Assembly: GCF_027924405.1 (NCBI RefSeq)
Contig: NZ_AP026978.1
Span: 2,666,001 to 2,730,000, forward strand
Direction of reading: 5' to 3'
DNA length: 64,000 bases
Source of the DNA: Nocardia sputorum
Lineage (GTDB): Bacteria > Actinomycetota > Actinomycetes > Mycobacteriales > Mycobacteriaceae
Shown here: one piece after another, positions 1 through 64,000 of the stretch
How the letters are laid out: each line of letters begins with the position of its first letter
Numbering within the stretch: the first letter of the stretch is position 1
Notes under the pieces: model-generated
Database searches by the model: none
Told to the model about the DNA's origin: nothing
What the model saw: the letters and a program-made list of their open reading frames with translations, nothing else
Program-made: the position numbers and the translations under genes

Positions 1-869
1 CCGCCTGCTTCCGGCCCCGACGTCGGGTTGGCCGACGTCAGAGAGGGAACCGGAACATAGGTGTAGGGCACACCGTTGCTGGTACCACTCGGGCCGGTGG
101 CGGTGACCTGCACGGTGCCCGTCCCGGCAGGGGTGAAAACGGCGATCTCCGTGTCGGAGTTGACGGTGAACGACGTCGCCGGCGTACTACCGAACGTGAC
201 CGCGGTGACTCCGGTCAGGCCGCTCCCGTTGAGGTAGACGAGGTGTCCGCCTGCTTCGGGCCCCTGGAATTGGAAGATCGACGCCAGCGCCGGGACATAG
301 GCGTAGGAGACGCCGTTGCTGGTACCACCCACAGCGGTGACCGTGACCTGCACGGTGCCCGTTCCCGCGGGGGCAACGGCCGTGATCTGCGTATCGGAAT
401 CGACGGTGAACGACGTCGCCGCCGTACCTCCGAACGAGACCGCACTGGCAGCGGACAGATTCGTACCGGTGAGAGTGACCGTGGTCCCCCCTGCGGCCGA
501 TCCCGAACTCGGGGTGACCGCGGTGAGAGTGGGAGCCGCGGCACAGCTGCAAGGAATACAGTTACCCGTCTTCGTGATGGTGAACTGCAGCGTCCCGGTC
601 ACGGTGATGGTCGTGGTACCGGCGGATGGTGAATACGTATAGGAGACACCATTACTGGTTCCACCAGCGCCGGTGACGGTGACCTGCACGGTGCCCGTCC
701 CCGCGGGAGCGGTGGCGGTGATCTGGGCGGGGGAATCGATGGTGAAGGCGGCTGAGGTGGTACCGAATTGCACGCTTGTGGTATCGGCGAAGCCGGTACC
801 GGTGATCGTGACGCCGGTACCCCCCGTCGTGGGGCCGGACGTCGGGACGAGGGAGGTGATGGTAGGCAT
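1..869 (-). CDS. IPT/TIG-repeat protein, C-terminus beyond left edge
   Basis: Partial gene; the start is ATG at 869-867 and the end lies outside the window. The frame reads MPTITSLVPTSGP and continues as about 82-residue IPT/TIG (immunoglobulin-like, transcription-factor-type) repeats with the signatures P-x-L/I-T-x-x-x-P-x-x-G, GG-T-x-V-x-L-TG and G-T-V-Q-V-T-V-T. About 3.5 repeats are visible. Between repeats 1 and 2 is an insertion of about 30 residues ending in a C-x2-C-x-C cluster (codons near 543-560), absent from the larger paralogue upstream. There is no Sec signal peptide or membrane segment at the N-terminus. The ribosome site AAAGGGG lies just upstream of the ATG. IPT domains usually mediate binding in surface or extracellular proteins; the actual function is unknown. 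Confidence 0.85.
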   Translation of the reverse strand, partial: MPTITSLVPTSGPTTGGTGVTITGTGFADTTSVQFGTTSAAFTIDSPAQITATAPAGTGTVQVTVTGAGGTSNGVSYTYSPSAGTTTITVTGTLQFTITKTGNCIPCSCAAAPTLTAVTPSSGSAAGGTTVTLTGTNLSAASAVSFGGTAATSFTVDSDTQITAVAPAGTGTVQVTVTAVGGTSNGVSYAYVPALASIFQFQGPEAGGHLVYLNGSGLTGVTAVTFGSTPATSFTVNSDTEIAVFTPAGTGTVQVTATGPSGTSNGVPYTYVPVPSLTSANPTSGPEAG

Positions 870-944
870 GGCGCTGCCCCTTTATTGCTGAAGTGGTTCC
901 TCGGCACCGTGTGGTGCTCGGTTGTATCGGCGGCCCGCCTTGCC

Positions 945-974
945 ATTAACGCCCCTGCACCGGTTGCCGAGCAA
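945..974 (-). promoter_or_regulatory. Promoter-like element shared by the two IPT genes
   Basis: Read on the minus strand: TTGCTC, 18 nt, GTTAAT. The 12-mer GGGCGTTAATGG (943-954) is identical to one upstream of the other IPT gene at 6108-6119, at almost the same distance from the start codon (about 75-80 nt). Flanking sequence with GGACC and AAAC runs is also partly conserved. This suggests co-regulated paralogous promoters duplicated with the genes. Confidence 0.5.
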
Positions 975-1072
975 TGCATCTTCAATCCGGTTTGGTCCGT
1001 TTCCAATTCGCTTTTCGCGCGGCAGCCGCTACCTTGTCGAGCATTGCCCCCCGAAGGGGCGCGGATACGAGA

Positions 1073-1106
1073 CCGGGCCGCCGGCAACAACGTGCCGGCG
1101 GCCCGG
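1073..1106 (-). terminator. Strong hairpin terminator after the 20-repeat IPT gene
   Basis: A perfect 14-bp inverted repeat (1073-1086 with 1093-1106, arm CCGGGCCGCCGGCA) with a 6-nt loop sits 12 nt past the stop codon at 1119-1121. No long T-run follows, as is usual in actinomycetes. It should separate the two tandem IPT genes into independent transcripts. Confidence 0.75.
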
Positions 1107-1118
1107 CCGAATCACCTG

Positions 1119-4100
1119 TCAGATGAAGGTGTAGGCGACGCCGTTACTGGTCCCACCTCCTGTCGTGGCGGTGACCTGCACGGTGCCGGTTCCGGCGGGA
1201 GAGACTGCCGTGATCTGGGTCGCGGAGTCGACCGTGAACGAAGCCGCCGGTGTCGCACCGAAATCGACCGCGGTGGTCCCGGTCAGATCGGTTCCGGTGA
1301 GGACTACCGTCGTGCCGCCCGCTGCCGCCCCCGAATTCGGGGTGGCCGTACTGAGGGTGGGCGCCGGGACATAGGTGTACGTGACACCATTGCTGGTTCC
1401 ACCCGCCGTGATGACAGTGATCTGCACAGTCCCCGTCCCCGGAACAGCGGTCGCGGTGATCTGTGTATCGGAGACAACGGTGAAGTCGGACGCGGAGATA
1501 CCGAACAGGACCGCACCTGCGGTGGACAGACCCGTTCCGGTCAGGGTGACCGTATTACCGCCTGCTTCGGGCCCTGAGGTGGGGCTGTCCGAGGTCAGGG
1601 TGGGAACCGGGATATAGGTGTAGGACACACCGTTGCTGGTTCCATTCGGGCCCGTCGCGGTGACCTGCACGGCGCCCGTCCCCGCGGGGGCGAAGGCCGT
1701 GATCAGCGTGTCGGAGTCGACTGTGAACGACGTCGCCGGTGTCGCGCCGAAGGCGACCGCGGTGACCCCGGTCAGGCCATTCCCCGTGAGGAAGACCTGA
1801 TTTCCGCCCGCTTCCGGTCCTTGGAAGGGGAACGCCGAACTCAAGGCCGGAACATAGGAGTAGGAGACGCCGCTACTGGTACCACCCGCGGTGGTAACGG
1901 TGACCTGCGCCGTTCCCGTTCCGGCGGGAGTTACGGCGGTGATCTGCGTGGGGGAGTCGACGGTGAACGACGTCGCCGGTGTCCCGTCGAAACTGACGTC
2001 GGTCGCTCCGGTGAGATCCGTTCCGGTGAGCACGACCGTCGTCCCGCCCGCTGCCGTTCCCGAACCGGGTACCACCGTGGTCACTGCCGGAACCGGTGCG
2101 AAGGTGAAGGCCACGCCATTGCTGGTACCACCCGGGGTAGTGGCGGTAACCTGCACCGTTCCGGTGCCGGCGGGAGAGACTGCCGTGACCTGCGTCGGGG
2201 AATCGACCGTGAACGAAGCCGCCGGTGTCGCACCGAAACTGACCGCGGTCGTTCCCGTCAGATCCGATCCGGTCAGCACGACCGTCGTCCCACCCGCCAC
2301 CGGTCCCGAGCTGGGAACCGCATTCGTGAGAGCGGGAACCGGAATATAGGTGTAAGCGACGCCATTGCTGGTGCCGCCCACGGTGGTGGCGGTGACCTGT
2401 ACCGTTCCGGTTCCGGCCGGAGAGACTGCCGTGATCTGTGTGGGGGAATCCACGGTGAACGAGGTCGCCGGTGTCGCACCGAAACTGACCGCGGTCGCTC
2501 CGGTCAGATCGGATCCGGTGAGGACAACCGTCGTCCCGCCCGCCGCGGTTCCCGAGTTCGGTGCTACCGCGGTCAGAGCGGGAGCCGGAACGTAGGTGAA
2601 GGCCACGCCGTTGGTGGTCCCACCCACGGTAGTGGCGGTGACCTGCACCGTGCCCGATCCGGCGGGAGAGACTGCCGTGATTTGGGTCGCGGAGTCGACC
2701 GTGAACGAAGCCGCCGGTGTCGCACCGAAAGCCACAGCTGTCGTACCGGTGAGGTTGGTCCCGGTGAGAACGACTGTCGTGCCCCCGGTGACCGGACCTG
2801 AACTCGGTACCACCGTGGTCAGGGTCGGAGCTGGAACGTAGGTGTAGGCGACACCATTGCTTGTCCCGCCCGCGGTGGTGGCGGTGACCTGCACGGTTCC
2901 CGTTCCGGAAGGGGTGACCGCGGTGATCTGGGTCGCGGAGTCGACCGTGAACGAAGCCGCCGGCGTCGCACCGAAAGTCACCGCGGTCGCTCCGGTCAGA
3001 TTCGTTCCGGTGAGAACAACGGTTGTCCCACCACCCTCCGGCCCCGAGTTCGGCACCACGGTGGTCAGGGCGGGGGCCGGAACGTAGGTGTAGGCGACGC
3101 CGTTGGTGGTGCCGCCCGCGGTGGTGGCGGTGACCTGCACGGTTCCTGTTCCGGCGGGTGCGACCGCAGTGATCTGGGTCGGGGAGTCGACGGTGAACGA
3201 GGTTGCCGGGGTCGCACCGAAACTGACCGCGGTGGTTCCCGTCAGCCCTGTTCCGGTGAGGACGACCGTCGTGCCGCCGGTGACCGGCCCCGAGCTCGGC
3301 ACTACCGTGCTCAGCGTGGGGACGGCGACGTAGGTGTACGTGACGCCGTTACTGACTCCGCCGACCGTCGTGACGGTGACCGCGACGGAACCCGTCCCCG
3401 CGGGGGTGACCGCGGTGATTTGTGTCGCGGAGTCGACCGTGAACGAAGCCGCCGGTGTCGCACCGAAAGTGACGGCGGTGGCCCCGGTCAGGTTGGTTCC
3501 GGTGAGAACGACCGTTGTCCCGCCGGTGACCGGACCTGCGCTCGGCACCACTGTGGTGAGGGTCGGAGCCGGAACGTAGGTGTAGGCGACGCCGTTGGTG
3601 GTGCCGCCCGCGGTGGTGGCGGTGACTTGCACAGTTCCTGTTCCGGCGGGTGCCACGGCGGTGATTTGTGTCGCGGAGTTGACGGTGAACGAGGTTGCCG
3701 GTGTGCCACCGAAGGTGACCGCGGTGGCTCCCGTCAGCCCTGTTCCGGTGAGCACGACCGTCGTCCCGCCGGTGACCGGCCCCGCACTCGGCGCCACCGT
3801 GCTCAGTGTGGGAACCGCGACATATGTGTACGTGACCCCGTTACTGGTCCCACCGACCGTCGTGGCGGTAACCTGCACGGACCCCGTGCCCGCCGGGGTG
3901 ACCGCGGTGATCTGGGTGGCGGAGTCGACCGTGAACGAGGTCGCCGGTGTACCACCGAAACTGACGGCTGTAGTTCCGGTCAAGTTGGTTCCGGTGAGGA
4001 CGACGGTCGTTCCGCCGGTGACCGGGCCCGCGCTCGGCGCCACCGTGGTCAGGGCGGGGGCCGGAACGTAGGTGTAGGCGACGCCGTTGCTGGTTCCGCC

Positions 4101-6029
4101 TGCGGTGGTGACGGTGACTTGTACGGTTCCTGTCCCGGCGGGTGCCACGGCGGTGATCTGCGTCGCGGAGTTGACCGTGAACGAGGTTGCCGGTGTGCCA
4201 CCGAAAGTGACGGCCGTGGCTCCGGTCAGGTTGGTTCCGGTGAGGACGACCGTTGTCCCGCCGGTGACCGGACCTGCGCTCGGCACCACCGTGCTCAGGG
4301 TCGGGGCCGGAACGTAGGTGTAGGCGACGCCGTTGCTGGTTCCGCCTGCGGTGGTGACGGTGACTTGTACGGTTCCTGTCCCGGCGGGTGCCACGGCGGT
4401 GATCTGCGTCGCGGAGTTGACCGTGAACGAGGTTGCCGGTGTGCCACCGAAAGTGACGGCCGTGGCTCCGGTCAGGTTGGTTCCGGTGAGGACGACCGTT
4501 GTCCCGCCGGTGACCGGACCTGCGCTCGGCACCACCGTGCTCAGGGTCGGGGCCGGAACGTAGGTGTAGGCGACGCCGTTGCTGGTTCCGCCTGCGGTGG
4601 TGACGGTGACTTGTACGGTTCCTGTCCCGGCGGGTGCCACGGCGGTGATCTGCGTCGCGGAGTTGACCGTGAACGAGGTTGCCGGTGTGCCACCGAAGTT
4701 GACCGCGGTGGCTCCGGTGAATCCTGTTCCGGTCAGGACCACTGTCGTTCCGCCGGTCACTGGTCCCGAACTGGGAACCACCGTGGTCAGAGTCGGTACG
4801 GGGATGTAGGTGTAGGACACCCCGTTACTGGTTCCGCCTGCGGTGGTGACGGTGACTTGCACGGTTCCTGTTCCGGCGGGTGCGACGGCAGTGATCTGTG
4901 TCGCGGAGTTGACCGTGAACGAGGTAGCCGGTGTGCCACCGAAGTTGACCGCGGTGGCTCCGGTGAATCCTGTTCCGGTGAGCACGACCGTCGTTCCGCC
5001 CGCCGCTGGCCCGGAATTCGGCACCACCGAGCTCAGAGTGGGCACGGCGACGTAGGTGTAGGGGAGTCCGTTGCTGGTGCCACCAGCAGTGGTGACGGTG
5101 ACCTGGACCGTCCCTGTCCCCGCGGGGGCGACCGCCGTGACCTGCGTGTTGGAATTGACCGTGAACGAGGTCGCCGGTGTACCACCGAAAGTGACCGCGC
5201 TGGTGGTGGACAGCCCCGTGCCGGTGAGCACGACGGTTGTGCCGCCGGTGACCGGCCCCGAAGTGGGGTTGAGCGACGTGAGGCTGGGAACTCCGGCATA
5301 GGTGTAGGAGACGCCATTGCTGGTTCCACCCGAGCCGGTCACGGTGACCTGGACGGTACCGGGCGACCCGGCGGGAGCGGTGGCCGTGATCTGGGTAGGT
5401 GAGTTGACGGTGAAAATGGCTGCGGTGCTACCGAACCGTACCGTCAGCGGGCCGGTGAAGTTGGTGCCGGTGATCACGACACTATTGCCGCCCGACGCGG
5501 GTCCCGCGGTCGGCGAGATGGACGTGATGGTCGGGACGATGACGTAGACGAAGGTGACCGGGTTGCTGGTACCGCCCGGCCCGGTCACGGTGATCGACAC
5601 TATGCCGGTCCCGGCCGGGGAGACGGCGGTGATCTGGGAATCGGAGTTGACCGTGAACGAAGTGGCCGGTGTGCTACCGAAATTGACCGCGGTGACTCCG
5701 GTCAGGCCCGAACCGGTGAGGGTGACCGTCGTTCCACCCGAGGTCGATCCTTGGCTGGGACTGACACCGCTCAGGGAGGGAACAGGCAGATAGGTATAGG
5801 AGACCCCGTTGCTGGTTCCGGCCGCGGTGGTGACGGTGACCTGGACGGTACCCGCTGACCCGGCGGGTGCGATGGCCGTGATCTGGGTGGGGGAGTTCAT
5901 GGTGAATGTAGTTGCGGTGCTGCCGAATCTGACCGTCGTGGGGCCGGTGAATCCGGTGCCGGTTATCGTGACGCTGGTGCCCCCCGACGTTGGACCTGAC
6001 GTGGGGGAAATGGAAGTGATCGTAGGCAT
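1119..6029 (-). CDS. Giant IPT/TIG-repeat protein, 20 tandem repeats
   Basis: 1636 residues. An upstream ATG at 6083 is in frame, but the start at 6029 is preferred: GAGGAGG lies 7 nt upstream and the protein then begins MPTITSISPTSGP, exactly like its paralogue. The whole protein is 20 IPT/TIG repeats of about 82 residues, each opening with a P-T-L-S-T-V-V-P-S-S-G-P-V-T-GG-like strand and closing with S-N-G-V-x-Y-T-Y. There is no signal peptide, membrane anchor, LPXTG motif or catalytic domain. Such arrays form stiff rods in surface proteins and adhesins, but the absence of an export signal is odd. Repeats 5-14 are the most alike, and the DNA is partly identical between neighbours (see the repeat entry), which indicates recent copy-number change. 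A structural or adhesive role is inference. Confidence 0.88.
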   Translation of the reverse strand: MPTITSISPTSGPTSGGTSVTITGTGFTGPTTVRFGSTATTFTMNSPTQITAIAPAGSAGTVQVTVTTAAGTSNGVSYTYLPVPSLSGVSPSQGSTSGGTTVTLTGSGLTGVTAVNFGSTPATSFTVNSDSQITAVSPAGTGIVSITVTGPGGTSNPVTFVYVIVPTITSISPTAGPASGGNSVVITGTNFTGPLTVRFGSTAAIFTVNSPTQITATAPAGSPGTVQVTVTGSGGTSNGVSYTYAGVPSLTSLNPTSGPVTGGTTVVLTGTGLSTTSAVTFGGTPATSFTVNSNTQVTAVAPAGTGTVQVTVTTAGGTSNGLPYTYVAVPTLSSVVPNSGPAAGGTTVVLTGTGFTGATAVNFGGTPATSFTVNSATQITAVAPAGTGTVQVTVTTAGGTSNGVSYTYIPVPTLTTVVPSSGPVTGGTTVVLTGTGFTGATAVNFGGTPATSFTVNSATQITAVAPAGTGTVQVTVTTAGGTSNGVAYTYVPAPTLSTVVPSAGPVTGGTTVVLTGTNLTGATAVTFGGTPATSFTVNSATQITAVAPAGTGTVQVTVTTAGGTSNGVAYTYVPAPTLSTVVPSAGPVTGGTTVVLTGTNLTGATAVTFGGTPATSFTVNSATQITAVAPAGTGTVQVTVTTAGGTSNGVAYTYVPAPALTTVAPSAGPVTGGTTVVLTGTNLTGTTAVSFGGTPATSFTVDSATQITAVTPAGTGSVQVTATTVGGTSNGVTYTYVAVPTLSTVAPSAGPVTGGTTVVLTGTGLTGATAVTFGGTPATSFTVNSATQITAVAPAGTGTVQVTATTAGGTTNGVAYTYVPAPTLTTVVPSAGPVTGGTTVVLTGTNLTGATAVTFGATPAASFTVDSATQITAVTPAGTGSVAVTVTTVGGVSNGVTYTYVAVPTLSTVVPSSGPVTGGTTVVLTGTGLTGTTAVSFGATPATSFTVDSPTQITAVAPAGTGTVQVTATTAGGTTNGVAYTYVPAPALTTVVPNSGPEGGGTTVVLTGTNLTGATAVTFGATPAASFTVDSATQITAVTPSGTGTVQVTATTAGGTSNGVAYTYVPAPTLTTVVPSSGPVTGGTTVVLTGTNLTGTTAVAFGATPAASFTVDSATQITAVSPAGSGTVQVTATTVGGTTNGVAFTYVPAPALTAVAPNSGTAAGGTTVVLTGSDLTGATAVSFGATPATSFTVDSPTQITAVSPAGTGTVQVTATTVGGTSNGVAYTYIPVPALTNAVPSSGPVAGGTTVVLTGSDLTGTTAVSFGATPAASFTVDSPTQVTAVSPAGTGTVQVTATTPGGTSNGVAFTFAPVPAVTTVVPGSGTAAGGTTVVLTGTDLTGATDVSFDGTPATSFTVDSPTQITAVTPAGTGTAQVTVTTAGGTSSGVSYSYVPALSSAFPFQGPEAGGNQVFLTGNGLTGVTAVAFGATPATSFTVDSDTLITAFAPAGTGAVQVTATGPNGTSNGVSYTYIPVPTLTSDSPTSGPEAGGNTVTLTGTGLSTAGAVLFGISASDFTVVSDTQITATAVPGTGTVQITVITAGGTSNGVTYTYVPAPTLSTATPNSGAAAGGTTVVLTGTDLTGTTAVDFGATPAASFTVDSATQITAVSPAGTGTVQVTATTGGGTSNGVAYTFI
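4081..4697. repeat. 246-bp tandem DNA duplications inside the IPT gene
   Basis: The segment 4081-4326 recurs base for base at 4327-4572, and the first 125 bp recur again at 4573-4697 before diverging. The period is 246 bp, exactly one IPT repeat (82 codons), so the reading frame is kept. Other repeats in the gene are similar but diverged, so this identity reflects recent unequal crossover or gene conversion, or possibly an assembly artefact. Confidence 0.9.
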
Positions 6030-6109
6030 GGCGGAGCCTCCTCGTCGCTGTGGTGCTGGTTGCTCTGCACCGGATCGGTGCACGACTGGATTCGCGGGCC
6101 CGCTCTTCC

Positions 6110-6138
6110 ATTAACGCCCACCACTAGTTGCTGGGCAA
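6110..6138 (-). promoter_or_regulatory. Promoter-like element of the 20-repeat IPT gene
   Basis: Minus strand: TTGCCC, 17 nt, GTTAAT, about 80 nt before the start codon at 6029. It matches the element upstream of the paralogue (945-974), including the shared 12-mer GGGCGTTAATGG. Confidence 0.5.
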
Positions 6139-7143
6139 TGTGTCTGCGATCCGTTTTCGGTCCGTTTTGGATGCCGGCGATGGAGACGAGAGCGGCTTGA
6201 CGGGATGCATCACTCGACGACCGCGGCCGCGATCCGGACCTGGCATGCGCTTGCCGCCGCGCAGATGAACGCCTGCCTGAGGCCCGCACGAGGGGAGGCC
6301 GCCGTCGGCGCCGGAGGTCGTGAAGGACTTCGGCCCCAACTTCTACGACTGGCCGGACACGGTCACCGACGACTTCCTGAGCAGCGTCACCTTCGCGCTC
6401 GGCGCCCACCAGGAAGCCACCGGTGTCTGCGACCGAGTTGATCGCCAGGTCGAGCACCCGCTCCAGCCGGTGCCGAACGGATCGAGTAAGTGGGCGTCGG
6501 TAATCGCTCGCCGCGCAAGATAATCGACGCGAGCCCCGCAGTACCCGGAGCGGACGCGTTCGGCAACACGACCCGCGCCCCGAGAACACATCCTCGACGG
6601 CGTACGCATCCCCCGGGACCTTTGCTGTCCTGCGGAGCGCGCCACCAAGCTCTGCCGCGTCGCGAGCCAGCTCGGTCGATCGCTGTGCTGGACAACCATT
6701 CCGGCATCCCGAGTCGATCCTCTTCCTGGATCGGTCGGCGTCGACGACGAGGGGGGTCAGCCACTGGGCAACGCCTGCTCACTCATCGTCGCCGGCATCG
6801 GGATCGCGCAGCGGGCCGGTGGATGCCACGGCGTCGGCGCGTCCGACGACTCGGTGACCGGGCTATGAGCTCGCCGATCACGCGATCGCAAACGCGAGGG
6901 CCGCTCCGGTGGCCGGCCACCGAGCCTCGACACCGAGACCTACGAACGGCTCGAACCACGGGGAGACACAACGTAGTCGTGGCGGCCGACTCCCGAGGCC
7001 TGCGCTGCGCCTCGTCGACTGATGTGTTGTCGCCGAGCGCTGCCCGCCGGAATCGACCGCCACGTCCTGCCTCGTTGGAGCACTTTCGCGCTGTACCGGA
7101 TTCAACCTCGCGTGCCACCGGGCGCGAGGCCCGGGGCATCAGT
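6139..7143. other. 1-kb region without a convincing gene; possibly degenerate coding
   Basis: No reading frame here has good coding character plus a ribosome site. Short protein-like patches occur on the plus strand, for example around 6320-6435 (V-K-D-F-G-P-N-F-Y-D-W-P-D) and around 6585-6620 (L-D-G-V-R-I-P-R-D), but they lie in different frames and are interrupted. I could not assign them to a family. The region may be a decayed gene or plain intergenic DNA. Confidence 0.4.
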
Positions 7144-8385
7144 TCATGCGGAGGTGGGATCGAACGCGGCGGTGACGCGGTCCACGAGGTTCTTGGCTTC
7201 GGGGCTGTCGTGGTCGGTGGGCAGCTCCACGGGCTGTCCGTCGAGCGGGACGGTTACCGGCCGACGGTCCGCGAGCACCTTTCCGGCTCCGTCGCCGAGC
7301 GGTAGACCGGCCGCCGCCCGGATGCGGTTCATCACGATGTCGGTGCCGACCGGCGGGAGGGCGACGACGCCCTGCGGCCACTGCACGCCGTTGATTTCGA
7401 AGAACCCATGGTAGCCGCCTATGTGCTGGTACCCGACCTGGTTCCAGTACAAATCATCTGGCGTCGAGCCTTGCGTTTGATCTATCTCATTGTTGAACGT
7501 GCCGTGGAACACGCCGCTGGTGGGGTCGAAGTGTGCATATTGGCCTGACACGGACGCCTGTATCTCGAGCAACTCGAACACAACCTCCATACCACCGGGG
7601 GCGGGCCGGTTGTTCTTGGAGTAGAGAGCCTTGGCGCCATCGATGTCGGGCGGGTTCCACATGTGCGGGACGACGTCGAGGTCGTTCGCGTAGCGCTTCA
7701 CTTGTTGCAGGCGCTGGGTGGTGTAGGTGACGAATTCCTGATTGCAGAAACTCGGTCCGGCGGTCGAGAGCACGCTGATCCTGGCTTTCTCGGAATTGTC
7801 CCAAAGCCACTGGGTGTCGCGCAGGAACAGGGCCAGCGTGAGTGACAGGGCACCGCCGAGGCTGTGGCCGGTGACGGTCAGGTTGATCGCCTTGTCGTCG
7901 AGCGCGCTCAGGAACTCGGGCAAGCTGTGACCGGCGCCGGGACGGGGCCCGGAGGGTCTGATGCCGAGAAGGGTTTTCACCCCGATGGCCGTGCCGATCG
8001 TGTGCCATGCGGCGTTATTCGCGAACCACGGCGTCTGGAGAATGAAGGAGTCCTCGACGAGCCAGTCGAACACCAGTGCGTCGCTGCTGCCTGCCATGGC
8101 GATCACGTACCGGGAGCGATCCTCGGTGCTTCGCACCATATACAGGGCATTGACCGCGTACAAGTCGGTGTCGAACAGCGCGACTCCCGGACCCCAGACG
8201 ATCTCCCACCCTCCGATGACCTCCTGGTTGGTGTCGAGATACTGCTGGATCTTCTGATAGAGCGTGGCCTCCAGGTCGCTGTCTTCTTTGCTGATGCTGT
8301 TGACCAGATTCGCGTACTCGCACAGCTGATATGTGATCTTGTCTTGCAGAGTCGGCTCATTGATCGTCGTGGATCGTGCAGTCAT
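7144..8385 (-). CDS. Class 3 (fungal-type) lipase family protein
   Basis: 413 residues, ATG start preceded by AAGGAG at good spacing. It has an alpha/beta-hydrolase fold with the nucleophile elbow G-H-S-L-G-G at about 173-178 (Ser175), a likely acid in D-L-D-V-V-P (Asp237) and a candidate His in G-G-Y-H-G (His326; His321 is nearby). This pattern is typical of the lipase_3 family, which hydrolyses acylglycerols or related esters. No signal peptide is visible, so the enzyme is either cytoplasmic or exported by another route. It stands alone, with gene-poor DNA on both sides. The family call is secure; the substrate is unknown. Confidence 0.85.
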   Translation of the reverse strand: MTARSTTINEPTLQDKITYQLCEYANLVNSISKEDSDLEATLYQKIQQYLDTNQEVIGGWEIVWGPGVALFDTDLYAVNALYMVRSTEDRSRYVIAMAGSSDALVFDWLVEDSFILQTPWFANNAAWHTIGTAIGVKTLLGIRPSGPRPGAGHSLPEFLSALDDKAINLTVTGHSLGGALSLTLALFLRDTQWLWDNSEKARISVLSTAGPSFCNQEFVTYTTQRLQQVKRYANDLDVVPHMWNPPDIDGAKALYSKNNRPAPGGMEVVFELLEIQASVSGQYAHFDPTSGVFHGTFNNEIDQTQGSTPDDLYWNQVGYQHIGGYHGFFEINGVQWPQGVVALPPVGTDIVMNRIRAAAGLPLGDGAGKVLADRRPVTVPLDGQPVELPTDHDSPEAKNLVDRVTAAFDPTSA

Positions 8386-8660
8386 GTACCGCTCCTTACC
8401 GTATGAGTTTCATCCGAAACAGAGAGGAGAAAGCGGTGACGCGAATTCACACGCCGCACCCGCGCCGGGGACAGAACATCCCGGACCGGTAGCTGCGTAT
8501 AGGACTCTAGACGATCCACCACACATGCGGGCGAATAATCTGCCCGTCCGGGACCTGACGTCGTCGCCTGCCGGCGGAGGCTCCGCGCGGTCACCGGAGA
8601 CGCTGGTAGCCGTTCCTTGCGGCCCGAGCGCGAATTTGGCCGAATGTCCTGATTGCTCGC

Positions 8661-8771
8661 ATGCGCAGCGCGCTGGCCTCGAATCTCAGCCAGGAGGCCC
8701 GGAAGGTCTTTGGATTCTTCGGTGACCTGGAGAGCTACCTTGCGAATGCGTGGGGCCGGATCGTGGGCTGA
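8661..8771 (+). CDS. Candidate 36-residue small protein
   Basis: ATG to TGA, 36 codons, with an amphipathic, protein-like composition (L-S-Q-E-A-R-K-V-F-G-F-F followed by D-L-E-S-Y-L-A-N-A-W). The frame is open upstream only as far as a TAG near 8610. No clear ribosome site precedes the ATG. Support comes mainly from the good hairpin terminator 10 nt past the stop. It could instead be the 3' remnant of a lost gene. Function unknown. Confidence 0.35.
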   Translation: MRSALASNLSQEARKVFGFFGDLESYLANAWGRIVG

Positions 8772-8780
8772 TCAACGATC

Positions 8781-8809
8781 GCCGGTTCCGGAACTTCTCC
8801 GGGACCGGC
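8781..8809 (+). terminator. Hairpin terminator after the 36-residue ORF
   Basis: A 12-bp stem (GCCGGTTCCGGA at 8781-8792 with TCCGGGACCGGC at 8798-8809, one G-U pair) has a 5-nt loop and begins 9 nt after the stop at 8769-8771. Confidence 0.55.
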
Positions 8810-8941
8810 GGCGATTCCAGTCCGCTGGACGCGGTGGCGGGGGCGGTCGGGGAGCGGGCCGGTGGTCTCCGACGACTACCAGCCGGCGCAAGTGAGGAGT
8901 AGCGCGGCCGCTGCTGCTGCCGCGATGGTCCGGCGCATTGG

Positions 8942-9034
8942 TCAGCTGAGGCCGAATCCGATTCCGAACGTGAGGGCGAGCCATCGGAGGACCGCGTGGA
9001 AGCCGGCGCCGAGATCGAGGCCGAAGGAGTCCAT
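8942..9034 (-). CDS. Candidate 30-residue glycine/phenylalanine-rich small protein
   Basis: ATG at 9034 preceded by an excellent ribosome site (GGAAGGAGATGAGATCG before ATG). The peptide starts M-D-S-F-G-L-D-L-G-A-G-F-H and ends G-I-G-F-G-L-S. It is mostly hydrophobic and could insert in or lie on a membrane. It is too short to assign to any family. The ribosome site is the chief evidence. Confidence 0.45.
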   Translation of the reverse strand: MDSFGLDLGAGFHAVLRWLALTFGIGFGLS

Positions 9035-9244
9035 CGATCTCATCTCCTTCCGAGATCGAATCTTCTGCGGTTCCCCGACCTGTTGATCATTTTATCGCTG
9101 GTCACGGCCTTTCCGCAGCATCGATCGGCACTGATGGAAGGTTGGTCGGCGCGGTCGGTGGCGCGGGCGGGACACAATCGTTGTACTGCCCCGGGGAAGT
9201 GTCGCGGATTGATTTCTGTGGCCGGAGCATTCCGTGCGGAAAGA

Positions 9245-9273
9245 GGCCGGGCGGATTCGTGATCCGCCCGGCC
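9245..9273 (-). terminator. Hairpin terminator after the 61-residue membrane ORF
   Basis: A perfect 12-bp stem GGCCGGGCGGAT / ATCCGCCCGGCC (9245-9256 with 9262-9273) has a 5-nt loop, and TCTTTCC follows on the minus strand. It lies about 36 nt beyond the stop codon at 9310, which supports transcription through that small ORF. Confidence 0.65.
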
Positions 9274-9309
9274 GTCTCGACCACCTCGATTCGATTCTTC
9301 AGGAGAACA

Positions 9310-9495
9310 TCAGAACGGCAAGAACAGGCCGATGGTCGCACCGATGGCAGCGCCGACCGCGCAACCGATGACGGCGCCGACGAGGAAGAACCCGATACCG
9401 ATCAGAACGCCTACGGCGCATCCGATCGCGGCACCCACGAAGAGCCCGACGAGCAGTGCGTCATGCAGCAGCCCCTTCGGCCTCGGGAAGTCCAA
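9310..9495 (-). CDS. Small glycine-zipper membrane protein (about 61 residues)
   Basis: The frame encodes a very hydrophobic protein with repeated G-A-A-I-G-C-A-V-G-type small-xxx-small motifs, predicted to form two tight membrane helices. The first available start is TTG directly after an in-frame TGA; an internal GTG near residue 19 is an alternative. An ATG at 9499 lies in another frame and ends at a TGA overlapping this ORF, so a frameshifted N-terminus cannot be excluded. A strong terminator follows. Function unknown; small glycine-zipper proteins often oligomerise in membranes. Confidence 0.5.
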   Translation of the reverse strand: MDFPRPKGLLHDALLVGLFVGAAIGCAVGVLIGIGFFLVGAVIGCAVGAAIGATIGLFLPF

Positions 9496-9664
9496 TCATC
9501 GGACGATGTATTTGGAATTCCCCCGGGCGGGCGACATTGTCCGTCAACCTGATCTTTCTCCGTCGACATCGGCAATGTCGATAGGTGTCCGGTATGAAGT
9601 TTTGTCGTAATACCGGTCGGGAATAATCTCTGATCGGTTATCGCGGCATTCGGCGACCCGGCCG

Positions 9665-10309
9665 TCAGCGCAACCGAGCCGCGAGCCCGTCGAGCACGAC
9701 GCCGAGGTGTCGTTCGAACCTGCTGTCACCGTCGTCGCGGAGGTGCCCGGCGGCCTTGACCAGATCGGCGCCTTCGCCCAGCCACTCGTCGCGTTCGGCG
9801 ACCGAGTACCGGGCCGGGTCGGCGTCGGCCGACTGGCTGCGCTCATGCTCCTCGATGACGAAGCCGACGACGTACGCGGTGACCAGGTCGAGGGCGTCGT
9901 CCGCCTCCGCCAGTGAGAACCCGGCCGCGGTCAAGCGCGCGAGCCAGGATTCCTTCGCTTTCACCACGTCGGGGTCGGAGAAGCGCGTGCCGCTGAAGAT
10001 GCGCGCGCCGTCCCGGTGGCGCAGGTACTCCGCGCGCAAGGCGCGGGCGTAGGCGGCTACGTCGTCACGCCAGTCGTCGCCGGAAGCGATCGCCGAGAGG
10101 GCGTCGGTGACGCGGCGCATCACGAACGTGCTCATCTCGTCGAGCAGTTCCTGCTTGTTGCGGACGTGCCAGTACAGCGCGGGGGCCTTCACTTCGAGCC
10201 GGGAAGCGAGCGCGCGGACGGTGAGCGCGTCCATGCCCTTCTCGTTGAGCAACTCGAGCGCCGCCGCCACGATCCGCTCCCGGGTGATGCCCTTCGCCAC
10301 AGTTGACAC
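9665..10309 (-). CDS. TetR/AcrR-family transcriptional regulator
   Basis: 214 residues, GTG start. The N-terminal helix-turn-helix (about residues 10-55) reads T-R-E-R-I-V-A-A-A-L-E-L-L, then L-T-V-R-A-L-A-S-R-L-E-V and A-L-Y-W-H-V-R-N-K. The C-terminal half resembles the ligand domain of classical TetR regulators. It is divergent from the MDR oxidoreductase gene at 10372, and the 62-bp gap holds two AAC-N3-GTT dyads. It most likely represses both its own gene and that oxidoreductase and releases DNA on binding a small molecule. The ligand is unknown. Confidence 0.9.
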   Translation of the reverse strand: MSTVAKGITRERIVAAALELLNEKGMDALTVRALASRLEVKAPALYWHVRNKQELLDEMSTFVMRRVTDALSAIASGDDWRDDVAAYARALRAEYLRHRDGARIFSGTRFSDPDVVKAKESWLARLTAAGFSLAEADDALDLVTAYVVGFVIEEHERSQSADADPARYSVAERDEWLGEGADLVKAAGHLRDDGDSRFERHLGVVLDGLAARLR

Positions 10310-10363
10310 CTTAACAAAGTTCAGGAAAGGTGGGTGACAGGGTCAAACCTAACTTAGTTAAGG
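10310..10363. promoter_or_regulatory. Two TetR operator-like dyads in the divergent promoter
   Basis: Site 1 CTTAACAAAGTTCAGG (10310-10325) and site 2 CCTAACTTAGTTAAGG (10348-10363) share an AAC-N3-GTT core. In opposite orientation they align as CCTTAAC-x-AAGTT-AGG. Site 1 abuts the TetR start codon and site 2 runs into the AAGGAG ribosome site of the MDR gene, so occupancy would block both genes. Confidence 0.6.
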
Positions 10364-10371
10364 AGTTTGTC

Positions 10372-11358
10372 ATGCGCGCTGCGGTCGTCAACGCCCCAGG
10401 AGCGACACCCGTCTGCGGAGACTTTCCCGACCCGGAACAGTGGCCGGGCCGGGCGCCGCTGAGACTTGTGGGCGCGGGTCTGCACCACGTCGTTCGCGGG
10501 CTGGCCTCCGGCCGCCACTACGGCAGCGACCATGCCTACCCCGTCGTGCCGGGCGTCGACGCCGTGGCCCGGACCGACGACGGGCGGCTGGTCTACACGG
10601 GCCTCGCCCGGTTGCCGTGGGGAACGATGGCCGAACGGCTGGTCACTCCGTTCGAAGTGGATCTGCCCGTCGGGGCCGATCCGCTCGTGACCGCCGCCGG
10701 CGTGAACCCCGCCTTGTCGGGCTGGATGCCCCTGATCACCCGCCGCAAGGAGACGGGCGAACTCGGCACCGTGCTGGTGCTCGGGGCGACCGGCATGTCA
10801 GGCGGCCTGGCCGTGCGGGCGGCGATGTCTCTCGGCGCGAAACAGGTCGTCGCGGCCGGGCGCGATCACGAGGCGCTGGAGCGACTGCGAGGCCTGGGCG
10901 TCGTCACCGTTGCGCTCGCGACCGCCACACCCGATGCCGGGGCGGCCACCCTCGCCACCGTTGTCGCCGAGGCGCAGCCCACGCTCGTGCTCGACTTCGT
11001 GTGGGGCCCCGTCGCCGAGGCCGCCTTCGCCGCGCTGGAGAAGCGCGGCACGGAGGACGACAGCACGGCGATCGACTACGTGCAGATCGGCTCGCTCGCC
11101 GGAACCGAGGCGGCGTTGCCCGCGGCGCTGCTGCGCGGCAGGCGGATCCGGATCAGCGGCAGCGGCGCCGGCTCGGTTTCGAAGGCTGCGATGATCGCCG
11201 AGCTTCCCGAGGTCCTCGCCAGGTTCGCCGACGGCACCTTCGACGCGCCGTACACCGCCTACCCGCTCAGCCGCGTCGGCGAGGCATGGGCGCATCAAGG
11301 GCGCACCCGTGCCGTCGTCGTCCCCGACCGACCGGCCCCGCTCGAGGTCGCTACCTAG
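10372..11358 (+). CDS. Medium-chain dehydrogenase/quinone-oxidoreductase-like protein
   Basis: 328 residues. The ATG at 10372 is chosen because AAGGAG lies 6 nt upstream; an upstream in-frame ATG at 10330 lacks a ribosome site and would overlap the operators. The N-terminal GroES-like part is shortened (Y-P-V-V-P-G-V-D-A-V-A). The Rossmann part has V-L-V-L-G-A-T-G-M-S-G-G (about 146-157), typical of zinc-free, NADPH-dependent quinone or enone reductases. Cysteine ligands for a structural or catalytic zinc are not evident. It is probably induced when the TetR repressor binds its ligand. Substrate unknown. Confidence 0.82.
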   Translation: MRAAVVNAPGATPVCGDFPDPEQWPGRAPLRLVGAGLHHVVRGLASGRHYGSDHAYPVVPGVDAVARTDDGRLVYTGLARLPWGTMAERLVTPFEVDLPVGADPLVTAAGVNPALSGWMPLITRRKETGELGTVLVLGATGMSGGLAVRAAMSLGAKQVVAAGRDHEALERLRGLGVVTVALATATPDAGAATLATVVAEAQPTLVLDFVWGPVAEAAFAALEKRGTEDDSTAIDYVQIGSLAGTEAALPAALLRGRRIRISGSGAGSVSKAAMIAELPEVLARFADGTFDAPYTAYPLSRVGEAWAHQGRTRAVVVPDRPAPLEVAT

Positions 11359-11692
11359 GTCTGGTCAGCCTTGCCGGTCCCGGTCCCGGCGCAGCCGTTC
11401 GATGGCTTTCGCGATCAGGGTGGAAGGAGTCGCCGCTAGCCGCGCCTCCGAAAAGCAGGAGTTCACCGAACAAGGCCGGGGCCAGGATGAGCCATCCGAC
11501 ATCGCGCAACCGCAACTGATGAATCCCCGGCGAATCCGCTACTTTCCGCAGCCACGGTTACTCGTCAGAGACCGGCATCGGCACGCTTTGCTACGTCAAT
11601 CGTGCGCTGTCGCAGGGCCGGAGTCCCTCGATCCGCAAGGTAAAGCAGAACACCTGCGTAATTGGGCTGCCCGGCCGACTGGCGGCGATGGA
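11359..11692. other. Convergent intergenic region, nothing recognised
   Basis: This separates the MDR gene (plus) from the membrane protein gene (minus). I found no frame with a start signal and no strong perfect hairpin. Confidence 0.4.
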
Positions 11693-12982
11693 TCAGCCCG
11701 GCAGTCGGCCGACGGTCGAGGTGCTGGACCGACCTCGGCGCACTCGCCGAACGAGTCCGCGGGCTATCGGGAACCAGAGCGGAGTGAGGACGGTGAGCGC
11801 GAGTGCGTGCCAGAGGGGCCGCCACCACCATGAGACGACCGGCGGGAACGATGTTGCGGTGGATGCGAGCGGCGCGGCGAAGGACCAGGCCAGGAAAGCG
11901 TCGCCGATGGGGAGGGCGCCGAAGGCGTAGCGTTTGGAATTGCCGAGAGTGACCGGCATGCCCAGGCTTTCGCCGAGGCCGGTGATCGGGCCGGCGAGGT
12001 TGCGATCGCCGTGCACCCGGGCCGCACCGATGGTGACCACCGTGGCCGAGGCGCTGACACCGAGAATAAGTGGCCCGGAATCGACATCGCCCGCGCCGCT
12101 GCGGCCGTGCGGATACTCCCGCACTCCGGGCAGGCCAAGCGGGGTATCTATGAAGAGTCGGCGGAAAGTACGGTACTGCTGCGCGGCCCACGCGGGGTCT
12201 ATCTCGGGCAGGAACCGCTGGATCATCGATTGTGACGAGCCGCGCGCACCCTCCATCATGGGTGCGGCTCGGTGCGGCAGTAGACCGGTCGCCGGATCCA
12301 GGTGCGCGCGAGCCGAGGTGAGCCATTCGGCGATCACCGGCTCGAAACGCGAGCCGAAGATACGATCGTGCAACCGCAACGCGGACACAGCCACCACGTT
12401 GTCGACCGGCCAAGCTTGACCCGGATACGCCGCAAGGAACGGCCCGTCCGTACCGAAGGCCACCGCGAGTGCTTCGCAGTCCGCGATGAATTGCGCCGCC
12501 TCCGGTGCGGCGGCGCCCGCGAGTTCGATCACGGCCCCGCGCAACCGGCTGGACCATCCGACATAGAACACCCCGTATGCCGGGCGCAGTCGCGCATCGA
12601 AAGCGCCACGGCCCGAGCCGGATTCCAAACGCTCCAGCGCCCAGCGTGCCTCCCGGAGCGCTTCGTCCCGATAGGTCGTGTCGCCGCGCGCCAGATCAGT
12701 CCACGCCAACCCGTACAGAACGTGCGAAAAGAAGAATCCCTCGGGGAACATGCCCTGCATCTCCTCCCCGAGCCCCGATCGCAATTCGGAACGAAGAAAC
12801 CGCATTTGGGCGATGACATCGGTGCGCGGCTGCTCATCCCGATACAGCCGAATCTGGGGAACGAGGAACACCAGCGTGAGCACAGCCGCGACGGCGACAT
12901 ACAGCGCCCCCGAGAGGGTGCGATGCGATTCTGGGTCCCGGTCGGCCGCAGAGGCCCGAGCGGAGCCGATCTTGTACCCCAT
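11693..12982 (-). CDS. Membrane-anchored protein of unknown function, alpha/alpha-barrel-like
   Basis: 429 residues from ATG 12982. A longer frame reaches 13291, but its extra part is Arg/Ser-rich and not protein-like. There is a hydrophobic segment near residues 25-45 (L-Y-V-A-V-A-A-V-L-T-L-V-F-L-V) and a second near the C-terminus (W-H-A-L-A-L-T-V-L-T-P-L-W-F). In between is a helical domain with Trp/Tyr/Gly motifs such as Y-G-V-F-Y-V-G-W and A-Y-P-G-Q-A-W-P-V-D-N, which recall alpha/alpha-toroid enzymes (linalool dehydratase/isomerase-like or glycosidase-like folds). That resemblance is by eye only. No strong ribosome site precedes the chosen ATG. Confidence 0.65.
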   Translation of the reverse strand: MGYKIGSARASAADRDPESHRTLSGALYVAVAAVLTLVFLVPQIRLYRDEQPRTDVIAQMRFLRSELRSGLGEEMQGMFPEGFFFSHVLYGLAWTDLARGDTTYRDEALREARWALERLESGSGRGAFDARLRPAYGVFYVGWSSRLRGAVIELAGAAAPEAAQFIADCEALAVAFGTDGPFLAAYPGQAWPVDNVVAVSALRLHDRIFGSRFEPVIAEWLTSARAHLDPATGLLPHRAAPMMEGARGSSQSMIQRFLPEIDPAWAAQQYRTFRRLFIDTPLGLPGVREYPHGRSGAGDVDSGPLILGVSASATVVTIGAARVHGDRNLAGPITGLGESLGMPVTLGNSKRYAFGALPIGDAFLAWSFAAPLASTATSFPPVVSWWWRPLWHALALTVLTPLWFPIARGLVRRVRRGRSSTSTVGRLPG

Positions 12983-13238
12983 ACTGGCGGAATCTATCAG
13001 AACGCATGTGGAGCAGAGAGTTTCGCGAGTTCGTGCGTCTCCTGGATCTGTGCTGGACGAATGCCGACGAGCCAAAGTTCTCGAGCGGGGTCGGCCCCTC
13101 CTTGCGGCTACTGGTCGCTGTGTCGGGCCGCGTGGGACCGGGAAGGACGGCTGCCGAGGAAGGCCATCGACTCGGCATTCAATCCTCGTTCTCCGGCCCG
13201 GGGAACTACACCGTAGCGTCCGTCGGCCCCCGCGCGTT

Positions 13239-13254
13239 GCGCATTCGAATGCGC
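13239..13254. promoter_or_regulatory. Perfect 16-bp palindrome
   Basis: GCGCATTCGAATGCGC is fully self-complementary and lies in the divergent gap about 215 nt before the gene at 13468. It is a candidate operator; the binding protein is unknown. Confidence 0.35.
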
Positions 13255-13375
13255 GCGGTTGCGGCATGGAAAGGGTTGGTCGGGCTCTCACTGCCGGATC
13301 CTAGGACCGAGTTCATCCGGTGTTGGAGCTGGCGACACGTCCGTTTCAGAAGTCGCGTGCATGTCGACCGCAATT

Positions 13376-13393
13376 CGAGTAGGCCACTACTCG
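13376..13393. promoter_or_regulatory. Inverted repeat upstream of the 13468 gene
   Basis: CGAGTAG-GCCA-CTACTCG is a perfect 7-bp inverted repeat about 75 nt before the start codon at 13468, a typical position for an operator. Confidence 0.35.
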
Positions 13394-13467
13394 CGCAATG
13401 ACGAGGCTGTTCGGCCACGATGATCGTGTCGGCGCGCCGAGCGTGAGCAGAGAAAGGAACACAACAA

Positions 13468-14331
13468 ATGACGACAACGCGGCAAACCCCCGATCTGATC
13501 GACAAGCTGCAGACTGCGATGCGTAGTCGAGAGGTGGTTGCGATACGGCCTCCAGCGGGTGACGGTGCCCAGGCAGGCGAGAGTTCGCGCGAGTGTGCTC
13601 ATCGCTTCGAGCGGGCAAAAGATCAACTGCTCGAAGAGATAGTAGATGAGCAAGCGAGCGTGGATTGGGAGGTAGCCCTGCTTCCGTTCAGGCTGGACGG
13701 TGAAGCAGGGGTGGGCACGATCGCGCGAGACATTCTCGAGAGCCGGGACGCCCTCACCAGCCTCACTATCGGCCCGGGATGCAGTGTCGTCGGTACGCCG
13801 TACGACCATGCGTACACAACGGGAACCGGATTCTCCGGCAAGCTCGATGGAAAGCCGCAGGTCGTTGGGGCGACCGATGGCGAGTCGGCAGGTGGAGCCG
13901 CTATCGATCTGTTTTCCGATAATCGCCTGGATGTAAGTGTGATACCAGCTGGGACATACTCCTGGAGCGTTCTCGCGTCCAACGCGGTACCGAACGCACG
14001 CAGCAGGGGTGGATTGGCGACGGTGACCTTTGTCGGCAACAATCCCAATCCGTCACTGCGGCGCGTGATTACACTGTGGGACGTGCAGGGCCTGGGGCAG
14101 CTGCACGGCTTCCACGGCGAGGGCGCAATCGCCGACGCCTACACTCCCGGGACCGGGCCGTTCAAGGTTACTTTGGCCCCCATTCCAGGCAGTTTGTTCC
14201 CTGGAGAAAGACTTGAAGTCTGGGTATGGGCCTGGATCATAAACAGCGGCGCGAACGGCGTCTTTTCTGCACTGACCTTGAACATGCCATCGTTCACCGT
14301 GTGTGCGGGGCACCCGGTCCCCGTTGGATGA
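13468..14331 (+). CDS. Protein of unknown function, likely beta-rich
   Basis: 287 residues; ATG preceded by AAAGGAAC. The N-terminal 85 residues are charged and helical, and the rest is rich in Gly, Thr, Val and aromatic residues, suggesting beta-sheet domains (for example V-I-P-A-G-T-Y-S-W-S-V-L-A and V-I-T-L-W-D-V-Q-G-L-G-Q-L-H-G-F-H). There is no signal peptide or known motif. It is followed after 51 nt by a metallopeptidase gene with its own ribosome site, so the two may be co-transcribed. I do not recognise the family. Confidence 0.75.
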   Translation: MTTTRQTPDLIDKLQTAMRSREVVAIRPPAGDGAQAGESSRECAHRFERAKDQLLEEIVDEQASVDWEVALLPFRLDGEAGVGTIARDILESRDALTSLTIGPGCSVVGTPYDHAYTTGTGFSGKLDGKPQVVGATDGESAGGAAIDLFSDNRLDVSVIPAGTYSWSVLASNAVPNARSRGGLATVTFVGNNPNPSLRRVITLWDVQGLGQLHGFHGEGAIADAYTPGTGPFKVTLAPIPGSLFPGERLEVWVWAWIINSGANGVFSALTLNMPSFTVCAGHPVPVG

Positions 14332-14382
14332 CTTGGACGTCGTCGCATAACGCAACACAAATACACCGAGAAGGAGTACGTC

Positions 14383-15207
14383 ATGGCCAGATCCATCAAC
14401 ACCGCGAGGCGGGCGAGTTCGGCAACCGGTGCGTTGCGGCTACGGGACGTCGATGATGCGGCCCGTGAAGTCGAGGCCGACGTCCACGTATACGGGCAGA
14501 AAGTCATTTGCGAGACGGACTCACGAGGCTACGCCACGCCCCAGAATCGATCGCTGACCGAGATAGTCGTCGACGCCTCAGAGGGCTTCATCCCGCTGTG
14601 GGACAAAAGCACGACGCTGCGATGGCGTTTTCAGAACCGTTCGATCGCCTTGTTCGAGCAGCCGGATGCTGCCAAAGCAAAAATCAAGGAACTACTCGGG
14701 AAGGCGCTGCTGGCTTGGGGTGATGCGGCGCCTGTGAAATTCAGCCAGCGCGATGACGCCTGGGATTTCGAGATCGTGATCAGGGAAGCCGACCGATGTA
14801 ACATCAACGGGTGTGTTCTGGCCAGCGCCTTCTTTCCCGACTCGGGTCGACATCGATTGACGATTTATCCCAAGTTGTTCGAGCAGAGCGCGCAAGAGCA
14901 GATGGAAACTTTGGCACACGAGATCGGACACGTCTTCGGACTGCGGCACTTTTTCGCCAACCTCAGCGAAACGGACTTTGCGAGCGAGATTTTCGGAAAG
15001 CACAACCCGCTGACCATCATGAACTACGGCAACCAGAGCCAGCTGACCGAGGACGATCGGGACGACCTGAAGCGGCTGTACCAAGCAGTGTGGAGCGGCA
15101 CGTTGACGAACATCAACGGCACTCCGATCAGGTTGGTGAAACCATTCAGCTCCACCGGAACGGTGGTCGGTGGTCCGCCGATACTGGCTGCTGCGGCGCT
15201 TGTTTGA
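14383..15207 (+). CDS. Matrixin-like zinc metallopeptidase
   Basis: 274 residues; ATG with GAGAAGGAG upstream. The zinc-binding motif H-E-I-G-H-V-F-G-L-R-H (residues 179-189; ligands His179, His183, His189, catalytic Glu180) is followed 24 residues later by the Met-turn I-M-N-Y-G (Met213), the hallmark of metzincins. The usual secreted matrixin has a signal peptide and propeptide. Here the N-terminus (M-A-R-S-I-N-T-A-R-R) shows no Sec signal and no cysteine-switch prodomain. The C-terminal 45 residues are small and hydrophobic. It is probably co-transcribed with the unknown gene before it. Substrate unknown. Confidence 0.88.
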   Translation: MARSINTARRASSATGALRLRDVDDAAREVEADVHVYGQKVICETDSRGYATPQNRSLTEIVVDASEGFIPLWDKSTTLRWRFQNRSIALFEQPDAAKAKIKELLGKALLAWGDAAPVKFSQRDDAWDFEIVIREADRCNINGCVLASAFFPDSGRHRLTIYPKLFEQSAQEQMETLAHEIGHVFGLRHFFANLSETDFASEIFGKHNPLTIMNYGNQSQLTEDDRDDLKRLYQAVWSGTLTNINGTPIRLVKPFSSTGTVVGGPPILAAAALV

Positions 15208-15352
15208 GCGGGTCGCCACAGGCGACTCGACGACGACGTGATCGCCACTACGGCGGCTCCTGTGGTTATCGATCGAGCCCTGGCCGCGGAGCCTCAAAGC
15301 AAATGACGAACAACGCCGGCCCGACGAAGCAGGCCGAGCCTTGTCCGCCTTC

Positions 15353-15793
15353 TCACCAAGGGACGAAGCGCCACAGCTGGGTACCGTCACGTGTGTTGTC
15401 GACGACCGTGAGCCCGTAGTGGGGCCCTGCTGGGGCGAGGGCGAGGGCGTGGTTGAAACCAGGTACGAGAACGGCCGCTTCCTCCTCGGCGTCCCCGTCG
15501 AAGCTCCATGGCATGGCACCGTGAATTTCCCCGCCCCCGCACACAACGGGATCACCTTTGTGGCCCGTCCCGCCCAGGAGCAGCATCGTGTTCGTTTGTT
15601 CGTTTGTCAGCTGGACAGTCGAATCGTCGTCCACCTCGACGAGCCAGAGTTGACCGTAGTCGTTGCGGTCCGGACCCACCAGCCCGACGGCCACGCCTCG
15701 GCCGCCGGTGTCGGCGCCCGTGAGCCCCATCGCGGCGCCGTCGAGTTGCGGGTTGAGAATCTGGTACCGGCCCTCGCGGGGGAACTTGGTCAT
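15353..15793 (-). CDS. Small beta-trefoil (ricin-like) protein
   Basis: 146 residues; ATG with GAGGAGAGACC upstream. The spacing of hydrophobic strands, an opening G-R-Y-Q-I-L-N-P-Q-L, an internal Q-L-W-L-V-E-V and a closing Q-L-W-R-F-V-P-W resemble beta-trefoil lectins and trefoil protease inhibitors, in which Q-x-W motifs mark each lobe. No signal peptide is seen. It converges with the metallopeptidase gene, so a peptidase/inhibitor pairing is imaginable but purely speculative. The fold assignment is by pattern only. Confidence 0.65.
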   Translation of the reverse strand: MTKFPREGRYQILNPQLDGAAMGLTGADTGGRGVAVGLVGPDRNDYGQLWLVEVDDDSTVQLTNEQTNTMLLLGGTGHKGDPVVCGGGEIHGAMPWSFDGDAEEEAAVLVPGFNHALALAPAGPHYGLTVVDNTRDGTQLWRFVPW

Positions 15794-16306
15794 GGTCTCT
15801 CCTCACTGTGGGCATACCGCCACTGAGCTTTACGCCGTGCTGATCCGATAGCTGTCGTCAGCAGCGTAGGATCTCGGCAGGAAGAATCTGATCGCCCAGT
15901 TCGGGTGATTTCGGGTGCGGGCCGGACACACGGGTCGACCCTTTGGTACGTTCCTGCGACGCTCCGACCCGCCACGGCCACCTCGATTCCTTACCGGATC
16001 CGAACCGCGGAAGGATCTGCGGAAGCACTCGCACCGCGGGGGATGTGGCACCTCCAGAGCGCGGTGTCCTGCCCCGCCGAGCGGGTGCTGCCCGGCCGCG
16101 TTCTCGTCGGCTATGACGGTCGCGCGGATGGTCGCGAGATCGCCCCCCTGCCCACACGGGCCCCGGGCACGGGCCGCCGATCCATCGGCTGATCCGCCGG
16201 TCGCTCCGGGGTCGCTGGACGGGTGGATACATATCTCTAGCATCCGGGAACAAATTGGTTCGCTGGACACATATATTCTCCGTACGGGTGGCCGACGACG
16301 AGTGGA
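15794..16306. other. Intergenic region upstream of the MocR gene
   Basis: I see no supported gene between 15794 and about 16210. The last 100 bp hold the repeated CGCTGGAC and ACATAT motifs described separately. Confidence 0.4.
16213..16280. promoter_or_regulatory. Direct repeats upstream of the MocR gene (candidate autoregulatory sites)
   Basis: CGCTGGAC occurs at 16213-16220 and 16261-16268. Each is followed by an ACATAT core: GGATACATATCTC at 16225-16237 and GGACACATATATTCTC at 16265-16280. Similar GGA-n-ACATA motifs occur in the divergent sulfurtransferase promoter (20867-20954). MocR regulators commonly bind direct repeats. From memory, the taurine regulator TauR of proteobacteria binds CTGGAC-containing repeats, which would fit a sulfonate theme. 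Confidence 0.5.
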
Positions 16307-17662
16307 GTGTCAGTGACGGAGGATTCTGCACTGCTGGTGCGGGCGTTGCAGGCCGATGCTTCGCACACCCCCGAGTCGGTACGGGCGGTCACGGCCCGGC
16401 TGATCCGGGATGGTGCGCTCACCTCGGGTGCGCGCTTGCCGACCATTCGCGAGGTCGCCCGGCGCTGCGGACTGAGTACGCGCACGGTCGTCGCCGCCTG
16501 GAGCGCGCTGCGCGCGGAAGGCCTGATCGCCACCAATCGACGCGGTGGCACGGTGGTGGCCGCGCTCGCGGAGGTCCCCGCGGGCCGTGCGCTCGCGGCC
16601 CGCGACCTGCTGACCGGAAGCCCGGACTACGCGCTGCAACCGGATCTGGCGCCCGCCATGCTGGCCGGATTGCACACCGATCAGCTCAACCGGCCCGGGC
16701 GTGACTACATCACCGATCGGCTGCGCGAGGCCGTCGTCGACGGCTGGCCCTTCCCGGCCGAGGCCTTCGCCGCGGCGGGCGGCGGTTCGGAGGGATTGTT
16801 CCTCGCGGTGGACGCCGCCGCGCCCGCGGGTTCCCTTGTCGCTGTGGAGGAGCCGGTGATGCCGGGCTTCCTCGACACTCTGGCGGAGGTCGGGTACGAG
16901 GTGCTCGGTATCGAGTCCGACGAACAGGGGGCGCTGCCCGGCGCGCTGGCGGCGGCGCTGCGGCGGCAGCCGTCGGTGGTGGTGCTCCAGCCGGAGGGCG
17001 GGTACGCGATGGGTGGCGCGCTGTCGGAGGACCGGGCCACGGAGCTGGCCGCGGTGCTCGCCGCGGCGGAGCAGGTGCCCTGGATCGTCGAGGACGATGC
17101 GGTGGGACCACTGGCCCTGGCCCAGGCGCCCTCGCTCGGCCGCTGGTTCCCGCGCCACAGCGTGCGGGTGCGCAGCTATTGCAAGGCCTACGGCATGGAC
17201 ATTCGGACCTGCGTCATCGGCGGCAGCGCCGAATTGGTCGACCGGGCCATCCGGGCCCGGGTCCACGGGATCGCCGCCAACAGTCGGATCCTGCAGAACG
17301 CTTTGGCGCACCTCATCGTCGACCCCGCGACCGCCGCACTGATCGATACCGCTCGCGATCGCTACACCGCCCGTCGGGAAGGGCTGCTCGCGGCATTGCG
17401 CGAACGCGGCGTCACCGCACGTTCCGGGGTGAACAGCCTGGTGGTGTGGGTGGAGGTCGCCGATGAACAGGCGGCGCTGCTCGGGCTGGCCCGGCACGGG
17501 ATCGTCGTCGGATCCGGTGCGAAATCGTATGTGGCGCCGCCGCGTCCTGGCGTGGTGCGCGTCGCGGTGCCGCAGCTACCCGATGCGGACGCCGGGCTCG
17601 CCGAACTCGCTCGCCTGCTCGCCGAGGCCGCCGGTGCCACGCATCGGGAGTTCCTGGACTAG
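16307..17662 (+). CDS. MocR-type GntR regulator with aminotransferase domain
   Basis: 451 residues, GTG start. The N-terminal winged helix (about 15-80) has the GntR pattern R-L-P-T-I-R-E-V-A-R-R-C-G-L-S-T-R-T-V. The C-terminal part is a fold-type I aminotransferase domain with V-E-D-D (Asp263 region, PLP ring contact) and S-Y-C-K (Lys293, PLP Schiff base), so PLP binding is expected. MocR proteins sense amines or PLP-reactive metabolites and bind direct repeats. Two such repeats precede this gene and related sites precede the sulfur genes, so it probably controls that region. Its stop codon and the convergent neighbour's stop share CTAG at 17659-17662. Confidence 0.9.
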   Translation: MSVTEDSALLVRALQADASHTPESVRAVTARLIRDGALTSGARLPTIREVARRCGLSTRTVVAAWSALRAEGLIATNRRGGTVVAALAEVPAGRALAARDLLTGSPDYALQPDLAPAMLAGLHTDQLNRPGRDYITDRLREAVVDGWPFPAEAFAAAGGGSEGLFLAVDAAAPAGSLVAVEEPVMPGFLDTLAEVGYEVLGIESDEQGALPGALAAALRRQPSVVVLQPEGGYAMGGALSEDRATELAAVLAAAEQVPWIVEDDAVGPLALAQAPSLGRWFPRHSVRVRSYCKAYGMDIRTCVIGGSAELVDRAIRARVHGIAANSRILQNALAHLIVDPATAALIDTARDRYTARREGLLAALRERGVTARSGVNSLVVWVEVADEQAALLGLARHGIVVGSGAKSYVAPPRPGVVRVAVPQLPDADAGLAELARLLAEAAGATHREFLD

Positions 17663-18654
17663 CGGACCGACCGTGGATGCAGCCGCGGGGCTATCTCGGC
17701 GCCGACGCGGTGCAGGCATTCCGCGTATCGGGGATGGCCGACCGCGAGGGGGATCTGGAACAGCACCTCGGTGGCGGCGGCGAGGCCTCGGTCCTCGCGC
17801 AGCTGTTCCACGATCTGCTCGGCGGATCCGATCCGGATGCGGTTGTCCGCCAGAAGCCGTCGCCGGTCGGCGGCGCTCGGCGGCTGCGGGTAGTAGGCCG
17901 GGCTCAGTCGGATGTCGGTGTCGAGCAGGTCGAGCGCGTCGCGCTCGCTGTCACCGGGCAGCACCGTGACGCTCGCCCCGATGCGCGGCGTGCCGCGGCA
18001 AGAGGACAGGTAGGCGTCGACGAGGTCGGCGACATCGCCGCCTGCGCGCGCCTGCGAGTTGCCGTGCGGAAGCAGTCCGTCGCCGGCCGCGCCCGCGCGC
18101 CGCGCGGTGTCGCTGTTGCCGGTGGACTGCCAGAGCCGGGAACGCAGGGTGCCCGGTGGCGGATACAGGGCGATGTCGTCGGTGACGCGCCCGGAAGCCA
18201 GTAGACGCTGTAGCGCGGCCAGCCGGTCGGCGTACAGCGACTCCCGGTCGGTGTCGGGAACACCGAATCCGCTGTAGCTGGAGGCGGAGTGGCCGAATCC
18301 GAGGCCCTTGCCGACACCGAGTTCGAGCCGTCCACCGCTGAGCGCGTCGGTGACCACCGCGTCCTCGGCCAGGCGCACCGGATGTTCGAACGGCAGCGCG
18401 ACCACGCCGGTGCCGAGCCGGATCGTGGCGGTGTGCTGGGCGACCGCGGCGACGAAGGGGAACACGGAGGGCAGTGCGGCGTGATGGGCCTCGAAATGCC
18501 GGGTCGCGAACCAGACGGTGCCGAAGCCGAGTCGTTCGGCGCGCACACCGATGTCGATGGTGTGCCGGTAGACCTCGGCGACGGGCGGGCCGCTGCGCAA
18601 CTGCACGAACAACGACGGCGCGTCGGTCACGGCCGGCGACGAAGAAGTGATCAC
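17659..18654 (-). CDS. Luciferase-like (LLM class) flavin-dependent monooxygenase
   Basis: 331 residues. The GTG start at 18654 overlaps the stop of the preceding gene in the sequence GTGA, so the two are translationally coupled. The frame remains open far upstream, but that is antisense-type noise. Motifs such as W-F-A-T-R-H-F-E-A-H-H, L-G-T-G-V-V-A-L-P-F-E-H-P-V-R and L-E-L-G-V-G-K-G mark the bacterial-luciferase-like FMNH2 oxygenase superfamily. Together with the SnaA/DszA-type enzyme it likely oxidises an organosulfur or similar substrate using reduced flavin from a reductase encoded elsewhere; none is present nearby. Confidence 0.88.
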   Translation of the reverse strand: MITSSSPAVTDAPSLFVQLRSGPPVAEVYRHTIDIGVRAERLGFGTVWFATRHFEAHHAALPSVFPFVAAVAQHTATIRLGTGVVALPFEHPVRLAEDAVVTDALSGGRLELGVGKGLGFGHSASSYSGFGVPDTDRESLYADRLAALQRLLASGRVTDDIALYPPPGTLRSRLWQSTGNSDTARRAGAAGDGLLPHGNSQARAGGDVADLVDAYLSSCRGTPRIGASVTVLPGDSERDALDLLDTDIRLSPAYYPQPPSAADRRRLLADNRIRIGSAEQIVEQLREDRGLAAATEVLFQIPLAVGHPRYAECLHRVGAEIAPRLHPRSVR

Positions 18655-19955
18655 AGCCGGTAGTGCCCTCTCAGGGTGGTGGTGTCGTATTCGGTGCGGA
18701 AGAGGCCGCGACGGCGCAGCAGCGGAACGACATGGTCGACGAAATCGGCCAGCCCGCCGGGCAATTCGTCGATCATCACGTTGAAACCGTCGACAGCGCC
18801 CGCCTCGAACCAGTCCGCGATGAATCCGGCCACCTGGTCCGGGCCGCCGACCACCTTGGCGTGCACACTGCCCGAGGCCAGCAGTCGCGCCGCGCCGCGC
18901 GTGTCCGCGCCACTGGAGCGCACGTACTCGAGCAGCACCGCGCGTTGTCCGCGTGATCCCGCGTCGGTGGTCTCGTCGGGGATCCGCTCCCACGGGAACG
19001 GTGCGTTCAGGTCGAGATCGGCGGGGTCGACGCCGAGCCGATCGGCGAGGTTGACCAGTTGGACGTCGTCGGGAATGAGGTCGATGAGCTCGCGCTCGCG
19101 TCGCCGGGCCGCGGCTTCGGAATCGGCGAGCACGACGATCAGCCCCGGCAACAGCTTCACACTGTCGGGGGCGCGCCCTGCGTCGGCGGCCCGACGCCGG
19201 AGTTCGGTGCGGCGCTGTGCCGCGGACTCGGGATCGACGTGTGCGGAGTAGACGGCGTCCGCCGTCCTCGCGCCCAGTTCCACGCCGTGGGTGGAGGCGC
19301 CCGCTTGGATCAATACCGGCCTGCCGTGGGTCAGTGGAGGCGCCTTCAACGGCCCGGCCACCCGGAAGAACTTGCCGTCGTGGTCGATCGGCCGCACCAC
19401 CGCCGGGTCCAGGTAACGGCCGGTGGCCTTGTCCCCGACGACCGCGTCGGCGGGCACCGAATCCCACAGCGCGGTCACCACGTCGAGGAATTCGGCGGCG
19501 CGGGCGTACCGTTCGGACTTCGGCAGGGCCTGGTCCAGGGAGTAGTTGCGGGCTGCGGCGTCGCCGCCGGTGACGACGTAGTTCCAGCCCACCCTGCCAC
19601 CGGACACCGCCGACAGCGCGGCGAACGAGCGTGCCAGATTGTAGGGGTCGCTGTAGGACGTCGTGGCGGTGATGATCAGGCCGATGTGGCTGGTGTGCGC
19701 GGCCAGCACGGATTGGGCGATGAACGGGTCGAGCAGCCGGCTCGGCGCATTCCAGTCCTTGGCCTGGATGTCCGGTGAGTCGGCCAGGAACACGGCATCG
19801 AGCAGTCCGCGTTCGGCGATGCGTGCCACGTCGAGGTAGTGCTCGATCCCGACGAAATGCGCCGCGGGTTGTTCGGCGCGCCGCCACGGGCTGCCGAGGG
19901 TGCCGCCGGGTATCAGGTTGGCGTTGAGGATGACATGTCGTGGCTGGTCGGCCAT
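18651..19955 (-). CDS. NtaA/SnaA/DszA-family FMN-dependent monooxygenase
   Basis: 434 residues; ATG preceded by GGAG. Family traits include V-I-L-N-A-N-L-I-P-G-G near the start, A-V-F-L-A-D-S-P-D, the long insertion with S-Y-S-D-P-Y-N-L-A-R-S-F-A, and S-G-G-R-V-G-W-N-Y-V-V-T (residues 120-131). This family uses FMNH2 to oxygenate sulfones, aminocarboxylates or related compounds. It lies 18 nt after a sulfurtransferase gene and overlaps the LLM gene by 4 nt, giving a three-gene operon whose context points to organosulfur use. The exact substrate cannot be read from sequence. Confidence 0.9.
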   Translation of the reverse strand: MADQPRHVILNANLIPGGTLGSPWRRAEQPAAHFVGIEHYLDVARIAERGLLDAVFLADSPDIQAKDWNAPSRLLDPFIAQSVLAAHTSHIGLIITATTSYSDPYNLARSFAALSAVSGGRVGWNYVVTGGDAAARNYSLDQALPKSERYARAAEFLDVVTALWDSVPADAVVGDKATGRYLDPAVVRPIDHDGKFFRVAGPLKAPPLTHGRPVLIQAGASTHGVELGARTADAVYSAHVDPESAAQRRTELRRRAADAGRAPDSVKLLPGLIVVLADSEAAARRRERELIDLIPDDVQLVNLADRLGVDPADLDLNAPFPWERIPDETTDAGSRGQRAVLLEYVRSSGADTRGAARLLASGSVHAKVVGGPDQVAGFIADWFEAGAVDGFNVMIDELPGGLADFVDHVVPLLRRRGLFRTEYDTTTLRGHYRL

Positions 19956-19973
19956 GGGCGGATCTCCGGGGGA

Positions 19974-20828
19974 TCAGAGTGACGGGACGGGGCCGGGCGC
20001 GGGGGAGTCGCCGCGGACGAGGGGGCGTGCCGGGTCGGCGGTCCACTGCGAGAGCGAGCCGGGATACAGGGCGATCTCGATGCCGAGCGTGGCGAGGACG
20101 AAGACCTGCAGGGCCGCGGCCATCGCGCTGCCGCAGTGGGTGGCCGCGGGCGTCGCGGGGCCGAGGCCGAGGCCGTGATAGCGCGCACGCAAGGTGTGTT
20201 CGTCGCGGAGCAGTCCGTGCTCGTCGAAGTCGTCGAAGACCGGCGCGCTCACGGCGTCGGGGATGTGACCGGCGAATAGGCCCTCGCCGCGATAGTGGCT
20301 GTGCGGGCGGGCATCGAGGAGGATGCCGCGTGCGGGCAGGGTCGCGACGGCGGCGGTGCCGACGACGGGAAGTCCGCCGGGCCGCGCGGACACGGTTCCC
20401 GCCGCGACGGTTTCGGCGCCGCGGACGACGGGGCCGCCGGCCGCGCGCCACGCCCGCAGCCCACCGTCGAGGAGCCGGACGTCGGTCAGTCCCGCCCAGC
20501 GCAGGACCCACCAGGCGCGGGCGGCGGGCACCGAGCGGGAGTCGTCGTAGACCACCACGGTGCTGTCGGCGCGGATGCCCCAGCGCCGGAGCGCGGCGGT
20601 GAGTGGTCCGGCTTCCGGAAGCGGGCGGGCGCCGGAGCTCGCGGTGGCGGCGCCCGCCAGGTCGGCGTCGACGTCGACGAACCGCGCTCCGGGCAGGTGC
20701 CCGCGCCGGAATCCGTTCGGGTCGGGTCCGACCGCGCCGACCCGGACGTCGAGCAGCACCAGCTGTTTCGGTGGGTCGTCACGCAACCTGCTTGCGGAGA
20801 TGAGGTGGGCGGCACGGGCGCCGGACAT
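19974..20828 (-). CDS. Sulfurtransferase with two rhodanese domains
   Basis: 284 residues; ATG with AAAGGAA upstream. The N-terminal inactive rhodanese domain (about 10-135) contains the CH2A-like motif F-R-R-G-H-L-P-G-A. The C-terminal domain carries the catalytic loop H-C-G-S-A-M-A-A with Cys232, matching the thiosulfate or mercaptopyruvate sulfurtransferase pattern. First gene of the minus-strand operon with the two monooxygenases. It probably handles sulfane sulfur or sulfite produced during desulfonation. It is divergent from a second, different sulfurtransferase at 21002. Confidence 0.9.
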   Translation of the reverse strand: MSGARAAHLISASRLRDDPPKQLVLLDVRVGAVGPDPNGFRRGHLPGARFVDVDADLAGAATASSGARPLPEAGPLTAALRRWGIRADSTVVVYDDSRSVPAARAWWVLRWAGLTDVRLLDGGLRAWRAAGGPVVRGAETVAAGTVSARPGGLPVVGTAAVATLPARGILLDARPHSHYRGEGLFAGHIPDAVSAPVFDDFDEHGLLRDEHTLRARYHGLGLGPATPAATHCGSAMAAALQVFVLATLGIEIALYPGSLSQWTADPARPLVRGDSPAPGPVPSL

Positions 20829-20866
20829 CGCGTTCCTTTCGACGCTCGGACGATGCGCGGTGCCGA

Positions 20867-20954
20867 GGATATGTATTCCGACGCGCTGGAAACATAATTC
20901 CAGTCTTCGTGACTTTTTGTGTTCACAGTATCGCGGTGCCGCTCATATGTTTTC
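20867..20954. promoter_or_regulatory. ACATAT-type sites in the divergent sulfurtransferase promoter
   Basis: Three sites related to those at the MocR promoter: GGATATGTATTCC (20867-20879, minus orientation GGAATACATATCC), CGCTGGAAACATAATTCC (20884-20901) and CATATGTTTTC (20944-20954, minus orientation GAAAACATATG). They lie in the 173-bp AT-richer gap between the divergent operons and are candidate MocR operators. Confidence 0.5.
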
Positions 20955-21001
20955 ACCGCCGAGGTCGCCCGACCCGGCGCAAATCAGCGGGAGGGGCTGC
21001 T

Positions 21002-21889
21002 GTGGGAGACATCCTGACGAGCCGAGTCGTCGACGCGGAATGGTTGCGGACCCGCCTCTGGGACCCCAGCGTCGTCGTCATCGAGGTGACCAACACACCG
21101 GCTGCCGAGTCGGACCGCGGCGCCATCGCGGGTGCGCGCACTGTGTACTGGAAGGATCTGCTCTGGCACCGCTCGCGCCGGGAATTCCCCTCGGCGCCGG
21201 TTCTGATAGATCGTCTGCGCGCGCTGGGCGCCGGTGCCGAGTCGACGGTGGTCTTCGCGGGCGAGCCGACGCAGTTCGCCGCGTACGCCCTCTGGGTGGC
21301 CGCGGCCGTCGGGGTCGGTGGCGACCTGCGCTATCTGGACGGTGGATTGCCCGCGTGGCGCGCCACCGAAGCGGCGAACGGCACCCCGTCGAGCGCCTCC
21401 GCCGCACCGATCGAGCGCGCTGCCGAGGCGCGGGTCTCCGAGTCGCCGCAACCGCTGCCTCAGGTCGCGCCGCGCCACGACGAAATCGTCGTCGGCCGGG
21501 ACGAGGTACGCGCCGCACTCGGATCGCCCATCGCGATCCTGGATCTGCGCTCGCCGCAAGAGTATTCGGGTCTGCGGGTGTCCCCGCTCACCGAGCCGAT
21601 CGATCACGGCGCCGAACGGGCGGGCCGGATTCCGGGCGCGCGGAGCCTGCCCGCGCAGGATCTGCTCGACGAGCACGGACTGCTGCGGCCGGTGTCCGAA
21701 CTCCGGGAGCGGGTGGCGGCGCTCGGCATCGACGGCGCCGACCGGATCATCGCCTACTGCCGGCTCTCCCATCGCGCCGCGCTGGGCTGGCTGGTGTTCA
21801 CCGACCTGCTCGACGATCACCGGATCCGCGTCTACGACGGATCCTGGACCGAATGGGGCAGCCTGGTCGGCGCGCCCATCGAGGACTGA
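21002..21889 (+). CDS. Second rhodanese-type sulfurtransferase
   Basis: 295 residues from GTG 21002, chosen because GGGAGGGG lies just upstream; an upstream in-frame ATG at 20909 would run through the operator region. Two rhodanese domains are present: the first has Y-L-D-G-G-L-P-A-W-R (about 110-120), and the second has I-L-D-L-R-S-P-Q-E-Y and the active loop Y-C-R-L-S-H-R-A with Cys253. The loop differs from the C-G-S-A type of the divergent paralogue, suggesting a different donor or acceptor. It heads an operon with an ABC importer (6-nt gap to the first permease). Confidence 0.88.
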   Translation: MGDILTSRVVDAEWLRTRLWDPSVVVIEVTNTPAAESDRGAIAGARTVYWKDLLWHRSRREFPSAPVLIDRLRALGAGAESTVVFAGEPTQFAAYALWVAAAVGVGGDLRYLDGGLPAWRATEAANGTPSSASAAPIERAAEARVSESPQPLPQVAPRHDEIVVGRDEVRAALGSPIAILDLRSPQEYSGLRVSPLTEPIDHGAERAGRIPGARSLPAQDLLDEHGLLRPVSELRERVAALGIDGADRIIAYCRLSHRAALGWLVFTDLLDDHRIRVYDGSWTEWGSLVGAPIED

Positions 21890-21895
21890 GCCGCG

Positions 21896-22843
21896 ATGAA
21901 TCCACACCGGCGCAGCATGATCGGCCGCATCGCGGGCGTAGTCCTGTCCGCGGTGGCGATGATGTGGGCCGCGGTCACCCTGGCATTCCTGGCCGTGCAC
22001 ATCGCCCCCGGTGATCCGGTCACCGCGATCATGGGGGAGTCCAGCGATCCGGCCCTGCGTGCGCGGATCGAACAGGACTGGGGTCTGGACCGCCCACTGC
22101 TCGTGCAGTACGGGCGACACCTCGGACGGCTGCTACACGGCGACCTCGGCTACTCGTACGTGCGTGGCGAACCCGTCACCGACATCGTGTTCGGCGAACA
22201 ATTGGGCAGCAGCGCGCAACTCGCCGGATTCGCCCTGCTCCTCGCGGTCATCCTCGCGCCACTGCTGGCCGTGCTCACCGCGGGCAGGCGCGATGTACTG
22301 AGCCGGTCGATCACCACGGCCGAGATCGTGGTGGCCTCCGCGCCGCCCTTCTGGACCGGACTGCTGTTGATCTGGATCTTCGCCTTCACGCTGAAGGTGC
22401 TGCCGGTGACCGCGGGCAACGAGTTCCAGCGCCTGATCCTCCCGGCCGTCACCCTGGCCCTGCCCATCGCCGCGGTGTTGTCCCAGGTGATGCGTGAGGG
22501 GATCGAGCGCGCGCTCGAGCAGCCGTTCGCGTTGACGGCCCGATCGCGTGGGATCGGCGCCATCCGCCTGCGCCTGCGCCACGGACTGCGCCATTCCCTG
22601 ATCCCCGCCGCGACTCTGGCCGGATGGGCCGTGAGCGGACTGCTCACCGGGACCGTCGTCATCGAGGAGGTCTTCGGCCGGTCCGGCGTGGGGCGGGCGA
22701 CGGTCGAGGCCGTCGGCTATTCCGACGTTCCGGTGGTGCTCGGTGTCGCGCTGCTGTCGGCCGCGGTCTATCTGATCGTCACGGTCGTCGTCGACATCGC
22801 CTATCTCTGGATCGACCCGCGCCTGCAGGAGGCTTCCGCATGA
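21896..22843 (+). CDS. ABC transporter permease, DppB-like
   Basis: 315 residues with an N-terminal membrane helix, a large periplasmic-side loop (P-G-D-P-V-T-A-I-M-G) and five further helices. The C-terminal G-x-x-x-V-I-E-E-V-F-G-R-S-G-V-G motif is typical of dipeptide/nickel-type importer permeases. It partners with the next permease, whose start overlaps this stop (ATGA). With the ATPase and the lipoprotein downstream it forms a complete importer. Its linkage to sulfurtransferases and monooxygenases suggests the cargo is a sulfur-containing solute, but the family also imports peptides and metals. Confidence 0.92.
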   Translation: MNPHRRSMIGRIAGVVLSAVAMMWAAVTLAFLAVHIAPGDPVTAIMGESSDPALRARIEQDWGLDRPLLVQYGRHLGRLLHGDLGYSYVRGEPVTDIVFGEQLGSSAQLAGFALLLAVILAPLLAVLTAGRRDVLSRSITTAEIVVASAPPFWTGLLLIWIFAFTLKVLPVTAGNEFQRLILPAVTLALPIAAVLSQVMREGIERALEQPFALTARSRGIGAIRLRLRHGLRHSLIPAATLAGWAVSGLLTGTVVIEEVFGRSGVGRATVEAVGYSDVPVVLGVALLSAAVYLIVTVVVDIAYLWIDPRLQEASA

Positions 22844-23691
22844 CGACAGCCATACTGCGGCAACGCTTCACGCTCTCGGTGCCGCACCGTCCCGTCGCCG
22901 TCCTGATCGCAGGCGCGGTGCTCGTTCTCGCGGTGGCCGCCGCCCTCGTGCCCGCCCTGCTCGCCTCCGGCGACCCCCTGCGGACCGACCTGGTCGCCGC
23001 GCATCTGGCGCCGTCGCTGTCACATCCGTTCGGCACCGATCAACTCGGCCGTGACGTGTTCACCCGTGTCGTGCACGGCGCCCGGTTGTCGCTGTTCATC
23101 GGGGTGTCGGCAACGGCGCTCGCGGTGCTGCTCGGCGTGAGTGCCGGACTGGTGGCCGGAATCGGTGGCCGAGTCGTGGACGCCATCGCCTCGCGTGTCT
23201 TCGATCTGCTCGGCGCGTTCCCCGAGGTGCTGCTCGCCCTGGTGCTCATCACCTTCACGGGCACCGGAACCGGCAATCTCGTTCTCGCCCTCGGCATCGC
23301 CGCGGCACCGAGATTCGCCAGGGTGATGCGGGCGGAGACCCGGGCGGTGCGCGCCGCCGACCATGTCGCGCAGGCGCGCCTGCTGACCCGGTCACGCGCG
23401 CGGATCGTCGTTCGCCACATCCTGCCGAACGCGTTGCGGTCGCTGCCGGTTGTGGTCACCCTCGGCCTCGGGACCAGCATTCTCGGCGCCGCCGCCTTGA
23501 GTTTCCTCGGCTTCGGCCCGCAACCTCCCGATCCGGAGTGGGGTTCCATGCTCGCCGAGGCGCACGGCGATCTGCGTATCGCGTGGTGGTCGGTCGCCTT
23601 TCCCGGCGCCGCCGTCACGGTCGTGGTCCTGGCCACCACGGTGCTCGGCCGCCACGTCGGGCACCGCTTCGAACGAAGGGCACAGCCATGA
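22840..23691 (+). CDS. ABC transporter permease, DppC-like
   Basis: 283 residues. The ATG at 22840 overlaps the preceding stop; an upstream open frame is noise. It shows the DppC hallmarks F-G-T-D-Q-L-G-R-D-V-F-T-R-V near residues 62-75 and the late motif A-A-L-S-F-L-G-F-G. Six membrane segments are expected. It overlaps the ATPase gene by 4 nt (ATGA). It forms the heterodimeric channel with the DppB-like permease. Confidence 0.92.
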   Translation: MTTAILRQRFTLSVPHRPVAVLIAGAVLVLAVAAALVPALLASGDPLRTDLVAAHLAPSLSHPFGTDQLGRDVFTRVVHGARLSLFIGVSATALAVLLGVSAGLVAGIGGRVVDAIASRVFDLLGAFPEVLLALVLITFTGTGTGNLVLALGIAAAPRFARVMRAETRAVRAADHVAQARLLTRSRARIVVRHILPNALRSLPVVVTLGLGTSILGAAALSFLGFGPQPPDPEWGSMLAEAHGDLRIAWWSVAFPGAAVTVVVLATTVLGRHVGHRFERRAQP

Positions 23692-25301
23692 CGCTCACCG
23701 CCGCCGCCGTGCCGAGCACGGACACCGTGACCGACACCGTGCTGAGCGTGCGGAACCTGCGCGTCGGTTTCCCAAGGACCGCGGGCGATGTCGTCGAGGG
23801 CGTCGGCTTCGACCTGCGGCGCGGCGAGATCCTCGCCATCGTCGGCGAATCGGGTTCGGGCAAATCGGTGACCACGCGCAGCCTTGTCGGCCTCGCGGGG
23901 GCAGGCGCCCGGGTGCGGGCCGACCGTTTCGAGCTGTTCGGCGCCCCGGCCCTAGGACTGAGCGAACGGCAGTGGCGCCGGGTCCGTGGCACCCGGATCG
24001 GATTGGTGTTCCAGGACGCGCTCGTCGCGCTCGATCCGCTGCGCACCATCACCGACGAGATGACCGAAGCGTTGCGCGCGACACCGCGCTCCCTGCGCGC
24101 GGCCCGCATCGACGAGCTGCTGCGCTCGGTGGGGATCGCCGATCCCGAGGTGCGCAAGCGGCAGCGACCGTTCCAGCTGTCGGGTGGCCAGCGCCAGCGC
24201 GCGCTGATCGCCTCCGCCCTGGCGGGCGATCCGGACATCCTCATCGCCGACGAACCGACCACGGCGCTGGATGTGACGGTCCAGGCGCAGGTGCTCGAAC
24301 TGCTGGTCCGGCAGGTCGCGGGCGGGCGGTCGATGATCCTGGTGAGCCACGATCTGGCGGTGGTGGCCTCGGTGGCCGATCGCATTCTGGTGATGAAAGC
24401 GGGCCGCGTCGTCGAGCAGGGGCCCGCGGCGCAGGTCATCGGCGATCCGCGGCACGTGTACACCAAGGCACTGATCGCCGCGGTGCCGCGGGGCCGGGCG
24501 GGCGCACCGCCGTCACGTTCGGGCGCACCGGTTTTCACCGCTAGGGCGCTGACCAAGTCGTATCGGGTGCGGGGCCGTGCGGTGCCCGCGGTAGCCGACA
24601 TCGGCTTCGAGGTCCGGGCCGGTGAGGTGCTCGGCGTGGTCGGCGAATCCGGTTCGGGCAAGTCGACGGTGGCGAAGATGATCACCGGGCTGATCCAGCC
24701 GGACGGCGGCGAGATGCGTTTCACCGGAGCGCCGTTGACGCCGCGCACCCGCCGTCCCGGGCGGATCGGCCTGGTCGCGCAGGATTCGACCGGCTCCTTC
24801 GACCCCCGCTACCGGGTGGGCGAGATCATCGGCGAGAGCGTCGCCTTGCGGGTCGGCCGTCGCCGGCGGCGCGCCGAGGTGCTGGATCTGCTCGACGCGG
24901 TGCACCTGCCGACAGGCAGCATCGATCGCCACCCCCGCGAACTGTCGGGCGGACAGCGTCAGCGCGTCAATATCGCCAGGGCGCTGGGCAGCAGGCCGGA
25001 ACTGGTGGTGTGCGACGAGCCGGTGTCGGCACTCGACATCTCGGTGCAGGCCCAGATCCTCGAGCTGATCGCCGAACTCGCGCGTGAGCGCGGGGTCGGC
25101 ATCGTCTTCATCTCCCACGATCTCGCCGTGGTCCGGCAGATCTGTCACCGCCTGCTCGTTCTGCATGGCGGCGTGATCGTCGAATCCGGTTCGGCCGACG
25201 ACGTTTTCACGGCGCCGGCTTCCCCGTACACACGTTCCCTGCTCGATTCCGTGCCGCGCCTGGCGGTACCGGACACCACAGAAAGCCCTTCGCGTGCGTA
25301 A
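23688..25301 (+). CDS. Fused dual ABC ATPase (DppD-DppF-like)
   Basis: 537 residues with two complete nucleotide-binding domains in one chain. Domain 1 has Walker A G-E-S-G-S-G-K-S, signature L-S-G-G-Q-R-Q-R and Walker B I-L-I-A-D-E-P-T. Domain 2 has G-E-S-G-S-G-K-S-T, L-S-G-G-Q-R-Q-R and L-V-V-C-D-E-P-V-S-A-L-D. Each ends in a loop with Y-T-K-A or Y-T-R-S-L typical of oligopeptide-type ATPases. It powers the importer formed with the two permeases. Both catalytic sites look intact. The start overlaps the preceding stop. Confidence 0.92.
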   Translation: MTLTAAAVPSTDTVTDTVLSVRNLRVGFPRTAGDVVEGVGFDLRRGEILAIVGESGSGKSVTTRSLVGLAGAGARVRADRFELFGAPALGLSERQWRRVRGTRIGLVFQDALVALDPLRTITDEMTEALRATPRSLRAARIDELLRSVGIADPEVRKRQRPFQLSGGQRQRALIASALAGDPDILIADEPTTALDVTVQAQVLELLVRQVAGGRSMILVSHDLAVVASVADRILVMKAGRVVEQGPAAQVIGDPRHVYTKALIAAVPRGRAGAPPSRSGAPVFTARALTKSYRVRGRAVPAVADIGFEVRAGEVLGVVGESGSGKSTVAKMITGLIQPDGGEMRFTGAPLTPRTRRPGRIGLVAQDSTGSFDPRYRVGEIIGESVALRVGRRRRRAEVLDLLDAVHLPTGSIDRHPRELSGGQRQRVNIARALGSRPELVVCDEPVSALDISVQAQILELIAELARERGVGIVFISHDLAVVRQICHRLLVLHGGVIVESGSADDVFTAPASPYTRSLLDSVPRLAVPDTTESPSRA

Positions 25302-26997
25302 TCGCCTCACTCGACTGTTCATCGCGCTGGCCGTCGGCGTCGTCCTCGCCGCGGGAGCCTGCGCCTCGGACCCGGAACCCGGCAGCGGCAAGGGCGGACC
25401 GACCTCGCCCGCACAGCCGGGCGGCACCTTCACCATCGCCTTGCCGTCCTATCCGACACGCGGCCTCAATCCCCACGTCGGCGCGGCCTTCGACGCCTCC
25501 CAGGTGCTCCGCAACAGCTACGACAGTCTCATCGCGGAGGACCGCGACGAAAAGTTCCACCCGTGGCTCGCGTCCGAGTGGACCGTTTCCCCCGACGGCA
25601 CGGTGTACGAATTCACGCTGCGCCGGGACGTGACCTTCCACAACGGGGAGAAGTTCGACGCCTCCGCGGTCAAGGCGAACATCGATGTGCTGAGGAATCC
25701 GGACACCCCGTCCTGGACGGTGCTCGGCCTCCTGCAGTACTCCAGCGTCAGCGCGGTCGACGTGCTCGACCCCTACAAGGTGCGGGTCACGCTGAGCACA
25801 CCTCGCGCGGACTTCCTGTCCACCCTCGCCGGACTCAGCGGCGCCATCGTGGCTCCCAGCACGCTGAACGTCGACAAGGAGACCCTCACCAGCGGGACCG
25901 GGCTGGTCGGTTCGGGTCCGTTCATCCTGGACAAGGCGGTCCAGGGACAGGAACTGCGGTTCCACCGGAATCCCGACTACCGGTGGGGTCCCGCCACCGC
26001 GACGCATCAGGGCGCCGCGTACGTGGACGACCTCGTCGTCAAGTACATCCCGGAAGCTTCCACCCGCGCGGGCCTGCTGCGCAGCGGCGAGGTCGACGCG
26101 ATCGGCACGGTCAAGGCCACCGACATCTCCCTGTTCGACGGGATCGACCGATTCCAGTACGAACAGATCGGCTCGTCGGCCGCGCCCACGGTGATCATGC
26201 TCAATCTGACCAACGGCCCGACCACGGACGTGCGGGTGCGGCGCGCCATCGCCGGCGGCGTCGACATCGCCGCGGTGGTGGACAGTCTGACCAAGGGTTC
26301 CCAGCAGCGCGCCTGGAGCCTCATCTCTCCGGACAGCGCCTACTACGACGCCAAGTACGAGACCAAGGGCAAACCCGATGTCGCCGCCGCCCGCGCCCTG
26401 CTCGATCAAGCGGGCTGGACCGGCAAGGACGCCGACGGCTACCGCACCGACGCGGCGGGACAGCGCCTGACCGTCCGGCTGCTCGCCACGACGCCCACCT
26501 ACCCGGAGGACGATTTCCTGAAGGCATGGCAGGCCGAGCTGCGCCAGAACCTCGGGATCCGGGTCGAGTTGCAGTTCGTCGAGAACGCCCAGGTCTACGA
26601 CCTGCTGGCGCGCAACCAGTACGAGGCGTTCCCGCGCCAGGTCGGCGGCCTCGACCTGTCGCTGCAGTTCAACCGCGCCTACGGTTCCACCACCCCCGAT
26701 CTGAAGTACGGCCAGATCGACGGCATCACCCTCGGTTCCATCGTCGCGGGCGCGAAACTCGCCGATCCGCAGGTGGACCGGTGGCTCATCGAATCGACCA
26801 AGGCGACCGACCCGCGACAGCGCAAGCAGCTGTTCGACACCATCACCGCGCACCTGCTCGACAACGCCGTCGCGATCCCGCTCTACACCGACCGCAACAG
26901 TGTCGCGGCGAGTTCCGCGATCCACAACGTGACCTCACTGTTCGACCCGCCCCGCAACACCGTCAATGCCTGGGCATACGACATCGCCGTCCGCTGA
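25294..26997 (+). CDS. ABC transporter substrate-binding lipoprotein (SBP family 5)
   Basis: 567 residues, GTG start overlapping the ATPase stop by 8 nt. Lipoprotein signal: basic R-N-R-L-T-R, a hydrophobic stretch, then A-G-A-C with Cys23 as the lipidated residue. The mature part has the SBP_bac_5 signatures Y-D-S-L-I, W-T-V-S-P-D-G-T-V-Y-E-F-T-L-R-R and V-T-F-H-N-G-E (about 120). It is anchored outside the membrane and delivers the ligand to the permeases. The ligand is unknown; the family binds peptides, nickel, opines and other solutes. Confidence 0.92.
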   Translation: MRNRLTRLFIALAVGVVLAAGACASDPEPGSGKGGPTSPAQPGGTFTIALPSYPTRGLNPHVGAAFDASQVLRNSYDSLIAEDRDEKFHPWLASEWTVSPDGTVYEFTLRRDVTFHNGEKFDASAVKANIDVLRNPDTPSWTVLGLLQYSSVSAVDVLDPYKVRVTLSTPRADFLSTLAGLSGAIVAPSTLNVDKETLTSGTGLVGSGPFILDKAVQGQELRFHRNPDYRWGPATATHQGAAYVDDLVVKYIPEASTRAGLLRSGEVDAIGTVKATDISLFDGIDRFQYEQIGSSAAPTVIMLNLTNGPTTDVRVRRAIAGGVDIAAVVDSLTKGSQQRAWSLISPDSAYYDAKYETKGKPDVAAARALLDQAGWTGKDADGYRTDAAGQRLTVRLLATTPTYPEDDFLKAWQAELRQNLGIRVELQFVENAQVYDLLARNQYEAFPRQVGGLDLSLQFNRAYGSTTPDLKYGQIDGITLGSIVAGAKLADPQVDRWLIESTKATDPRQRKQLFDTITAHLLDNAVAIPLYTDRNSVAASSAIHNVTSLFDPPRNTVNAWAYDIAVR

Positions 26998-27037
26998 CCA
27001 GTCTGCCGCCAACCCATCCTTCCAGGAAGGCACGATC

Positions 27038-28036
27038 ATGACCGCCGCAACCCAAACCCTGACCTTCGATCGCAATATTCCGCGAGGCATCGTGCACCGG
27101 GAATCGATCGCCGAGGTCTTCCTCACCGACGCGCAACCGATTCCCGACGGTGCGGTGTTCGCCGCCCAATTGCCCCGCAACCACTCGTATTTCAGTGACC
27201 ATCGGGGCACCGCGACCACCTACGATCCACTCCTGCTCATCGAGGTGTTCCGGCAGGTCGCGATCTATCACGCGCACACCTTCCTCGGGGTGGCCCGCAC
27301 GGAGAAGTTCATCTTCGGATCGGCGGATTTCACCATCGCCGACCCCGACACCCTGCGGATCGGCAACTGCCCGGGGCACTGCGTCATCGAGGCGCGGGTG
27401 ATCGGCGAGAAGCGCCGTGACGATCAGGTCGTCGGCCTGTCGCTCGAGATGGTCGCCGAGATCGAGGGGAGGGAAGCCGCACGAGAGGTGATGGTCTACC
27501 AGTGGATGCCCGCCGCGGTGTGGAACCGGATCAGGGTCCGCGGGCGCGAAGCGCTGGGTCTGCCCGCCCAGCATGTGATTCCGGGGCATTTACCGGTCGC
27601 GCGGATGCGGCCGGGTTCGGTAGGCAGGCACAACCCGCGCAATGCGATCCTGGCGAATCCGGTGCTGTCGGGGGAGCGCGAGCTGACGGCGTTGACCATC
27701 ATCGACACCGACCATCCTTCTCTCTTCGATCATGCCCTCGATCACGTTCCCGGCATGTTGCAGTTCGAAGCGGCCCGGCAGGTCGCGATGGCGGCCGCGA
27801 ACGCTGTCCTCGGCCTGGACACCAGCCGCATGGTGATGCAGCAGCTCCAGATCGAGTTCACCAAGTTCGGGGAATTCGAGCGCGAGACCATCGCCAGGGC
27901 CACCGTGGCCGCACTTCCCGGTGCGGGCGGCGGCGTGCGGGCGCGGGTCGACCTGACCCAGGGCGCGGATGTGATCGCCGCCGGTGAGGTGGAACTGCGC
28001 TTCCGTCCGGCCGACGTCGGGACGATGGTCCAGTGA
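27038..28036 (+). CDS. AfsA-family gamma-butyrolactone synthase homologue
   Basis: 332 residues from ATG 27038 (AGGAAGG upstream). It has two hotdog domains, each with the E-x2-R-Q helix motif: D-P-L-L-L-I-E-V-F-R-Q (Glu69, Arg72) and M-L-Q-F-E-A-A-R-Q (Glu244, Arg247). These align in position with the Glu and Arg residues reported as important in ScbA of Streptomyces. AfsA enzymes join a beta-ketoacyl chain to dihydroxyacetone phosphate, the first step to A-factor-type butyrolactone hormones. It lies 40 nt after the importer lipoprotein and overlaps a HAD phosphatase gene (GTGA), so it appears to be in the same operon. No ArpA-like receptor gene is adjacent. Confidence 0.85.
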   Translation: MTAATQTLTFDRNIPRGIVHRESIAEVFLTDAQPIPDGAVFAAQLPRNHSYFSDHRGTATTYDPLLLIEVFRQVAIYHAHTFLGVARTEKFIFGSADFTIADPDTLRIGNCPGHCVIEARVIGEKRRDDQVVGLSLEMVAEIEGREAAREVMVYQWMPAAVWNRIRVRGREALGLPAQHVIPGHLPVARMRPGSVGRHNPRNAILANPVLSGERELTALTIIDTDHPSLFDHALDHVPGMLQFEAARQVAMAAANAVLGLDTSRMVMQQLQIEFTKFGEFERETIARATVAALPGAGGGVRARVDLTQGADVIAAGEVELRFRPADVGTMVQ

Positions 28037-28698
28037 CCGCCGCGAAGACGGCGGGGCCGTTCGTCTGGTTCGATTTCGGCGGGGTGCTCTCACCGCCGCT
28101 CGACGACCTGTTCCTGCGCTACGAGGAGGTCGCGGGCATTCCGCCCGACCTGTTGAAATTCGCCATCGCCGAGGTGGGCGCCGAATACGGGCTGGCGCCG
28201 CTGGCCCCGATCGAACTGGCGCTGCTCGACGAACGCGAGTGGGTCGGCAAGCTGCACGCCGTGCTCAGGGCCAAGCAACCCGAGCTCGACCTCTCGCGCA
28301 GCGAACCGGATTTCGGCAGGCAGTGGTTCGCAGGCCACCGCGCCAACAGCGCGGTCCGCGACTTCGCGATCGAGCTGGCCGACAGCGGAACTCCGGTCGG
28401 GGTGCTCAGCAACAATGTCGTCGAATGGGAGCCCTACTGGCACGAGATGATCGATCTGGATGGGGTTTTGAGCGCCCTGGTCGATTCGTGCAAAGTCGGG
28501 GTCCGCAAGCCCGATCCGGAGATCTTCGCCCTCGCCGCCGAGCAGGCGGGCGTCGCCGCCGGTCAGTGTCTGCTCATCGACGACCTCGCGGAGAACTGCG
28601 CCGCGGCACGGGAATCCGGCTGGCAGGCGGTGCGGTTCCGTGCTGCCGGACAGGCGATCGCCGAGGTGCGCGAGGTGCTGGAACGATGGCCGGGCTGA
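28033..28698 (+). CDS. HAD-superfamily hydrolase (likely phosphatase)
   Basis: 221 residues, GTG start overlapping the AfsA stop. HAD motifs: I, W-F-D-F-G-G-V-L (nucleophile Asp14); II, V-L-S-N-N (Ser126); III, V-R-K-P-D-P (Lys159); IV, L-I-D-D (Asp183/184). The D-x-G-G form of motif I, lacking the second Asp of classical D-x-D phosphatases, is common in the epoxide-hydrolase-like and haloacid branches, so phosphatase activity is likely but not certain. Butyrolactone biosynthesis needs removal of the phosphate from the AfsA product, and the tight coupling to AfsA makes this gene a natural candidate. Confidence 0.85.
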   Translation: MTAAKTAGPFVWFDFGGVLSPPLDDLFLRYEEVAGIPPDLLKFAIAEVGAEYGLAPLAPIELALLDEREWVGKLHAVLRAKQPELDLSRSEPDFGRQWFAGHRANSAVRDFAIELADSGTPVGVLSNNVVEWEPYWHEMIDLDGVLSALVDSCKVGVRKPDPEIFALAAEQAGVAAGQCLLIDDLAENCAAARESGWQAVRFRAAGQAIAEVREVLERWPG

Positions 28699-28706
28699 GC
28701 GCTGTC

Positions 28707-30116
28707 TCACCAGGCGCAGGCCAGGTAGCCGTCCGGGCGGATCAACGCGCAGGTCCACGCCTGGTCCGGAGTCACCTTGCCGGTCACCGTGATGGCGTCG
28801 GCGGGGACGTGCGGGACCGCGACGTGCTCATCGGGCCGGATCGCCACGAACCGGCCCGCCCGCAACAGCTCGGTGAGGGTCAGCACGCCGCCGTCGGCCT
28901 CGGTGACCACCAGATCGTGCTGGAATCCGGACTGGAACTGGCCGCTGATGAGCTGCGCGACGGCGTCGTGGATCGCCGGGACCGCGAGCATGGCCAGCAT
29001 CGCCGCACGCAGTTCGGGCTCACGCGGGTTCATCATCCGCGATTGCAGCACGGTGTTGGCGACCACCGCCGCCGCGACGGCGACCCGTTCGCGCGAGTAC
29101 TCGTCGAGGACGGCGGGCCCGTCGTGGCCGGTGATCACGCGGGCCAGTCGCCAGCCCAGCGCGAACGCGTCCTGCATGCCGGTGTTGAGGCCTTGGCCGC
29201 CGAGAGGATAGTGACTGTGCGCGGCGTCGCCTGCCAGCAGCAGGCGTCCGTCCCGCAGGCGGGTGCGGTAGCGGCCGTGGTCGCTGAACCGGGTGAGGTG
29301 GCTGATCTCGCTCAGTGCGGGCGATGCGCCGAGCACGTACTCCAGGCGTTGCCGGTACTCCCGCGCGTCGGGCTCGGGCCGGTGGTCGAGGGCGCCGCTG
29401 AAATCCATGGCGATGATGCGCGCGGGACCGTAGGGATTCGGATTGTGCAGGGTCCATCCGGTGGGCGTCGGACTCCAGCCCGGCGGGATCCCGTCGTCCG
29501 GGGCCGTGACGGCAAGCCCAGCGATGGCGTTCATAGTCGCCGGGTACACCTTGGCCGGGAAGTCGCCGGTGCGGGCGACGAGGCTGCGGGCGCCGTCGGC
29601 GCCGACGGCGTAGCGGGCGCGGACACGCAGCGAGCGGTGTTCGTCCTCGCCGGCCACCTCGGCCACCACCGCGTCGTCGTGGACCTCGAGTCCGGTGACG
29701 GTGTGACCGCGCAGGATTCGTGCGCCGAGATCACCCGCGCGCTCCTCGAACGCCGCCTCCAGCCGTGCCTGCGGAATCCCCGCGATCGGACCGGGCTCGA
29801 CGCTGGGCGCGCTGATCGTCAGCACCGGCTGTGCCGCGAACTGGAACGGGGTCCGGCGCACACCGTGCGGATCACGCTGGATCGCTTCGGGATTCACGGA
29901 GGGGAGATATCCGCGGCGCGCCAGCAGCGACAGCGATCGGGCGTGCACCGTGCCCGCCCGCGGGCGCAGGTCCAGTTCGGTGCGGGTCTCGACCACGACG
30001 ACCCGGATGCGCTGCAGCGCCAATTCGGCGGCTACCAGCATGCCGACCGGGCCGCCGCCGACCACCAGCACATCGGTGTCGAGGAAATCCGGTCCGGGCC
30101 GGTGCGCCGTGCTCAT
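28707..30116 (-). CDS. FAD-dependent aromatic-type monooxygenase (PHBH fold)
   Basis: 469 residues. ATG 30116 is chosen because AGGAG lies just upstream and the FAD motif follows at the right distance; the frame is open further upstream without homology. Motifs: V-V-G-G-G-P-V-G-M (dinucleotide-binding, about 18-26), A-V-G-A-D-G-A-R-S (DG motif) and L-L-L-A-G-D-A-A-H-S-H-Y-P-L-G-G-Q-G-L-N (GD motif). This is a class A flavin monooxygenase that uses NAD(P)H to hydroxylate aromatic or polyketide-like substrates. It converges with the HAD gene (8-nt gap) and is divergent from the MFS/P450 pair, with a shared operator. Confidence 0.9.
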   Translation of the reverse strand: MSTAHRPGPDFLDTDVLVVGGGPVGMLVAAELALQRIRVVVVETRTELDLRPRAGTVHARSLSLLARRGYLPSVNPEAIQRDPHGVRRTPFQFAAQPVLTISAPSVEPGPIAGIPQARLEAAFEERAGDLGARILRGHTVTGLEVHDDAVVAEVAGEDEHRSLRVRARYAVGADGARSLVARTGDFPAKVYPATMNAIAGLAVTAPDDGIPPGWSPTPTGWTLHNPNPYGPARIIAMDFSGALDHRPEPDAREYRQRLEYVLGASPALSEISHLTRFSDHGRYRTRLRDGRLLLAGDAAHSHYPLGGQGLNTGMQDAFALGWRLARVITGHDGPAVLDEYSRERVAVAAAVVANTVLQSRMMNPREPELRAAMLAMLAVPAIHDAVAQLISGQFQSGFQHDLVVTEADGGVLTLTELLRAGRFVAIRPDEHVAVPHVPADAITVTGKVTPDQAWTCALIRPDGYLACAW

Positions 30117-30184
30117 CACATGCTCCTGGGGCGAGGTCGGGGATCTGGTCCGCGGCAGCAGTTGTACGAAGATGATCGTAGCTA

Positions 30185-30206
30185 CTAATATCATAGTACC
30201 TATTAG
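30185..30206. promoter_or_regulatory. ArsR-type operator in the monooxygenase/MFS divergent promoter
   Basis: CATAGTACCTAT (30192-30203) is identical to the core of the palindrome upstream of the ArsR gene (33208-33219). It is embedded in a wider dyad CTAATA ... TATTAG (30185-30190 with 30201-30206) in an AT-rich patch about 70-80 nt from both divergent starts. Confidence 0.6.
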
Positions 30207-30281
30207 CCCGGTGGTACCTCGCGCATTCCGAAGTCCTCCCGCCGTGCCGAGCCCACCCGACCACCGCCCCAGGGGGTATCC

Positions 30282-31610
30282 ATGTCGACCGTCACCACCG
30301 AAACCGAAACTCGCGGCGCGCCACCCAGCGGCGCGACACTGCCCGTGGTGCTCGCCGCCCAGTTCGTCACGCCGATGGCCATCGCGGGCACCGCCATCGC
30401 GCTTCCGCTCATCTCGCAGGACCTCGGATCGAATCCCGCCGCGCTGCAATGGGTCGTGAACGGATTCAATGTCGCCTTCGCGCTCACCACGCTGCTGTGG
30501 GGTGCGGTCAGCGACCGCATCGGACATCGGCGCACCTTCGGGATCGGTACCGCGCTCGTCGTCGCGGGGAGTGTCGGCAGCGTCGCCGCACCGAACCTGT
30601 TCGTCCTGGACCTGGCGCGCGTCGTCGCGGGCGTCGGCGCCGCGGCCATCCTGACCGGCGCCACCGCGCTGCTGTCGGCGGCTTACGAGGGGGCTCGCCG
30701 GACCAAGGCGTTCGCCGTCTTCGGCACCGTGAACGGGCTCGGCCTCGCGCTCGGCCCCACCATCTCCGGGATTCTGATCTCACTGCTGGACTGGCGGGGC
30801 GTCTTCCTGGTGCACGCGGTGATCCTCGCGGCCGCCGGTGTCGGCACACGGGTGCTGCCCGCCGTGAAACCCGCTGTGGCCGAACACGGTCCGATCCTCG
30901 ATCTCGGCCTGCTGCGCAACCGGGAGTTCCTGGCCATGTGCCTGGTCCCGGTCGCCGGATCGATCGGCTTCGTCACCCTGCTGACCTACCTGCCCTCGGC
31001 GTTGAGCGGCATCACCGACCTCTCGGCGGGCGCCTCCGGACTGCTCATGCTCGCGATGACCATTCCGGTCTTCGTCGCGCCGGTGGCCGTCGGACAGCTC
31101 GTCACCCGCTTCCCGTCGCTGACCGTCGGTCGGGTGGTCTACCTCGCGCTGGGCGCCGCGATCCTCGGCAACGCCGGTGTGCTCGCCCTCTCCGAAGACC
31201 GTTCGGTGGCCTGGATCATCGTGCCGATGGTCTTGCTCGGCTTGGGTTTCGGCCTGCCCATCGGTCTCGTCGACGGTCACGCGCTCTCCGTGGTGCCCGC
31301 CGAACGCGGCGGCACCGCCGCGGGCCTGCTGAACTTCTTCCGCATCGGCAGCGAAGCGCTGTTCGTGGCCGGGTACGCCATCGTGCTGTCCACGGTCGTC
31401 GGCACCCGGCTCAGCGGGAAGGCCGCCGACGACACCGCCGCGGGCCAGTTCGGCCATCCCGACGTCTACCGCTCCGCCTTCACGATCACTGTCGGCGTCC
31501 TCATCGCCCTGCTCGTGGTGCTCACCATCCTCATCGTCGCGGTGCGCGGCAACACACGAGCCACCGAGAACCGGGACATCGGTTCCAGTCCAGAAGGAGT
31601 CACCTCATGA
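30282..31610 (+). CDS. MFS transporter, drug/metabolite exporter type
   Basis: 442 residues with about 12 membrane helices; ATG preceded by AGGGGG. It carries the loop 2-3 motif W-G-A-V-S-D-R-I-G-H-R-R (about 72-83) and the exporter motif C-like V-N-G-L-G-L-A-L-G-P-T-I-S-G. Such proteins usually extrude drugs or pathway products by proton antiport. It overlaps the P450 gene by 4 nt (ATGA), so the two are one operon. Exported product unknown; it may be made or detoxified by the neighbouring oxygenases. Confidence 0.9.
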   Translation: MSTVTTETETRGAPPSGATLPVVLAAQFVTPMAIAGTAIALPLISQDLGSNPAALQWVVNGFNVAFALTTLLWGAVSDRIGHRRTFGIGTALVVAGSVGSVAAPNLFVLDLARVVAGVGAAAILTGATALLSAAYEGARRTKAFAVFGTVNGLGLALGPTISGILISLLDWRGVFLVHAVILAAAGVGTRVLPAVKPAVAEHGPILDLGLLRNREFLAMCLVPVAGSIGFVTLLTYLPSALSGITDLSAGASGLLMLAMTIPVFVAPVAVGQLVTRFPSLTVGRVVYLALGAAILGNAGVLALSEDRSVAWIIVPMVLLGLGFGLPIGLVDGHALSVVPAERGGTAAGLLNFFRIGSEALFVAGYAIVLSTVVGTRLSGKAADDTAAGQFGHPDVYRSAFTITVGVLIALLVVLTILIVAVRGNTRATENRDIGSSPEGVTS

Positions 31611-32818
31611 CCCACGCACTCGACGCGGTCCGGGTCGATCTCGACGGTATCGCCAATATCGCGCCGCCGCTCATGATCGAACCGCTACCGCAGCGTTCCA
31701 CCGGCGGCTTACCGCAGGTGAAACTGCCCAGCGGCCACACCGCCGTGCACGTGACCGCCTACCGCGACGTGCACGCGGTGCTGACCGACCTCAGCTTCGC
31801 GCGCGCCGAAACCAACGTCGAGGACGGGCCGAGCTTCCTGCCGACCATCATGCCGACGGAAATGCTGCTCAACCTCGACCACCCCGATCACGGGCGGCTC
31901 AAGGGCTTCGTGGCCTCCGCCTACAGTGCCGCCACCATGGCCCGGCGAGTGCCCGCGGTGCACCGGGTACTCGACGACGCGCTCGCCGAACTGCGCGCAC
32001 AGCACGAGCGCGGATCGGCCGATCTCGTTCGCGCCCTGCTGGATCCGGTCACCATCGGCGTCAACGTCGACTACCTCGGCATACCGACTGCCGATCTCGC
32101 CTATTTCCGGCACCTGTCGCGGGAGATGCAGCTCGGCGACGACAGCGACGTGGACAAACTGCTGGCCGATTTCTGGACCCTGTACCACTACATCGAGGAT
32201 CTCGTCGCCCGGCGGCGGGAGCTGCGGCCCGGCCTGATCCTCGACCTGCTCGCGGCGCGCGATTCCGTGTCCCCGCCGGTCACCGACGGGGAGTACGCGG
32301 CGATCCTGCTCGGCTCACTGGTCGGCGGGGACCAGAACATCCTGTCGGTGATCGCCAAGATCGCCTATGTGGCCCTCGCCAGGCCGGAGCTGTGGCAATA
32401 CCTGGTGGACAATCCGGACGCCATCCCCGCCGCGGTGGAGGAGTTCCTGCGGTTGCTGCCGCTGGGACGGATCTCGACCTTCCCGCGCGTCACCACCCGT
32501 GCGCTCACGCTGTCGCAGGGGACGCTGTATCCCGGCGACATCGTCTACGCCGACGCGCATTCGGCCAACCGTGATCCCGAGGTGTACCCGGACCCGGCGG
32601 TGATCGACCCGGCCCGTAACGGCAAGCGGCACCTGCAATTCGGTTACGGCATGCACCACTGCATGGGTGCGGCCATGGCGCGCATGGAGATCACCGAGGT
32701 GCTGCGCAGGCTCGTCACCGAGCTGCCGACGCTCCGGCTCGCCGTGCCCGAGGACCGGATCCCTTGGGAGACCGGCATTCTCGTCCACCGGCCGACATCA
32801 CTGCCGGTCACGTGGTAG
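31607..32818 (+). CDS. Cytochrome P450 with unusual I-helix
   Basis: 403 residues; ATG with AGAAGGAG upstream and overlapping the MFS stop. The heme-binding loop F-G-Y-G-M-H-H-C-M-G has the axial Cys352, and the K-helix E-F-L-R is at 279-282. In the I-helix, where most P450s have A-G-x-D/E-T, this one reads V-G-G-D-Q-N (239-244), so the acid-alcohol pair is replaced by Gln-Asn. This is seen in some P450s with altered oxygen activation or peroxide use. No ferredoxin or reductase gene is adjacent. It converges on the ArsR gene with an 11-bp overlap. Confidence 0.92.
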   Translation: MTHALDAVRVDLDGIANIAPPLMIEPLPQRSTGGLPQVKLPSGHTAVHVTAYRDVHAVLTDLSFARAETNVEDGPSFLPTIMPTEMLLNLDHPDHGRLKGFVASAYSAATMARRVPAVHRVLDDALAELRAQHERGSADLVRALLDPVTIGVNVDYLGIPTADLAYFRHLSREMQLGDDSDVDKLLADFWTLYHYIEDLVARRRELRPGLILDLLAARDSVSPPVTDGEYAAILLGSLVGGDQNILSVIAKIAYVALARPELWQYLVDNPDAIPAAVEEFLRLLPLGRISTFPRVTTRALTLSQGTLYPGDIVYADAHSANRDPEVYPDPAVIDPARNGKRHLQFGYGMHHCMGAAMARMEITEVLRRLVTELPTLRLAVPEDRIPWETGILVHRPTSLPVTW

Positions 32819-33152
32819 CCGGCGCGGCCGGATGACGACCCCTGTCGGCGTCGAGAATCGCCGCCAGCAGGCCGGGAAACACTTTTTCCATGTCCTCGCG
32901 TCGCAGGCTCGTCATCCGGCCGTTGCCGACGTCGCGCTGCCAGATCAACCCCGCCTTGCGCAGCACCCGGAAATGATGGGTGCGCGTCGACGGCGCCCAC
33001 GGCATCCCGAACACACTGCAGAACTGCTCGGTCCCCTCCGGCTCCGCGTACAGTTGCGCGATCACACTGCGCCGATTGTCATCGGCGAGCGCGGCCAGCA
33101 CCGCGGAGAGATCGAACTCCCCGATATCGGGATGCCCATCCGCATCGGCCAC
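32808..33152 (-). CDS. ArsR-family winged-helix repressor
   Basis: 114 residues; GTG start with AGAGGAG at good spacing. The winged-helix pattern L-A-D-D-N-R-R-S-V-I-A-Q-L, then S-T-R-T-H-H-F-R-V-L-R-K-A-G-L-I, fits the ArsR/SmtB fold. The single Cys and the lack of C-x-C or His-rich metal sites suggest it senses an organic ligand. A perfect palindrome lies upstream of its start and again in the flavin monooxygenase/MFS promoter, so it very likely represses itself and both of those operons. Confidence 0.88.
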   Translation of the reverse strand: MADADGHPDIGEFDLSAVLAALADDNRRSVIAQLYAEPEGTEQFCSVFGMPWAPSTRTHHFRVLRKAGLIWQRDVGNGRMTSLRREDMEKVFPGLLAAILDADRGRHPAAPATT

Positions 33153-33206
33153 GACCCACTCCTCTCCACCACATCATCCCGCGAGCGATTGCCGAAGGTA
33201 TGAAGT

Positions 33207-33221
33207 CCATAGTACCTATGG
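33207..33221. promoter_or_regulatory. Perfect palindrome at the ArsR promoter
   Basis: CCATAG-TAC-CTATGG is a perfect 6-bp inverted repeat about 55 nt upstream of the ArsR start codon. The inner 12 bp recur at 30192-30203, so it is probably the ArsR operator. Confidence 0.65.
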
Positions 33222-33417
33222 GGCGGGTTTCAGACCTGGCGGGCTGAGCCCTCCGGCCACGCCACGGTGGCCGGTTTCCCGTGTTCGGCGGCGACCCCCG
33301 CCGGGAGCATCGTGCGGACTCACCTGCACGCCACAATCCGCATCGGCCTACAGACCACTGACCCGTCCGGTCGGCAAGCCTGCGTTGCGCAGCGGATGCC
33401 GAGCCAACGGGCGGATC

Positions 33418-33969
33418 TCAGTCGGCGAGATAGCGCAGCATCACCGCGGTGTCGAAGTGCCTTGTCTCGGCCAACCGGAGCTGGACGCGCTTGTCCAGCG
33501 ATGGGAAGACCGGTGTGCCGCCGCCGAGTACCACGGGCAAGAAGAACAGCTGGTACTCGTCGATGAGCCCGTGTGGCATCAGCGAGGCCGCGAGGCTCGC
33601 ACCACCCACCTCCATGACGCCATCGCCTCCGGCCTTGAGCCTGCGGACCTCCTCGACCGCGTTTTCGCTGATCAGCGTGCTGTTCCAGTGGACCTCGGTG
33701 AGCGTCCGGGAGAAGACGACCTTCGGCTTGTCCGTCCAGAGCCTGCCGAACTCACGCTCGATGCGCGGCGCGTCCTCGGGCACGTGCGGCCAGTACTCGG
33801 CCATCAGCTCGTACAGGCGACGGCCGTGCAGCGAGACCTCGATCTCGCGGTAGCGGTCGTTGTGGAACTGGTGCAACTCCTCGTCCGGGTTGGTCCAATC
33901 GATGCCGCCGTCGCGGTCGTTGATGTAGCCGTCCAGGGACACGCTGAATCCGTAGATCAGTTTCCTCAT
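33418..33969 (-). CDS. Dihydrofolate-reductase-like (RibD C-terminal domain) protein
   Basis: 183 residues; ATG with GTAGGAGG upstream. It opens with R-K-L-I-Y-G-F-S-V-S-L-D-G-Y-I and has the inner motifs G-R-R-L-Y-E and V-M-E-V-G-G-A-S-L, then F-F-L-P-V-V-L-G-G-G-T-P-V-F, all standard for stand-alone RibD_C reductases that bind NADPH. These proteins are widespread in actinomycetes, with mostly unknown substrates. Monocistronic as far as can be seen. Confidence 0.9.
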   Translation of the reverse strand: MRKLIYGFSVSLDGYINDRDGGIDWTNPDEELHQFHNDRYREIEVSLHGRRLYELMAEYWPHVPEDAPRIEREFGRLWTDKPKVVFSRTLTEVHWNSTLISENAVEEVRRLKAGGDGVMEVGGASLAASLMPHGLIDEYQLFFLPVVLGGGTPVFPSLDKRVQLRLAETRHFDTAVMLRYLAD

Positions 33970-34170
33970 GATCGAGTAGACCTCCTACGCGGTCGAAACT
34001 CATCGGCGATCAACGGACAGGCGCGTCGGCGCTGTTTCTCCCGCGATGCCCGCGAGACATCACGAAACCGGAGGCGAATTGAAATCTTCAGCTTTCACAA
34101 TGCTCGGATGGGCGGTCGAGGCGCTACCTTCTGTCTGCTCGCAGTGCTGCGAGCAGATCGGAGTCAACGC

Positions 34171-34860
34171 ATGCACATCACATCGATCACGCGCCGTCTC
34201 GGGATGGCCGCAATCACCCTGGTCGCGACGGCTACCGCCACACTCGGTATCGCCACGCCACAGGCGGCTGCGGCGCCGGCGCGAGATCCCATCCTTTTCG
34301 TTCACGGATGGCGGGGATCGGCGTCGGACTGGAATTACATGTGGGGCCGATTCCTGGACGCCGGGTACTCCGCGGAGCAGATGGCGCGATTCAGCTACGA
34401 TTCCACCCGGTCGAACAAGGACATTGCGCTGGAGGTGAAAGCGCAGGTCGATGCGCTGCGCGCGAAAACCGGTGCCGCCACAGTCGATATCGTCACCCAC
34501 TCGATGGGCGGCCTCAACAGTCGCTGGTACCTGAAGAACTTGGATGGCCTGAACTCCGTCGACGACTGGGTCTCCATCGGCGGCCCCAATCACGGCACCG
34601 ACGCCGCCAACGGATGCCTCGACGCATCCTGCGAGGAGATGCGGCTCGGCTCGGCCTTCCTCGCGGAGCTCAACAGCACCGACGAAACCCCCGGCCGGGT
34701 GAATTACGGCACCTGGTGGTCACCGTGCGACGAGATCATCAACCCCGATGACAGCACCATTCTCAGCGGTGCCACCAACACCCAGACGCAGTGCATCGGC
34801 CATGTCGCGCTGCTGTCGTCGTCGACGGTTTTCGAGGGCGTGCGCGACTTCGTGAAGTAG
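34171..34860 (+). CDS. Secreted triacylglycerol lipase/esterase (lipase_2 type)
   Basis: 229 residues from ATG 34171 (GGAG upstream); the open frame before it lacks protein character. The signal peptide has basic R-R, a hydrophobic core and A-A-A-A-P-A near residue 37. The oxyanion region is F-V-H-G-W (43-47), the nucleophile elbow is T-H-S-M-G-G (Ser111), and a late His211 with an Asp in the 187-194 stretch completes a likely triad. Four Cys in the second half may form disulfides. It resembles small extracellular LipA/EstA-type lipases. A hairpin terminator follows. Confidence 0.9.
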   Translation: MHITSITRRLGMAAITLVATATATLGIATPQAAAAPARDPILFVHGWRGSASDWNYMWGRFLDAGYSAEQMARFSYDSTRSNKDIALEVKAQVDALRAKTGAATVDIVTHSMGGLNSRWYLKNLDGLNSVDDWVSIGGPNHGTDAANGCLDASCEEMRLGSAFLAELNSTDETPGRVNYGTWWSPCDEIINPDDSTILSGATNTQTQCIGHVALLSSSTVFEGVRDFVK

Positions 34861-34874
34861 TCGGCCGAACTCGA

Positions 34875-34906
34875 GCCCGGCGGCGCCCAGGACGGAACCG
34901 CCGGGC
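34875..34906. terminator. Hairpin between the convergent lipase and serine hydrolase genes
   Basis: GCCCGGCGG (34875-34883) pairs perfectly with CCGCCGGGC (34898-34906) over a 14-nt loop. It starts 14 nt after the lipase stop and 26 nt beyond the opposing stop, so it can serve both genes. Confidence 0.6.
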
Positions 34907-34931
34907 AGCGGATGACATCGACCGCGTGCTG

Positions 34932-36263
34932 CTACCGGATCCCGGGGGTCGTCGGATGCGGGCCTACGCAGCCGAGGATGAAGCAGCCCGGCGGCCAGTT
35001 CGCGAACGGCGCGGACATGGGCTTGCCCAGGCAGGACAGCGGGTTGCAGCCCGGATAGGCCATCGGGCCGATACCGAGTGCGGCGAGGGTGGCGTCCGGA
35101 TTCGAGATCATCGGATCGGACAGTTGGACATCCGATTGCTGTTCGTAGGGTGCCGCGGCGGGTAGGCGGGGTTCCCGGAAGGCGGCGCCGACCGCACGCA
35201 GGACGTCGTGCGGGAAGCTCAACGCGCTTCCCGGGACCGTGACACCGGTCCAGCTGACCATCAATCCGAGGCTGGGCACGACGAAATTGTCCTGGCGCAT
35301 CATTCCCGACATCTGCATCGCATCCGGCGGCAGACCGGGGAAGTAGTTGGCGCAGTCCGGCCCGTTCACCACGAACAGGAAGCCGTAGCACGGGTTCGTC
35401 GGGGTAGGCCGGCCGGCCTGCGCGAGATAATCGGCCGAAATGATCCGATGACCGCCCCACTGGCCGCGGTTGGTGAGCAGCAGGCCGAGCTTGGCGAAAT
35501 CGTCCGGTGGCAGGAGGAGATGCGCGTAGCCGTAGGTGTTTCCGCTGCGGTCACGTCCCCAGAAGTAGTCGGTCGGCGGAATACCCAACGGATCGAACAG
35601 TTTTCGCTGCGCGTACGCCTGGAAGTCCTCGTCGACCGCACGCTGGATGACGTAGGCGAGCAGATCGACAGCGCGCTGACTGTAGCGCCACTCGGTGCCC
35701 TGCTGCTGATCGATCGGCATAGCCAACGCCTGCGCGACCACATTCGGGTCGATTTGCGCCAACCCGGTGATGCCCTCGGAGGCCACCGCGACCCGCATGC
35801 CGCTGGATTCGGTGAGCAGATTCCGTACCGTGATCGCGCGATGTCCGGCATCACCGAGTTCGGGCGGCAGATAGGCGCCGATCGGGTCATCGAGCCGCAG
35901 CCGCCGCTCGTCCACCGCGATCCCGGCGACCATCGAAACCACGCTCTTGGTGCTGCTCCACAGATTCCATGGCACACCGGCGGCCCGCGCGTTGTTCGGG
36001 CCGGTCGCGATCAGGCAATTGTTCCGGAATATCTGCAGCGTCGTGCGCGTCGAATCCGCCGCGAGAGCCACCGCCTCGCGCAGCGCCGCCGAATCGAGTC
36101 CGACCTCCTCCGGCGTCGCCGTCTCGGGCACCCGTCCACTGCTGACCGCACAGTGCCTCAGCCCGTCCGGCGCGGCCTGCGCCATCACCGGTGCACCAAC
36201 CCCCAACATCGACGTGGCCACCGTAATAGCCGCCACCGCAACGCTTCTCATACCCAGACCCAC
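34932..36263 (-). CDS. Secreted serine hydrolase, beta-lactamase class C family
   Basis: 443 residues from GTG 36263, preferred over the ATG four codons later because GGAGG sits 6 nt upstream of the GTG. The N-terminal signal peptide ends near A-Q-A-A. The S-x-x-K motif is S-S-T-K (Ser103, Lys106) and the second motif is Y-S-Q (Tyr194). The family includes beta-lactamases, D-Ala-D-Ala peptidases and esterases. The C-terminal 70 residues are Pro/Cys/Gly-rich and unusual for the family. It acts outside the cell; substrate unknown. Confidence 0.87.
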   Translation of the reverse strand: MGLGMRSVAVAAITVATSMLGVGAPVMAQAAPDGLRHCAVSSGRVPETATPEEVGLDSAALREAVALAADSTRTTLQIFRNNCLIATGPNNARAAGVPWNLWSSTKSVVSMVAGIAVDERRLRLDDPIGAYLPPELGDAGHRAITVRNLLTESSGMRVAVASEGITGLAQIDPNVVAQALAMPIDQQQGTEWRYSQRAVDLLAYVIQRAVDEDFQAYAQRKLFDPLGIPPTDYFWGRDRSGNTYGYAHLLLPPDDFAKLGLLLTNRGQWGGHRIISADYLAQAGRPTPTNPCYGFLFVVNGPDCANYFPGLPPDAMQMSGMMRQDNFVVPSLGLMVSWTGVTVPGSALSFPHDVLRAVGAAFREPRLPAAAPYEQQSDVQLSDPMISNPDATLAALGIGPMAYPGCNPLSCLGKPMSAPFANWPPGCFILGCVGPHPTTPGIR

Positions 36264-36723
36264 GCCCGGCCTCCGCTCTCGACGAACTCCACCAGGCACA
36301 TCGCCCCCGCCCCAACCCCGGTTACCATCTCGGCTGCCCCCACTTGTGGGGGGCGGAGGTCCGCACGTGCACCTTCGCCGGACGCGTGGAAGTAATCCGT
36401 TGCGTTGCCGGCCGTACCTGACTGGATCGCGGATCCGGTCCAACCAGCGGACGCGGTCGGATCTGCTAGAGCGGATGTGGGAAAGCGGATGAATCCGTTC
36501 GTGGCACGATCACACCGCTCCGGCGCGCTTCGGGACAGTCACTGTTGAAGACCTGCTGGCCGCTCCAGTTCCGGAGCTGTGCGGTCACAAGCCGGGCAAT
36601 CTCGCAAATGGCAGGGACTTGGTTGGAGGACATACGGCCCGCGTTGATCGCTCACAGAGTTGCCGATGTGGGCGGGATGGGCTGTGATCAATCTCGACGT
36701 TTCGTTTGGGGAGGTATCGCACG
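36264..36723. other. Divergent intergenic region
   Basis: No supported gene. A short C-G hairpin CCCCCA-CTTG-TGGGGG (36337-36352, CUUG tetraloop) lies about 75-90 nt upstream of the serine hydrolase start and could be a leader structure or a terminator. Confidence 0.35.
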
Positions 36724-39072
36724 TTGGCCGCATTGGAACCGGGGTCGGTGTTCGCCGGATACACCATCGAACGCCTGCTCGGTGCCGGGGGGATGGGAGA
36801 GGTGTACGTCGCCCGGCATCCCCGGCTGCCCCGCTCCGACGCGGTGAAGGTGCTCGCCGCGCAGTTCACCGGCGACGAATCGTACCGGCGCCGCTTCGAG
36901 CGCGAGGCCGATCTCGCCGCGTCGCTGTCGCATCCCGGCATCGTCAGCGTCCACGACCGCGGGGAATTCGACGGGCGGTTGTGGATCGCGCTGGAGCTGA
37001 TCGACGGGACCGATCTGTCGGCATTGCTCACCGCCGCGCCGGGCGGATTGCCCACAGCCGATGTGGTGCGGGCGGTCACGGAGGTCGCCCATGCGCTCGA
37101 TTACGCGGGTGCTCGCGGGCTGGTCCATCGGGACGTGAAACCCGCGAACATCCTGCTCGCCGGGACCGGTCACTACCTGCTGACCGACTTCGGGATCGCC
37201 CGCATGGGCCCGGGGACCTCCGATCTCACCGGAACCGGCCTGACCCTCGGCACGGTTGCCTACGCCTCGCCGGAACAGATGCAGGGGCTTCCGGTCGATC
37301 CGCGATCCGATCAGTATTCGCTGGCCGCTACCGCCTTTCATCTGCTCACCGGTGTTCAGCCGTTCACCGGCACCAGCCCGGTCGCGGTGATCATGGCGCA
37401 TGCGCAGCAGCCGGTTCCCAGTGTGCGCGAGCGGCGGCCCGATCTAGCGCCGCAGGTCGACTCGGTGCTCGCACGGGCAATGGCGAAAACTCCGGAGCAT
37501 CGCTTCGCCACCACCGAGGAATTCGCGGCCGCCCTCGGCCGTGCGGGCTCGGTCTCCGTACCGCACCCGCGTTGGCCGGCCGCTCCTGCCGACCGTTACG
37601 CGGCCACAGTCGTCAACCCGGCCCCGGCCGGCCGCAGTCCGCATCATCCGCCCCCGGCATCACTGGGTCTGGGTGCGGCGCGGCAGGGATCAACCGGTCG
37701 GCGGGGATCGCTGCTCATCGGTGCGCTGGTTGCCGCGGTGGCGCTGGTCGTGGTGGGAGCGCTCGGTATCCGGGGGCTTCAGCACGACGGCGGCGTGGAA
37801 GAAGCCGCGCAGCTACCCCGCCGGCCTGTGACGCCCATACTTCCGTCCCTGGAGAAACGACCGGATACTCCGATCTGGACGCTGGGGGATATTCCGGGTA
37901 CTCCCGCGGACCAGCCGAGTGGCCCGTCGGCGCTGGGCGGCGATTCCGAGGTCGTCCTCTTCGGCCGCACCGTCTATCCGGACCGCGGGGACGCACTCGA
38001 GTATCTCGAGATCATCGATGCGAACACCGGTCGGGCCTGGGCCGGCACCCAACCCGTCGTGATCGATTCGACGGGTGACCTGAGTGCCGAGCGTTGTGTC
38101 GTCAGCGAAAGTCACACGGGGGCAGCCTGCCACCTCAACGGCCGTAACTCCGACACGCTGACAGTGGTCGATTTCGCGACGAGCCGAATCACCGGCACAG
38201 TGGCTGCCGCGGGCGATATCTCCGGCCTGACCGCCGCAGGTGAGCGTTTCGTTTTCGTGGACAGGCAGAGCTACGGTGCGCCCCCGGCACTGCGGTCGAT
38301 CGGTGTGGACGGCCGGGAACTTCCCGCGATCGGCTGGCCCGCGGCGAGATCGTCGTCCAATACGCGGCATTCGATAGATATCTTCGGATTGGTCCGGCTG
38401 GCCGTGGTCAGGTCCGCACCGGACCCGGCGCAACCGCTGTCCAAGTGGGAATTGAAGGTGATCCGGCTCGAGGACGGAAAAGAAGTGTTCCGGCGGGACT
38501 CCGTCGAGGAGATCGCGGACGACGAATGGAACGTCTTCATCGACGGATTCGTCGTCGGCGGCGGTGCGGCACCGTACGGGATCTACGACCGCAACGGCAC
38601 GGAGACCGCGCAACTGCCGAGGGGTTGGCGGCCGAGTCGGCATCCGACGATGTCGGGGCCAGGGCCGGCCGAGACCTCGGTACCGACCGCGATCCAGGTC
38701 GACGGCGACAAGACGACCTACGCGGGAATCAGTCCGCGCACCGGGGCCGTGCTGTGGAAGCAGCAGTCCTTCAGCGCCGGCGACAGCGACGATCCACTCC
38801 TCTTGCGCGGTATCGGAAATCTGATCCTCACCTCGAAATCGGGCCGCCTGGTGGACGCGTATACCGGCGACTACGTGATCCCCGGCTACGTGCCGGAAGG
38901 CACCGAACTCGGCACCGACGGCAGCCGGATTGCCGTCGCCACCGACACCGCGGGTCCGGGATATTCACTGGAAGTATGGAACGATAGGAACTCGGTGTGG
39001 GAGATAACCAGCAAGTCCGCACCGGTATCGGTCGGCGGCAAGATCTACGTCGGAAACCTGCGGCTCTTCTGA
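36724..39072 (+). CDS. PknB-like transmembrane Ser/Thr protein kinase
   Basis: 782 residues from TTG 36724, chosen because GGGGAGG lies 9 nt upstream; an in-frame TTG 18 nt earlier overlaps that site. Kinase domain (about 10-275): G-A-G-G-M-G-E-V loop, catalytic Lys42, alpha-C Glu61, H-R-D-V-K-P-A-N (Asp137) and D-F-G (Asp155), all intact. A Pro-rich linker leads to one membrane helix (about 329-349). The extracellular part of about 430 residues has repeated beta-strand patterns like a PQQ-type propeller, probably the sensor. Two single-pass sensor-like proteins are encoded nearby. Signal and targets are unknown. Confidence 0.9.
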   Translation: MAALEPGSVFAGYTIERLLGAGGMGEVYVARHPRLPRSDAVKVLAAQFTGDESYRRRFEREADLAASLSHPGIVSVHDRGEFDGRLWIALELIDGTDLSALLTAAPGGLPTADVVRAVTEVAHALDYAGARGLVHRDVKPANILLAGTGHYLLTDFGIARMGPGTSDLTGTGLTLGTVAYASPEQMQGLPVDPRSDQYSLAATAFHLLTGVQPFTGTSPVAVIMAHAQQPVPSVRERRPDLAPQVDSVLARAMAKTPEHRFATTEEFAAALGRAGSVSVPHPRWPAAPADRYAATVVNPAPAGRSPHHPPPASLGLGAARQGSTGRRGSLLIGALVAAVALVVVGALGIRGLQHDGGVEEAAQLPRRPVTPILPSLEKRPDTPIWTLGDIPGTPADQPSGPSALGGDSEVVLFGRTVYPDRGDALEYLEIIDANTGRAWAGTQPVVIDSTGDLSAERCVVSESHTGAACHLNGRNSDTLTVVDFATSRITGTVAAAGDISGLTAAGERFVFVDRQSYGAPPALRSIGVDGRELPAIGWPAARSSSNTRHSIDIFGLVRLAVVRSAPDPAQPLSKWELKVIRLEDGKEVFRRDSVEEIADDEWNVFIDGFVVGGGAAPYGIYDRNGTETAQLPRGWRPSRHPTMSGPGPAETSVPTAIQVDGDKTTYAGISPRTGAVLWKQQSFSAGDSDDPLLLRGIGNLILTSKSGRLVDAYTGDYVIPGYVPEGTELGTDGSRIAVATDTAGPGYSLEVWNDRNSVWEITSKSAPVSVGGKIYVGNLRLF

Positions 39073-39201
39073 ATCAGCGCTGCACGTTTACTGCGGCCGG
39101 CCCAGTTCTGCCGCGCATCCGCGACGGAGAACATGGGCACCCATGCTCGACGTGTCAGTGTCCAGAGCTCGGTCTATCCCTGCGCTACCCGACAACGGCG
39201 C

Positions 39202-39245
39202 GAACAGCGTCAGGATGAAGTGGTTTCCCCAACCTGACGCTGTTC
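39202..39245. terminator. Bidirectional terminator, perfect 13-bp stem
   Basis: GAACAGCGTCAGG (39202-39214) pairs exactly with CCTGACGCTGTTC (39233-39245). It lies between the convergent kinase and lectin-like genes, 24 nt beyond the latter's stop codon at 39270. Confidence 0.7.
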
Positions 39246-39269
39246 TGCCGGCCTTGGCTGGAGATCGGG

Positions 39270-40781
39270 CTACGGGCGAGTCACCTCGGTGGCCTGAAGG
39301 TTGCGCAGGGCGCCGTCCCCGGCCTCGTGCTGGGAGGGGTAGAGCAGTTGCACGGCCACGGTGAGGGGTGTGCCGGGCTCGATGGTGTGGGTGTCATCCG
39401 GCGTGGCGATCACGACCGACCCGCTGGTGCCGTCCTCGATCACGCGGTACCACTGGCTCTGCTGAGGATTGATGCGGGTTCGCGGCGGAACGTCGAAACG
39501 GATTTCCCACCACACCACCCGCTGCTCATGGGCGGCCAGAGTGAGGTCGTAGCTGATGACCCATCCGGTCGCGTCCTCGGGCCAGGTCTGGGGCCACTGC
39601 CCGACGATCACGGGGGAGACGGTGACGGGAGGCCGATCGACCTCGGTGGTGACCGAGCCGGAGTGCCGTTCGGCGGTGTTGGCGCGTGAGGGCGAGGTGA
39701 TGAGGCTGGTGCAGGTGAGTCGGCCCTCGAATCGGGGGCCGATGGTGCCGGTCAGGGTGATGGTCGCCTTGCTGCCCTTGGGCAGGTCGATCGGCATGTG
39801 CAAGCCGTCGCGAACCGAGCCGGTGCCGCAGACGGCTCCATTCTCGGCCTGGCAGCTCAGTTCCAGATCGGTCAGCTCTGTCGGGACAGTGGCGTCGAGC
39901 ACGGCGTCGGGGGCGTCGTTTGGGCCGAGGTTCTGCACGCCGATGGTGTAGGTGATCCGGTGTCCCGATTGCGCGGTCTGCGGGCCGCTGATCTCCAGGG
40001 GCATTTCCGCGGGCAGGGTCACCTTCAGGTTCTTGATCCGGTGGTGGGCGGTCGCGGCGCCGGTCCCGGCGGCGAAGCCCAGTTTGAAGGTCTCGGGCAC
40101 ACGCGGTTGACCGTCGGCGCCGGCGAGATCGAAGTTGTCGATCAGCAGGGTGCCGTTCGGGTTGGTCTTGTCGGCATGACGAACGGTCAGCCGCCCGCCG
40201 ATGACGGAGACCTGAATGTGGGCGCCGCGCTCCCACTCCGCGCGGAATCCGCCCGGCACCGCAACGCCGGTGAGCCAGCCGAACCCCTCCCGCAGATTGC
40301 CGGCTCCACGCACCCCCAAGGTCTTGGGCCGTTGCGCACCGCCTCCGGTGCCGGCCAATGGTGTGGCGAAGTTGCCGTAGTTGTCGAAGCCGACGCCGAC
40401 GAATCCGGCGGTGACTCCCGGCGCGACGATCTGCCCGGAATCGGACTTGGTGACGGAGTAGCCGAGGGCGGCGCCGAGACCGCCGGGCTGGGTGGTGTGC
40501 GCGCCGTCGATCAGATAGACGCTGAAGCCGTCGCCGAGGTTGGCTGCTCCCTCGCAGGAGTAGTCGAAGTCGATGGTGACCCCGAGGGTGGAGGAGAACG
40601 CCTGATCGAGGAACGCCGTCCCCGCCTGGGAGTTGGCGTTGGGGGTGAGTTCCAGGCTGCCGTCGTGCAGCCGTGCGCTGCCCAGCAGTTGCCAGTGCGG
40701 GTTGGTCACGGTGTCGTGGGTGAACGATTCGACGATCGGGAACTGGGCCTGCTGGATGGTGACCGGTGCATACGTCGTCAT
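39270..40781 (-). CDS. L-type-lectin-like protein with DUF11-like domain
   Basis: 503 residues; ATG with GAGGAGGATCTGACA upstream. The N-terminal 250 residues resemble legume/L-type lectin beta-sandwiches: early F-L-D-Q-A-F, then G-D-G-F-S-V-Y-L-I-D-G (83-93) and V-G-V-G-F-D-N-Y-G-N-F. Residues of about 260-390 match a DUF11-type Ig-like repeat (I-T-Y-T-I-G-V-Q-N-L-G-P-N-D-A). The rest is another beta-rich domain with Trp-rich strands, possibly carbohydrate-binding. Such a protein would be expected outside the cell, yet no signal peptide is present, as in the IPT proteins of this window. Confidence 0.75.
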   Translation of the reverse strand: MTTYAPVTIQQAQFPIVESFTHDTVTNPHWQLLGSARLHDGSLELTPNANSQAGTAFLDQAFSSTLGVTIDFDYSCEGAANLGDGFSVYLIDGAHTTQPGGLGAALGYSVTKSDSGQIVAPGVTAGFVGVGFDNYGNFATPLAGTGGGAQRPKTLGVRGAGNLREGFGWLTGVAVPGGFRAEWERGAHIQVSVIGGRLTVRHADKTNPNGTLLIDNFDLAGADGQPRVPETFKLGFAAGTGAATAHHRIKNLKVTLPAEMPLEISGPQTAQSGHRITYTIGVQNLGPNDAPDAVLDATVPTELTDLELSCQAENGAVCGTGSVRDGLHMPIDLPKGSKATITLTGTIGPRFEGRLTCTSLITSPSRANTAERHSGSVTTEVDRPPVTVSPVIVGQWPQTWPEDATGWVISYDLTLAAHEQRVVWWEIRFDVPPRTRINPQQSQWYRVIEDGTSGSVVIATPDDTHTIEPGTPLTVAVQLLYPSQHEAGDGALRNLQATEVTRP

Positions 40782-41131
40782 TGTCAGATCCTCCTCGAGG
40801 CCGGACGTGCATGAGATGAGCGATTACGCCACGCAGATCGACTCCGCCGCGTATCCGGCGAAGCCCCGGTCCACAGATGCGGCTCCTGGCCGGACACCCC
40901 AGGGCCACAAAGTCGACTGTAGGAACATCCGAACGCGACCGATTCACCTCTTTCGAGTGAACCCGTGCAGCCGCCTACGCTCCGACTTCACGGCGCGACG
41001 CCAATCCTCGCCGAGCGCATCGGGCGATTCGTACCGGCTGCCAGATTCACGGCGCCACCCTGGACGGTTCACTCCGAAGGCAGCGCCGCATTCGCCGCCG
41101 CGGTCACCAGCGGCCGCGACGCCACTGGTGG
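40782..41131. other. Intergenic region, no gene seen
   Basis: It lies between the lectin-like gene and the membrane sensor-like gene (both minus). No frame with a start signal was found and no strong hairpin. Confidence 0.35.
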
Positions 41132-42022
41132 TTACTTCTTCCGCAGTCCATCCAGGGCCTGCTTGGCCTGATTTCTGGCGATGGCGCCGAGTTCGTCCGG
41201 ATTCACCGGCGGCTCGCCGTGCTGGCGCAGGATGGGGATTCGCACTCGCACCGAGACGTTGCTGTCCTGCACGCCGACGAGGTAGTCCATTCCAGTGGTG
41301 TAGCTGAATTCCGATACCGAGGTGTGCCAGTAACCCTGGGCACCGATTCCGGTCAACTCGCCGGATCCCGACCCCGACCCCGGGGTGGTGTCCTGGCGTT
41401 TCCAATCGTCGTAGGCGGGAGCTGCTCCGGCCGTTGTGAACTCGACGCGAAGGTCGATGCCCGCTTGATTCCAGTGCACGCCGTCGCCGGCGAGGCTCTT
41501 GTAGCTGAATTGGCAGGACAGACGGCCCGGGTCGTCGGCGCTCGGCGGGGTCTCGTGGTGGAAGGGCGGCCGGTCCGGTATAGACGACCACTTGTGCAAC
41601 GGGGCGGGATCGACCAGATCGCACGCATCGGCGATCCCGTTCATCGAATAGATGCCCGGCGCCGGTTCCGGGCGTGGAGTAACCGTGGCGGTCGACGATG
41701 TCGCCGGTGCGCCGGCGGACGCCTCGACAGCGGCGGACCGACTGCCACTGTCGCCGTCGGCGATGATGATGCCGATCATCACACCAGCGCCCAGCATGGC
41801 CACCAACGCGATCACACCAGCGGCGAACAGGACTGGCTTACGGTGATCGTCAGACGCGGACGCACCCTGCGATGCCACCGGCTGCGGCTGATACCCCTGG
41901 CCGATTCGGCCGAACCCTGTGTCGGACCGGGTCCAGTCCCCTTCCGAGGAAGATGGTCGCGGCGAAGTGTGCTCGAAGCCGCCCGGGGTCGAGTTGTCGG
42001 GTGCGTGCTGTGGGTCTGTCAT
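41132..42022 (-). CDS. Single-pass membrane protein, sensor-like extracellular domain
   Basis: 296 residues from ATG 42022 (GAAGGG upstream). The N-terminal 60 residues are hydrophilic, Pro/Ser/Gln-rich and presumably cytoplasmic. One membrane helix spans about 63-88, followed by a Thr/Pro-rich linker and an extracellular domain with A-D-A-C-D-L-V-D (Cys134) and L-S-C-Q-F (Cys170), a likely disulfide. The C-D-L-V-D/W pattern recalls DUF3558-type lipoproteins of mycolata. A close paralogue follows upstream at 42145. The receptor kinase nearby could phosphorylate the cytoplasmic tails, but this is speculation. Confidence 0.75.
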   Translation of the reverse strand: MTDPQHAPDNSTPGGFEHTSPRPSSSEGDWTRSDTGFGRIGQGYQPQPVASQGASASDDHRKPVLFAAGVIALVAMLGAGVMIGIIIADGDSGSRSAAVEASAGAPATSSTATVTPRPEPAPGIYSMNGIADACDLVDPAPLHKWSSIPDRPPFHHETPPSADDPGRLSCQFSYKSLAGDGVHWNQAGIDLRVEFTTAGAAPAYDDWKRQDTTPGSGSGSGELTGIGAQGYWHTSVSEFSYTTGMDYLVGVQDSNVSVRVRIPILRQHGEPPVNPDELGAIARNQAKQALDGLRKK

Positions 42023-42144
42023 CTCTTGCAGCCCTTCGATTCTCGACGTGCTTCCCGTCGGCCCTCCGCTTCGCGCCGATCGTACTTTCCCCCTTGCCGA
42101 GTTACCACCGACCGGCCTCGTCGGTCTGTTCGAGTCGACGGCTG

Positions 42145-43056
42145 CTAATTCTGTCGCAGTCCGGCCAGCACCTTGCGGGTTTGGGATCTGGCGACCGAAT
42201 CGAGTTCGTCTCTGTCGACTACGGGTGCGTCCTTCTCGCGGGAGAGGTCGATCTCCACCCGCACCGCGACCCCGCCGTCCCACACGCACATCACGTACAT
42301 CGCGTCCACGATGCCACCGAAGTTGTCGGCTTCGAACTGCCAATATCCTCGAGTGCCGATTCCGGTGAATTCCCCGGACGTCACCACGGAACCGTCGGCG
42401 GCGAGGTCGGCGGCGCTGCGTTTCCAATGGTCGTACTTTCGCGAAGCCGAACCGTCCATGACGTCGGCGCGGACCCGGACCGTCGCGGTATTCATGGGAA
42501 AGGCATCACCGGCGGAATTACCGTAGTGGACAGCGCAACTCAGCGTGCCGAAGTCGCCGGATGACGACGTCTCCTCATGGTCGGGAGCGATGCGCGGCGC
42601 TGAGGCCCACCTGGTCAACGGGGTGAGATCGACAAGGTCGCAGGCATCGGTGATCGCCCTCACCGAATAAGTCACCGGTCCCGGCGGCGCACTGGTCGAT
42701 GTGCCCGCGGAGACGCTGTCGCTGTGTCGATCACGCACGACGAAACCGATCACCACCCCGATCGCCAGCATCATCACGCCGAGCCCGACAAGACCGGCGA
42801 CGATGAACCCGGGCTTGCGGCGACCCAACTGCCGCGTCGGATCGGCTGGTGGGAGAGGTTGTCGCGGCGGCCAGTGCCCGCCACCGGGCGGCTGGTGCCC
42901 GGCGAAGGGGTGACCGGAGGGCGGAGACGACATAGGAGAGTAGTCCCCCGAATCCGGTACCGGCCGGCCATGTGTCGGAGAATCCGGTGGCCGTGTCGCA
43001 GAAGTGGCGTCCACCGCCCGCACCTGATCACCGGATTCGTGCGCAGCACCGCTCAT
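42145..43056 (-). CDS. Paralogous single-pass membrane protein
   Basis: 303 residues; ATG with GGAGGGG upstream, though a second start at residue 42 (M-S-S-P-P-S-G) is possible. Same architecture as its neighbour: Pro-rich cytoplasmic segment (H-W-P-P-R-Q-P-L-P-P), membrane helix about 82-107, and an extracellular domain with T-D-A-C-D-L-V-D (Cys139) and L-S-C-A-V (Cys174), then G-T-R-G-Y-W-Q as in the paralogue's G-A-Q-G-Y-W-H. A tandem duplication is likely. Function unknown. Confidence 0.75.
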   Translation of the reverse strand: MSGAAHESGDQVRAVDATSATRPPDSPTHGRPVPDSGDYSPMSSPPSGHPFAGHQPPGGGHWPPRQPLPPADPTRQLGRRKPGFIVAGLVGLGVMMLAIGVVIGFVVRDRHSDSVSAGTSTSAPPGPVTYSVRAITDACDLVDLTPLTRWASAPRIAPDHEETSSSGDFGTLSCAVHYGNSAGDAFPMNTATVRVRADVMDGSASRKYDHWKRSAADLAADGSVVTSGEFTGIGTRGYWQFEADNFGGIVDAMYVMCVWDGGVAVRVEIDLSREKDAPVVDRDELDSVARSQTRKVLAGLRQN

Positions 43057-43261
43057 GCCTGTAGCCCCTCCGGCCCTGGACGGATCCCCATCACGTCATC
43101 GAGTCGCCCCTGATCGTAGCTGTTGCGTCGAATGCCGGGCGGTCGGCGAAGGTGATCGCGCGGAACCGCCGCTTCTCGTCAGTAGCTCTTCGGTGCGGGT
43201 GGACGACCATGACGGTGTGCGTATCAGGTGACGGTTGCTCAGCGATGGCTGGGCCCGCCGG

Positions 43262-43558
43262 TCAGTCGATGCCTTCGATGATGCGGAAGTCGCGCTCGAC
43301 GCCGTCGGGAAGGGCCGCCAGCGCCTTCTGGTATGCCTCGCTCTCGTATGCCGCGACGGCCTGTTCAAAGCTGTCGAACTCGATCAGAATGACGCGTTGC
43401 GTGATTCCGGCCTCGTGGGCGACGACTCGACTACCGACATGGGACAGGAGGCGCCCGCCCCCAGCCTGGACAGCCGGACGGGCCAGCTTGTTGTAGGCAG
43501 TCAGCCTCTCAGGGTCGGAAATGGCGGGGTAGACACTGACCCAGTAGCCCTTAGCCAT
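43262..43558 (-). CDS. DUF1330 family protein
   Basis: 98 residues from ATG 43558, chosen because AGGAGG lies 5 nt upstream; an upstream in-frame codon is unlikely. The ferredoxin-like dimeric alpha/beta-barrel pattern is clear: K-G-Y-W-V-S-V-Y-P, I-L-I-E-F-D-S-F-E-Q-A-V-A-A-Y and R-D-F-R-I-I-E-G-I-D. Proteins of this type are small, cytosolic and mostly uncharacterised. It is divergent from a LysR regulator, which may control it. Confidence 0.88.
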   Translation of the reverse strand: MAKGYWVSVYPAISDPERLTAYNKLARPAVQAGGGRLLSHVGSRVVAHEAGITQRVILIEFDSFEQAVAAYESEAYQKALAALPDGVERDFRIIEGID

Positions 43559-43746
43559 GGAAACCTCCTGTGTTCGGCCGGACACGTCCGACTTCGAATC
43601 GACACTCGGATCGATCGATCCCGGCGACGGGTACTGCGGTCAGTTGAATCGTCATATGCGCAGGTTAGGGCTTGATGTGCGGTCGAGGGAAAGATCGGTA
43701 CGCGCTAGACTCAGAACGGATCGTTATCAATCGACAGGGAGGACAC

Positions 43747-44649
43747 GTGGCGCCGGATACGGTGAGCCTGCGGTACTTCCTGGTGCTGGCGCAGGAGTTG
43801 AACTTCACCCGCGCCGCCGCACGGATCGGTATCGCACAGCCCGCACTCAGCGCCCGGATGCGCCGGTTGGAGGCAGAACTAGGTACTGCCCTGCTGGTCC
43901 GCAACACGCGTAGCGTGGTATTGACCACGGCCGGTGCGGCTTTGGCGGAGTCCGCGCCGCCCGCGCTGGCGGCGCTGGACCGGGCATGGGACACCGCCCG
44001 GAGCGCGGGGGCCGGTGAACTGGGCACGCTGCGCATCGGATACAGCCTCAGCGCGGGAGCCGGGACGGCGCCGGCCCTGGTGGACAGGCTCATTCGCAGC
44101 AGCCCGGGACTCGAGGTCGGCGCGGTCCCGATGGCGACACCGGAGATCTCTCCCGCGGTCGCCGACGGCCGCATTGATGTGGGGATCACCCGCGGTGAAC
44201 AGCCGGGTCGTGGCGTGCGCCGGTTCCTGCTGCGGCGTATGCGCGTCGGGGTCCAGCTGGCGCAGCACCATCCGCTGGCCGAACACCCGGAGATCGAGAT
44301 CGCCGACGCGGCCGCGTATCCGCTGCGACTGCCCGACCGTGCGGCCAACCCCGTTGTCCACGATCAGCTGTCCGCACTGTTCCGCGACATCCGACCACGC
44401 CCCCGATTCCACACGCCCGCAGTTTCTTTCGACATGTCTCAGCGCGACCTACGCGACGGGCTCACCCTCGCCCCGGCCGGAGAAGCCGCGGTCACGACAC
44501 AACCGGCCGGTCTCACCTGGCGACCGCTGCGGGGCGCGCCCAGCCTGACGATCCACCTGGTCCTCCCACGCGAGCAGTCGCCGCTACACCGCCGCATCCG
44601 TGCCGTCGCCAAAACCCTCGCGCACGAGTTGCACTGGCTGCCGGACTGA
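43747..44649 (+). CDS. LysR-family transcriptional regulator
   Basis: 300 residues from GTG 43747 (GGGAGGACAC before it). The helix-turn-helix at about 5-64 reads F-L-V-L-A-Q-E-L-N-F-T-R-A-A-A-R-I-G-I-A-Q-P-A-L-S, canonical for LysR. The effector domain follows with G-T-L-R-I-G-Y. It is divergent from the DUF1330 gene across a 188-bp gap, the usual arrangement for a LysR regulator and its target. The effector is unknown. Confidence 0.9.
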   Translation: MAPDTVSLRYFLVLAQELNFTRAAARIGIAQPALSARMRRLEAELGTALLVRNTRSVVLTTAGAALAESAPPALAALDRAWDTARSAGAGELGTLRIGYSLSAGAGTAPALVDRLIRSSPGLEVGAVPMATPEISPAVADGRIDVGITRGEQPGRGVRRFLLRRMRVGVQLAQHHPLAEHPEIEIADAAAYPLRLPDRAANPVVHDQLSALFRDIRPRPRFHTPAVSFDMSQRDLRDGLTLAPAGEAAVTTQPAGLTWRPLRGAPSLTIHLVLPREQSPLHRRIRAVAKTLAHELHWLPD

Positions 44650-44840
44650 CGCGCGAGAGGTCAAGCGAGACGGACGCCTGCGGTGGCGAGGACCGAAGAC
44701 CTGCGGACTTCGCGGTGATAACGGGTGTTGTGGTGTGGGCGGAGACGACGTGCGGACTCGTGAATTGGCCTTTCCGGCACGGTGTTTCGTGAGTTGCGGG
44801 TAATATTCGAGCGTTGGTGGGGTGACTACATCGGCGGGCG

Positions 44841-45440
44841 GTGTTGATGGAAGTAGAGGGCGTCCACCACTCATACGGCAGGCGGTCGGTGCTGCGTGGC
44901 GTGGATTTCGCCCTACCGCCGAGGATGGTGGCGGGCGTCGTCGGCGAGAACGGGACGGGCAAGTCGACACTGTTGAAGGTTCTCTCGGGAGAGCTGCGAC
45001 CGGATCGGGGCGTGGTCCGCCATCGGGGGCGGTTCGGGTACTGCCCGCAGCGGGTCGTCTTGAACGACGCGTTCACAGTTCGTCAGCACTTGAATCTCTT
45101 CGCCGCGGCTTATTCGGTACCGGACCTGCGGCGAGCCGAGCAGACCATGGAGATTCTGCGTTTCTCCGAGTACGCCGATGAGCGGGTCGCGACGTTGAGT
45201 GGCGGTACCCGGCAGAAGCTCAACCTGACGCTGGCGGTGATGCACAACCCGCAGGTTCTGCTTCTCGACGAGCCGTACCAGGGCTTCGACTGGGAAACGT
45301 ATCTGCGTTTCTGGGATCTGGTCGAGCAGTTCCGTGACTCCGGCGGCTCGGTTCTGGTCGTGTCGCATCTGGCCTACGACACCGATCGACTGGATCAGGT
45401 GTGGCGATTGCACGACGGCGTCCTAGGAGGCAGGGAGTGA
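44841..45440 (+). CDS. ABC transporter ATPase (ABC-2 type system)
   Basis: 199 residues from GTG 44841; ATG two codons later is equally possible, and both have only a weak GGGCGG site upstream. Walker A is G-E-N-G-T-G-K-S-T, the signature is L-S-G-G-T-R-Q-K-L and Walker B is V-L-L-L-D-E-P; a switch His occurs in V-V-S-H. It pairs with the permease whose ATG shares its stop codon's last base (TGATG). The pair converges on the bifunctional terpene synthase gene. Export of a lipid or antibiotic-like compound is typical for this class. Confidence 0.9.
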   Translation: MLMEVEGVHHSYGRRSVLRGVDFALPPRMVAGVVGENGTGKSTLLKVLSGELRPDRGVVRHRGRFGYCPQRVVLNDAFTVRQHLNLFAAAYSVPDLRRAEQTMEILRFSEYADERVATLSGGTRQKLNLTLAVMHNPQVLLLDEPYQGFDWETYLRFWDLVEQFRDSGGSVLVVSHLAYDTDRLDQVWRLHDGVLGGRE

Positions 45441-46252
45441 TGGATCGAACGAACGAGAACGTGCGGCTGTTCGTGATAGCCACGCGCTACGGTCTGGTCG
45501 AGCATGCTCGTAACCGGTTCGCCTTGCTTCTGGTCGCTGTCTTCATCCCCGTGTTCGTCACACTGGCGGGCCTGATCATCACCGATACGCAGGTACCGTT
45601 CCGGCTCCGCGACACCGGTGTGGTCCTGCAGGCCAAAGGCAATGAACTGGCGCAGATTTCGGGTGCCCTGACCGCCGTCTGTCTGATCGTCGGGTTCATG
45701 ATGTTCGCGGCGACCTTCAGCAGCGGGGCGTTCGATCGGCGTCTGTGTATGGCCGGGTATCCCCGGGTCGCGCTGGGTCTGGCGAAGGTCGCTTGCCTGG
45801 CGCTGGCTGCGATGGTGGTCAGCGTCTACGCCACCGTGGCGATCTGCTTGTCTTGGTCGCCGCACCAGCCGATCGTGCTGGCCGTGGCGCTGTTCTGCGA
45901 CGCGATGACCTACGGGGCGCTGGGTGTCGTGTTCGGCACGCTGCTGCGCCGAGAGGTGGAGGGCATGTTCGCGATCGCGATGATCAGCTGCTTCGACATG
46001 GTCGTGCAGAACCCCGTGGCGAGTATCGGCGCGGACAGTGATGTCGTGCGGTGGCTGCCTTCCTACGGCGCCATGCAGGCTTCGACCGCGGCCGGTTTCT
46101 CCGACGCCACACTGTTCACGGGATTCGTTGTGCAGCTGGGCTGGTTCACCGCGAGCGTCCTGGTCGGGCTGGTCGCTTTTCATCTGCGCACCCGTTCGGC
46201 TCTCGACGCCACGACACCGATCGGCCTTCCAGGACAACCGGCGAAGCAATGA
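45440..46252 (+). CDS. ABC transporter membrane subunit
   Basis: 270 residues; ATG overlaps the ATPase stop, with AGGAGG and GGGAG upstream. About six membrane helices are predicted, including L-L-L-V-A-V-F-I-P-V-F-V-T-L and V-C-L-I-V-G-F-M-M-F-A-A, in the layout of ABC-2 permeases. It forms the transporter with the preceding ATPase. Substrate unknown. Confidence 0.85.
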   Translation: MDRTNENVRLFVIATRYGLVEHARNRFALLLVAVFIPVFVTLAGLIITDTQVPFRLRDTGVVLQAKGNELAQISGALTAVCLIVGFMMFAATFSSGAFDRRLCMAGYPRVALGLAKVACLALAAMVVSVYATVAICLSWSPHQPIVLAVALFCDAMTYGALGVVFGTLLRREVEGMFAIAMISCFDMVVQNPVASIGADSDVVRWLPSYGAMQASTAAGFSDATLFTGFVVQLGWFTASVLVGLVAFHLRTRSALDATTPIGLPGQPAKQ

Positions 46253-46259
46253 CCGGTAT

Positions 46260-46294
46260 CCCGCACCGCGCAACCATCTGATGCACCGTGCGGG
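46260..46294. terminator. Hairpin between convergent ABC permease and terpene synthase genes
   Basis: CCCGCAC (46260-46266) pairs with GTGCGGG (46288-46294) over a 21-nt loop. It lies 8 nt past the permease stop and 29 nt beyond the opposing stop at 46324. Confidence 0.45.
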
Positions 46295-46323
46295 AGCACC
46301 CGCGTCGCCGGGCAGTGCCGGGC

Positions 46324-48330
46324 TTACACTCCGGTACGCGCCGGGTCGGGGGCCGGGTAGTAGTAGAGCTGACGACGCAGGCGTTCCAAGTCCGGAGTCC
46401 CGGAGGACGTGGTCGGCGTGTACCGATCGGCCTGATGTAGCCGCAACGCCAGGTCCTTACCGTTCTCGAAGATCGCCAGGTACTCTCTCCGTCGGCCGGA
46501 CAGACCTGGGATCATGCGGAGCAGCGGCGGGATATAGCGGATGATCGCGTCGATCTGAGTACGCTTCTCGGCCACCTGGTGTCGCACCTGCTCGACGGCT
46601 TCGTCACGACTGCATCCGGTCTCGTGGCAGATCGCGCGAACCAGGTTGTAGGGAGTGTTGTCGGCCTCGTCCTGGTCCAGTCCCGCCAGATCGTTCTCTG
46701 CCGCGGTCACCGCGAAGAGCAGTTCCTCGAAACGGCGGAACACCGGGTGGCGACGCAGCGTCGACGGCAGTTCGAGGTCGTAGTACGCCTCCATGCAGGC
46801 GAGGAAGATGTCGGCCCCGAAGGTCGATTTCCGCAGCGGCAGGTAATCGGCTGTGGTGGGGATGTAGCCGTCGATGCGATGGTGCGCTTCGCGTTCGCAG
46901 GCTTCGAACCAGTCTTCTGCGCTGTCGAGAAACCGCTCCTGCCAGCCGATGGTGCGGCCCTCGCGCAAGCGCGGCCATACGCTCGCCCACGCAGTCGCGA
47001 TCGCGCCGGAACGCGGAGCCTGCGGGTCCTGGCGCAGCATGGCCACCAGTCCCCGCCGCAGCGCGGTGACAGCTTCGCGATCCCTCCAGCGGGGATCCTC
47101 GAACATGTCATCCCACACCACGGCCAGTGCTGCCATTCCGACGAAAGCCTGTTCCCGGGGCGTGTCCATCGCCGCCGCGACACGCATCGGAAAGCGGAAC
47201 GCCCCTGCCCACCGGTGGTGACGATCGAACTCCTCCGCAGAGGCGATCAATCCGGTGTCGGCCATCCAATTTCGCAGCCAGCTCATGACAGATGGTGGGA
47301 ACACCGCACCGTCGGCCTGCGGCTGCGTCGACTGCTCGGCGACAGCAGCACCTGGCGTTCTGCGGTCGAGTATGGATCGGGCATAGGCGATCATCTCGTG
47401 GCGGGCGCGAGGGTCGACGGCCACGGCGGCCAGCCGACCGGCGGCCTCGTCCATGAATTCGTCGGCCAGCGCGTGCGCCTCGGTCACGGCGCCGGAGGCG
47501 AGGACGAGTTCCCGGGCACGGGCAGCTTCCTCGGCGGTCATCGCTCTGTGGAGCAGACGGGTGAGATTCCGGTCGACGGCAGCCGCGCGGATCACGGGCA
47601 ATGTGTAGATGCCCTCAGGCAGGTCCGCGTTGACGGGTTTGCCCATTTCTCCGGCGGTCGAGGTCAGGTCGAGGATGTCGTCATACAGCTGGTAGGCCAG
47701 TCCGAAGTGTCGACCGAACGATGCCAGCGCCTCTTCGTCATCCTCGGGCCGCCCCGCCTGCATGGCGCCGACACGGCATGCCAGCGACAGGATCGCCGCG
47801 GTCTTGCCGTCGATCGAGTCCAGGTATGCCTGTTCGCTGCGGGATGCCGCGTACTGATCCGCCGCCTCGATCACCATGCCGGCGCACATCTGCTCGCCGG
47901 CGATGGTCGCCGCGAGAACTTCGCGCAGGCCGAGTTCGGCGAGCAAGCGCGTGGCCGATGTCGTTATACAATCACCGGCCAATACCGCCATATGCGAACC
48001 CCAGACGGCGTTGGCGCTGGGACGACCCCGACGCTGGTAAGCATGATCGATGACGTCGTCGTGGTACAGCGATCCCAGGTGCAGCAACTCGACCGCGGCA
48101 GCGGCACGCACGGCGCGGTCATCGGCCGGTGCTGACGGATCGGTGAGCAGATAGTACGACAACAAGGTCAAAGTGGGACGAACCAGACGGCGGGTGCTCT
48201 CCGAAGCCTCGTCGGTGAGCGCGGTCAGTTCGGGCCTGCCCTCGAATCGGACGGGGCCGAGGACATCTCGGACGCGGTCGAGGTCGGCATCCAAATGCGG
48301 GAAGACGGCAGAATCGATTTCACTGGGCAC
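46324..48330 (-). CDS. Bifunctional polyprenyl diphosphate synthase - class I terpene synthase fusion
   Basis: 668 residues from GTG 48330, chosen for AGGAG 7 nt upstream; the upstream extension is not protein-like. The N-terminal half (about 1-325) is a trans-prenyltransferase with first D-D-V-I-D (Asp91, 92, 95, followed by Q-R-R-G-R-P-S-A-N) and second D-D-I-L-D (217-221), most like actinobacterial GrcC-type long-chain synthases. After a short linker the C-terminal half (about 345-668) is a terpene cyclase: D-D-M-F-E-D (407-412), N-D-L-A-G (NSE region, Asn546/Asp547 with Asp554), pyrophosphate-sensor Arg500 exactly 46 residues before Asn546, and R-Y at 636-637. All catalytic motifs look intact in both halves. 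The product is unknown. This domain order is the reverse of fungal bifunctional synthases. Confidence 0.88.
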   Translation of the reverse strand: MPSEIDSAVFPHLDADLDRVRDVLGPVRFEGRPELTALTDEASESTRRLVRPTLTLLSYYLLTDPSAPADDRAVRAAAAVELLHLGSLYHDDVIDHAYQRRGRPSANAVWGSHMAVLAGDCITTSATRLLAELGLREVLAATIAGEQMCAGMVIEAADQYAASRSEQAYLDSIDGKTAAILSLACRVGAMQAGRPEDDEEALASFGRHFGLAYQLYDDILDLTSTAGEMGKPVNADLPEGIYTLPVIRAAAVDRNLTRLLHRAMTAEEAARARELVLASGAVTEAHALADEFMDEAAGRLAAVAVDPRARHEMIAYARSILDRRTPGAAVAEQSTQPQADGAVFPPSVMSWLRNWMADTGLIASAEEFDRHHRWAGAFRFPMRVAAAMDTPREQAFVGMAALAVVWDDMFEDPRWRDREAVTALRRGLVAMLRQDPQAPRSGAIATAWASVWPRLREGRTIGWQERFLDSAEDWFEACEREAHHRIDGYIPTTADYLPLRKSTFGADIFLACMEAYYDLELPSTLRRHPVFRRFEELLFAVTAAENDLAGLDQDEADNTPYNLVRAICHETGCSRDEAVEQVRHQVAEKRTQIDAIIRYIPPLLRMIPGLSGRRREYLAIFENGKDLALRLHQADRYTPTTSSGTPDLERLRRQLYYYPAPDPARTGV

Positions 48331-48831
48331 GTGCGCGCTCCTGACTGGGGTACATCGCTCATCCACAACACCACCACGCATGAGCATTTCATCACCTTTG
48401 CGCGAAAAATGTTGTGAGAACGCTGATTTCAATTATTTATCAGCTCGATAGATGGGCCGGAGGCGCGCGGTAACGGCGGCTCTGTAGCCCGCCACCGCGC
48501 AGGGTTCAGCGTGGGCGCACCATGTGCCGCGGAAGTGCCTGCACATTGACCGGTCGGTCGTCGACCCGACGCCGAGACCCTGCGGCGCTGGTTGCTCGAC
48601 CTCGCCGATTGCCGGCCCGCCGCCTCCTGGCGAATCCTGGTTGTCTGCCGTACGACGGTTGCGCTGAGCGGAAGGAGCTGGGAGGCAGCTGCGCGACGCG
48701 TGCCGAACCCGCCCGTGGAAACCCGGGCCGAGCGGTTTCGGCAACGCCGCTTCGGGCACTACTCGTTCGACGCGGGAGTTGCGGTGCCCGGCGTGGAAAT
48801 CGAGACGGACGTGTCTGAGCGAGGCAAGCCC
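48331..48831. other. Divergent intergenic region with AT-rich promoter patch
   Basis: No supported gene. The part at 48400-48450 is markedly AT-rich for this window and contains a dyad (48422-48444). The stretch 48530-48830 has an open frame continuous with the YihY gene but without a ribosome site or homology. Confidence 0.4.
48422..48444. promoter_or_regulatory. Dyad upstream of the bifunctional terpene synthase
   Basis: GCTGAT (48422-48427) and ATCAGC (48439-48444) flank an 11-bp AT-rich spacer about 100 nt before the start at 48330. It is a candidate promoter/operator region. Confidence 0.35.
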
Positions 48832-49929
48832 ATGACGACAGAGCGCGGTGAAGGAAAGCGGCACGAGGACCAGCGAGCCGATCTGGCGAATACCCACGAT
48901 CACCTCGGGCCGCCGATCGGTGCGACCGATACCGGAGCCCGGCCGGATCTGGACTCCGACGAGCCCGACAGCCCGGCCGACCTGTCGAAATCCTCCCTTC
49001 TCGCGGTGGTCAAGCGTGCGAGCAAAGAGTTCCAGCGCGACAACCTCACCGATCTGGCCGCCGCCCTCACTTATTACGCGGTGTTGTCGATCGTGCCCGG
49101 CCTGATCGTCATGGTCTCCCTGCTCGGCCTGCTCGGCCCGACCGCCACCGACGAACTCGTCGACCAGGCCCAGCAGATCGCGCCCGGTTCCAGCGCGGAT
49201 TTCGTGCGCACCCTCGTCGACCAAGCCCAGGCCAACAAACACGGCGCGGGCTGGGGCGCGATCCTCGGCCTCGCCGTCGCGCTGTGGTCCGCGTCGGGGT
49301 ACGTGGCGGCCTTCATGCGCGCCTCCAATGTCGTCTACGGCATCGGCGAGGGCAGGCCGATCTGGAAGACCACACCCATCCGGCTCGGCGTCACGATCGT
49401 CGCGGTGATCCTGCTCGTCGTCAGCGCCGCCATCGTGGTGGCGAGCGGGCCGGTCGCCCAGCAGATCGGCGACCTCCTCGGCCTGGGCGCCACCACGGTG
49501 ACCATCTGGAACATCGCCAAATGGCCGGTGCTGTTCGTCCTGGTGTCGGTGCTGCTGGCGATCTTGTTCTGGGCCAGCCCGAACGCCCGCCAAGGCGGCA
49601 TCAAGTGGATCAGCCCCGGCGGGGTGATCGCCGTCCTCATCTGGCTGGTCATCTCGGTACTGTTCGCCGTCTACATCGCCAACTTCTCCTCCTACGACAA
49701 GACTTACGGCTCGCTTGCCGGGGTGGTGATCTTTCTGGTGTGGCTGTGGCTGACCAATATCGCGCTGCTGCTCGGAGCGGAGATCAACGCCGAACTCGAC
49801 CACGGCAAAGCCATCGCCGAGGGGCTTCCCGAAGAACTGCAGCCCTTCGCCGTCCCGCGCGACACCCGCAAGCTCGACGACGCGGACAAAGAAGCGGTCC
49901 GAGCCGCCGAATCCGCCCGGCGGGAATGA
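48832..49929 (+). CDS. YihY/BrkB-family integral membrane protein
   Basis: 365 residues from ATG 48832 (GAGCGAGG upstream). The hydrophilic N-terminus of about 55 residues is followed by D-L-A-A-A-L-T-Y-Y-A-V-L-S-I-V-P-G and about six membrane helices, with the conserved W-S-A-S-G-Y-V-A-A-F-M-R-A-S-N-V-V-Y and T-Y-G-S-L-A-G-V-V-I-F-L-V-W-L-W. The family (once misnamed ribonuclease BN) is thought to be a transporter, possibly of lipids or small solutes. The charged C-terminus is cytoplasmic. It converges with the phosphatase gene (19-nt gap). Confidence 0.92.
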   Translation: MTTERGEGKRHEDQRADLANTHDHLGPPIGATDTGARPDLDSDEPDSPADLSKSSLLAVVKRASKEFQRDNLTDLAAALTYYAVLSIVPGLIVMVSLLGLLGPTATDELVDQAQQIAPGSSADFVRTLVDQAQANKHGAGWGAILGLAVALWSASGYVAAFMRASNVVYGIGEGRPIWKTTPIRLGVTIVAVILLVVSAAIVVASGPVAQQIGDLLGLGATTVTIWNIAKWPVLFVLVSVLLAILFWASPNARQGGIKWISPGGVIAVLIWLVISVLFAVYIANFSSYDKTYGSLAGVVIFLVWLWLTNIALLLGAEINAELDHGKAIAEGLPEELQPFAVPRDTRKLDDADKEAVRAAESARRE

Positions 49930-49948
49930 CCCGCGGGGGCGACCGCGG

Positions 49949-52333
49949 TTATCCGCCGCCCGGCGCGTCTTGACTCGGCCCCACTTGGATGCCCACCACG
50001 CAGGTGTCGTCGTCGGTGTCGGCATCGCTGGCGTCGAGCAGGTCGTCCAGACGGTCCTCCAGGCTGCCGGTGAGTTGTGCCGACGTCGTGAGCAACCGGT
50101 CTACGCACTCGTCCAGAAGCCGGTCTCGGCGCTCGATGAGCCCGTCGGTGTAGAGCAGGAGAGTGTCGTCGGTTTCCAGTTGGAGTTCTGCTTCTTCGAA
50201 GGTCGTCTCCGCCACGGCGCCGAGGAGCATTCCTTTGAGCATGGGCAGGCTGGAGGCCCGGCCCGCACGCACCAGCACCGGCGGCAAGTGGCCCGCGCGG
50301 GCCCAGCGCAGCACCCGGGTGTGCGGATCGTAGAGCCCGCAGATGGCGGTGGCGAAGATGTTGTCGGTCAGGTGGTGGGCGACCTGGTTCAGCCAGGTCA
50401 GCATCTGGCCCGGGCCCGCGCCCGTGGCGGCGAGGCCGCGCAGGGCGTTGCGAAGCACGACCATGCCGGTGGCCGCCTTGATGCCATGGCCGGTGATGTC
50501 CCCGACCGACACCAGGATCTGTTTGGTGGGCAGCACGATCGCGTCGTACCAATCGCCGCCGACCGTGTAATCCTGCTCGGCAGGCCGGTAGCGCACCGCG
50601 ATGCGCAGCCCGAACGCCTCGATGGACGGCTGCGCGTCCGGCATGATCGCCTGCTGGAGTTGCCGCGCCAGCTGGCTCTGTTCGGCGGCGTGCTGCTCGG
50701 TGTGCGCCAGCCGGTCGCGCGTCGCGGACAGCGCGACCTCGGTCCAGTGCTGCGCGGAGATGTCCTGATAGGCGCCGCGGACGGCGGCCAGGTGCCCCGC
50801 CTCGAGGACCGGTTCGGCGACGATCCGGATGTGCCGGGCCACGCCGTCCGGCCGAATCAGGCGGAAGGCCGTGGAGGCCGAGCGGCGGTAGCGCAGCAGG
50901 GTACGCAGGAACCGCCCCACCGCATTCGCGTCGTCGTCGTGGACGTGCGCGGGCAGCTGGGAAAGCGGAATCGGGTCCGCGGTCGGCGCCAGCCCGTAGA
51001 GGTCGAAAAGCTGGTTGCTCCAGGTGATCTCGCCGGTGGCCGCGTTCTCCTCGAATCCGCCGACACGGCCCAGACGCTGGGCGTGTTGTAGCAGCGCCGC
51101 CAATCGCGCCGTCTCGTCCTCGACCCGCCATACCACGAGCACGGTGTCTCCATGGCGGCTGATGCTGAGCGCGGCCGAGACGGTGAGCGGCACTTGGTCC
51201 ACCAGTTCGGTCAGCAAGACCCGGTCGGCACGGTAGGTCTCACCGGTGGCGAAAACGTGCTCGATTCGCTCGAACAGCCGCCCATCGCTCGCGGCCATCG
51301 GGTACGCCTCGAGCAGCAGCGCGCCGTTGACCAGGCCGCGGGGCCGGCCGGCCGGGTCGACGAAGCAACTGTTGACGTAGTGAATGCAGAAGTCGACGAG
51401 CGCGCCGCTGTCGTCGAGGTGGGGCAGCAGCACGAGCGCTGGGTCGAAAAGGCCGTCCGCGAGCCGCACCAGAAGCGCGACGTCGGGCCGGTCCGGTGTG
51501 CGCACCGCGGCCGAGTCCGACTCCAGGGTGTGCGCGCACAGCTCGGCCAACGCCTCCAGCTGCCGGTGCACCGGGGGCGGCTGCGGCGCGAGCGGCTGTG
51601 GCCAGCACACCTCCAGCACGCCGAGCAGCTTGCCTCCCGCACCCGCCGGAATCGCCGCACGGCCGCCGTCGCGGGCACCGATCGACGGGAGCCCGGACCG
51701 GCCCAGGTCCCGGATCCACACCGCGTTGCGTTCCACCAGCGCCTGCCGCGCCGGGGTCGCCACCCCAGGCGGAACATACCGCCATCGCTCGGCCTCTTGC
51801 GGGCTGATGCCGGCGAAACCCGCCAGGGTCAGCGACGCGTCGGCGCCTGCCGCCCAGATCGCCACGGCTGTGGCGCCCAGCGGCGTCACGGCGTGCTCCA
51901 GCACCGACTCCGCCACACGGTGCGTGTCGCCGGCCGCGAGCAGCCCGCTTTCGGCGGTGCGCAACCGCACAGCCGCCGATGGCTCCTCCCGCGTGGCGGT
52001 GCGCAGCAGGAACTCTCCGACGACCGCGCTGACCTCGTCCTGGGCCGCTTGGTCGACCAGCTCGGCGGCCAACTCCAGCGGTGTGATGCCCGCTTGCTCG
52101 GCGAGGGCGTCGAGTTGCCGCGCCGCCTGCGCGGGTCCGCAGTGCAGCCGTTCCACCAGCACGCCCTTGGCCATCTCGATCAGCGCGCGCCCGTCGGCGG
52201 TGGCCTGGGCCTGCTGGATCTGCGCGCGCAACCGCTCCACGGTGGCGGCGAGTCGGTGGACGGCGGGCCCCGTCGCCGGGTGGGCGTTCGCTGTCGTATC
52301 GGTCTCCGCGTCGGGGCTGTCCAACTCCGTCAT
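49949..52333 (-). CDS. ANTAR-GAF-PAS-PP2C (SpoIIE/RsbU-type) phosphatase
   Basis: 794 residues. The ATG shares its A with the stop of the histidine kinase gene (TGATG), so the two are translationally coupled. Order: ANTAR-like three-helix domain near 30-95 (A-L-I-E-M-A-K-G-V-L-V-E-R), GAF about 125-280, two PAS-like segments (about 290-400 and 420-530; the second contains L-G-R-V-G-G-F-E-E-N), and a PP2C phosphatase from about 580 with G-G-D-W-Y-D-A-I and V-G-D-I-T-G-H-G metal-binding motifs. Such phosphatases dephosphorylate anti-anti-sigma factors. No anti-sigma or STAS protein gene is adjacent. ANTAR domains usually bind RNA antiterminators, so the protein may act at two levels. Confidence 0.88.
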   Translation of the reverse strand: MTELDSPDAETDTTANAHPATGPAVHRLAATVERLRAQIQQAQATADGRALIEMAKGVLVERLHCGPAQAARQLDALAEQAGITPLELAAELVDQAAQDEVSAVVGEFLLRTATREEPSAAVRLRTAESGLLAAGDTHRVAESVLEHAVTPLGATAVAIWAAGADASLTLAGFAGISPQEAERWRYVPPGVATPARQALVERNAVWIRDLGRSGLPSIGARDGGRAAIPAGAGGKLLGVLEVCWPQPLAPQPPPVHRQLEALAELCAHTLESDSAAVRTPDRPDVALLVRLADGLFDPALVLLPHLDDSGALVDFCIHYVNSCFVDPAGRPRGLVNGALLLEAYPMAASDGRLFERIEHVFATGETYRADRVLLTELVDQVPLTVSAALSISRHGDTVLVVWRVEDETARLAALLQHAQRLGRVGGFEENAATGEITWSNQLFDLYGLAPTADPIPLSQLPAHVHDDDANAVGRFLRTLLRYRRSASTAFRLIRPDGVARHIRIVAEPVLEAGHLAAVRGAYQDISAQHWTEVALSATRDRLAHTEQHAAEQSQLARQLQQAIMPDAQPSIEAFGLRIAVRYRPAEQDYTVGGDWYDAIVLPTKQILVSVGDITGHGIKAATGMVVLRNALRGLAATGAGPGQMLTWLNQVAHHLTDNIFATAICGLYDPHTRVLRWARAGHLPPVLVRAGRASSLPMLKGMLLGAVAETTFEEAELQLETDDTLLLYTDGLIERRDRLLDECVDRLLTTSAQLTGSLEDRLDDLLDASDADTDDDTCVVGIQVGPSQDAPGGG

Positions 52334-55300
52334 CAGGCACCCAGCCAGTGCTGGATGCACGCGATCAAGGCGTCCGCGTCGACCGGCTTGGTGACGTAGT
52401 CGTTGGCACCCGAGGCGAGGCTTTTCTCGCGGTCGCCCAGCATCGCCTTGGCCGTGACGGCGATGATCGGCAGGCTCTCGTACTGCGGCATCTCGCGGAT
52501 CGTCGCCGTGGCGGTGTAGCCGTCCATCTCGGGCATCATCACATCCATCAGGACCAGGTCCGTCTCCGGATGAGCGAGGAGCTTGTCGATGCCCTCGCGA
52601 CCGTCCTCCGCGTGCAGCACGCTCATGCCGTGCAGTTCGAGGATGCTGCTCAGGGCGAAGAGATTGCGGGCGTCGTCGTCGATGATGAGCACTGTGCGGC
52701 CGGCGAGCTTGCCGTCGGGCCGCTGCGGCGCCGCGGTCGGTGCGTCTTCCCGACGGACCAGCGGCAGCATGTCGCCGGGCGCCTCGGCGGTGACGTGCAG
52801 CGCGATCCGTTCCCGCAGATCGTCCAGGCTGGACAACAGCTCGAGCGGCTGACGCGTGGTGCGATGTTGCAGCAGGCGTTCTTGCTCGGCGTCGAGCCGG
52901 CGGTTGTGGACGAGTACCGGAACGCTGCTCAACGCGGCGTCCCCGTTCATCGTCTCCAGGAACCGCAGCGCGGCGCCGTCGGGCATGTCCAGCTCGAGCA
53001 CCACGCAGTGGAACGCTTCGGCGGCCATCGCCGCCGCGGCTTCTTCCACCCCGACCGCGGTGACGACCTGGACCGGCCCGCGGGGATCGTTACTGTCCGC
53101 GAGTTCGGCGACGGCGCTCTGCGCGACCAGCGACAGCAGACCTTGCGGGCGTTCCTCCACGACCAGCAGCCTGCGGTGCTGTGGGGGCGCGGAGGGAGCG
53201 GGAGTGCGCTCGGGGCGGTTGTCGGCCCGCGGTGCGTCCTCCCGTTCGCGGGGCGGCGCCTCCTGGAAGTCCGGGCGGGCGACCGGAAGATACAGGGTGA
53301 ACGTGCTGCCCTGGCCGGGCACGCTCTCGGCGGTGATGGCGCCACCGAGCAGGTAGGCGATCTCGCGGCTGATCGACAAGCCCAGACCGGTGCCGCCGTA
53401 CTTGCGGCTGGTCGTGCCGTCGGCCTGCTGGAAGGCGCCGAAGATCGACTCCAGCTGGTGTTCGGCGATGCCGATACCGGTGTCGATCACCCGGAACGCG
53501 ACGGCCGCGCCGTGCTGGCGCACGGCGGCGGGCAGCTCGCTCGCCTCCGCCGGTTCGATCCGCAGCTGCACCGATCCGGTCTCGGTGAACTTGACCGCGT
53601 TGGACAGCAGGTTCCGCAGCACCTGCCGCAGCCGCGAGTCGTCGGTGAGCAGGTCCGACGACAGGCCGGGCGCGGTCGTGACATGGAAGCGGAGACTCTT
53701 CTGAGTGGTCATCGGCCGGAAGGTGGCCTCGACGTAGTCCAGCAGCTGACGCAACGACACGCGCTCCGGGGCGAGGTCCATCTTGCCCGCCTCCACCTTG
53801 GACAGGTCGAGGATGTCGTTGATCAGCTGCAGCAGGTCCGAACCCGCAGAATGGATGATGCCCGCGTACTCGACCTGCTTGGGGGTGAGATTGCGGCTCG
53901 GGTTCTGGGCAAGCAGCTGCGCGAGGATCAGCAGACTGTTCAGCGGAGTGCGCAGCTCGTGGCTCATGTTGGCCAGGAATTCCGACTTGTACTTCGAGGC
54001 GAGCGCGAGTTCCCTGGCGCGGGTCTCCAGTTCCTGCCGAGCCTGCTCGATCTGCAAGTTCTTGGCTTCGATGTCGCGGTTCTGCATGGCCAGCAGCGCC
54101 GCCTTGTCTCCCAGCTCGGCGTTGGAACGTTGCAGCTCTTCCTGCTGTACCTGCAATTCCTCCGACCGGGCTTGCAGTTCGGTGGTCAGGCGCTGGGATT
54201 CGACCAGCAGCTCGTCGGTGCGGGCGTTGGCGATGATCGTGTTGACGTTGACGCCCACCGTCTCCATCAGCTGGTCGAGGAAGTCCCGGTGGATGCGGGT
54301 GAAGCGGTGCAGGGTGGCCAGTTCGATCACACCGAGGACTTGGTCCTCCACCACGATCGGCAACATGAGCAGATGGACCGGCGCGGTCTGTCCCAGTCCG
54401 GAGGAGATGGTGACATAGTCGCCGGGCACGTTCTCCACGGCGATCGTGCGACGGCTGCGGGCCGCCTGGCCTACCAGGGATTGGCCGAAGGCGAATCGCG
54501 ACGGGCTGCCGGGCTCCTCCGGGCTGCCGTAGGAACTGATCAGCCGCAGTTCCGGCTGCTCCTCGCTGTCGTCGGCGAGGTAGAACGCGCCGAATTGCGC
54601 GGAAACCAACGGCGCCAGCTCGTCCATGATCAGCCCGGCCACCACGTGCAGGTCTCGCTGGCCCTGCATGAGACCGGAGATACGGGCCAGGTTGGTCTTC
54701 AGCCAGTCCTGATCTTGGTTGGCCTTGGTGGTCTCGCGCAGCGACTCCACCATCGCGTTGATGTTGTCTTTCAGCTCCGCGACCTCGCCGGAAGCCTCCA
54801 CGGTGATGGAGCGGGTCAGGTCGCCCTCGGCCACGGCGCTGGTGACCGCGGCGATCGCGCGGACCTGGCGGGTGAGGTTGCCCGCCAGCTCGTTGACGTT
54901 CTCGGTCAGCCGCTTCCACGTGCCCGAGACGCCTTCGACCTCGGCCTGCCCGCCCAGCCGGCCCTCCGAGCCCACCTCGCGGGCGACGCGGGTCACTTCG
55001 GCCGCGAACGCGGACAGCTGATCGACCATCGTGTTGATCGTGGTCTTCAACTCGAGAATCTCGCCGCGGGCGTCCACGTCGATCTTGCGGGTCAGATCGC
55101 CCTGCGCGACCGCGGTGGTGACCTGGGCGATGTTGCGGACCTGGTTGGTCAGATTGTTCGCCATGGAATTGACGTTGTCGGTCAGGTCCTTCCACGTGCC
55201 CGCCACGTTCGGAACGCGAGCCTGACCGCCCAGCATGCCCTCGGTGCCGACCTCGCGGGCGACGCGGGTGACCTCGTCGGCGAACGCGGACAGCGTGTCG

Positions 55301-56865
55301 ACCATCGTGTTGATCACACCGGCGAGTGCCGCGACTTCGCCCTTGGCCTCCACCGTGATCTTCTGACTCAGATCACCGCGTGCCACCGCCGTGGCGACCT
55401 GGGCGATCGACCGCACCTGGCCGGTCAGGTTGGAGGCCATCACATTGACGTTGTCGGTCAGGTCCTTCCAGGTGCCCGAGACGCCACGTACGGTCGCTTG
55501 GCCGCCGAGATTGCCCTCCGTGCCGACCTCGCGTGCGACGCGGGTGACTTCGTCGGCGAAGGCGGAGAGCTGATCGACCATCGTGTTGATGGTCTCTTTG
55601 AGCTCCAGGATCTCGCCGCGGGCGTCCACCCTGATCTTCTGGCTCAGATCGCCACGGGCCACCGCGGTGGTCACCTGCGCGATCGACCGGACCTGCGCGG
55701 TCAGATTGTCGGCCATGACGTTGACCGACTCGGTGAGATCCTTCCAGGTGCCGGAGACGCCCTTGACGTCCGCCTGGCCGCCCAGCCTGCCTTCGGTGCC
55801 GACCTCACGGGCGACGCGGGTGACCTCGTCGGCGAACGCGGAGAGCTGGTCCACCATGGTGTTGATGGTGTTCTTCAACTCCAGGATCTCGCCACGCGCG
55901 TCAACCCTGATCTTCTGGGACAGATCGCCCTGCGCCACCGCGGTGGCCACCTGGGCGATCGAACGGACCTGCGCGGTGAGGTTGCCTGCCATGAAGTTCA
56001 CGGAGTCGGTGAGGTCGCGCCAGGTGCCGGAGACGCCCTTGACGTCCGCCTGGCCACCGAGGATGCCCTCGGTGCCGACCTCGCGCGATACCCGGGTCAC
56101 TTCGTCGGCGAAGGACGAGAGCTGATCGACCATCGTATTGATGGTGTTCTTCAGTTCCAGAATCTCGCCGCGGGCGCTCACCGTGATCTTCTGGCTCAGA
56201 TCGCCCTGCGCCACCGCGGTCGTGACCTGGGCGATATTGCGGACCTGATCGGTCAGGTTGCCCGCCATGAAGTTCACCGAGGCGGTGAGGTCGCGCCACA
56301 CGCCGCCGACGCCGGGCACCTCCGCCTGACCGCCCAGGCGGCCCTCCGAACCGACTTCGCGGGCGACGCGGGTGACCTCGTCGGCGAACGCGGAGAGCTG
56401 GTCCACCATCGTGTTGACGGTGTTCTTCAGCTCCAGGATCTCACCGCGCGCGTCCACATCGATCTTCTGGGACAAGTCGCCGCGCGCCACGGCCGTCGCG
56501 ACCTGGGCGATGTCACGCACCTGACTGGTCAAGTTGCCCGCCATCGCGTTCACCGAGTCGGTGAGGTCCTTCCAGGTACCAGACACGCCCGGCACCTCGG
56601 CTTGACCACCCAGTCGCCCGTCCGTCCCGACCTCGCGCGCAACCCGGGTGACCTCCGAGGTGAACAGCGACAGCTGATCCACCATGCCGTTGAACACCGT
56701 TGCTATCTCGCCGAGCAGCCCGTCGGCGTCGGTCGGTAGCCGAGTGCCGAAATCACCGTCGCGCACGGCCGTCAACCCGGCCAGCAACTGGCGCAACTCG
56801 TCCTGGTCCGCGGCCATGACAGCCTGCTCCGCCGCGGCGCGGACAGATGCCGCCGTATCCGTCAT
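52333..56865 (-). CDS. Poly-HAMP hybrid histidine kinase (Nik1/group III-like)
   Basis: 1510 residues from ATG 56865; GAGG lies 6 nt upstream, whereas an ATG two codons earlier abuts it. Residues 1-714 hold eight tandem poly-HAMP modules, six of exactly 92 residues with [23 protein letters not shown] domain (about 735-885), a coiled coil, HisKA with M-S-H-E-L-R-T-P (His969), an ATPase domain (G-G-T-G-L-G-L) and two receiver domains follow. The first receiver lacks the acidic pair (V-V-E-E); the second is complete (Asp1441). No membrane helix is seen, so it is cytosolic. The layout resembles fungal osmosensing and fungicide-target kinases and actinobacterial homologues. Confidence 0.92.
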
Positions 56866-57242
56866 GCTCATCCTCGTTCTGCCCCACCCGTATAGGACGC
56901 GACACCGCGCACGGCGGGTCGCCGACCAACGGTGCTGTGCTGGCTGCTGAACACGGATGCACCGGCGGCTATGCCCCTGAAAGTATCATCAGCAGACCTA
57001 TCGCTCAGCATTCATCGAAGGCTTCGAGGAATGACACCCGCCGCCGGCCGGCTACACGGCTGCTGCCCTGGATTGGCGAAGTTGCTCCGAGCCGCCTGAC
57101 CCGGCGGCGCGACCTCACCCGCGTGGAACAGGTCGAAACTTCTGTTGCGGAAGGTTTCCCGCGGCGCGGAGGTGCTATTCGGTGAAGTACCGGACACAGT
57201 GCCCTGCTGAGGGTTGCGATCAGACTGTTCAAGGAGGATTTC
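56866..57242. other. Divergent intergenic region
   Basis: It lies between the histidine kinase and the small protein gene at 57243. No gene or clear repeat was seen; it presumably holds both promoters. Confidence 0.4.
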
Positions 57243-57446
57243 GTGGCCGAGAAGAGCTATCGCTCCGCCGAGACCGGCGAATACGTGAGCGAGGAGACCG
57301 CGACGGAGAACCCGAAGACCACTCTCGGTGAGGATGAGCCGCACGACGGTGACAACCGGCGCGACCGCTCGGCGATCACCGGGCACTTCGTCAAGCCCGA
57401 CACCAGCCGCCGCCACCCCGACACCACCGTCACCGAGAACGGCTGA
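57243..57446 (+). CDS. Small hydrophilic protein with a two-fold R-S-A-x-T-G motif
   Basis: 67 residues; GTG with an excellent AAGGAGGATTTC upstream. The sequence contains two related halves, Y-R-S-A-E-T-G-E-Y-V-S and D-R-S-A-I-T-G-H-F-V-K, each followed by N/H-P-x-T-T (N-P-K-T-T and H-P-D-T-T). Similar R-S-x-x-T-G-x-x-V units occur in small actinobacterial proteins of unknown function. Acidic and soluble. I cannot assign a role. Confidence 0.8.
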   Translation: MAEKSYRSAETGEYVSEETATENPKTTLGEDEPHDGDNRRDRSAITGHFVKPDTSRRHPDTTVTENG

Positions 57447-57647
57447 CACACCACACGTGACAGCGATTCCGTCTCCTGGCGACGGCTCCGGTTCAATGGG
57501 TTTGCAGCGTCCGTGAATTACGTCCGAGGGCTCTGCCAAGCGTCGCTCGGCCATCCCCACCGTGCGGTAGGGGCGGTGCCGGACGCGAGCGACTCCGCGC
57601 TCGGAGGGCGCAGCGGCGGGGGAGGAGGCGGCGCGAAAGCGCGGTGC

Positions 57648-58571
57648 TCAGGAGGGGTCGCCAGCCGCCTGGATGCCACCCAACTTCTGTGGATTGACCT
57701 GGAAGCGGATGTTCTCGACGTGGCCGGCGTGAATGTCGTAGGTCAGTACGCCGACGGGATAGTCGCCGATCAAGCCGACAATGCTCAACTCGCCGTTGAC
57801 GACAGCGGATTCGAGGCGAATGCCTGCGGAGACCGGTTTCGCCATGACGCCGAGCAGCCAGCGCGCCACATGGTCGGGGCCGTGCAGCGGACGGCGCGCT
57901 GCGGTGACGATGCCGCCGCCGTCGTTCCACAGCGTCACCTCCGGGGCGAGCAGTTCCATGAGAGCGTTGAGGTCGCCGCCGTGACAGGCGGCCATGAATT
58001 TCTCGGTGATCTCCTGGCGGGCCGCCTCGTCCGTCTCGAAGCGGGGGCGGCGGGCCTGCATGTGCGAGCGGGCGCGGTGCGAGATCTGGCGGACGGTGGC
58101 CTCGGGGCGATCGAGAAAACCGCCGATTTCGGCGCAGGAGTAGCCGAAGACCTCGCGCAGCACGAATACGGCTCGCTCGGTGGGGTTGAGGGTTTCGAGG
58201 ACGACCAGCATCGCCGTCGACACCGTGTCGGCCATTTCGGTCTCCTCAGCGGCGTTCGGTGCCGTGATCAGCGGTTCGGGCAGCCATGGTCCTAGATAGG
58301 TTTCGCGGGTGGCCCGGGCGGATGTGAGGCGGTTCAGGGCGAGATTGGTGACGGTGCGCACCAGGTAGGACTTCGGGTGCTCCACCGAAGTCTGGTCTGC
58401 CGCATGCCACTTCAACCAAGCGTCCTGCAGGATGTCCTCGGCGTCGGCGACGCTGCCCAGCATGTGATAGGCGGTGCCGAAAAGTAGCCTGCGGTGTTCG
58501 ACGAACGGGTCGATCGTCGCGTCGCGCGGCCTGGGCGCCGGGGTCGGCTGGTCGGGTTGGCGATCCTGCAT
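57648..58571 (-). CDS. ECF41-family sigma factor with SnoaL-like C-terminal domain
   Basis: 307 residues, ATG start. Sigma region 2 (D-A-E-D-I-L-Q-D-A-W-L-K-W, about 43-55) and region 4 (E-R-A-V-F-V-L-R-E-V-F-G-Y, about 132-144) are joined by the W-L-P-E-P linker motif typical of ECF41. The C-terminal SnoaL/NTF2-like domain has D-G-G-G and N-P-Q-K-L, also ECF41 signatures, and is known in this family to modulate activity in place of an anti-sigma factor. It lies downstream of an FAD oxidoreductase gene on the same strand; an ECF41-like promoter precedes that gene, suggesting autoregulation. Confidence 0.9.
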   Translation of the reverse strand: MQDRQPDQPTPAPRPRDATIDPFVEHRRLLFGTAYHMLGSVADAEDILQDAWLKWHAADQTSVEHPKSYLVRTVTNLALNRLTSARATRETYLGPWLPEPLITAPNAAEETEMADTVSTAMLVVLETLNPTERAVFVLREVFGYSCAEIGGFLDRPEATVRQISHRARSHMQARRPRFETDEAARQEITEKFMAACHGGDLNALMELLAPEVTLWNDGGGIVTAARRPLHGPDHVARWLLGVMAKPVSAGIRLESAVVNGELSIVGLIGDYPVGVLTYDIHAGHVENIRFQVNPQKLGGIQAAGDPS

Positions 58572-58651
58572 GTGACATCCCTAGCGGTCGGCGGATCCGG
58601 CGTCCAGTGGCCGAGAGACCTGTCGGTTCCCCGGCCGCGGACTGCGGAGCA

Positions 58652-59833
58652 TCATGCGGTCTTACGGGTGGCGCGGCCGCCCTTCGACAGCTGCACCGGG
58701 AGTGCGAGGTAGCGGCTCATCTTGGCGGCCACCGGAGGGGTGCTGCTGACCTGCTCCTTGTAGATGACCGCGGCCTTGCCCGCGAGGTGCCACCGGTTCG
58801 GGGTGTCATCGGCGTTGGTGAACTGGATGACCGCGTCCTTGCGGCCCAGGCTCACCGGCTGGTGAAAGTAGCCGAAGCGCAGCGGCCGCACCGCTTTCCC
58901 GCGCAGCAGACGGGCGATGACGGTGGCGGTGTAGTCGGCGGTGACCACGCCACTCTGGCAGGTGCCGTGCAACTGGCCCCATGCCTGTCGCACCGATGCG
59001 GCGTCTCCGACAGCGTGGATCTCCGGGTGCGACACCGAGCGCAGGGTGGGGTCGGTGATGATGAGTCCGCTTGCGTCGGTGGTGATTCCGGCCTGAGCGG
59101 CCAGCGGCGACACTCGCACGCCGGTGGTCCAGAGGATCAGGTCGGAGGGAACGAGTTCGCCGGTGTCCAGCCGCACTGCGTCGGGCAGCACCTTGGTGAC
59201 CTTGACCCCGGCCATACGCACCACCCCCAGCCGGTCCAGGGCTCGGTTGAGGTAGGCGCGGGCCTTCTCGCCCATCATGCCGCCGAGTTCGGCTGCGCTG
59301 ACCAGGTTGACGGCCAGACCCGGGTGCGCCTCGGCTATTTCGGCAGCCGCCTCGATGCCGGTGAGCCCGCCACCGCAGACGGTGACCGTTCCGCCCACGG
59401 CGGCGATGTCGCGCAGCCGCCGCGAGAAGCGATGCGCGAGCCGGGGGTCGTCGAGGGTCCACGCGTGATCCGCCGCGCCGGGGACGATGCTCGTGTCGGT
59501 GGCGCTACCGAGGGCGTAGACCAGCGAGTCGTAGTAGAGGACCGAGCCGTCGTCGAGGGTGACGATGCGGTCGGCGGTGTCGATGGCGGTGGCCGTCGCC
59601 TGGCGGAATTCCACGCCGGTGCCCTTCAGCAGGTCCGGGATCTGGTAGTCGGTCAGTTCCTGGCCCGCCGCGACCTGGTGCAGGCGCAGTCGCTCGGTGA
59701 AGCGGGGCGAGGGGTTCACCAGGGTGATGCGGGTGTTCAGCTTGCGGGTGTAGCGGGCCAGCCGAGCCGTGGCGATGAGGCCGGCGTAGCCGGCGCCGAG
59801 GACGACGATCTCGTGGGTTGTGGTGGTGTTCAT
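58652..59833 (-). CDS. NDH-2-like NAD(P)/FAD-dependent oxidoreductase
   Basis: 393 residues from ATG 59833 (CAGGGAG upstream). FAD-binding V-V-L-G-A-G-Y-A-G-L (about 10-19), NAD-binding V-C-G-G-G-L-T-G-I-E-A and the C-terminal A-V-G-D-A-A motif fit type II NADH dehydrogenases and related flavoproteins. ECF41 sigma genes are commonly linked to an oxidoreductase, decarboxylase or epimerase partner gene, and this fits. It is probably co-transcribed with the sigma gene behind it (80-nt gap). It acts in the cytosol or at the inner membrane face. Confidence 0.9.
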   Translation of the reverse strand: MNTTTTHEIVVLGAGYAGLIATARLARYTRKLNTRITLVNPSPRFTERLRLHQVAAGQELTDYQIPDLLKGTGVEFRQATATAIDTADRIVTLDDGSVLYYDSLVYALGSATDTSIVPGAADHAWTLDDPRLAHRFSRRLRDIAAVGGTVTVCGGGLTGIEAAAEIAEAHPGLAVNLVSAAELGGMMGEKARAYLNRALDRLGVVRMAGVKVTKVLPDAVRLDTGELVPSDLILWTTGVRVSPLAAQAGITTDASGLIITDPTLRSVSHPEIHAVGDAASVRQAWGQLHGTCQSGVVTADYTATVIARLLRGKAVRPLRFGYFHQPVSLGRKDAVIQFTNADDTPNRWHLAGKAAVIYKEQVSSTPPVAAKMSRYLALPVQLSKGGRATRKTA

Positions 59834-59874
59834 CGCTCGCTCCCTGTGGGGCTTGTTCGTGGGGTCGGCTATGG

Positions 59875-59901
59875 GACAGGGCAGCCCCGGAGAACGTGAC
59901 A
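59875..59901 (-). promoter_or_regulatory. ECF41-like promoter before the oxidoreductase/sigma operon
   Basis: Minus strand reads TGTCACG, exactly 16 nt, TGTC. The ECF41 consensus, as I recall it, is TGTCACA-N16-CGTC, so six of seven and three of four bases match. It ends about 40 nt before the start at 59833. An overlapping dyad CACATC-TTC-GATGTG lies at 59900-59914. Confidence 0.6.
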
Positions 59902-60079
59902 CATCTTCGATGTGACCTGCATCACTACTTGCTGTGGCATCTGTCCAACAGTCGGAACTTCCGGGACGAGCGGTTTGTCCAGCGAAAACAAGCGGTCGGG
60001 GTAGCGCGCGGTGCGTATGTTCACCTGTTCGGTGGTGTGGCCGTTCGCGGCGGCAGCTCGCAGCAATTAACTTCGAGGA

Positions 60080-61024
60080 ATGTTGGTTGGTGACCGTGAG
60101 GTCGAGGTGTTCGAGAACTCCAGGCCGCGATTGGAGGCGATCGCGTACCGCCTGCTGGGTTCGGCGAGCGATGCCGAGGACGCGGTGCAGGATACGTTCC
60201 TGCGCTGGCAGGCCGCCGACCGCGAGCTCGTCGAGACGCCCGAGGCGTGGCTGACGAAGGTGCTCACGAACATCTGCCTCAATCAGCTCACCTCGGCGCG
60301 GTCGCGGCGAGAGGCGTATGTGGGCCAGTGGCTGCCCGAGCCGGTCTTCGCCGGGGACCGGATGCTCGGTCCGGCCGACACTGTCGAGCAGCGCGAATCG
60401 GTCTCGATCGCGATGCTCACGCTGATGGAGCGGCTGTCTGCCCGGGAACGCGTCGTGTACGTGCTGCGCGAGGCGTTCGGTTACTCGCATGGTGAGATCG
60501 CCGAAGTCCTCGAGGTCACCGAGTCGAATTGCCAGCAGATCTACCGGCGCGCCAAGCAGCACATGGCCGGCGAACGGACTCGCGTGGAGGTAGACGAGGC
60601 CGCCGCCCGCAAGATCGTCGACGAGTTCCTCGCCGCCGCACTGAGCGGCAACACCGACTCACTGGTGCGGCTGCTGACCGATGATGCGATCAGCGCGGGC
60701 GACGGCGGCGGCGTGGTCTTCTCGCTGCCGGAGCCGATCACGGGCGCGCTGCGGGTGGCGAGATTCCTGCGCCGCCTGTTCGAGCCGACCGCCGCCAAAT
60801 GGGAGATGATCGGCGGTCGCGCCGCTCTGTTCGCCGCGGTGGTCAATGGCGTGCCCGCGCTGGTGATCGTGGTCGGCGACCGGGTCGTCGGTGTCATCTC
60901 CTTGGAGGTGACGACCGACGGCATCGCGGCCGTCCACACCCAGGCCAACCCGAGCAAACTGGTACGCGCCACGCGCCGCTGGGCGATGTCCGGGCATGGG
61001 GACCCACTCCTCGACGTCTGGTGA
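60080..61024 (+). CDS. Second ECF41-family sigma factor
   Basis: 314 residues from ATG 60080; GAGG is very close to this ATG, so GTG 60107 (V-F-E-N-S-R-P-R-L) is a real alternative. Sigma region 2 has D-A-E-D-A-V-Q-D-T-F-L-R-W; the linker W-L-P-E-P, region 4 E-R-V-V-Y-V-L-R-E-A-F-G-Y, and C-terminal D-G-G-G and N-P-S-K-L are all present. It is followed by its own FAD oxidoreductase, giving the same partner pair as at 57648-59833 but in the opposite order and strand. I found no matching TGTCACA-type promoter upstream of this pair. Confidence 0.88.
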   Translation: MLVGDREVEVFENSRPRLEAIAYRLLGSASDAEDAVQDTFLRWQAADRELVETPEAWLTKVLTNICLNQLTSARSRREAYVGQWLPEPVFAGDRMLGPADTVEQRESVSIAMLTLMERLSARERVVYVLREAFGYSHGEIAEVLEVTESNCQQIYRRAKQHMAGERTRVEVDEAAARKIVDEFLAAALSGNTDSLVRLLTDDAISAGDGGGVVFSLPEPITGALRVARFLRRLFEPTAAKWEMIGGRAALFAAVVNGVPALVIVVGDRVVGVISLEVTTDGIAAVHTQANPSKLVRATRRWAMSGHGDPLLDVW

Positions 61025-61106
61025 CCTAGATCACATTTCACTTCTGTCAGGGTTCGCGCCGCTGTCCGGTTCAGGTAGCGAACACCACCCAGACAGGAGT
61101 GAGACC

Positions 61107-62291
61107 ATGACCCACCGCATCGTCATCCTCGGCGCCGGATACGCCGGAGCCAACGCCGCCGGTCGCCTCGCCAAGCGGCTGCACCCCGCCGATGTCGAGA
61201 TCACCCTCGTCAACGCCGATCCGGAATTCGTCGAGCGGGTCCGCATGCACCAGTACGCGACCGGCCAGGATCTCGAGCGCCGCGCGCTGATCGACGTCTT
61301 CGCGGGCACCGGCGTGCGGGTGCGGCCGGCGCGAGTGACCGCGGTCGACGCCGAGCGTAAGACCGTGAGTGTCACCGACGCCGACGGTCCCGGCGAGATC
61401 GCCTACGACACCCTCGTCTACGCCCTCGGCAGCGCCGCCGCCGACGGTGGTGTTCCCGGCGTGGCCGAGCACGCCTACGACATCGCCGGCAAGCAGTCCG
61501 CGCAGCGGTTGCGAGACCGTCTGGCAAGCCTGGCCACGGGTGCGACCGTGCTGATCGTCGGGGGCGGCCTGACCGGCATCGAAGCCGCCACCGAGATCGC
61601 CGAAGCCCGACCGGATCTGGCTGTCGCTCTCGCCGCTCGCGGCGGCCTCGGGGACTGGCTGAGCGACAAGGCCCGACAGCACCTGCGCAAGGCGTTCGAC
61701 CGGCTCGGTATCGATGTGCACGAGAACACCGACATCGTCCGCGTCCAGCCGGCCGGCGCGGTCACCGCCGACGGCCGCACGATCCCGGCCCGGATGACCG
61801 TGTGGACAGCCGGTTTCACCGTCCACCCGATCGCCGCGGCCACCACCTTGCAGGTGTCGGCGACCGGGCAGATCGTCGTCGACGACACGATGCGGTCGGT
61901 CTCGCACCCCGATGTCTACGCCGTCGGCGACGCCGCGCTCGCCCCTGGAGCGAACGGCGATCCGCTGCGCATGTCCTGCGCCTCGGGAGTCCCGACGGCC
62001 TACCAGGCCGCCGACGCCATCGCCGCACGACTGACCGGCCGGAAGATCCCTCGCAATGCGATCGGCTACACCGGCCAGTGCATCAGCCTCGGCCGCCGCG
62101 ACGCCATCGTGCAGTGGGTCACCCCCGACGATCAGCCCAAACCCTCCGCCCTCACCGGCCGGGCGGCCGCGCGAGTCAAAGAGCTCATCTGCAAGAGCGC
62201 GGCCTGGAGCATCTCGCACCCGACAATGATGATCCCGTCCCGCCGTCGTCACATCACCACAGCCGAGCCGAGCCACGCGATCAACGCGTGA
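61107..62291 (+). CDS. Second NDH-2-like FAD-dependent oxidoreductase
   Basis: 394 residues from ATG 61107 (AGGAGTGAGACC before it). FAD motif V-I-L-G-A-G-Y-A-G-A-N, NAD motif I-V-G-G-G-L-T-G-I-E and A-V-G-D-A-A near the C-terminus. It is clearly paralogous to the oxidoreductase at 58652 (both have F-x-E-R-x-R-x-H-Q and R-S-V-S-H-P). It lies 82 nt after the sigma gene and probably forms its cognate partner. Substrate unknown. Confidence 0.9.
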   Translation: MTHRIVILGAGYAGANAAGRLAKRLHPADVEITLVNADPEFVERVRMHQYATGQDLERRALIDVFAGTGVRVRPARVTAVDAERKTVSVTDADGPGEIAYDTLVYALGSAAADGGVPGVAEHAYDIAGKQSAQRLRDRLASLATGATVLIVGGGLTGIEAATEIAEARPDLAVALAARGGLGDWLSDKARQHLRKAFDRLGIDVHENTDIVRVQPAGAVTADGRTIPARMTVWTAGFTVHPIAAATTLQVSATGQIVVDDTMRSVSHPDVYAVGDAALAPGANGDPLRMSCASGVPTAYQAADAIAARLTGRKIPRNAIGYTGQCISLGRRDAIVQWVTPDDQPKPSALTGRAAARVKELICKSAAWSISHPTMMIPSRRRHITTAEPSHAINA

Positions 62292-62347
62292 CGCCGCGCC
62301 CGCTACGGGCCGTGCCGAACGATCCGGCGGAGTCGCACTGGAAGTCG

Positions 62348-62947
62348 TCAGGCGCGGTCGGGAAGCGGGTGGGACTCCAGGCTGCCCATGATCATGTCGG
62401 TGAGTGCGGTGATCGCGTCGGCGGTGGTCGTGCGGCCGTGGTTCAACTCGATCGCGATGGCCTCGGCCGCGCCCAGGATGCCGACGCAGCGCAACCGCAG
62501 CGCCGGGGGCGCCAGGGTCGAGTGTGGCTGGAGTGCGGCGGCCATCAGGTCGGTATAGCTGTCGTACATCTCGCGTTGGGCCGCCTCCATGTCCGGGTTC
62601 CCCCTCAGCGCGGCGGAAATCGCGGTGAGCTCCGGCATGTCGGCGGCGCAGGCGAAGTAGACGGCACTGGTGACGCGGGCGACGTCCGTCGCGGTGGGTC
62701 CGGCCTCGCGCAACGCTTGTACCGACGCGGCCCGCTGCCGTTCGTCGAGCCGCCGATAGAGGGCGAGCAGCAACCCGGGGCGGGTGCCGAAGTGGTCGTA
62801 CACGACCGGCCTGGTCACTCCGGCGGCCTCGGCGAGAGTGACCAGGGTGAGGGCGTCGGCGCCGTGAGCGCGCACGACCGACAGTGCGGTCTCGAGCAAT
62901 TGCTCGCGTCTGGCCTGCTTGGACAGGCGAGGCGGCGTGGTGGCCAT
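62348..62947 (-). CDS. TetR-family transcriptional regulator
   Basis: 199 residues; ATG with AGGGAGG at good spacing. The helix-turn-helix is in the first 60 residues (Q-L-L-E-T-A-L-S-V-V-R-A-H-G-A-D-A-L-T, then V-T-R-P-V-V-Y-D-H-F). It is divergent from the saccharopine-dehydrogenase-like gene; the 94-bp gap holds three contiguous palindromes that are very likely its binding sites. Ligand unknown. Confidence 0.9.
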   Translation of the reverse strand: MATTPPRLSKQARREQLLETALSVVRAHGADALTLVTLAEAAGVTRPVVYDHFGTRPGLLLALYRRLDERQRAASVQALREAGPTATDVARVTSAVYFACAADMPELTAISAALRGNPDMEAAQREMYDSYTDLMAAALQPHSTLAPPALRLRCVGILGAAEAIAIELNHGRTTTADAITALTDMIMGSLESHPLPDRA

Positions 62948-62979
62948 CGATCCTCCCTTGCGTTGTCGGCCAAGTTTAG

Positions 62980-63018
62980 CTACACATTGTATCTACAGAA
63001 TGTATATACAAAATGTAG
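62980..63018. promoter_or_regulatory. Three contiguous 13-bp TetR operator palindromes
   Basis: CTACACATTGTAT (62980-62992), CTACAGAATGTAT (62993-63005) and ATACAAAATGTAG (63006-63018) abut without spacers. Each has the dyad TACA-N3-TGTA. The 39-bp block lies between the divergent TetR and saccharopine-dehydrogenase-like starts. Confidence 0.75.
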
Positions 63019-63041
63019 TTAGCTGGACGAGGAGTGGACAC

Positions 63042-64000
63042 ATGTCGGTACGGTCGGAATCGGTGCTGATCCTGGGCGGTTCGGGGCAGGCAGGGGCGGG
63101 TGCTGCCGCGATACTGCGGCGGTGGCATCCGGCACTGCCGCTGACCATCGCGGCACGTGATCTCGCGCGCGCCCAGCAGGTCGCCGACGAATTGGGCGCG
63201 GCGACGGCGGTGACCATCTATCTGGAGCGTCCGGACCTGGGTCTCGCGGCCGATCACGGCTACTCGGCGGTGGTCGCGGCGGTGTGGGACCGCAAGCTGT
63301 CGGGACTGCGCTTCGCGCAGGACCGCGGATTGCCGTATCTGAGCATCTCCAGTGGCTTGGTGGAGATCGCGCCGGAGATCGTCGCGGGCGCGCAGCGCGC
63401 GGAGGCCGCACCGGTTCTGGTGGCCAGTCACTATCTCGCCGGTCTCGTCGTCCTCGCGACGTTGGCGGCGGCCGAGCGGTTCGGTCGGGTAGACGCTGTC
63501 CGGATCGGCGCCGTGCTGGACGAAACGGACGCGGGCGGGCCCGCGGGGATGGCGGATCTGGAGCGGCTGTCGGCCGCTACTTCGGCGGGATGGCTACGGC
63601 GTGACGGCGTTTTCACCTGGCTGGCGGCTGCCGACGCCCAAGCCGGTGTGCGCAGCGTCGACGGTGTCGAAATACCCGGGCAGAGCATCCCCATTCTCGA
63701 CGTGCCGAGTATCGCGCTCGCCACCGGCGCGGAGGACGTTCGCTTCGACCTCGCGGTCGGGGAGTCCGCGGGCCGCCGCCGCGGCGCATCCGCTTCCACG
63801 GAGGTTCGGATCGACATCGAAGGAGCCGACGAGGTGGGCGAACCGTTGCGAACCAGCCGCTACCTGGTCCATCCGGCGGGGCAGCGGCCGTTGACCGCGC
63901 TCGGTATCGCCCTGGGCGTCGAGCGTTTGCTCGGGTTGCGCGGGCACGCCGTCGCGCCCGGCATCCACACTCCCGAAGCGTTGATCGATCCCCACCACGC
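63042..64000 (+). CDS. Saccharopine-dehydrogenase-like NAD(P)-binding protein (3' end beyond window)
   Basis: At least 319 residues from ATG 63042 (GAGGAGTGG upstream); the frame is open to the right edge. The N-terminal Rossmann motif V-L-I-L-G-G-S-G-Q-A-G-A-G (about 8-20) is followed by L-T-I-A-A-R-D-L-A-R-A, with the Arg and Asp positions typical of NADP-preferring saccharopine dehydrogenase-like oxidoreductases. The rest shows no recognised catalytic motif. It is probably repressed by the divergent TetR protein. Substrate unknown. Confidence 0.8.
   Translation, partial: MSVRSESVLILGGSGQAGAGAAAILRRWHPALPLTIAARDLARAQQVADELGAATAVTIYLERPDLGLAADHGYSAVVAAVWDRKLSGLRFAQDRGLPYLSISSGLVEIAPEIVAGAQRAEAAPVLVASHYLAGLVVLATLAAAERFGRVDAVRIGAVLDETDAGGPAGMADLERLSAATSAGWLRRDGVFTWLAAADAQAGVRSVDGVEIPGQSIPILDVPSIALATGAEDVRFDLAVGESAGRRRGASASTEVRIDIEGADEVGEPLRTSRYLVHPAGQRPLTALGIALGVERLLGLRGHAVAPGIHTPEALIDPHH

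Follow-up and report, generated by a model that had tools for sequence, protein, structure and literature searches.

Architecture of the fusion gene

The minus-strand gene at 46324-48330 of the window (the whole stretch of Nocardia sputorum DNA that was analysed, 64,000 nucleotides) raises the question whether a single bacterial protein may both synthesise a prenyl diphosphate and cyclise it, and which neighbouring genes such a protein would act together with. The initial annotation had proposed a single-chain prenyl synthase and terpene cyclase with the prenyltransferase half in first position, and the Pfam families, the sequence conservation and an AlphaFold2 model all agree with this proposal. 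The gene is divided as follows:

46324-48330, minus strand: fusion gene of a prenyltransferase (PT) and a terpene synthase (TS), 668 aa, GTG start at 48330, stop codon at 46324-46326
47356-48330, minus strand: PT half, residues 1-325, PF00348
47299-47355, minus strand: disordered linker, residues 326-344, pLDDT below 50 at residues 326-338, mean pairwise identity 0.31
46327-47298, minus strand: class I TS half, residues 345-668, PF19086

The plus-strand translation of 46324-48330 is interrupted by two stop codons. On the minus strand the open frame extends past the GTG codon to 48432 (702 aa, TTG). An AGGAG motif is located 7 nt upstream of the GTG codon, and the ORF of the relative L007 starts at the same residue as the 668-aa version; translation may also start at an ATG farther upstream of the GTG. 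According to a Pfam scan of the 702-aa frame, in which the residue numbers are 34 higher than in the 668-aa numbering, PF00348 (polyprenyl synthetase, E 6.3e-51, residues 71-302) precedes PF19086 (terpene synthase family 2, E 3.1e-35, residues 434-624) in one and the same frame, both scoring above their cut-offs.

The structure prediction for both halves that the initial annotation had recommended provided an AlphaFold2 model with a mean pLDDT of 88.5. In this model the N-terminal half, which scores with PF00348, adopts an all-alpha PT fold and the C-terminal half, which scores with PF19086, a class I terpene synthase fold; the pTM of 0.57 leaves the placement of the two domains relative to each other unfixed by the model.

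Distribution of the fusion

A protein search with the fusion retrieved 194 proteins at E <= 0.001. Both Pfam domains were present in all of the at least 120 relatives listed, which share 57-90% identity with the query and belong mostly to Nocardia; named Streptomyces proteins among them range at 57-59%, and one record named S. gardneri reaches 70%. The usual names of these full-length relatives, "polyprenyl synthetase family protein", "heptaprenyl diphosphate synthase" and "geranylgeranyl pyrophosphate synthase", hide the cyclase half, at least among the matches listed.

Scanning one genome per species revealed 35 loci, comprising 32 full-length or near full-length Nocardia fusions (66-95% identity, the closest in N. 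beijingensis with 95%), a fragment in Nocardia (L033) and two remote matches to the PT alone (L034, L035). An extra fusion copy in Nocardia fusca (L030, 10001-11674) matches only piecewise and looks degenerate, judging from its sequence; full-length copies of the same species were detected as well (L022, L031).

The TS half was detected at E <= 1e-30 in 34 of 150 Nocardia genomes at 50 places; at 49 of them the open frame comprises at least 608 codons, at the remaining one 204. The concern about a frameshift or stop codon between the halves, which the initial annotation had named as a possible refutation of its own proposal, is answered by these open frames.

Outside Nocardia the fusion was met sparsely. 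It was found in two of 397 genomes of an order sample (both Nocardia, one being the window's own genome), in one of 396 genomes of a phylum sample (the window's own), in three of 392 Streptomyces genomes and in four of 394 genomes of a class sample (three from a third actinobacterial genus besides the window's own). In these samples, as in the 150 Nocardia genomes, misses are possible since only the best 3 to 14 candidates per genome were scored. The fusions of the third genus share 45-47% identity with the Streptomyces query and 44-46% with the gene in the window, whose own genome contains a single fusion and, besides it, three PT-like matches. The search of bacterial genomes suggested in the initial annotation thus uncovered a family in Nocardia, Streptomyces and a third genus, and the fusion is a real and conserved bacterial gene and more than a chance ORF.

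A protein search with the TS half, which reaches only relatives sharing exact words with the query, gave a similar picture. Of its 19 matches, 18 (51-82% identity, with 27-100% of the query covered) look like members or pieces of the PT-TS family on the basis of their sequences, and the sole relative outside the family shares 26% identity. In Streptomyces sp. ACA25 a TS half (294 aa, P0134) and a PT half (398 aa, P0143) occur as separate proteins on contigs of equal length (300,846), and their summed length is close to that of the fusion; they possibly represent a split copy.

The adjacent ABC transporter

The initial annotation treated the fusion gene as isolated. However, its most informative feature is a linked two-gene ABC transporter, which adjoins it at 44841-46252:

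44841-45440, plus strand: ABC transporter ATP-binding protein, 199 aa, PF00005 (E 2.7e-26), with Walker A, LSGG and Walker B motifs
45401-46252, plus strand: ABC-2-like membrane subunit, 283 aa, approximately six hydrophobic segments, 40-nt overlap with the ATPase gene

The membrane-subunit gene and the fusion gene are convergent and 71 nt apart. The membrane subunit scored 26.0 bits against PF12698, below the cut-off of 31.6, it had no PDB match at E <= 1, and its AlphaFold2 model was too poor for a structure search (pLDDT 50.8). Since score, PDB search and model of this subunit are weak, it is the ATPase, the hydrophobic segments and the arrangement as a gene pair that support its designation as part of an ABC-2 exporter.

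Among the 150 Nocardia genomes the fusion occurs in 34, the membrane subunit in 34 and both together in 33 (Fisher p 7e-31, a value which ignores the relatedness of the species). Genome G091 carries the fusion, on a 10-kb contig, and has no transporter match. Another Nocardia genome possesses the transporter pair (L051, G077:C34:69800-70621), and no fusion gene was detected in it; this pair is perhaps the remnant of a lost cassette.

When the 32 Nocardia loci were searched by tblastn, 24 contained the membrane subunit and 23 the ATPase. The other neighbours in the window recurred rarely, namely the LysR, DUF1330 and BrkB-type genes in one locus each, two others in two loci each and one in none. 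When all ORFs of at least 120 codons from the window and the 32 Nocardia loci were clustered, no gene cluster beyond the fusion and the transporter was present in more than 5 of the 33 loci. In the 23 Nocardia loci whose match to the membrane subunit covers over 200 residues, 26 fusion-transporter pairs were counted, of which 21 are convergent, 4 share a strand and 1 is divergent. In three loci two fusion genes are located around one transporter.

The transporter was not found by tblastn in 8 of the 32 Nocardia loci, some loci being cut at contig ends. Six of these eight belong to species with a linked copy elsewhere and the remaining two are both from N. brevicatena. In a tree of the family (arbitrarily rooted, L030 left out) the copies lacking the transporter are scattered among the linked ones.

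In all three Streptomyces genomes the transporter pair adjoins the fusion in convergent orientation, with the membrane subunit at 63-65% and the ATPase at 79-81%. In all three genomes of the third genus the genes for ATPase, membrane subunit and fusion follow each other on a single strand, separated by small gaps or slightly overlapping, and form an operon. Further neighbour genes are common to the three genomes of the third genus, for which reason tailoring enzymes are possible there. All three also have, immediately upstream of the operon, an ORF whose start is signal-like (L057-L059, e.g. L057 6651-7298); this ORF may or may not be part of the operon.

Movement of the three-gene block

The copy on a Streptomyces megaplasmid and the chromosomal copy of L062, likewise from Streptomyces, share 92% DNA identity over 3,865 alignment columns, and the match spans the three genes and hardly more. 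No other match at E <= 1e-10 was detected between the compared regions of 18 kb and 14 kb. High identity of the block without common flanks indicates that the three genes have moved as a unit, and thus as a cassette, at least between these two Streptomyces replicons.

The 1.56-Mb linear plasmid of Streptomyces sp. NBC_01483, which bears the cassette at L063 6001-9552, is mobilizable according to prediction, and the PLSDB gene table shows no entry at these positions. In L062, ORFs resembling IS3-type transposases were noticed by eye on both sides of the block (5323-6302 and 12584-13878), which represent a possible route of its movement.

For the locus in the window an empty insertion site was sought by searching for the LysR and BrkB-type neighbours in 40 relatives each and by comparing the regions of three LysR orthologues from fusion-free genomes (L047-L049) with the window. 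The DNA similarity to these three regions ends directly outside the LysR gene, and an empty site could not be shown in this comparison.

Proposed function

We consider it likely that the fusion is a bifunctional synthase which makes a prenyl diphosphate and cyclises it, that the adjacent transporter moves the product and that the three genes constitute a mobile cassette. The PT half would condense DMAPP or a short allylic diphosphate with IPP to a linear prenyl diphosphate, which would then pass to the tethered cyclase, the flexible linker presumably holding the two active sites together. In the TS half the diphosphate would be ionised and removed with the participation of Mg2+, the Asp-rich and NSE-type motifs and Arg500, leading to ring closure. 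The putative ABC-2-type transporter may export the resulting (poly)cyclic terpene or flip it into the cell envelope, and the three genes would together form a small cassette able to move as a unit.

The linked transporter offers a testable answer to the question how the product leaves the producing cell. No tailoring enzyme was found to be conserved with the cassette in the compared Nocardia and Streptomyces loci, and a single heterologous expression experiment could therefore reveal the product.

Chain length of the prenyl diphosphate

The PT half had been described in the initial annotation as similar to long-chain, GrcC-like synthases. This fits its nearest solved relatives, which are heptaprenyl and C45 synthases, the best PDB rows being mostly C35-C50 synthases (heptaprenyl, C45, solanesyl, decaprenyl). 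The structure comparison of the AlphaFold2 model also places the PT half close to long-chain synthases, and the TS half close to epi-isozizaene synthase. Some high rows in both the sequence and the structure listings, however, carry the label of a GGPP synthase. The NCBIfam models for heptaprenyl (154 bits), IdsA short-chain (149 bits) and solanesyl synthases (147 bits) scored close together, and none of the best 25 PT models, in which short- and long-chain types are mixed, reached its cut-off.

The two sites before the first DDxxD motif, which we take to be relevant for the chain length, are occupied by G, A or S and then by S, A or T, and thus never by a bulky residue, in all 125 long members of the family that formed our conservation set (a few rows of which may duplicate one gene). 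No decisive residue for the chain length emerged from the sequence comparisons. The predicted PT product is most likely C20 or longer.

It is quite conceivable that elongation by the PT half ends with FPP or GGPP and that the cyclase is a conventional sesqui- or diterpene synthase, in which case the products would be ordinary C15 or C20 terpenes and the fusion merely a new packaging. The close scores of the short- and long-chain models and the GGPP synthase labels are compatible with such a product, and the closest solved cyclases of the TS half are sesquiterpene synthases (avermitilol and epi-isozizaene synthase, best E 1.8e-23), a finding that lends no support to a long substrate. The small residues before the first DDxxD motif and the predominance of C35-C50 synthases among the top PDB rows argue against it. 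Only tentatively do we extend the proposed bifunctional synthase to a family which makes prenyl diphosphates of C25-C35 or more, cyclises them by a class I mechanism without squalene and is served by a dedicated ABC transporter within a horizontally mobile minimal cassette.

Role of the transporter

The best NCBIfam model for the ATPase was drrA, a daunorubicin resistance transporter, which would fit a transporter for self-protection or uptake instead of terpene export and a cassette acting as a small antibiotic or signal locus. Yet the score of 117 bits is far from the cut-off of 312 and varied transporters follow close behind. Taking furthermore into account that the Nocardia and Streptomyces loci contain no conserved tailoring or resistance gene and that the transporter is the sole constant neighbour of the fusion, a role in self-protection or uptake seems rather unlikely. 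The best PDB matches of the ATPase were ABCA proteins, which transport lipids, closely followed by ABC-F proteins; because ATPases are alike, this resemblance is a weak hint.

Catalytic residues and selection

Both D-D-x-x-D motifs in the N-terminal half and the full class I set in the C-terminal half, as read from the sequence in the initial annotation, are present. Their positions and conservation among the 125 long members are the following:

48046-48060, minus strand: first Asp-rich motif of the PT half, D91 D92 V I D95 (D91 and D92 125/125, D95 124/125)
47668-47682, minus strand: second Asp-rich motif of the PT half, D217 D218 I L D221 (D217, D218 and D221 125/125)
47095-47112, minus strand: Asp-rich motif of the cyclase, D407 D M F E D412 (D407 and D408 125/125; D412 is D in 122 and E in 3)
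46831-46833, minus strand: pyrophosphate sensor Arg500 (125/125), 46 residues before N546
46669-46695, minus strand: NSE-type motif, N546-D-L-A-G550-L-D-Q-D554 (N and D 125/125; site 550 is G in 94, S in 25 and T in 6)
46420-46425, minus strand: R636-Y637 pair (R 125/125, Y 100/125)

The reported spacing of exactly 46 residues between the sensor Arg and the Asn of the NSE motif was confirmed (Arg500 to Asn546), and the R-Y pair is found at R636-Y637. In addition, the PT sites K176 and K231 are invariant (125/125).

In three pairs tested by a rough NG86 estimate, with dS up to 0.85, dN/dS was below 1 for both halves (0.12-0.14 for PT, 0.22-0.32 for TS), and by this estimate both halves are under purifying selection. 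The pairwise identities of the PT halves and the TS halves correlate with each other (r 0.80; 703 pairs from 38 sequences).

Among PDB sequences, the PT half is closest to component 2 of the heterodimeric heptaprenyl synthase of B. subtilis, so that it could be structural or need a partner subunit as in heterodimeric heptaprenyl synthases. The cyclase, in turn, could be vestigial, considering that its NSE motif is a variant with N/G/D instead of N/S/E (G, S or T at the middle position, D in place of E) and that Y637 is replaced by H in 22 of 125 members. However, the metal ligands of both halves are kept in nearly all 125 sequences and selection acts on both halves in the three pairs, which makes it improbable that only one half is catalytic. 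Activity of both, as expected of the bifunctional synthase, appears the better explanation.

Two further roles were considered. Omega-cyclic menaquinone synthesis is regarded as a genus-wide trait of Nocardia and was rejected because the fusion is limited to 34 of 150 Nocardia genomes. Cargo of a Family 2 encapsulin was rejected: the PT cargo model was the best-scoring NCBIfam model, but its 184.5 bits did not reach the cut-off of 450, and no encapsulin was found among five scanned neighbours of the fusion gene. Moreover, a passage in PMC8346489 describes PT and terpene cyclases as distinct cargo types of these encapsulins.

Comparison with known systems

The class I synthases for avermitilol, epi-isozizaene and pentalenene resemble the C-terminal half in fold and motifs. 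These bacterial enzymes are monofunctional and use prenyl diphosphates made elsewhere. The PT half shares its fold, both DDxxD motifs and the conserved Arg and Lys sites with HepT, Rv0562 and OsSPS3 (heptaprenyl, C45 and solanesyl synthases), which lack an attached cyclase and show approximately 23-30% identity to it in structure alignments.

In its mode of action the fusion is probably similar to the fungal chimeric terpene synthases (PTTSs). Fusicoccadiene synthase (PaFS) and macrophomene synthase (MpMS) also combine a trans-PT and a class I cyclase in one chain and lead by the same logic from IPP and DMAPP to a cyclic hydrocarbon, as outlined in passages of PMC7065159, PMC9177416 and PMC8307374. 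According to the last of these, PTTSs are "occurring only in fungi", and a section of PMC9177416 reports that fungal chimeras can yield C30 products via hexaprenyl diphosphate.

In contrast to the PTTSs, in which the TS domain precedes the PT domain as stated in part of PMC7065159, the fusion described here begins with the PT domain. The reverse order noted in the initial annotation is thus real, and by domain order the fusion falls outside the PTTSs. It also differs from them by the linked ABC transporter and by the top-ranked relatives of its halves, which come from bacteria and plants for the PT and from bacteria for the TS. Fungal chimeras were absent from the best 60 PDB rows per half (134 matched for PT, 69 for TS) and from the best 50 VIA-align and the best 50 Foldseek rows; the VIA-align rows were filled by the PT half, and absence from these two structure listings excludes nothing. 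A bacterial family with reversed halves suggests that the same solution arose separately from the fungal PTTSs.

In bacteria, a passage of PMC13010261 describes the gromomycins as cyclised hexaprenyl products encoded by separate genes, and part of PMC11574762 reports a cyclase that is joined to a truncated HMBPP reductase. A bacterial PT-TS fusion was not found by searches of open-licence full texts in PMC, and passages of PMC10509563, PMC12298776, PMC11234867, PMC10301674, PMC10055836, PMC10881772 and PMC11762266 do not mention one.

Other features of the window

The window also contains, at 52333-56871 on the minus strand, an ORF of 1512 aa resembling a hybrid histidine kinase, in which approximately seven similar repeats of about 90 residues were recognised by eye as HAMP-like. 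Furthermore, two adjoining minus-strand ORFs (41132-42427 and 42145-43056) share similar C-terminal halves, a proline-rich start, one hydrophobic segment and the motif "DACDLVD", and by eye they look like tandem paralogues.
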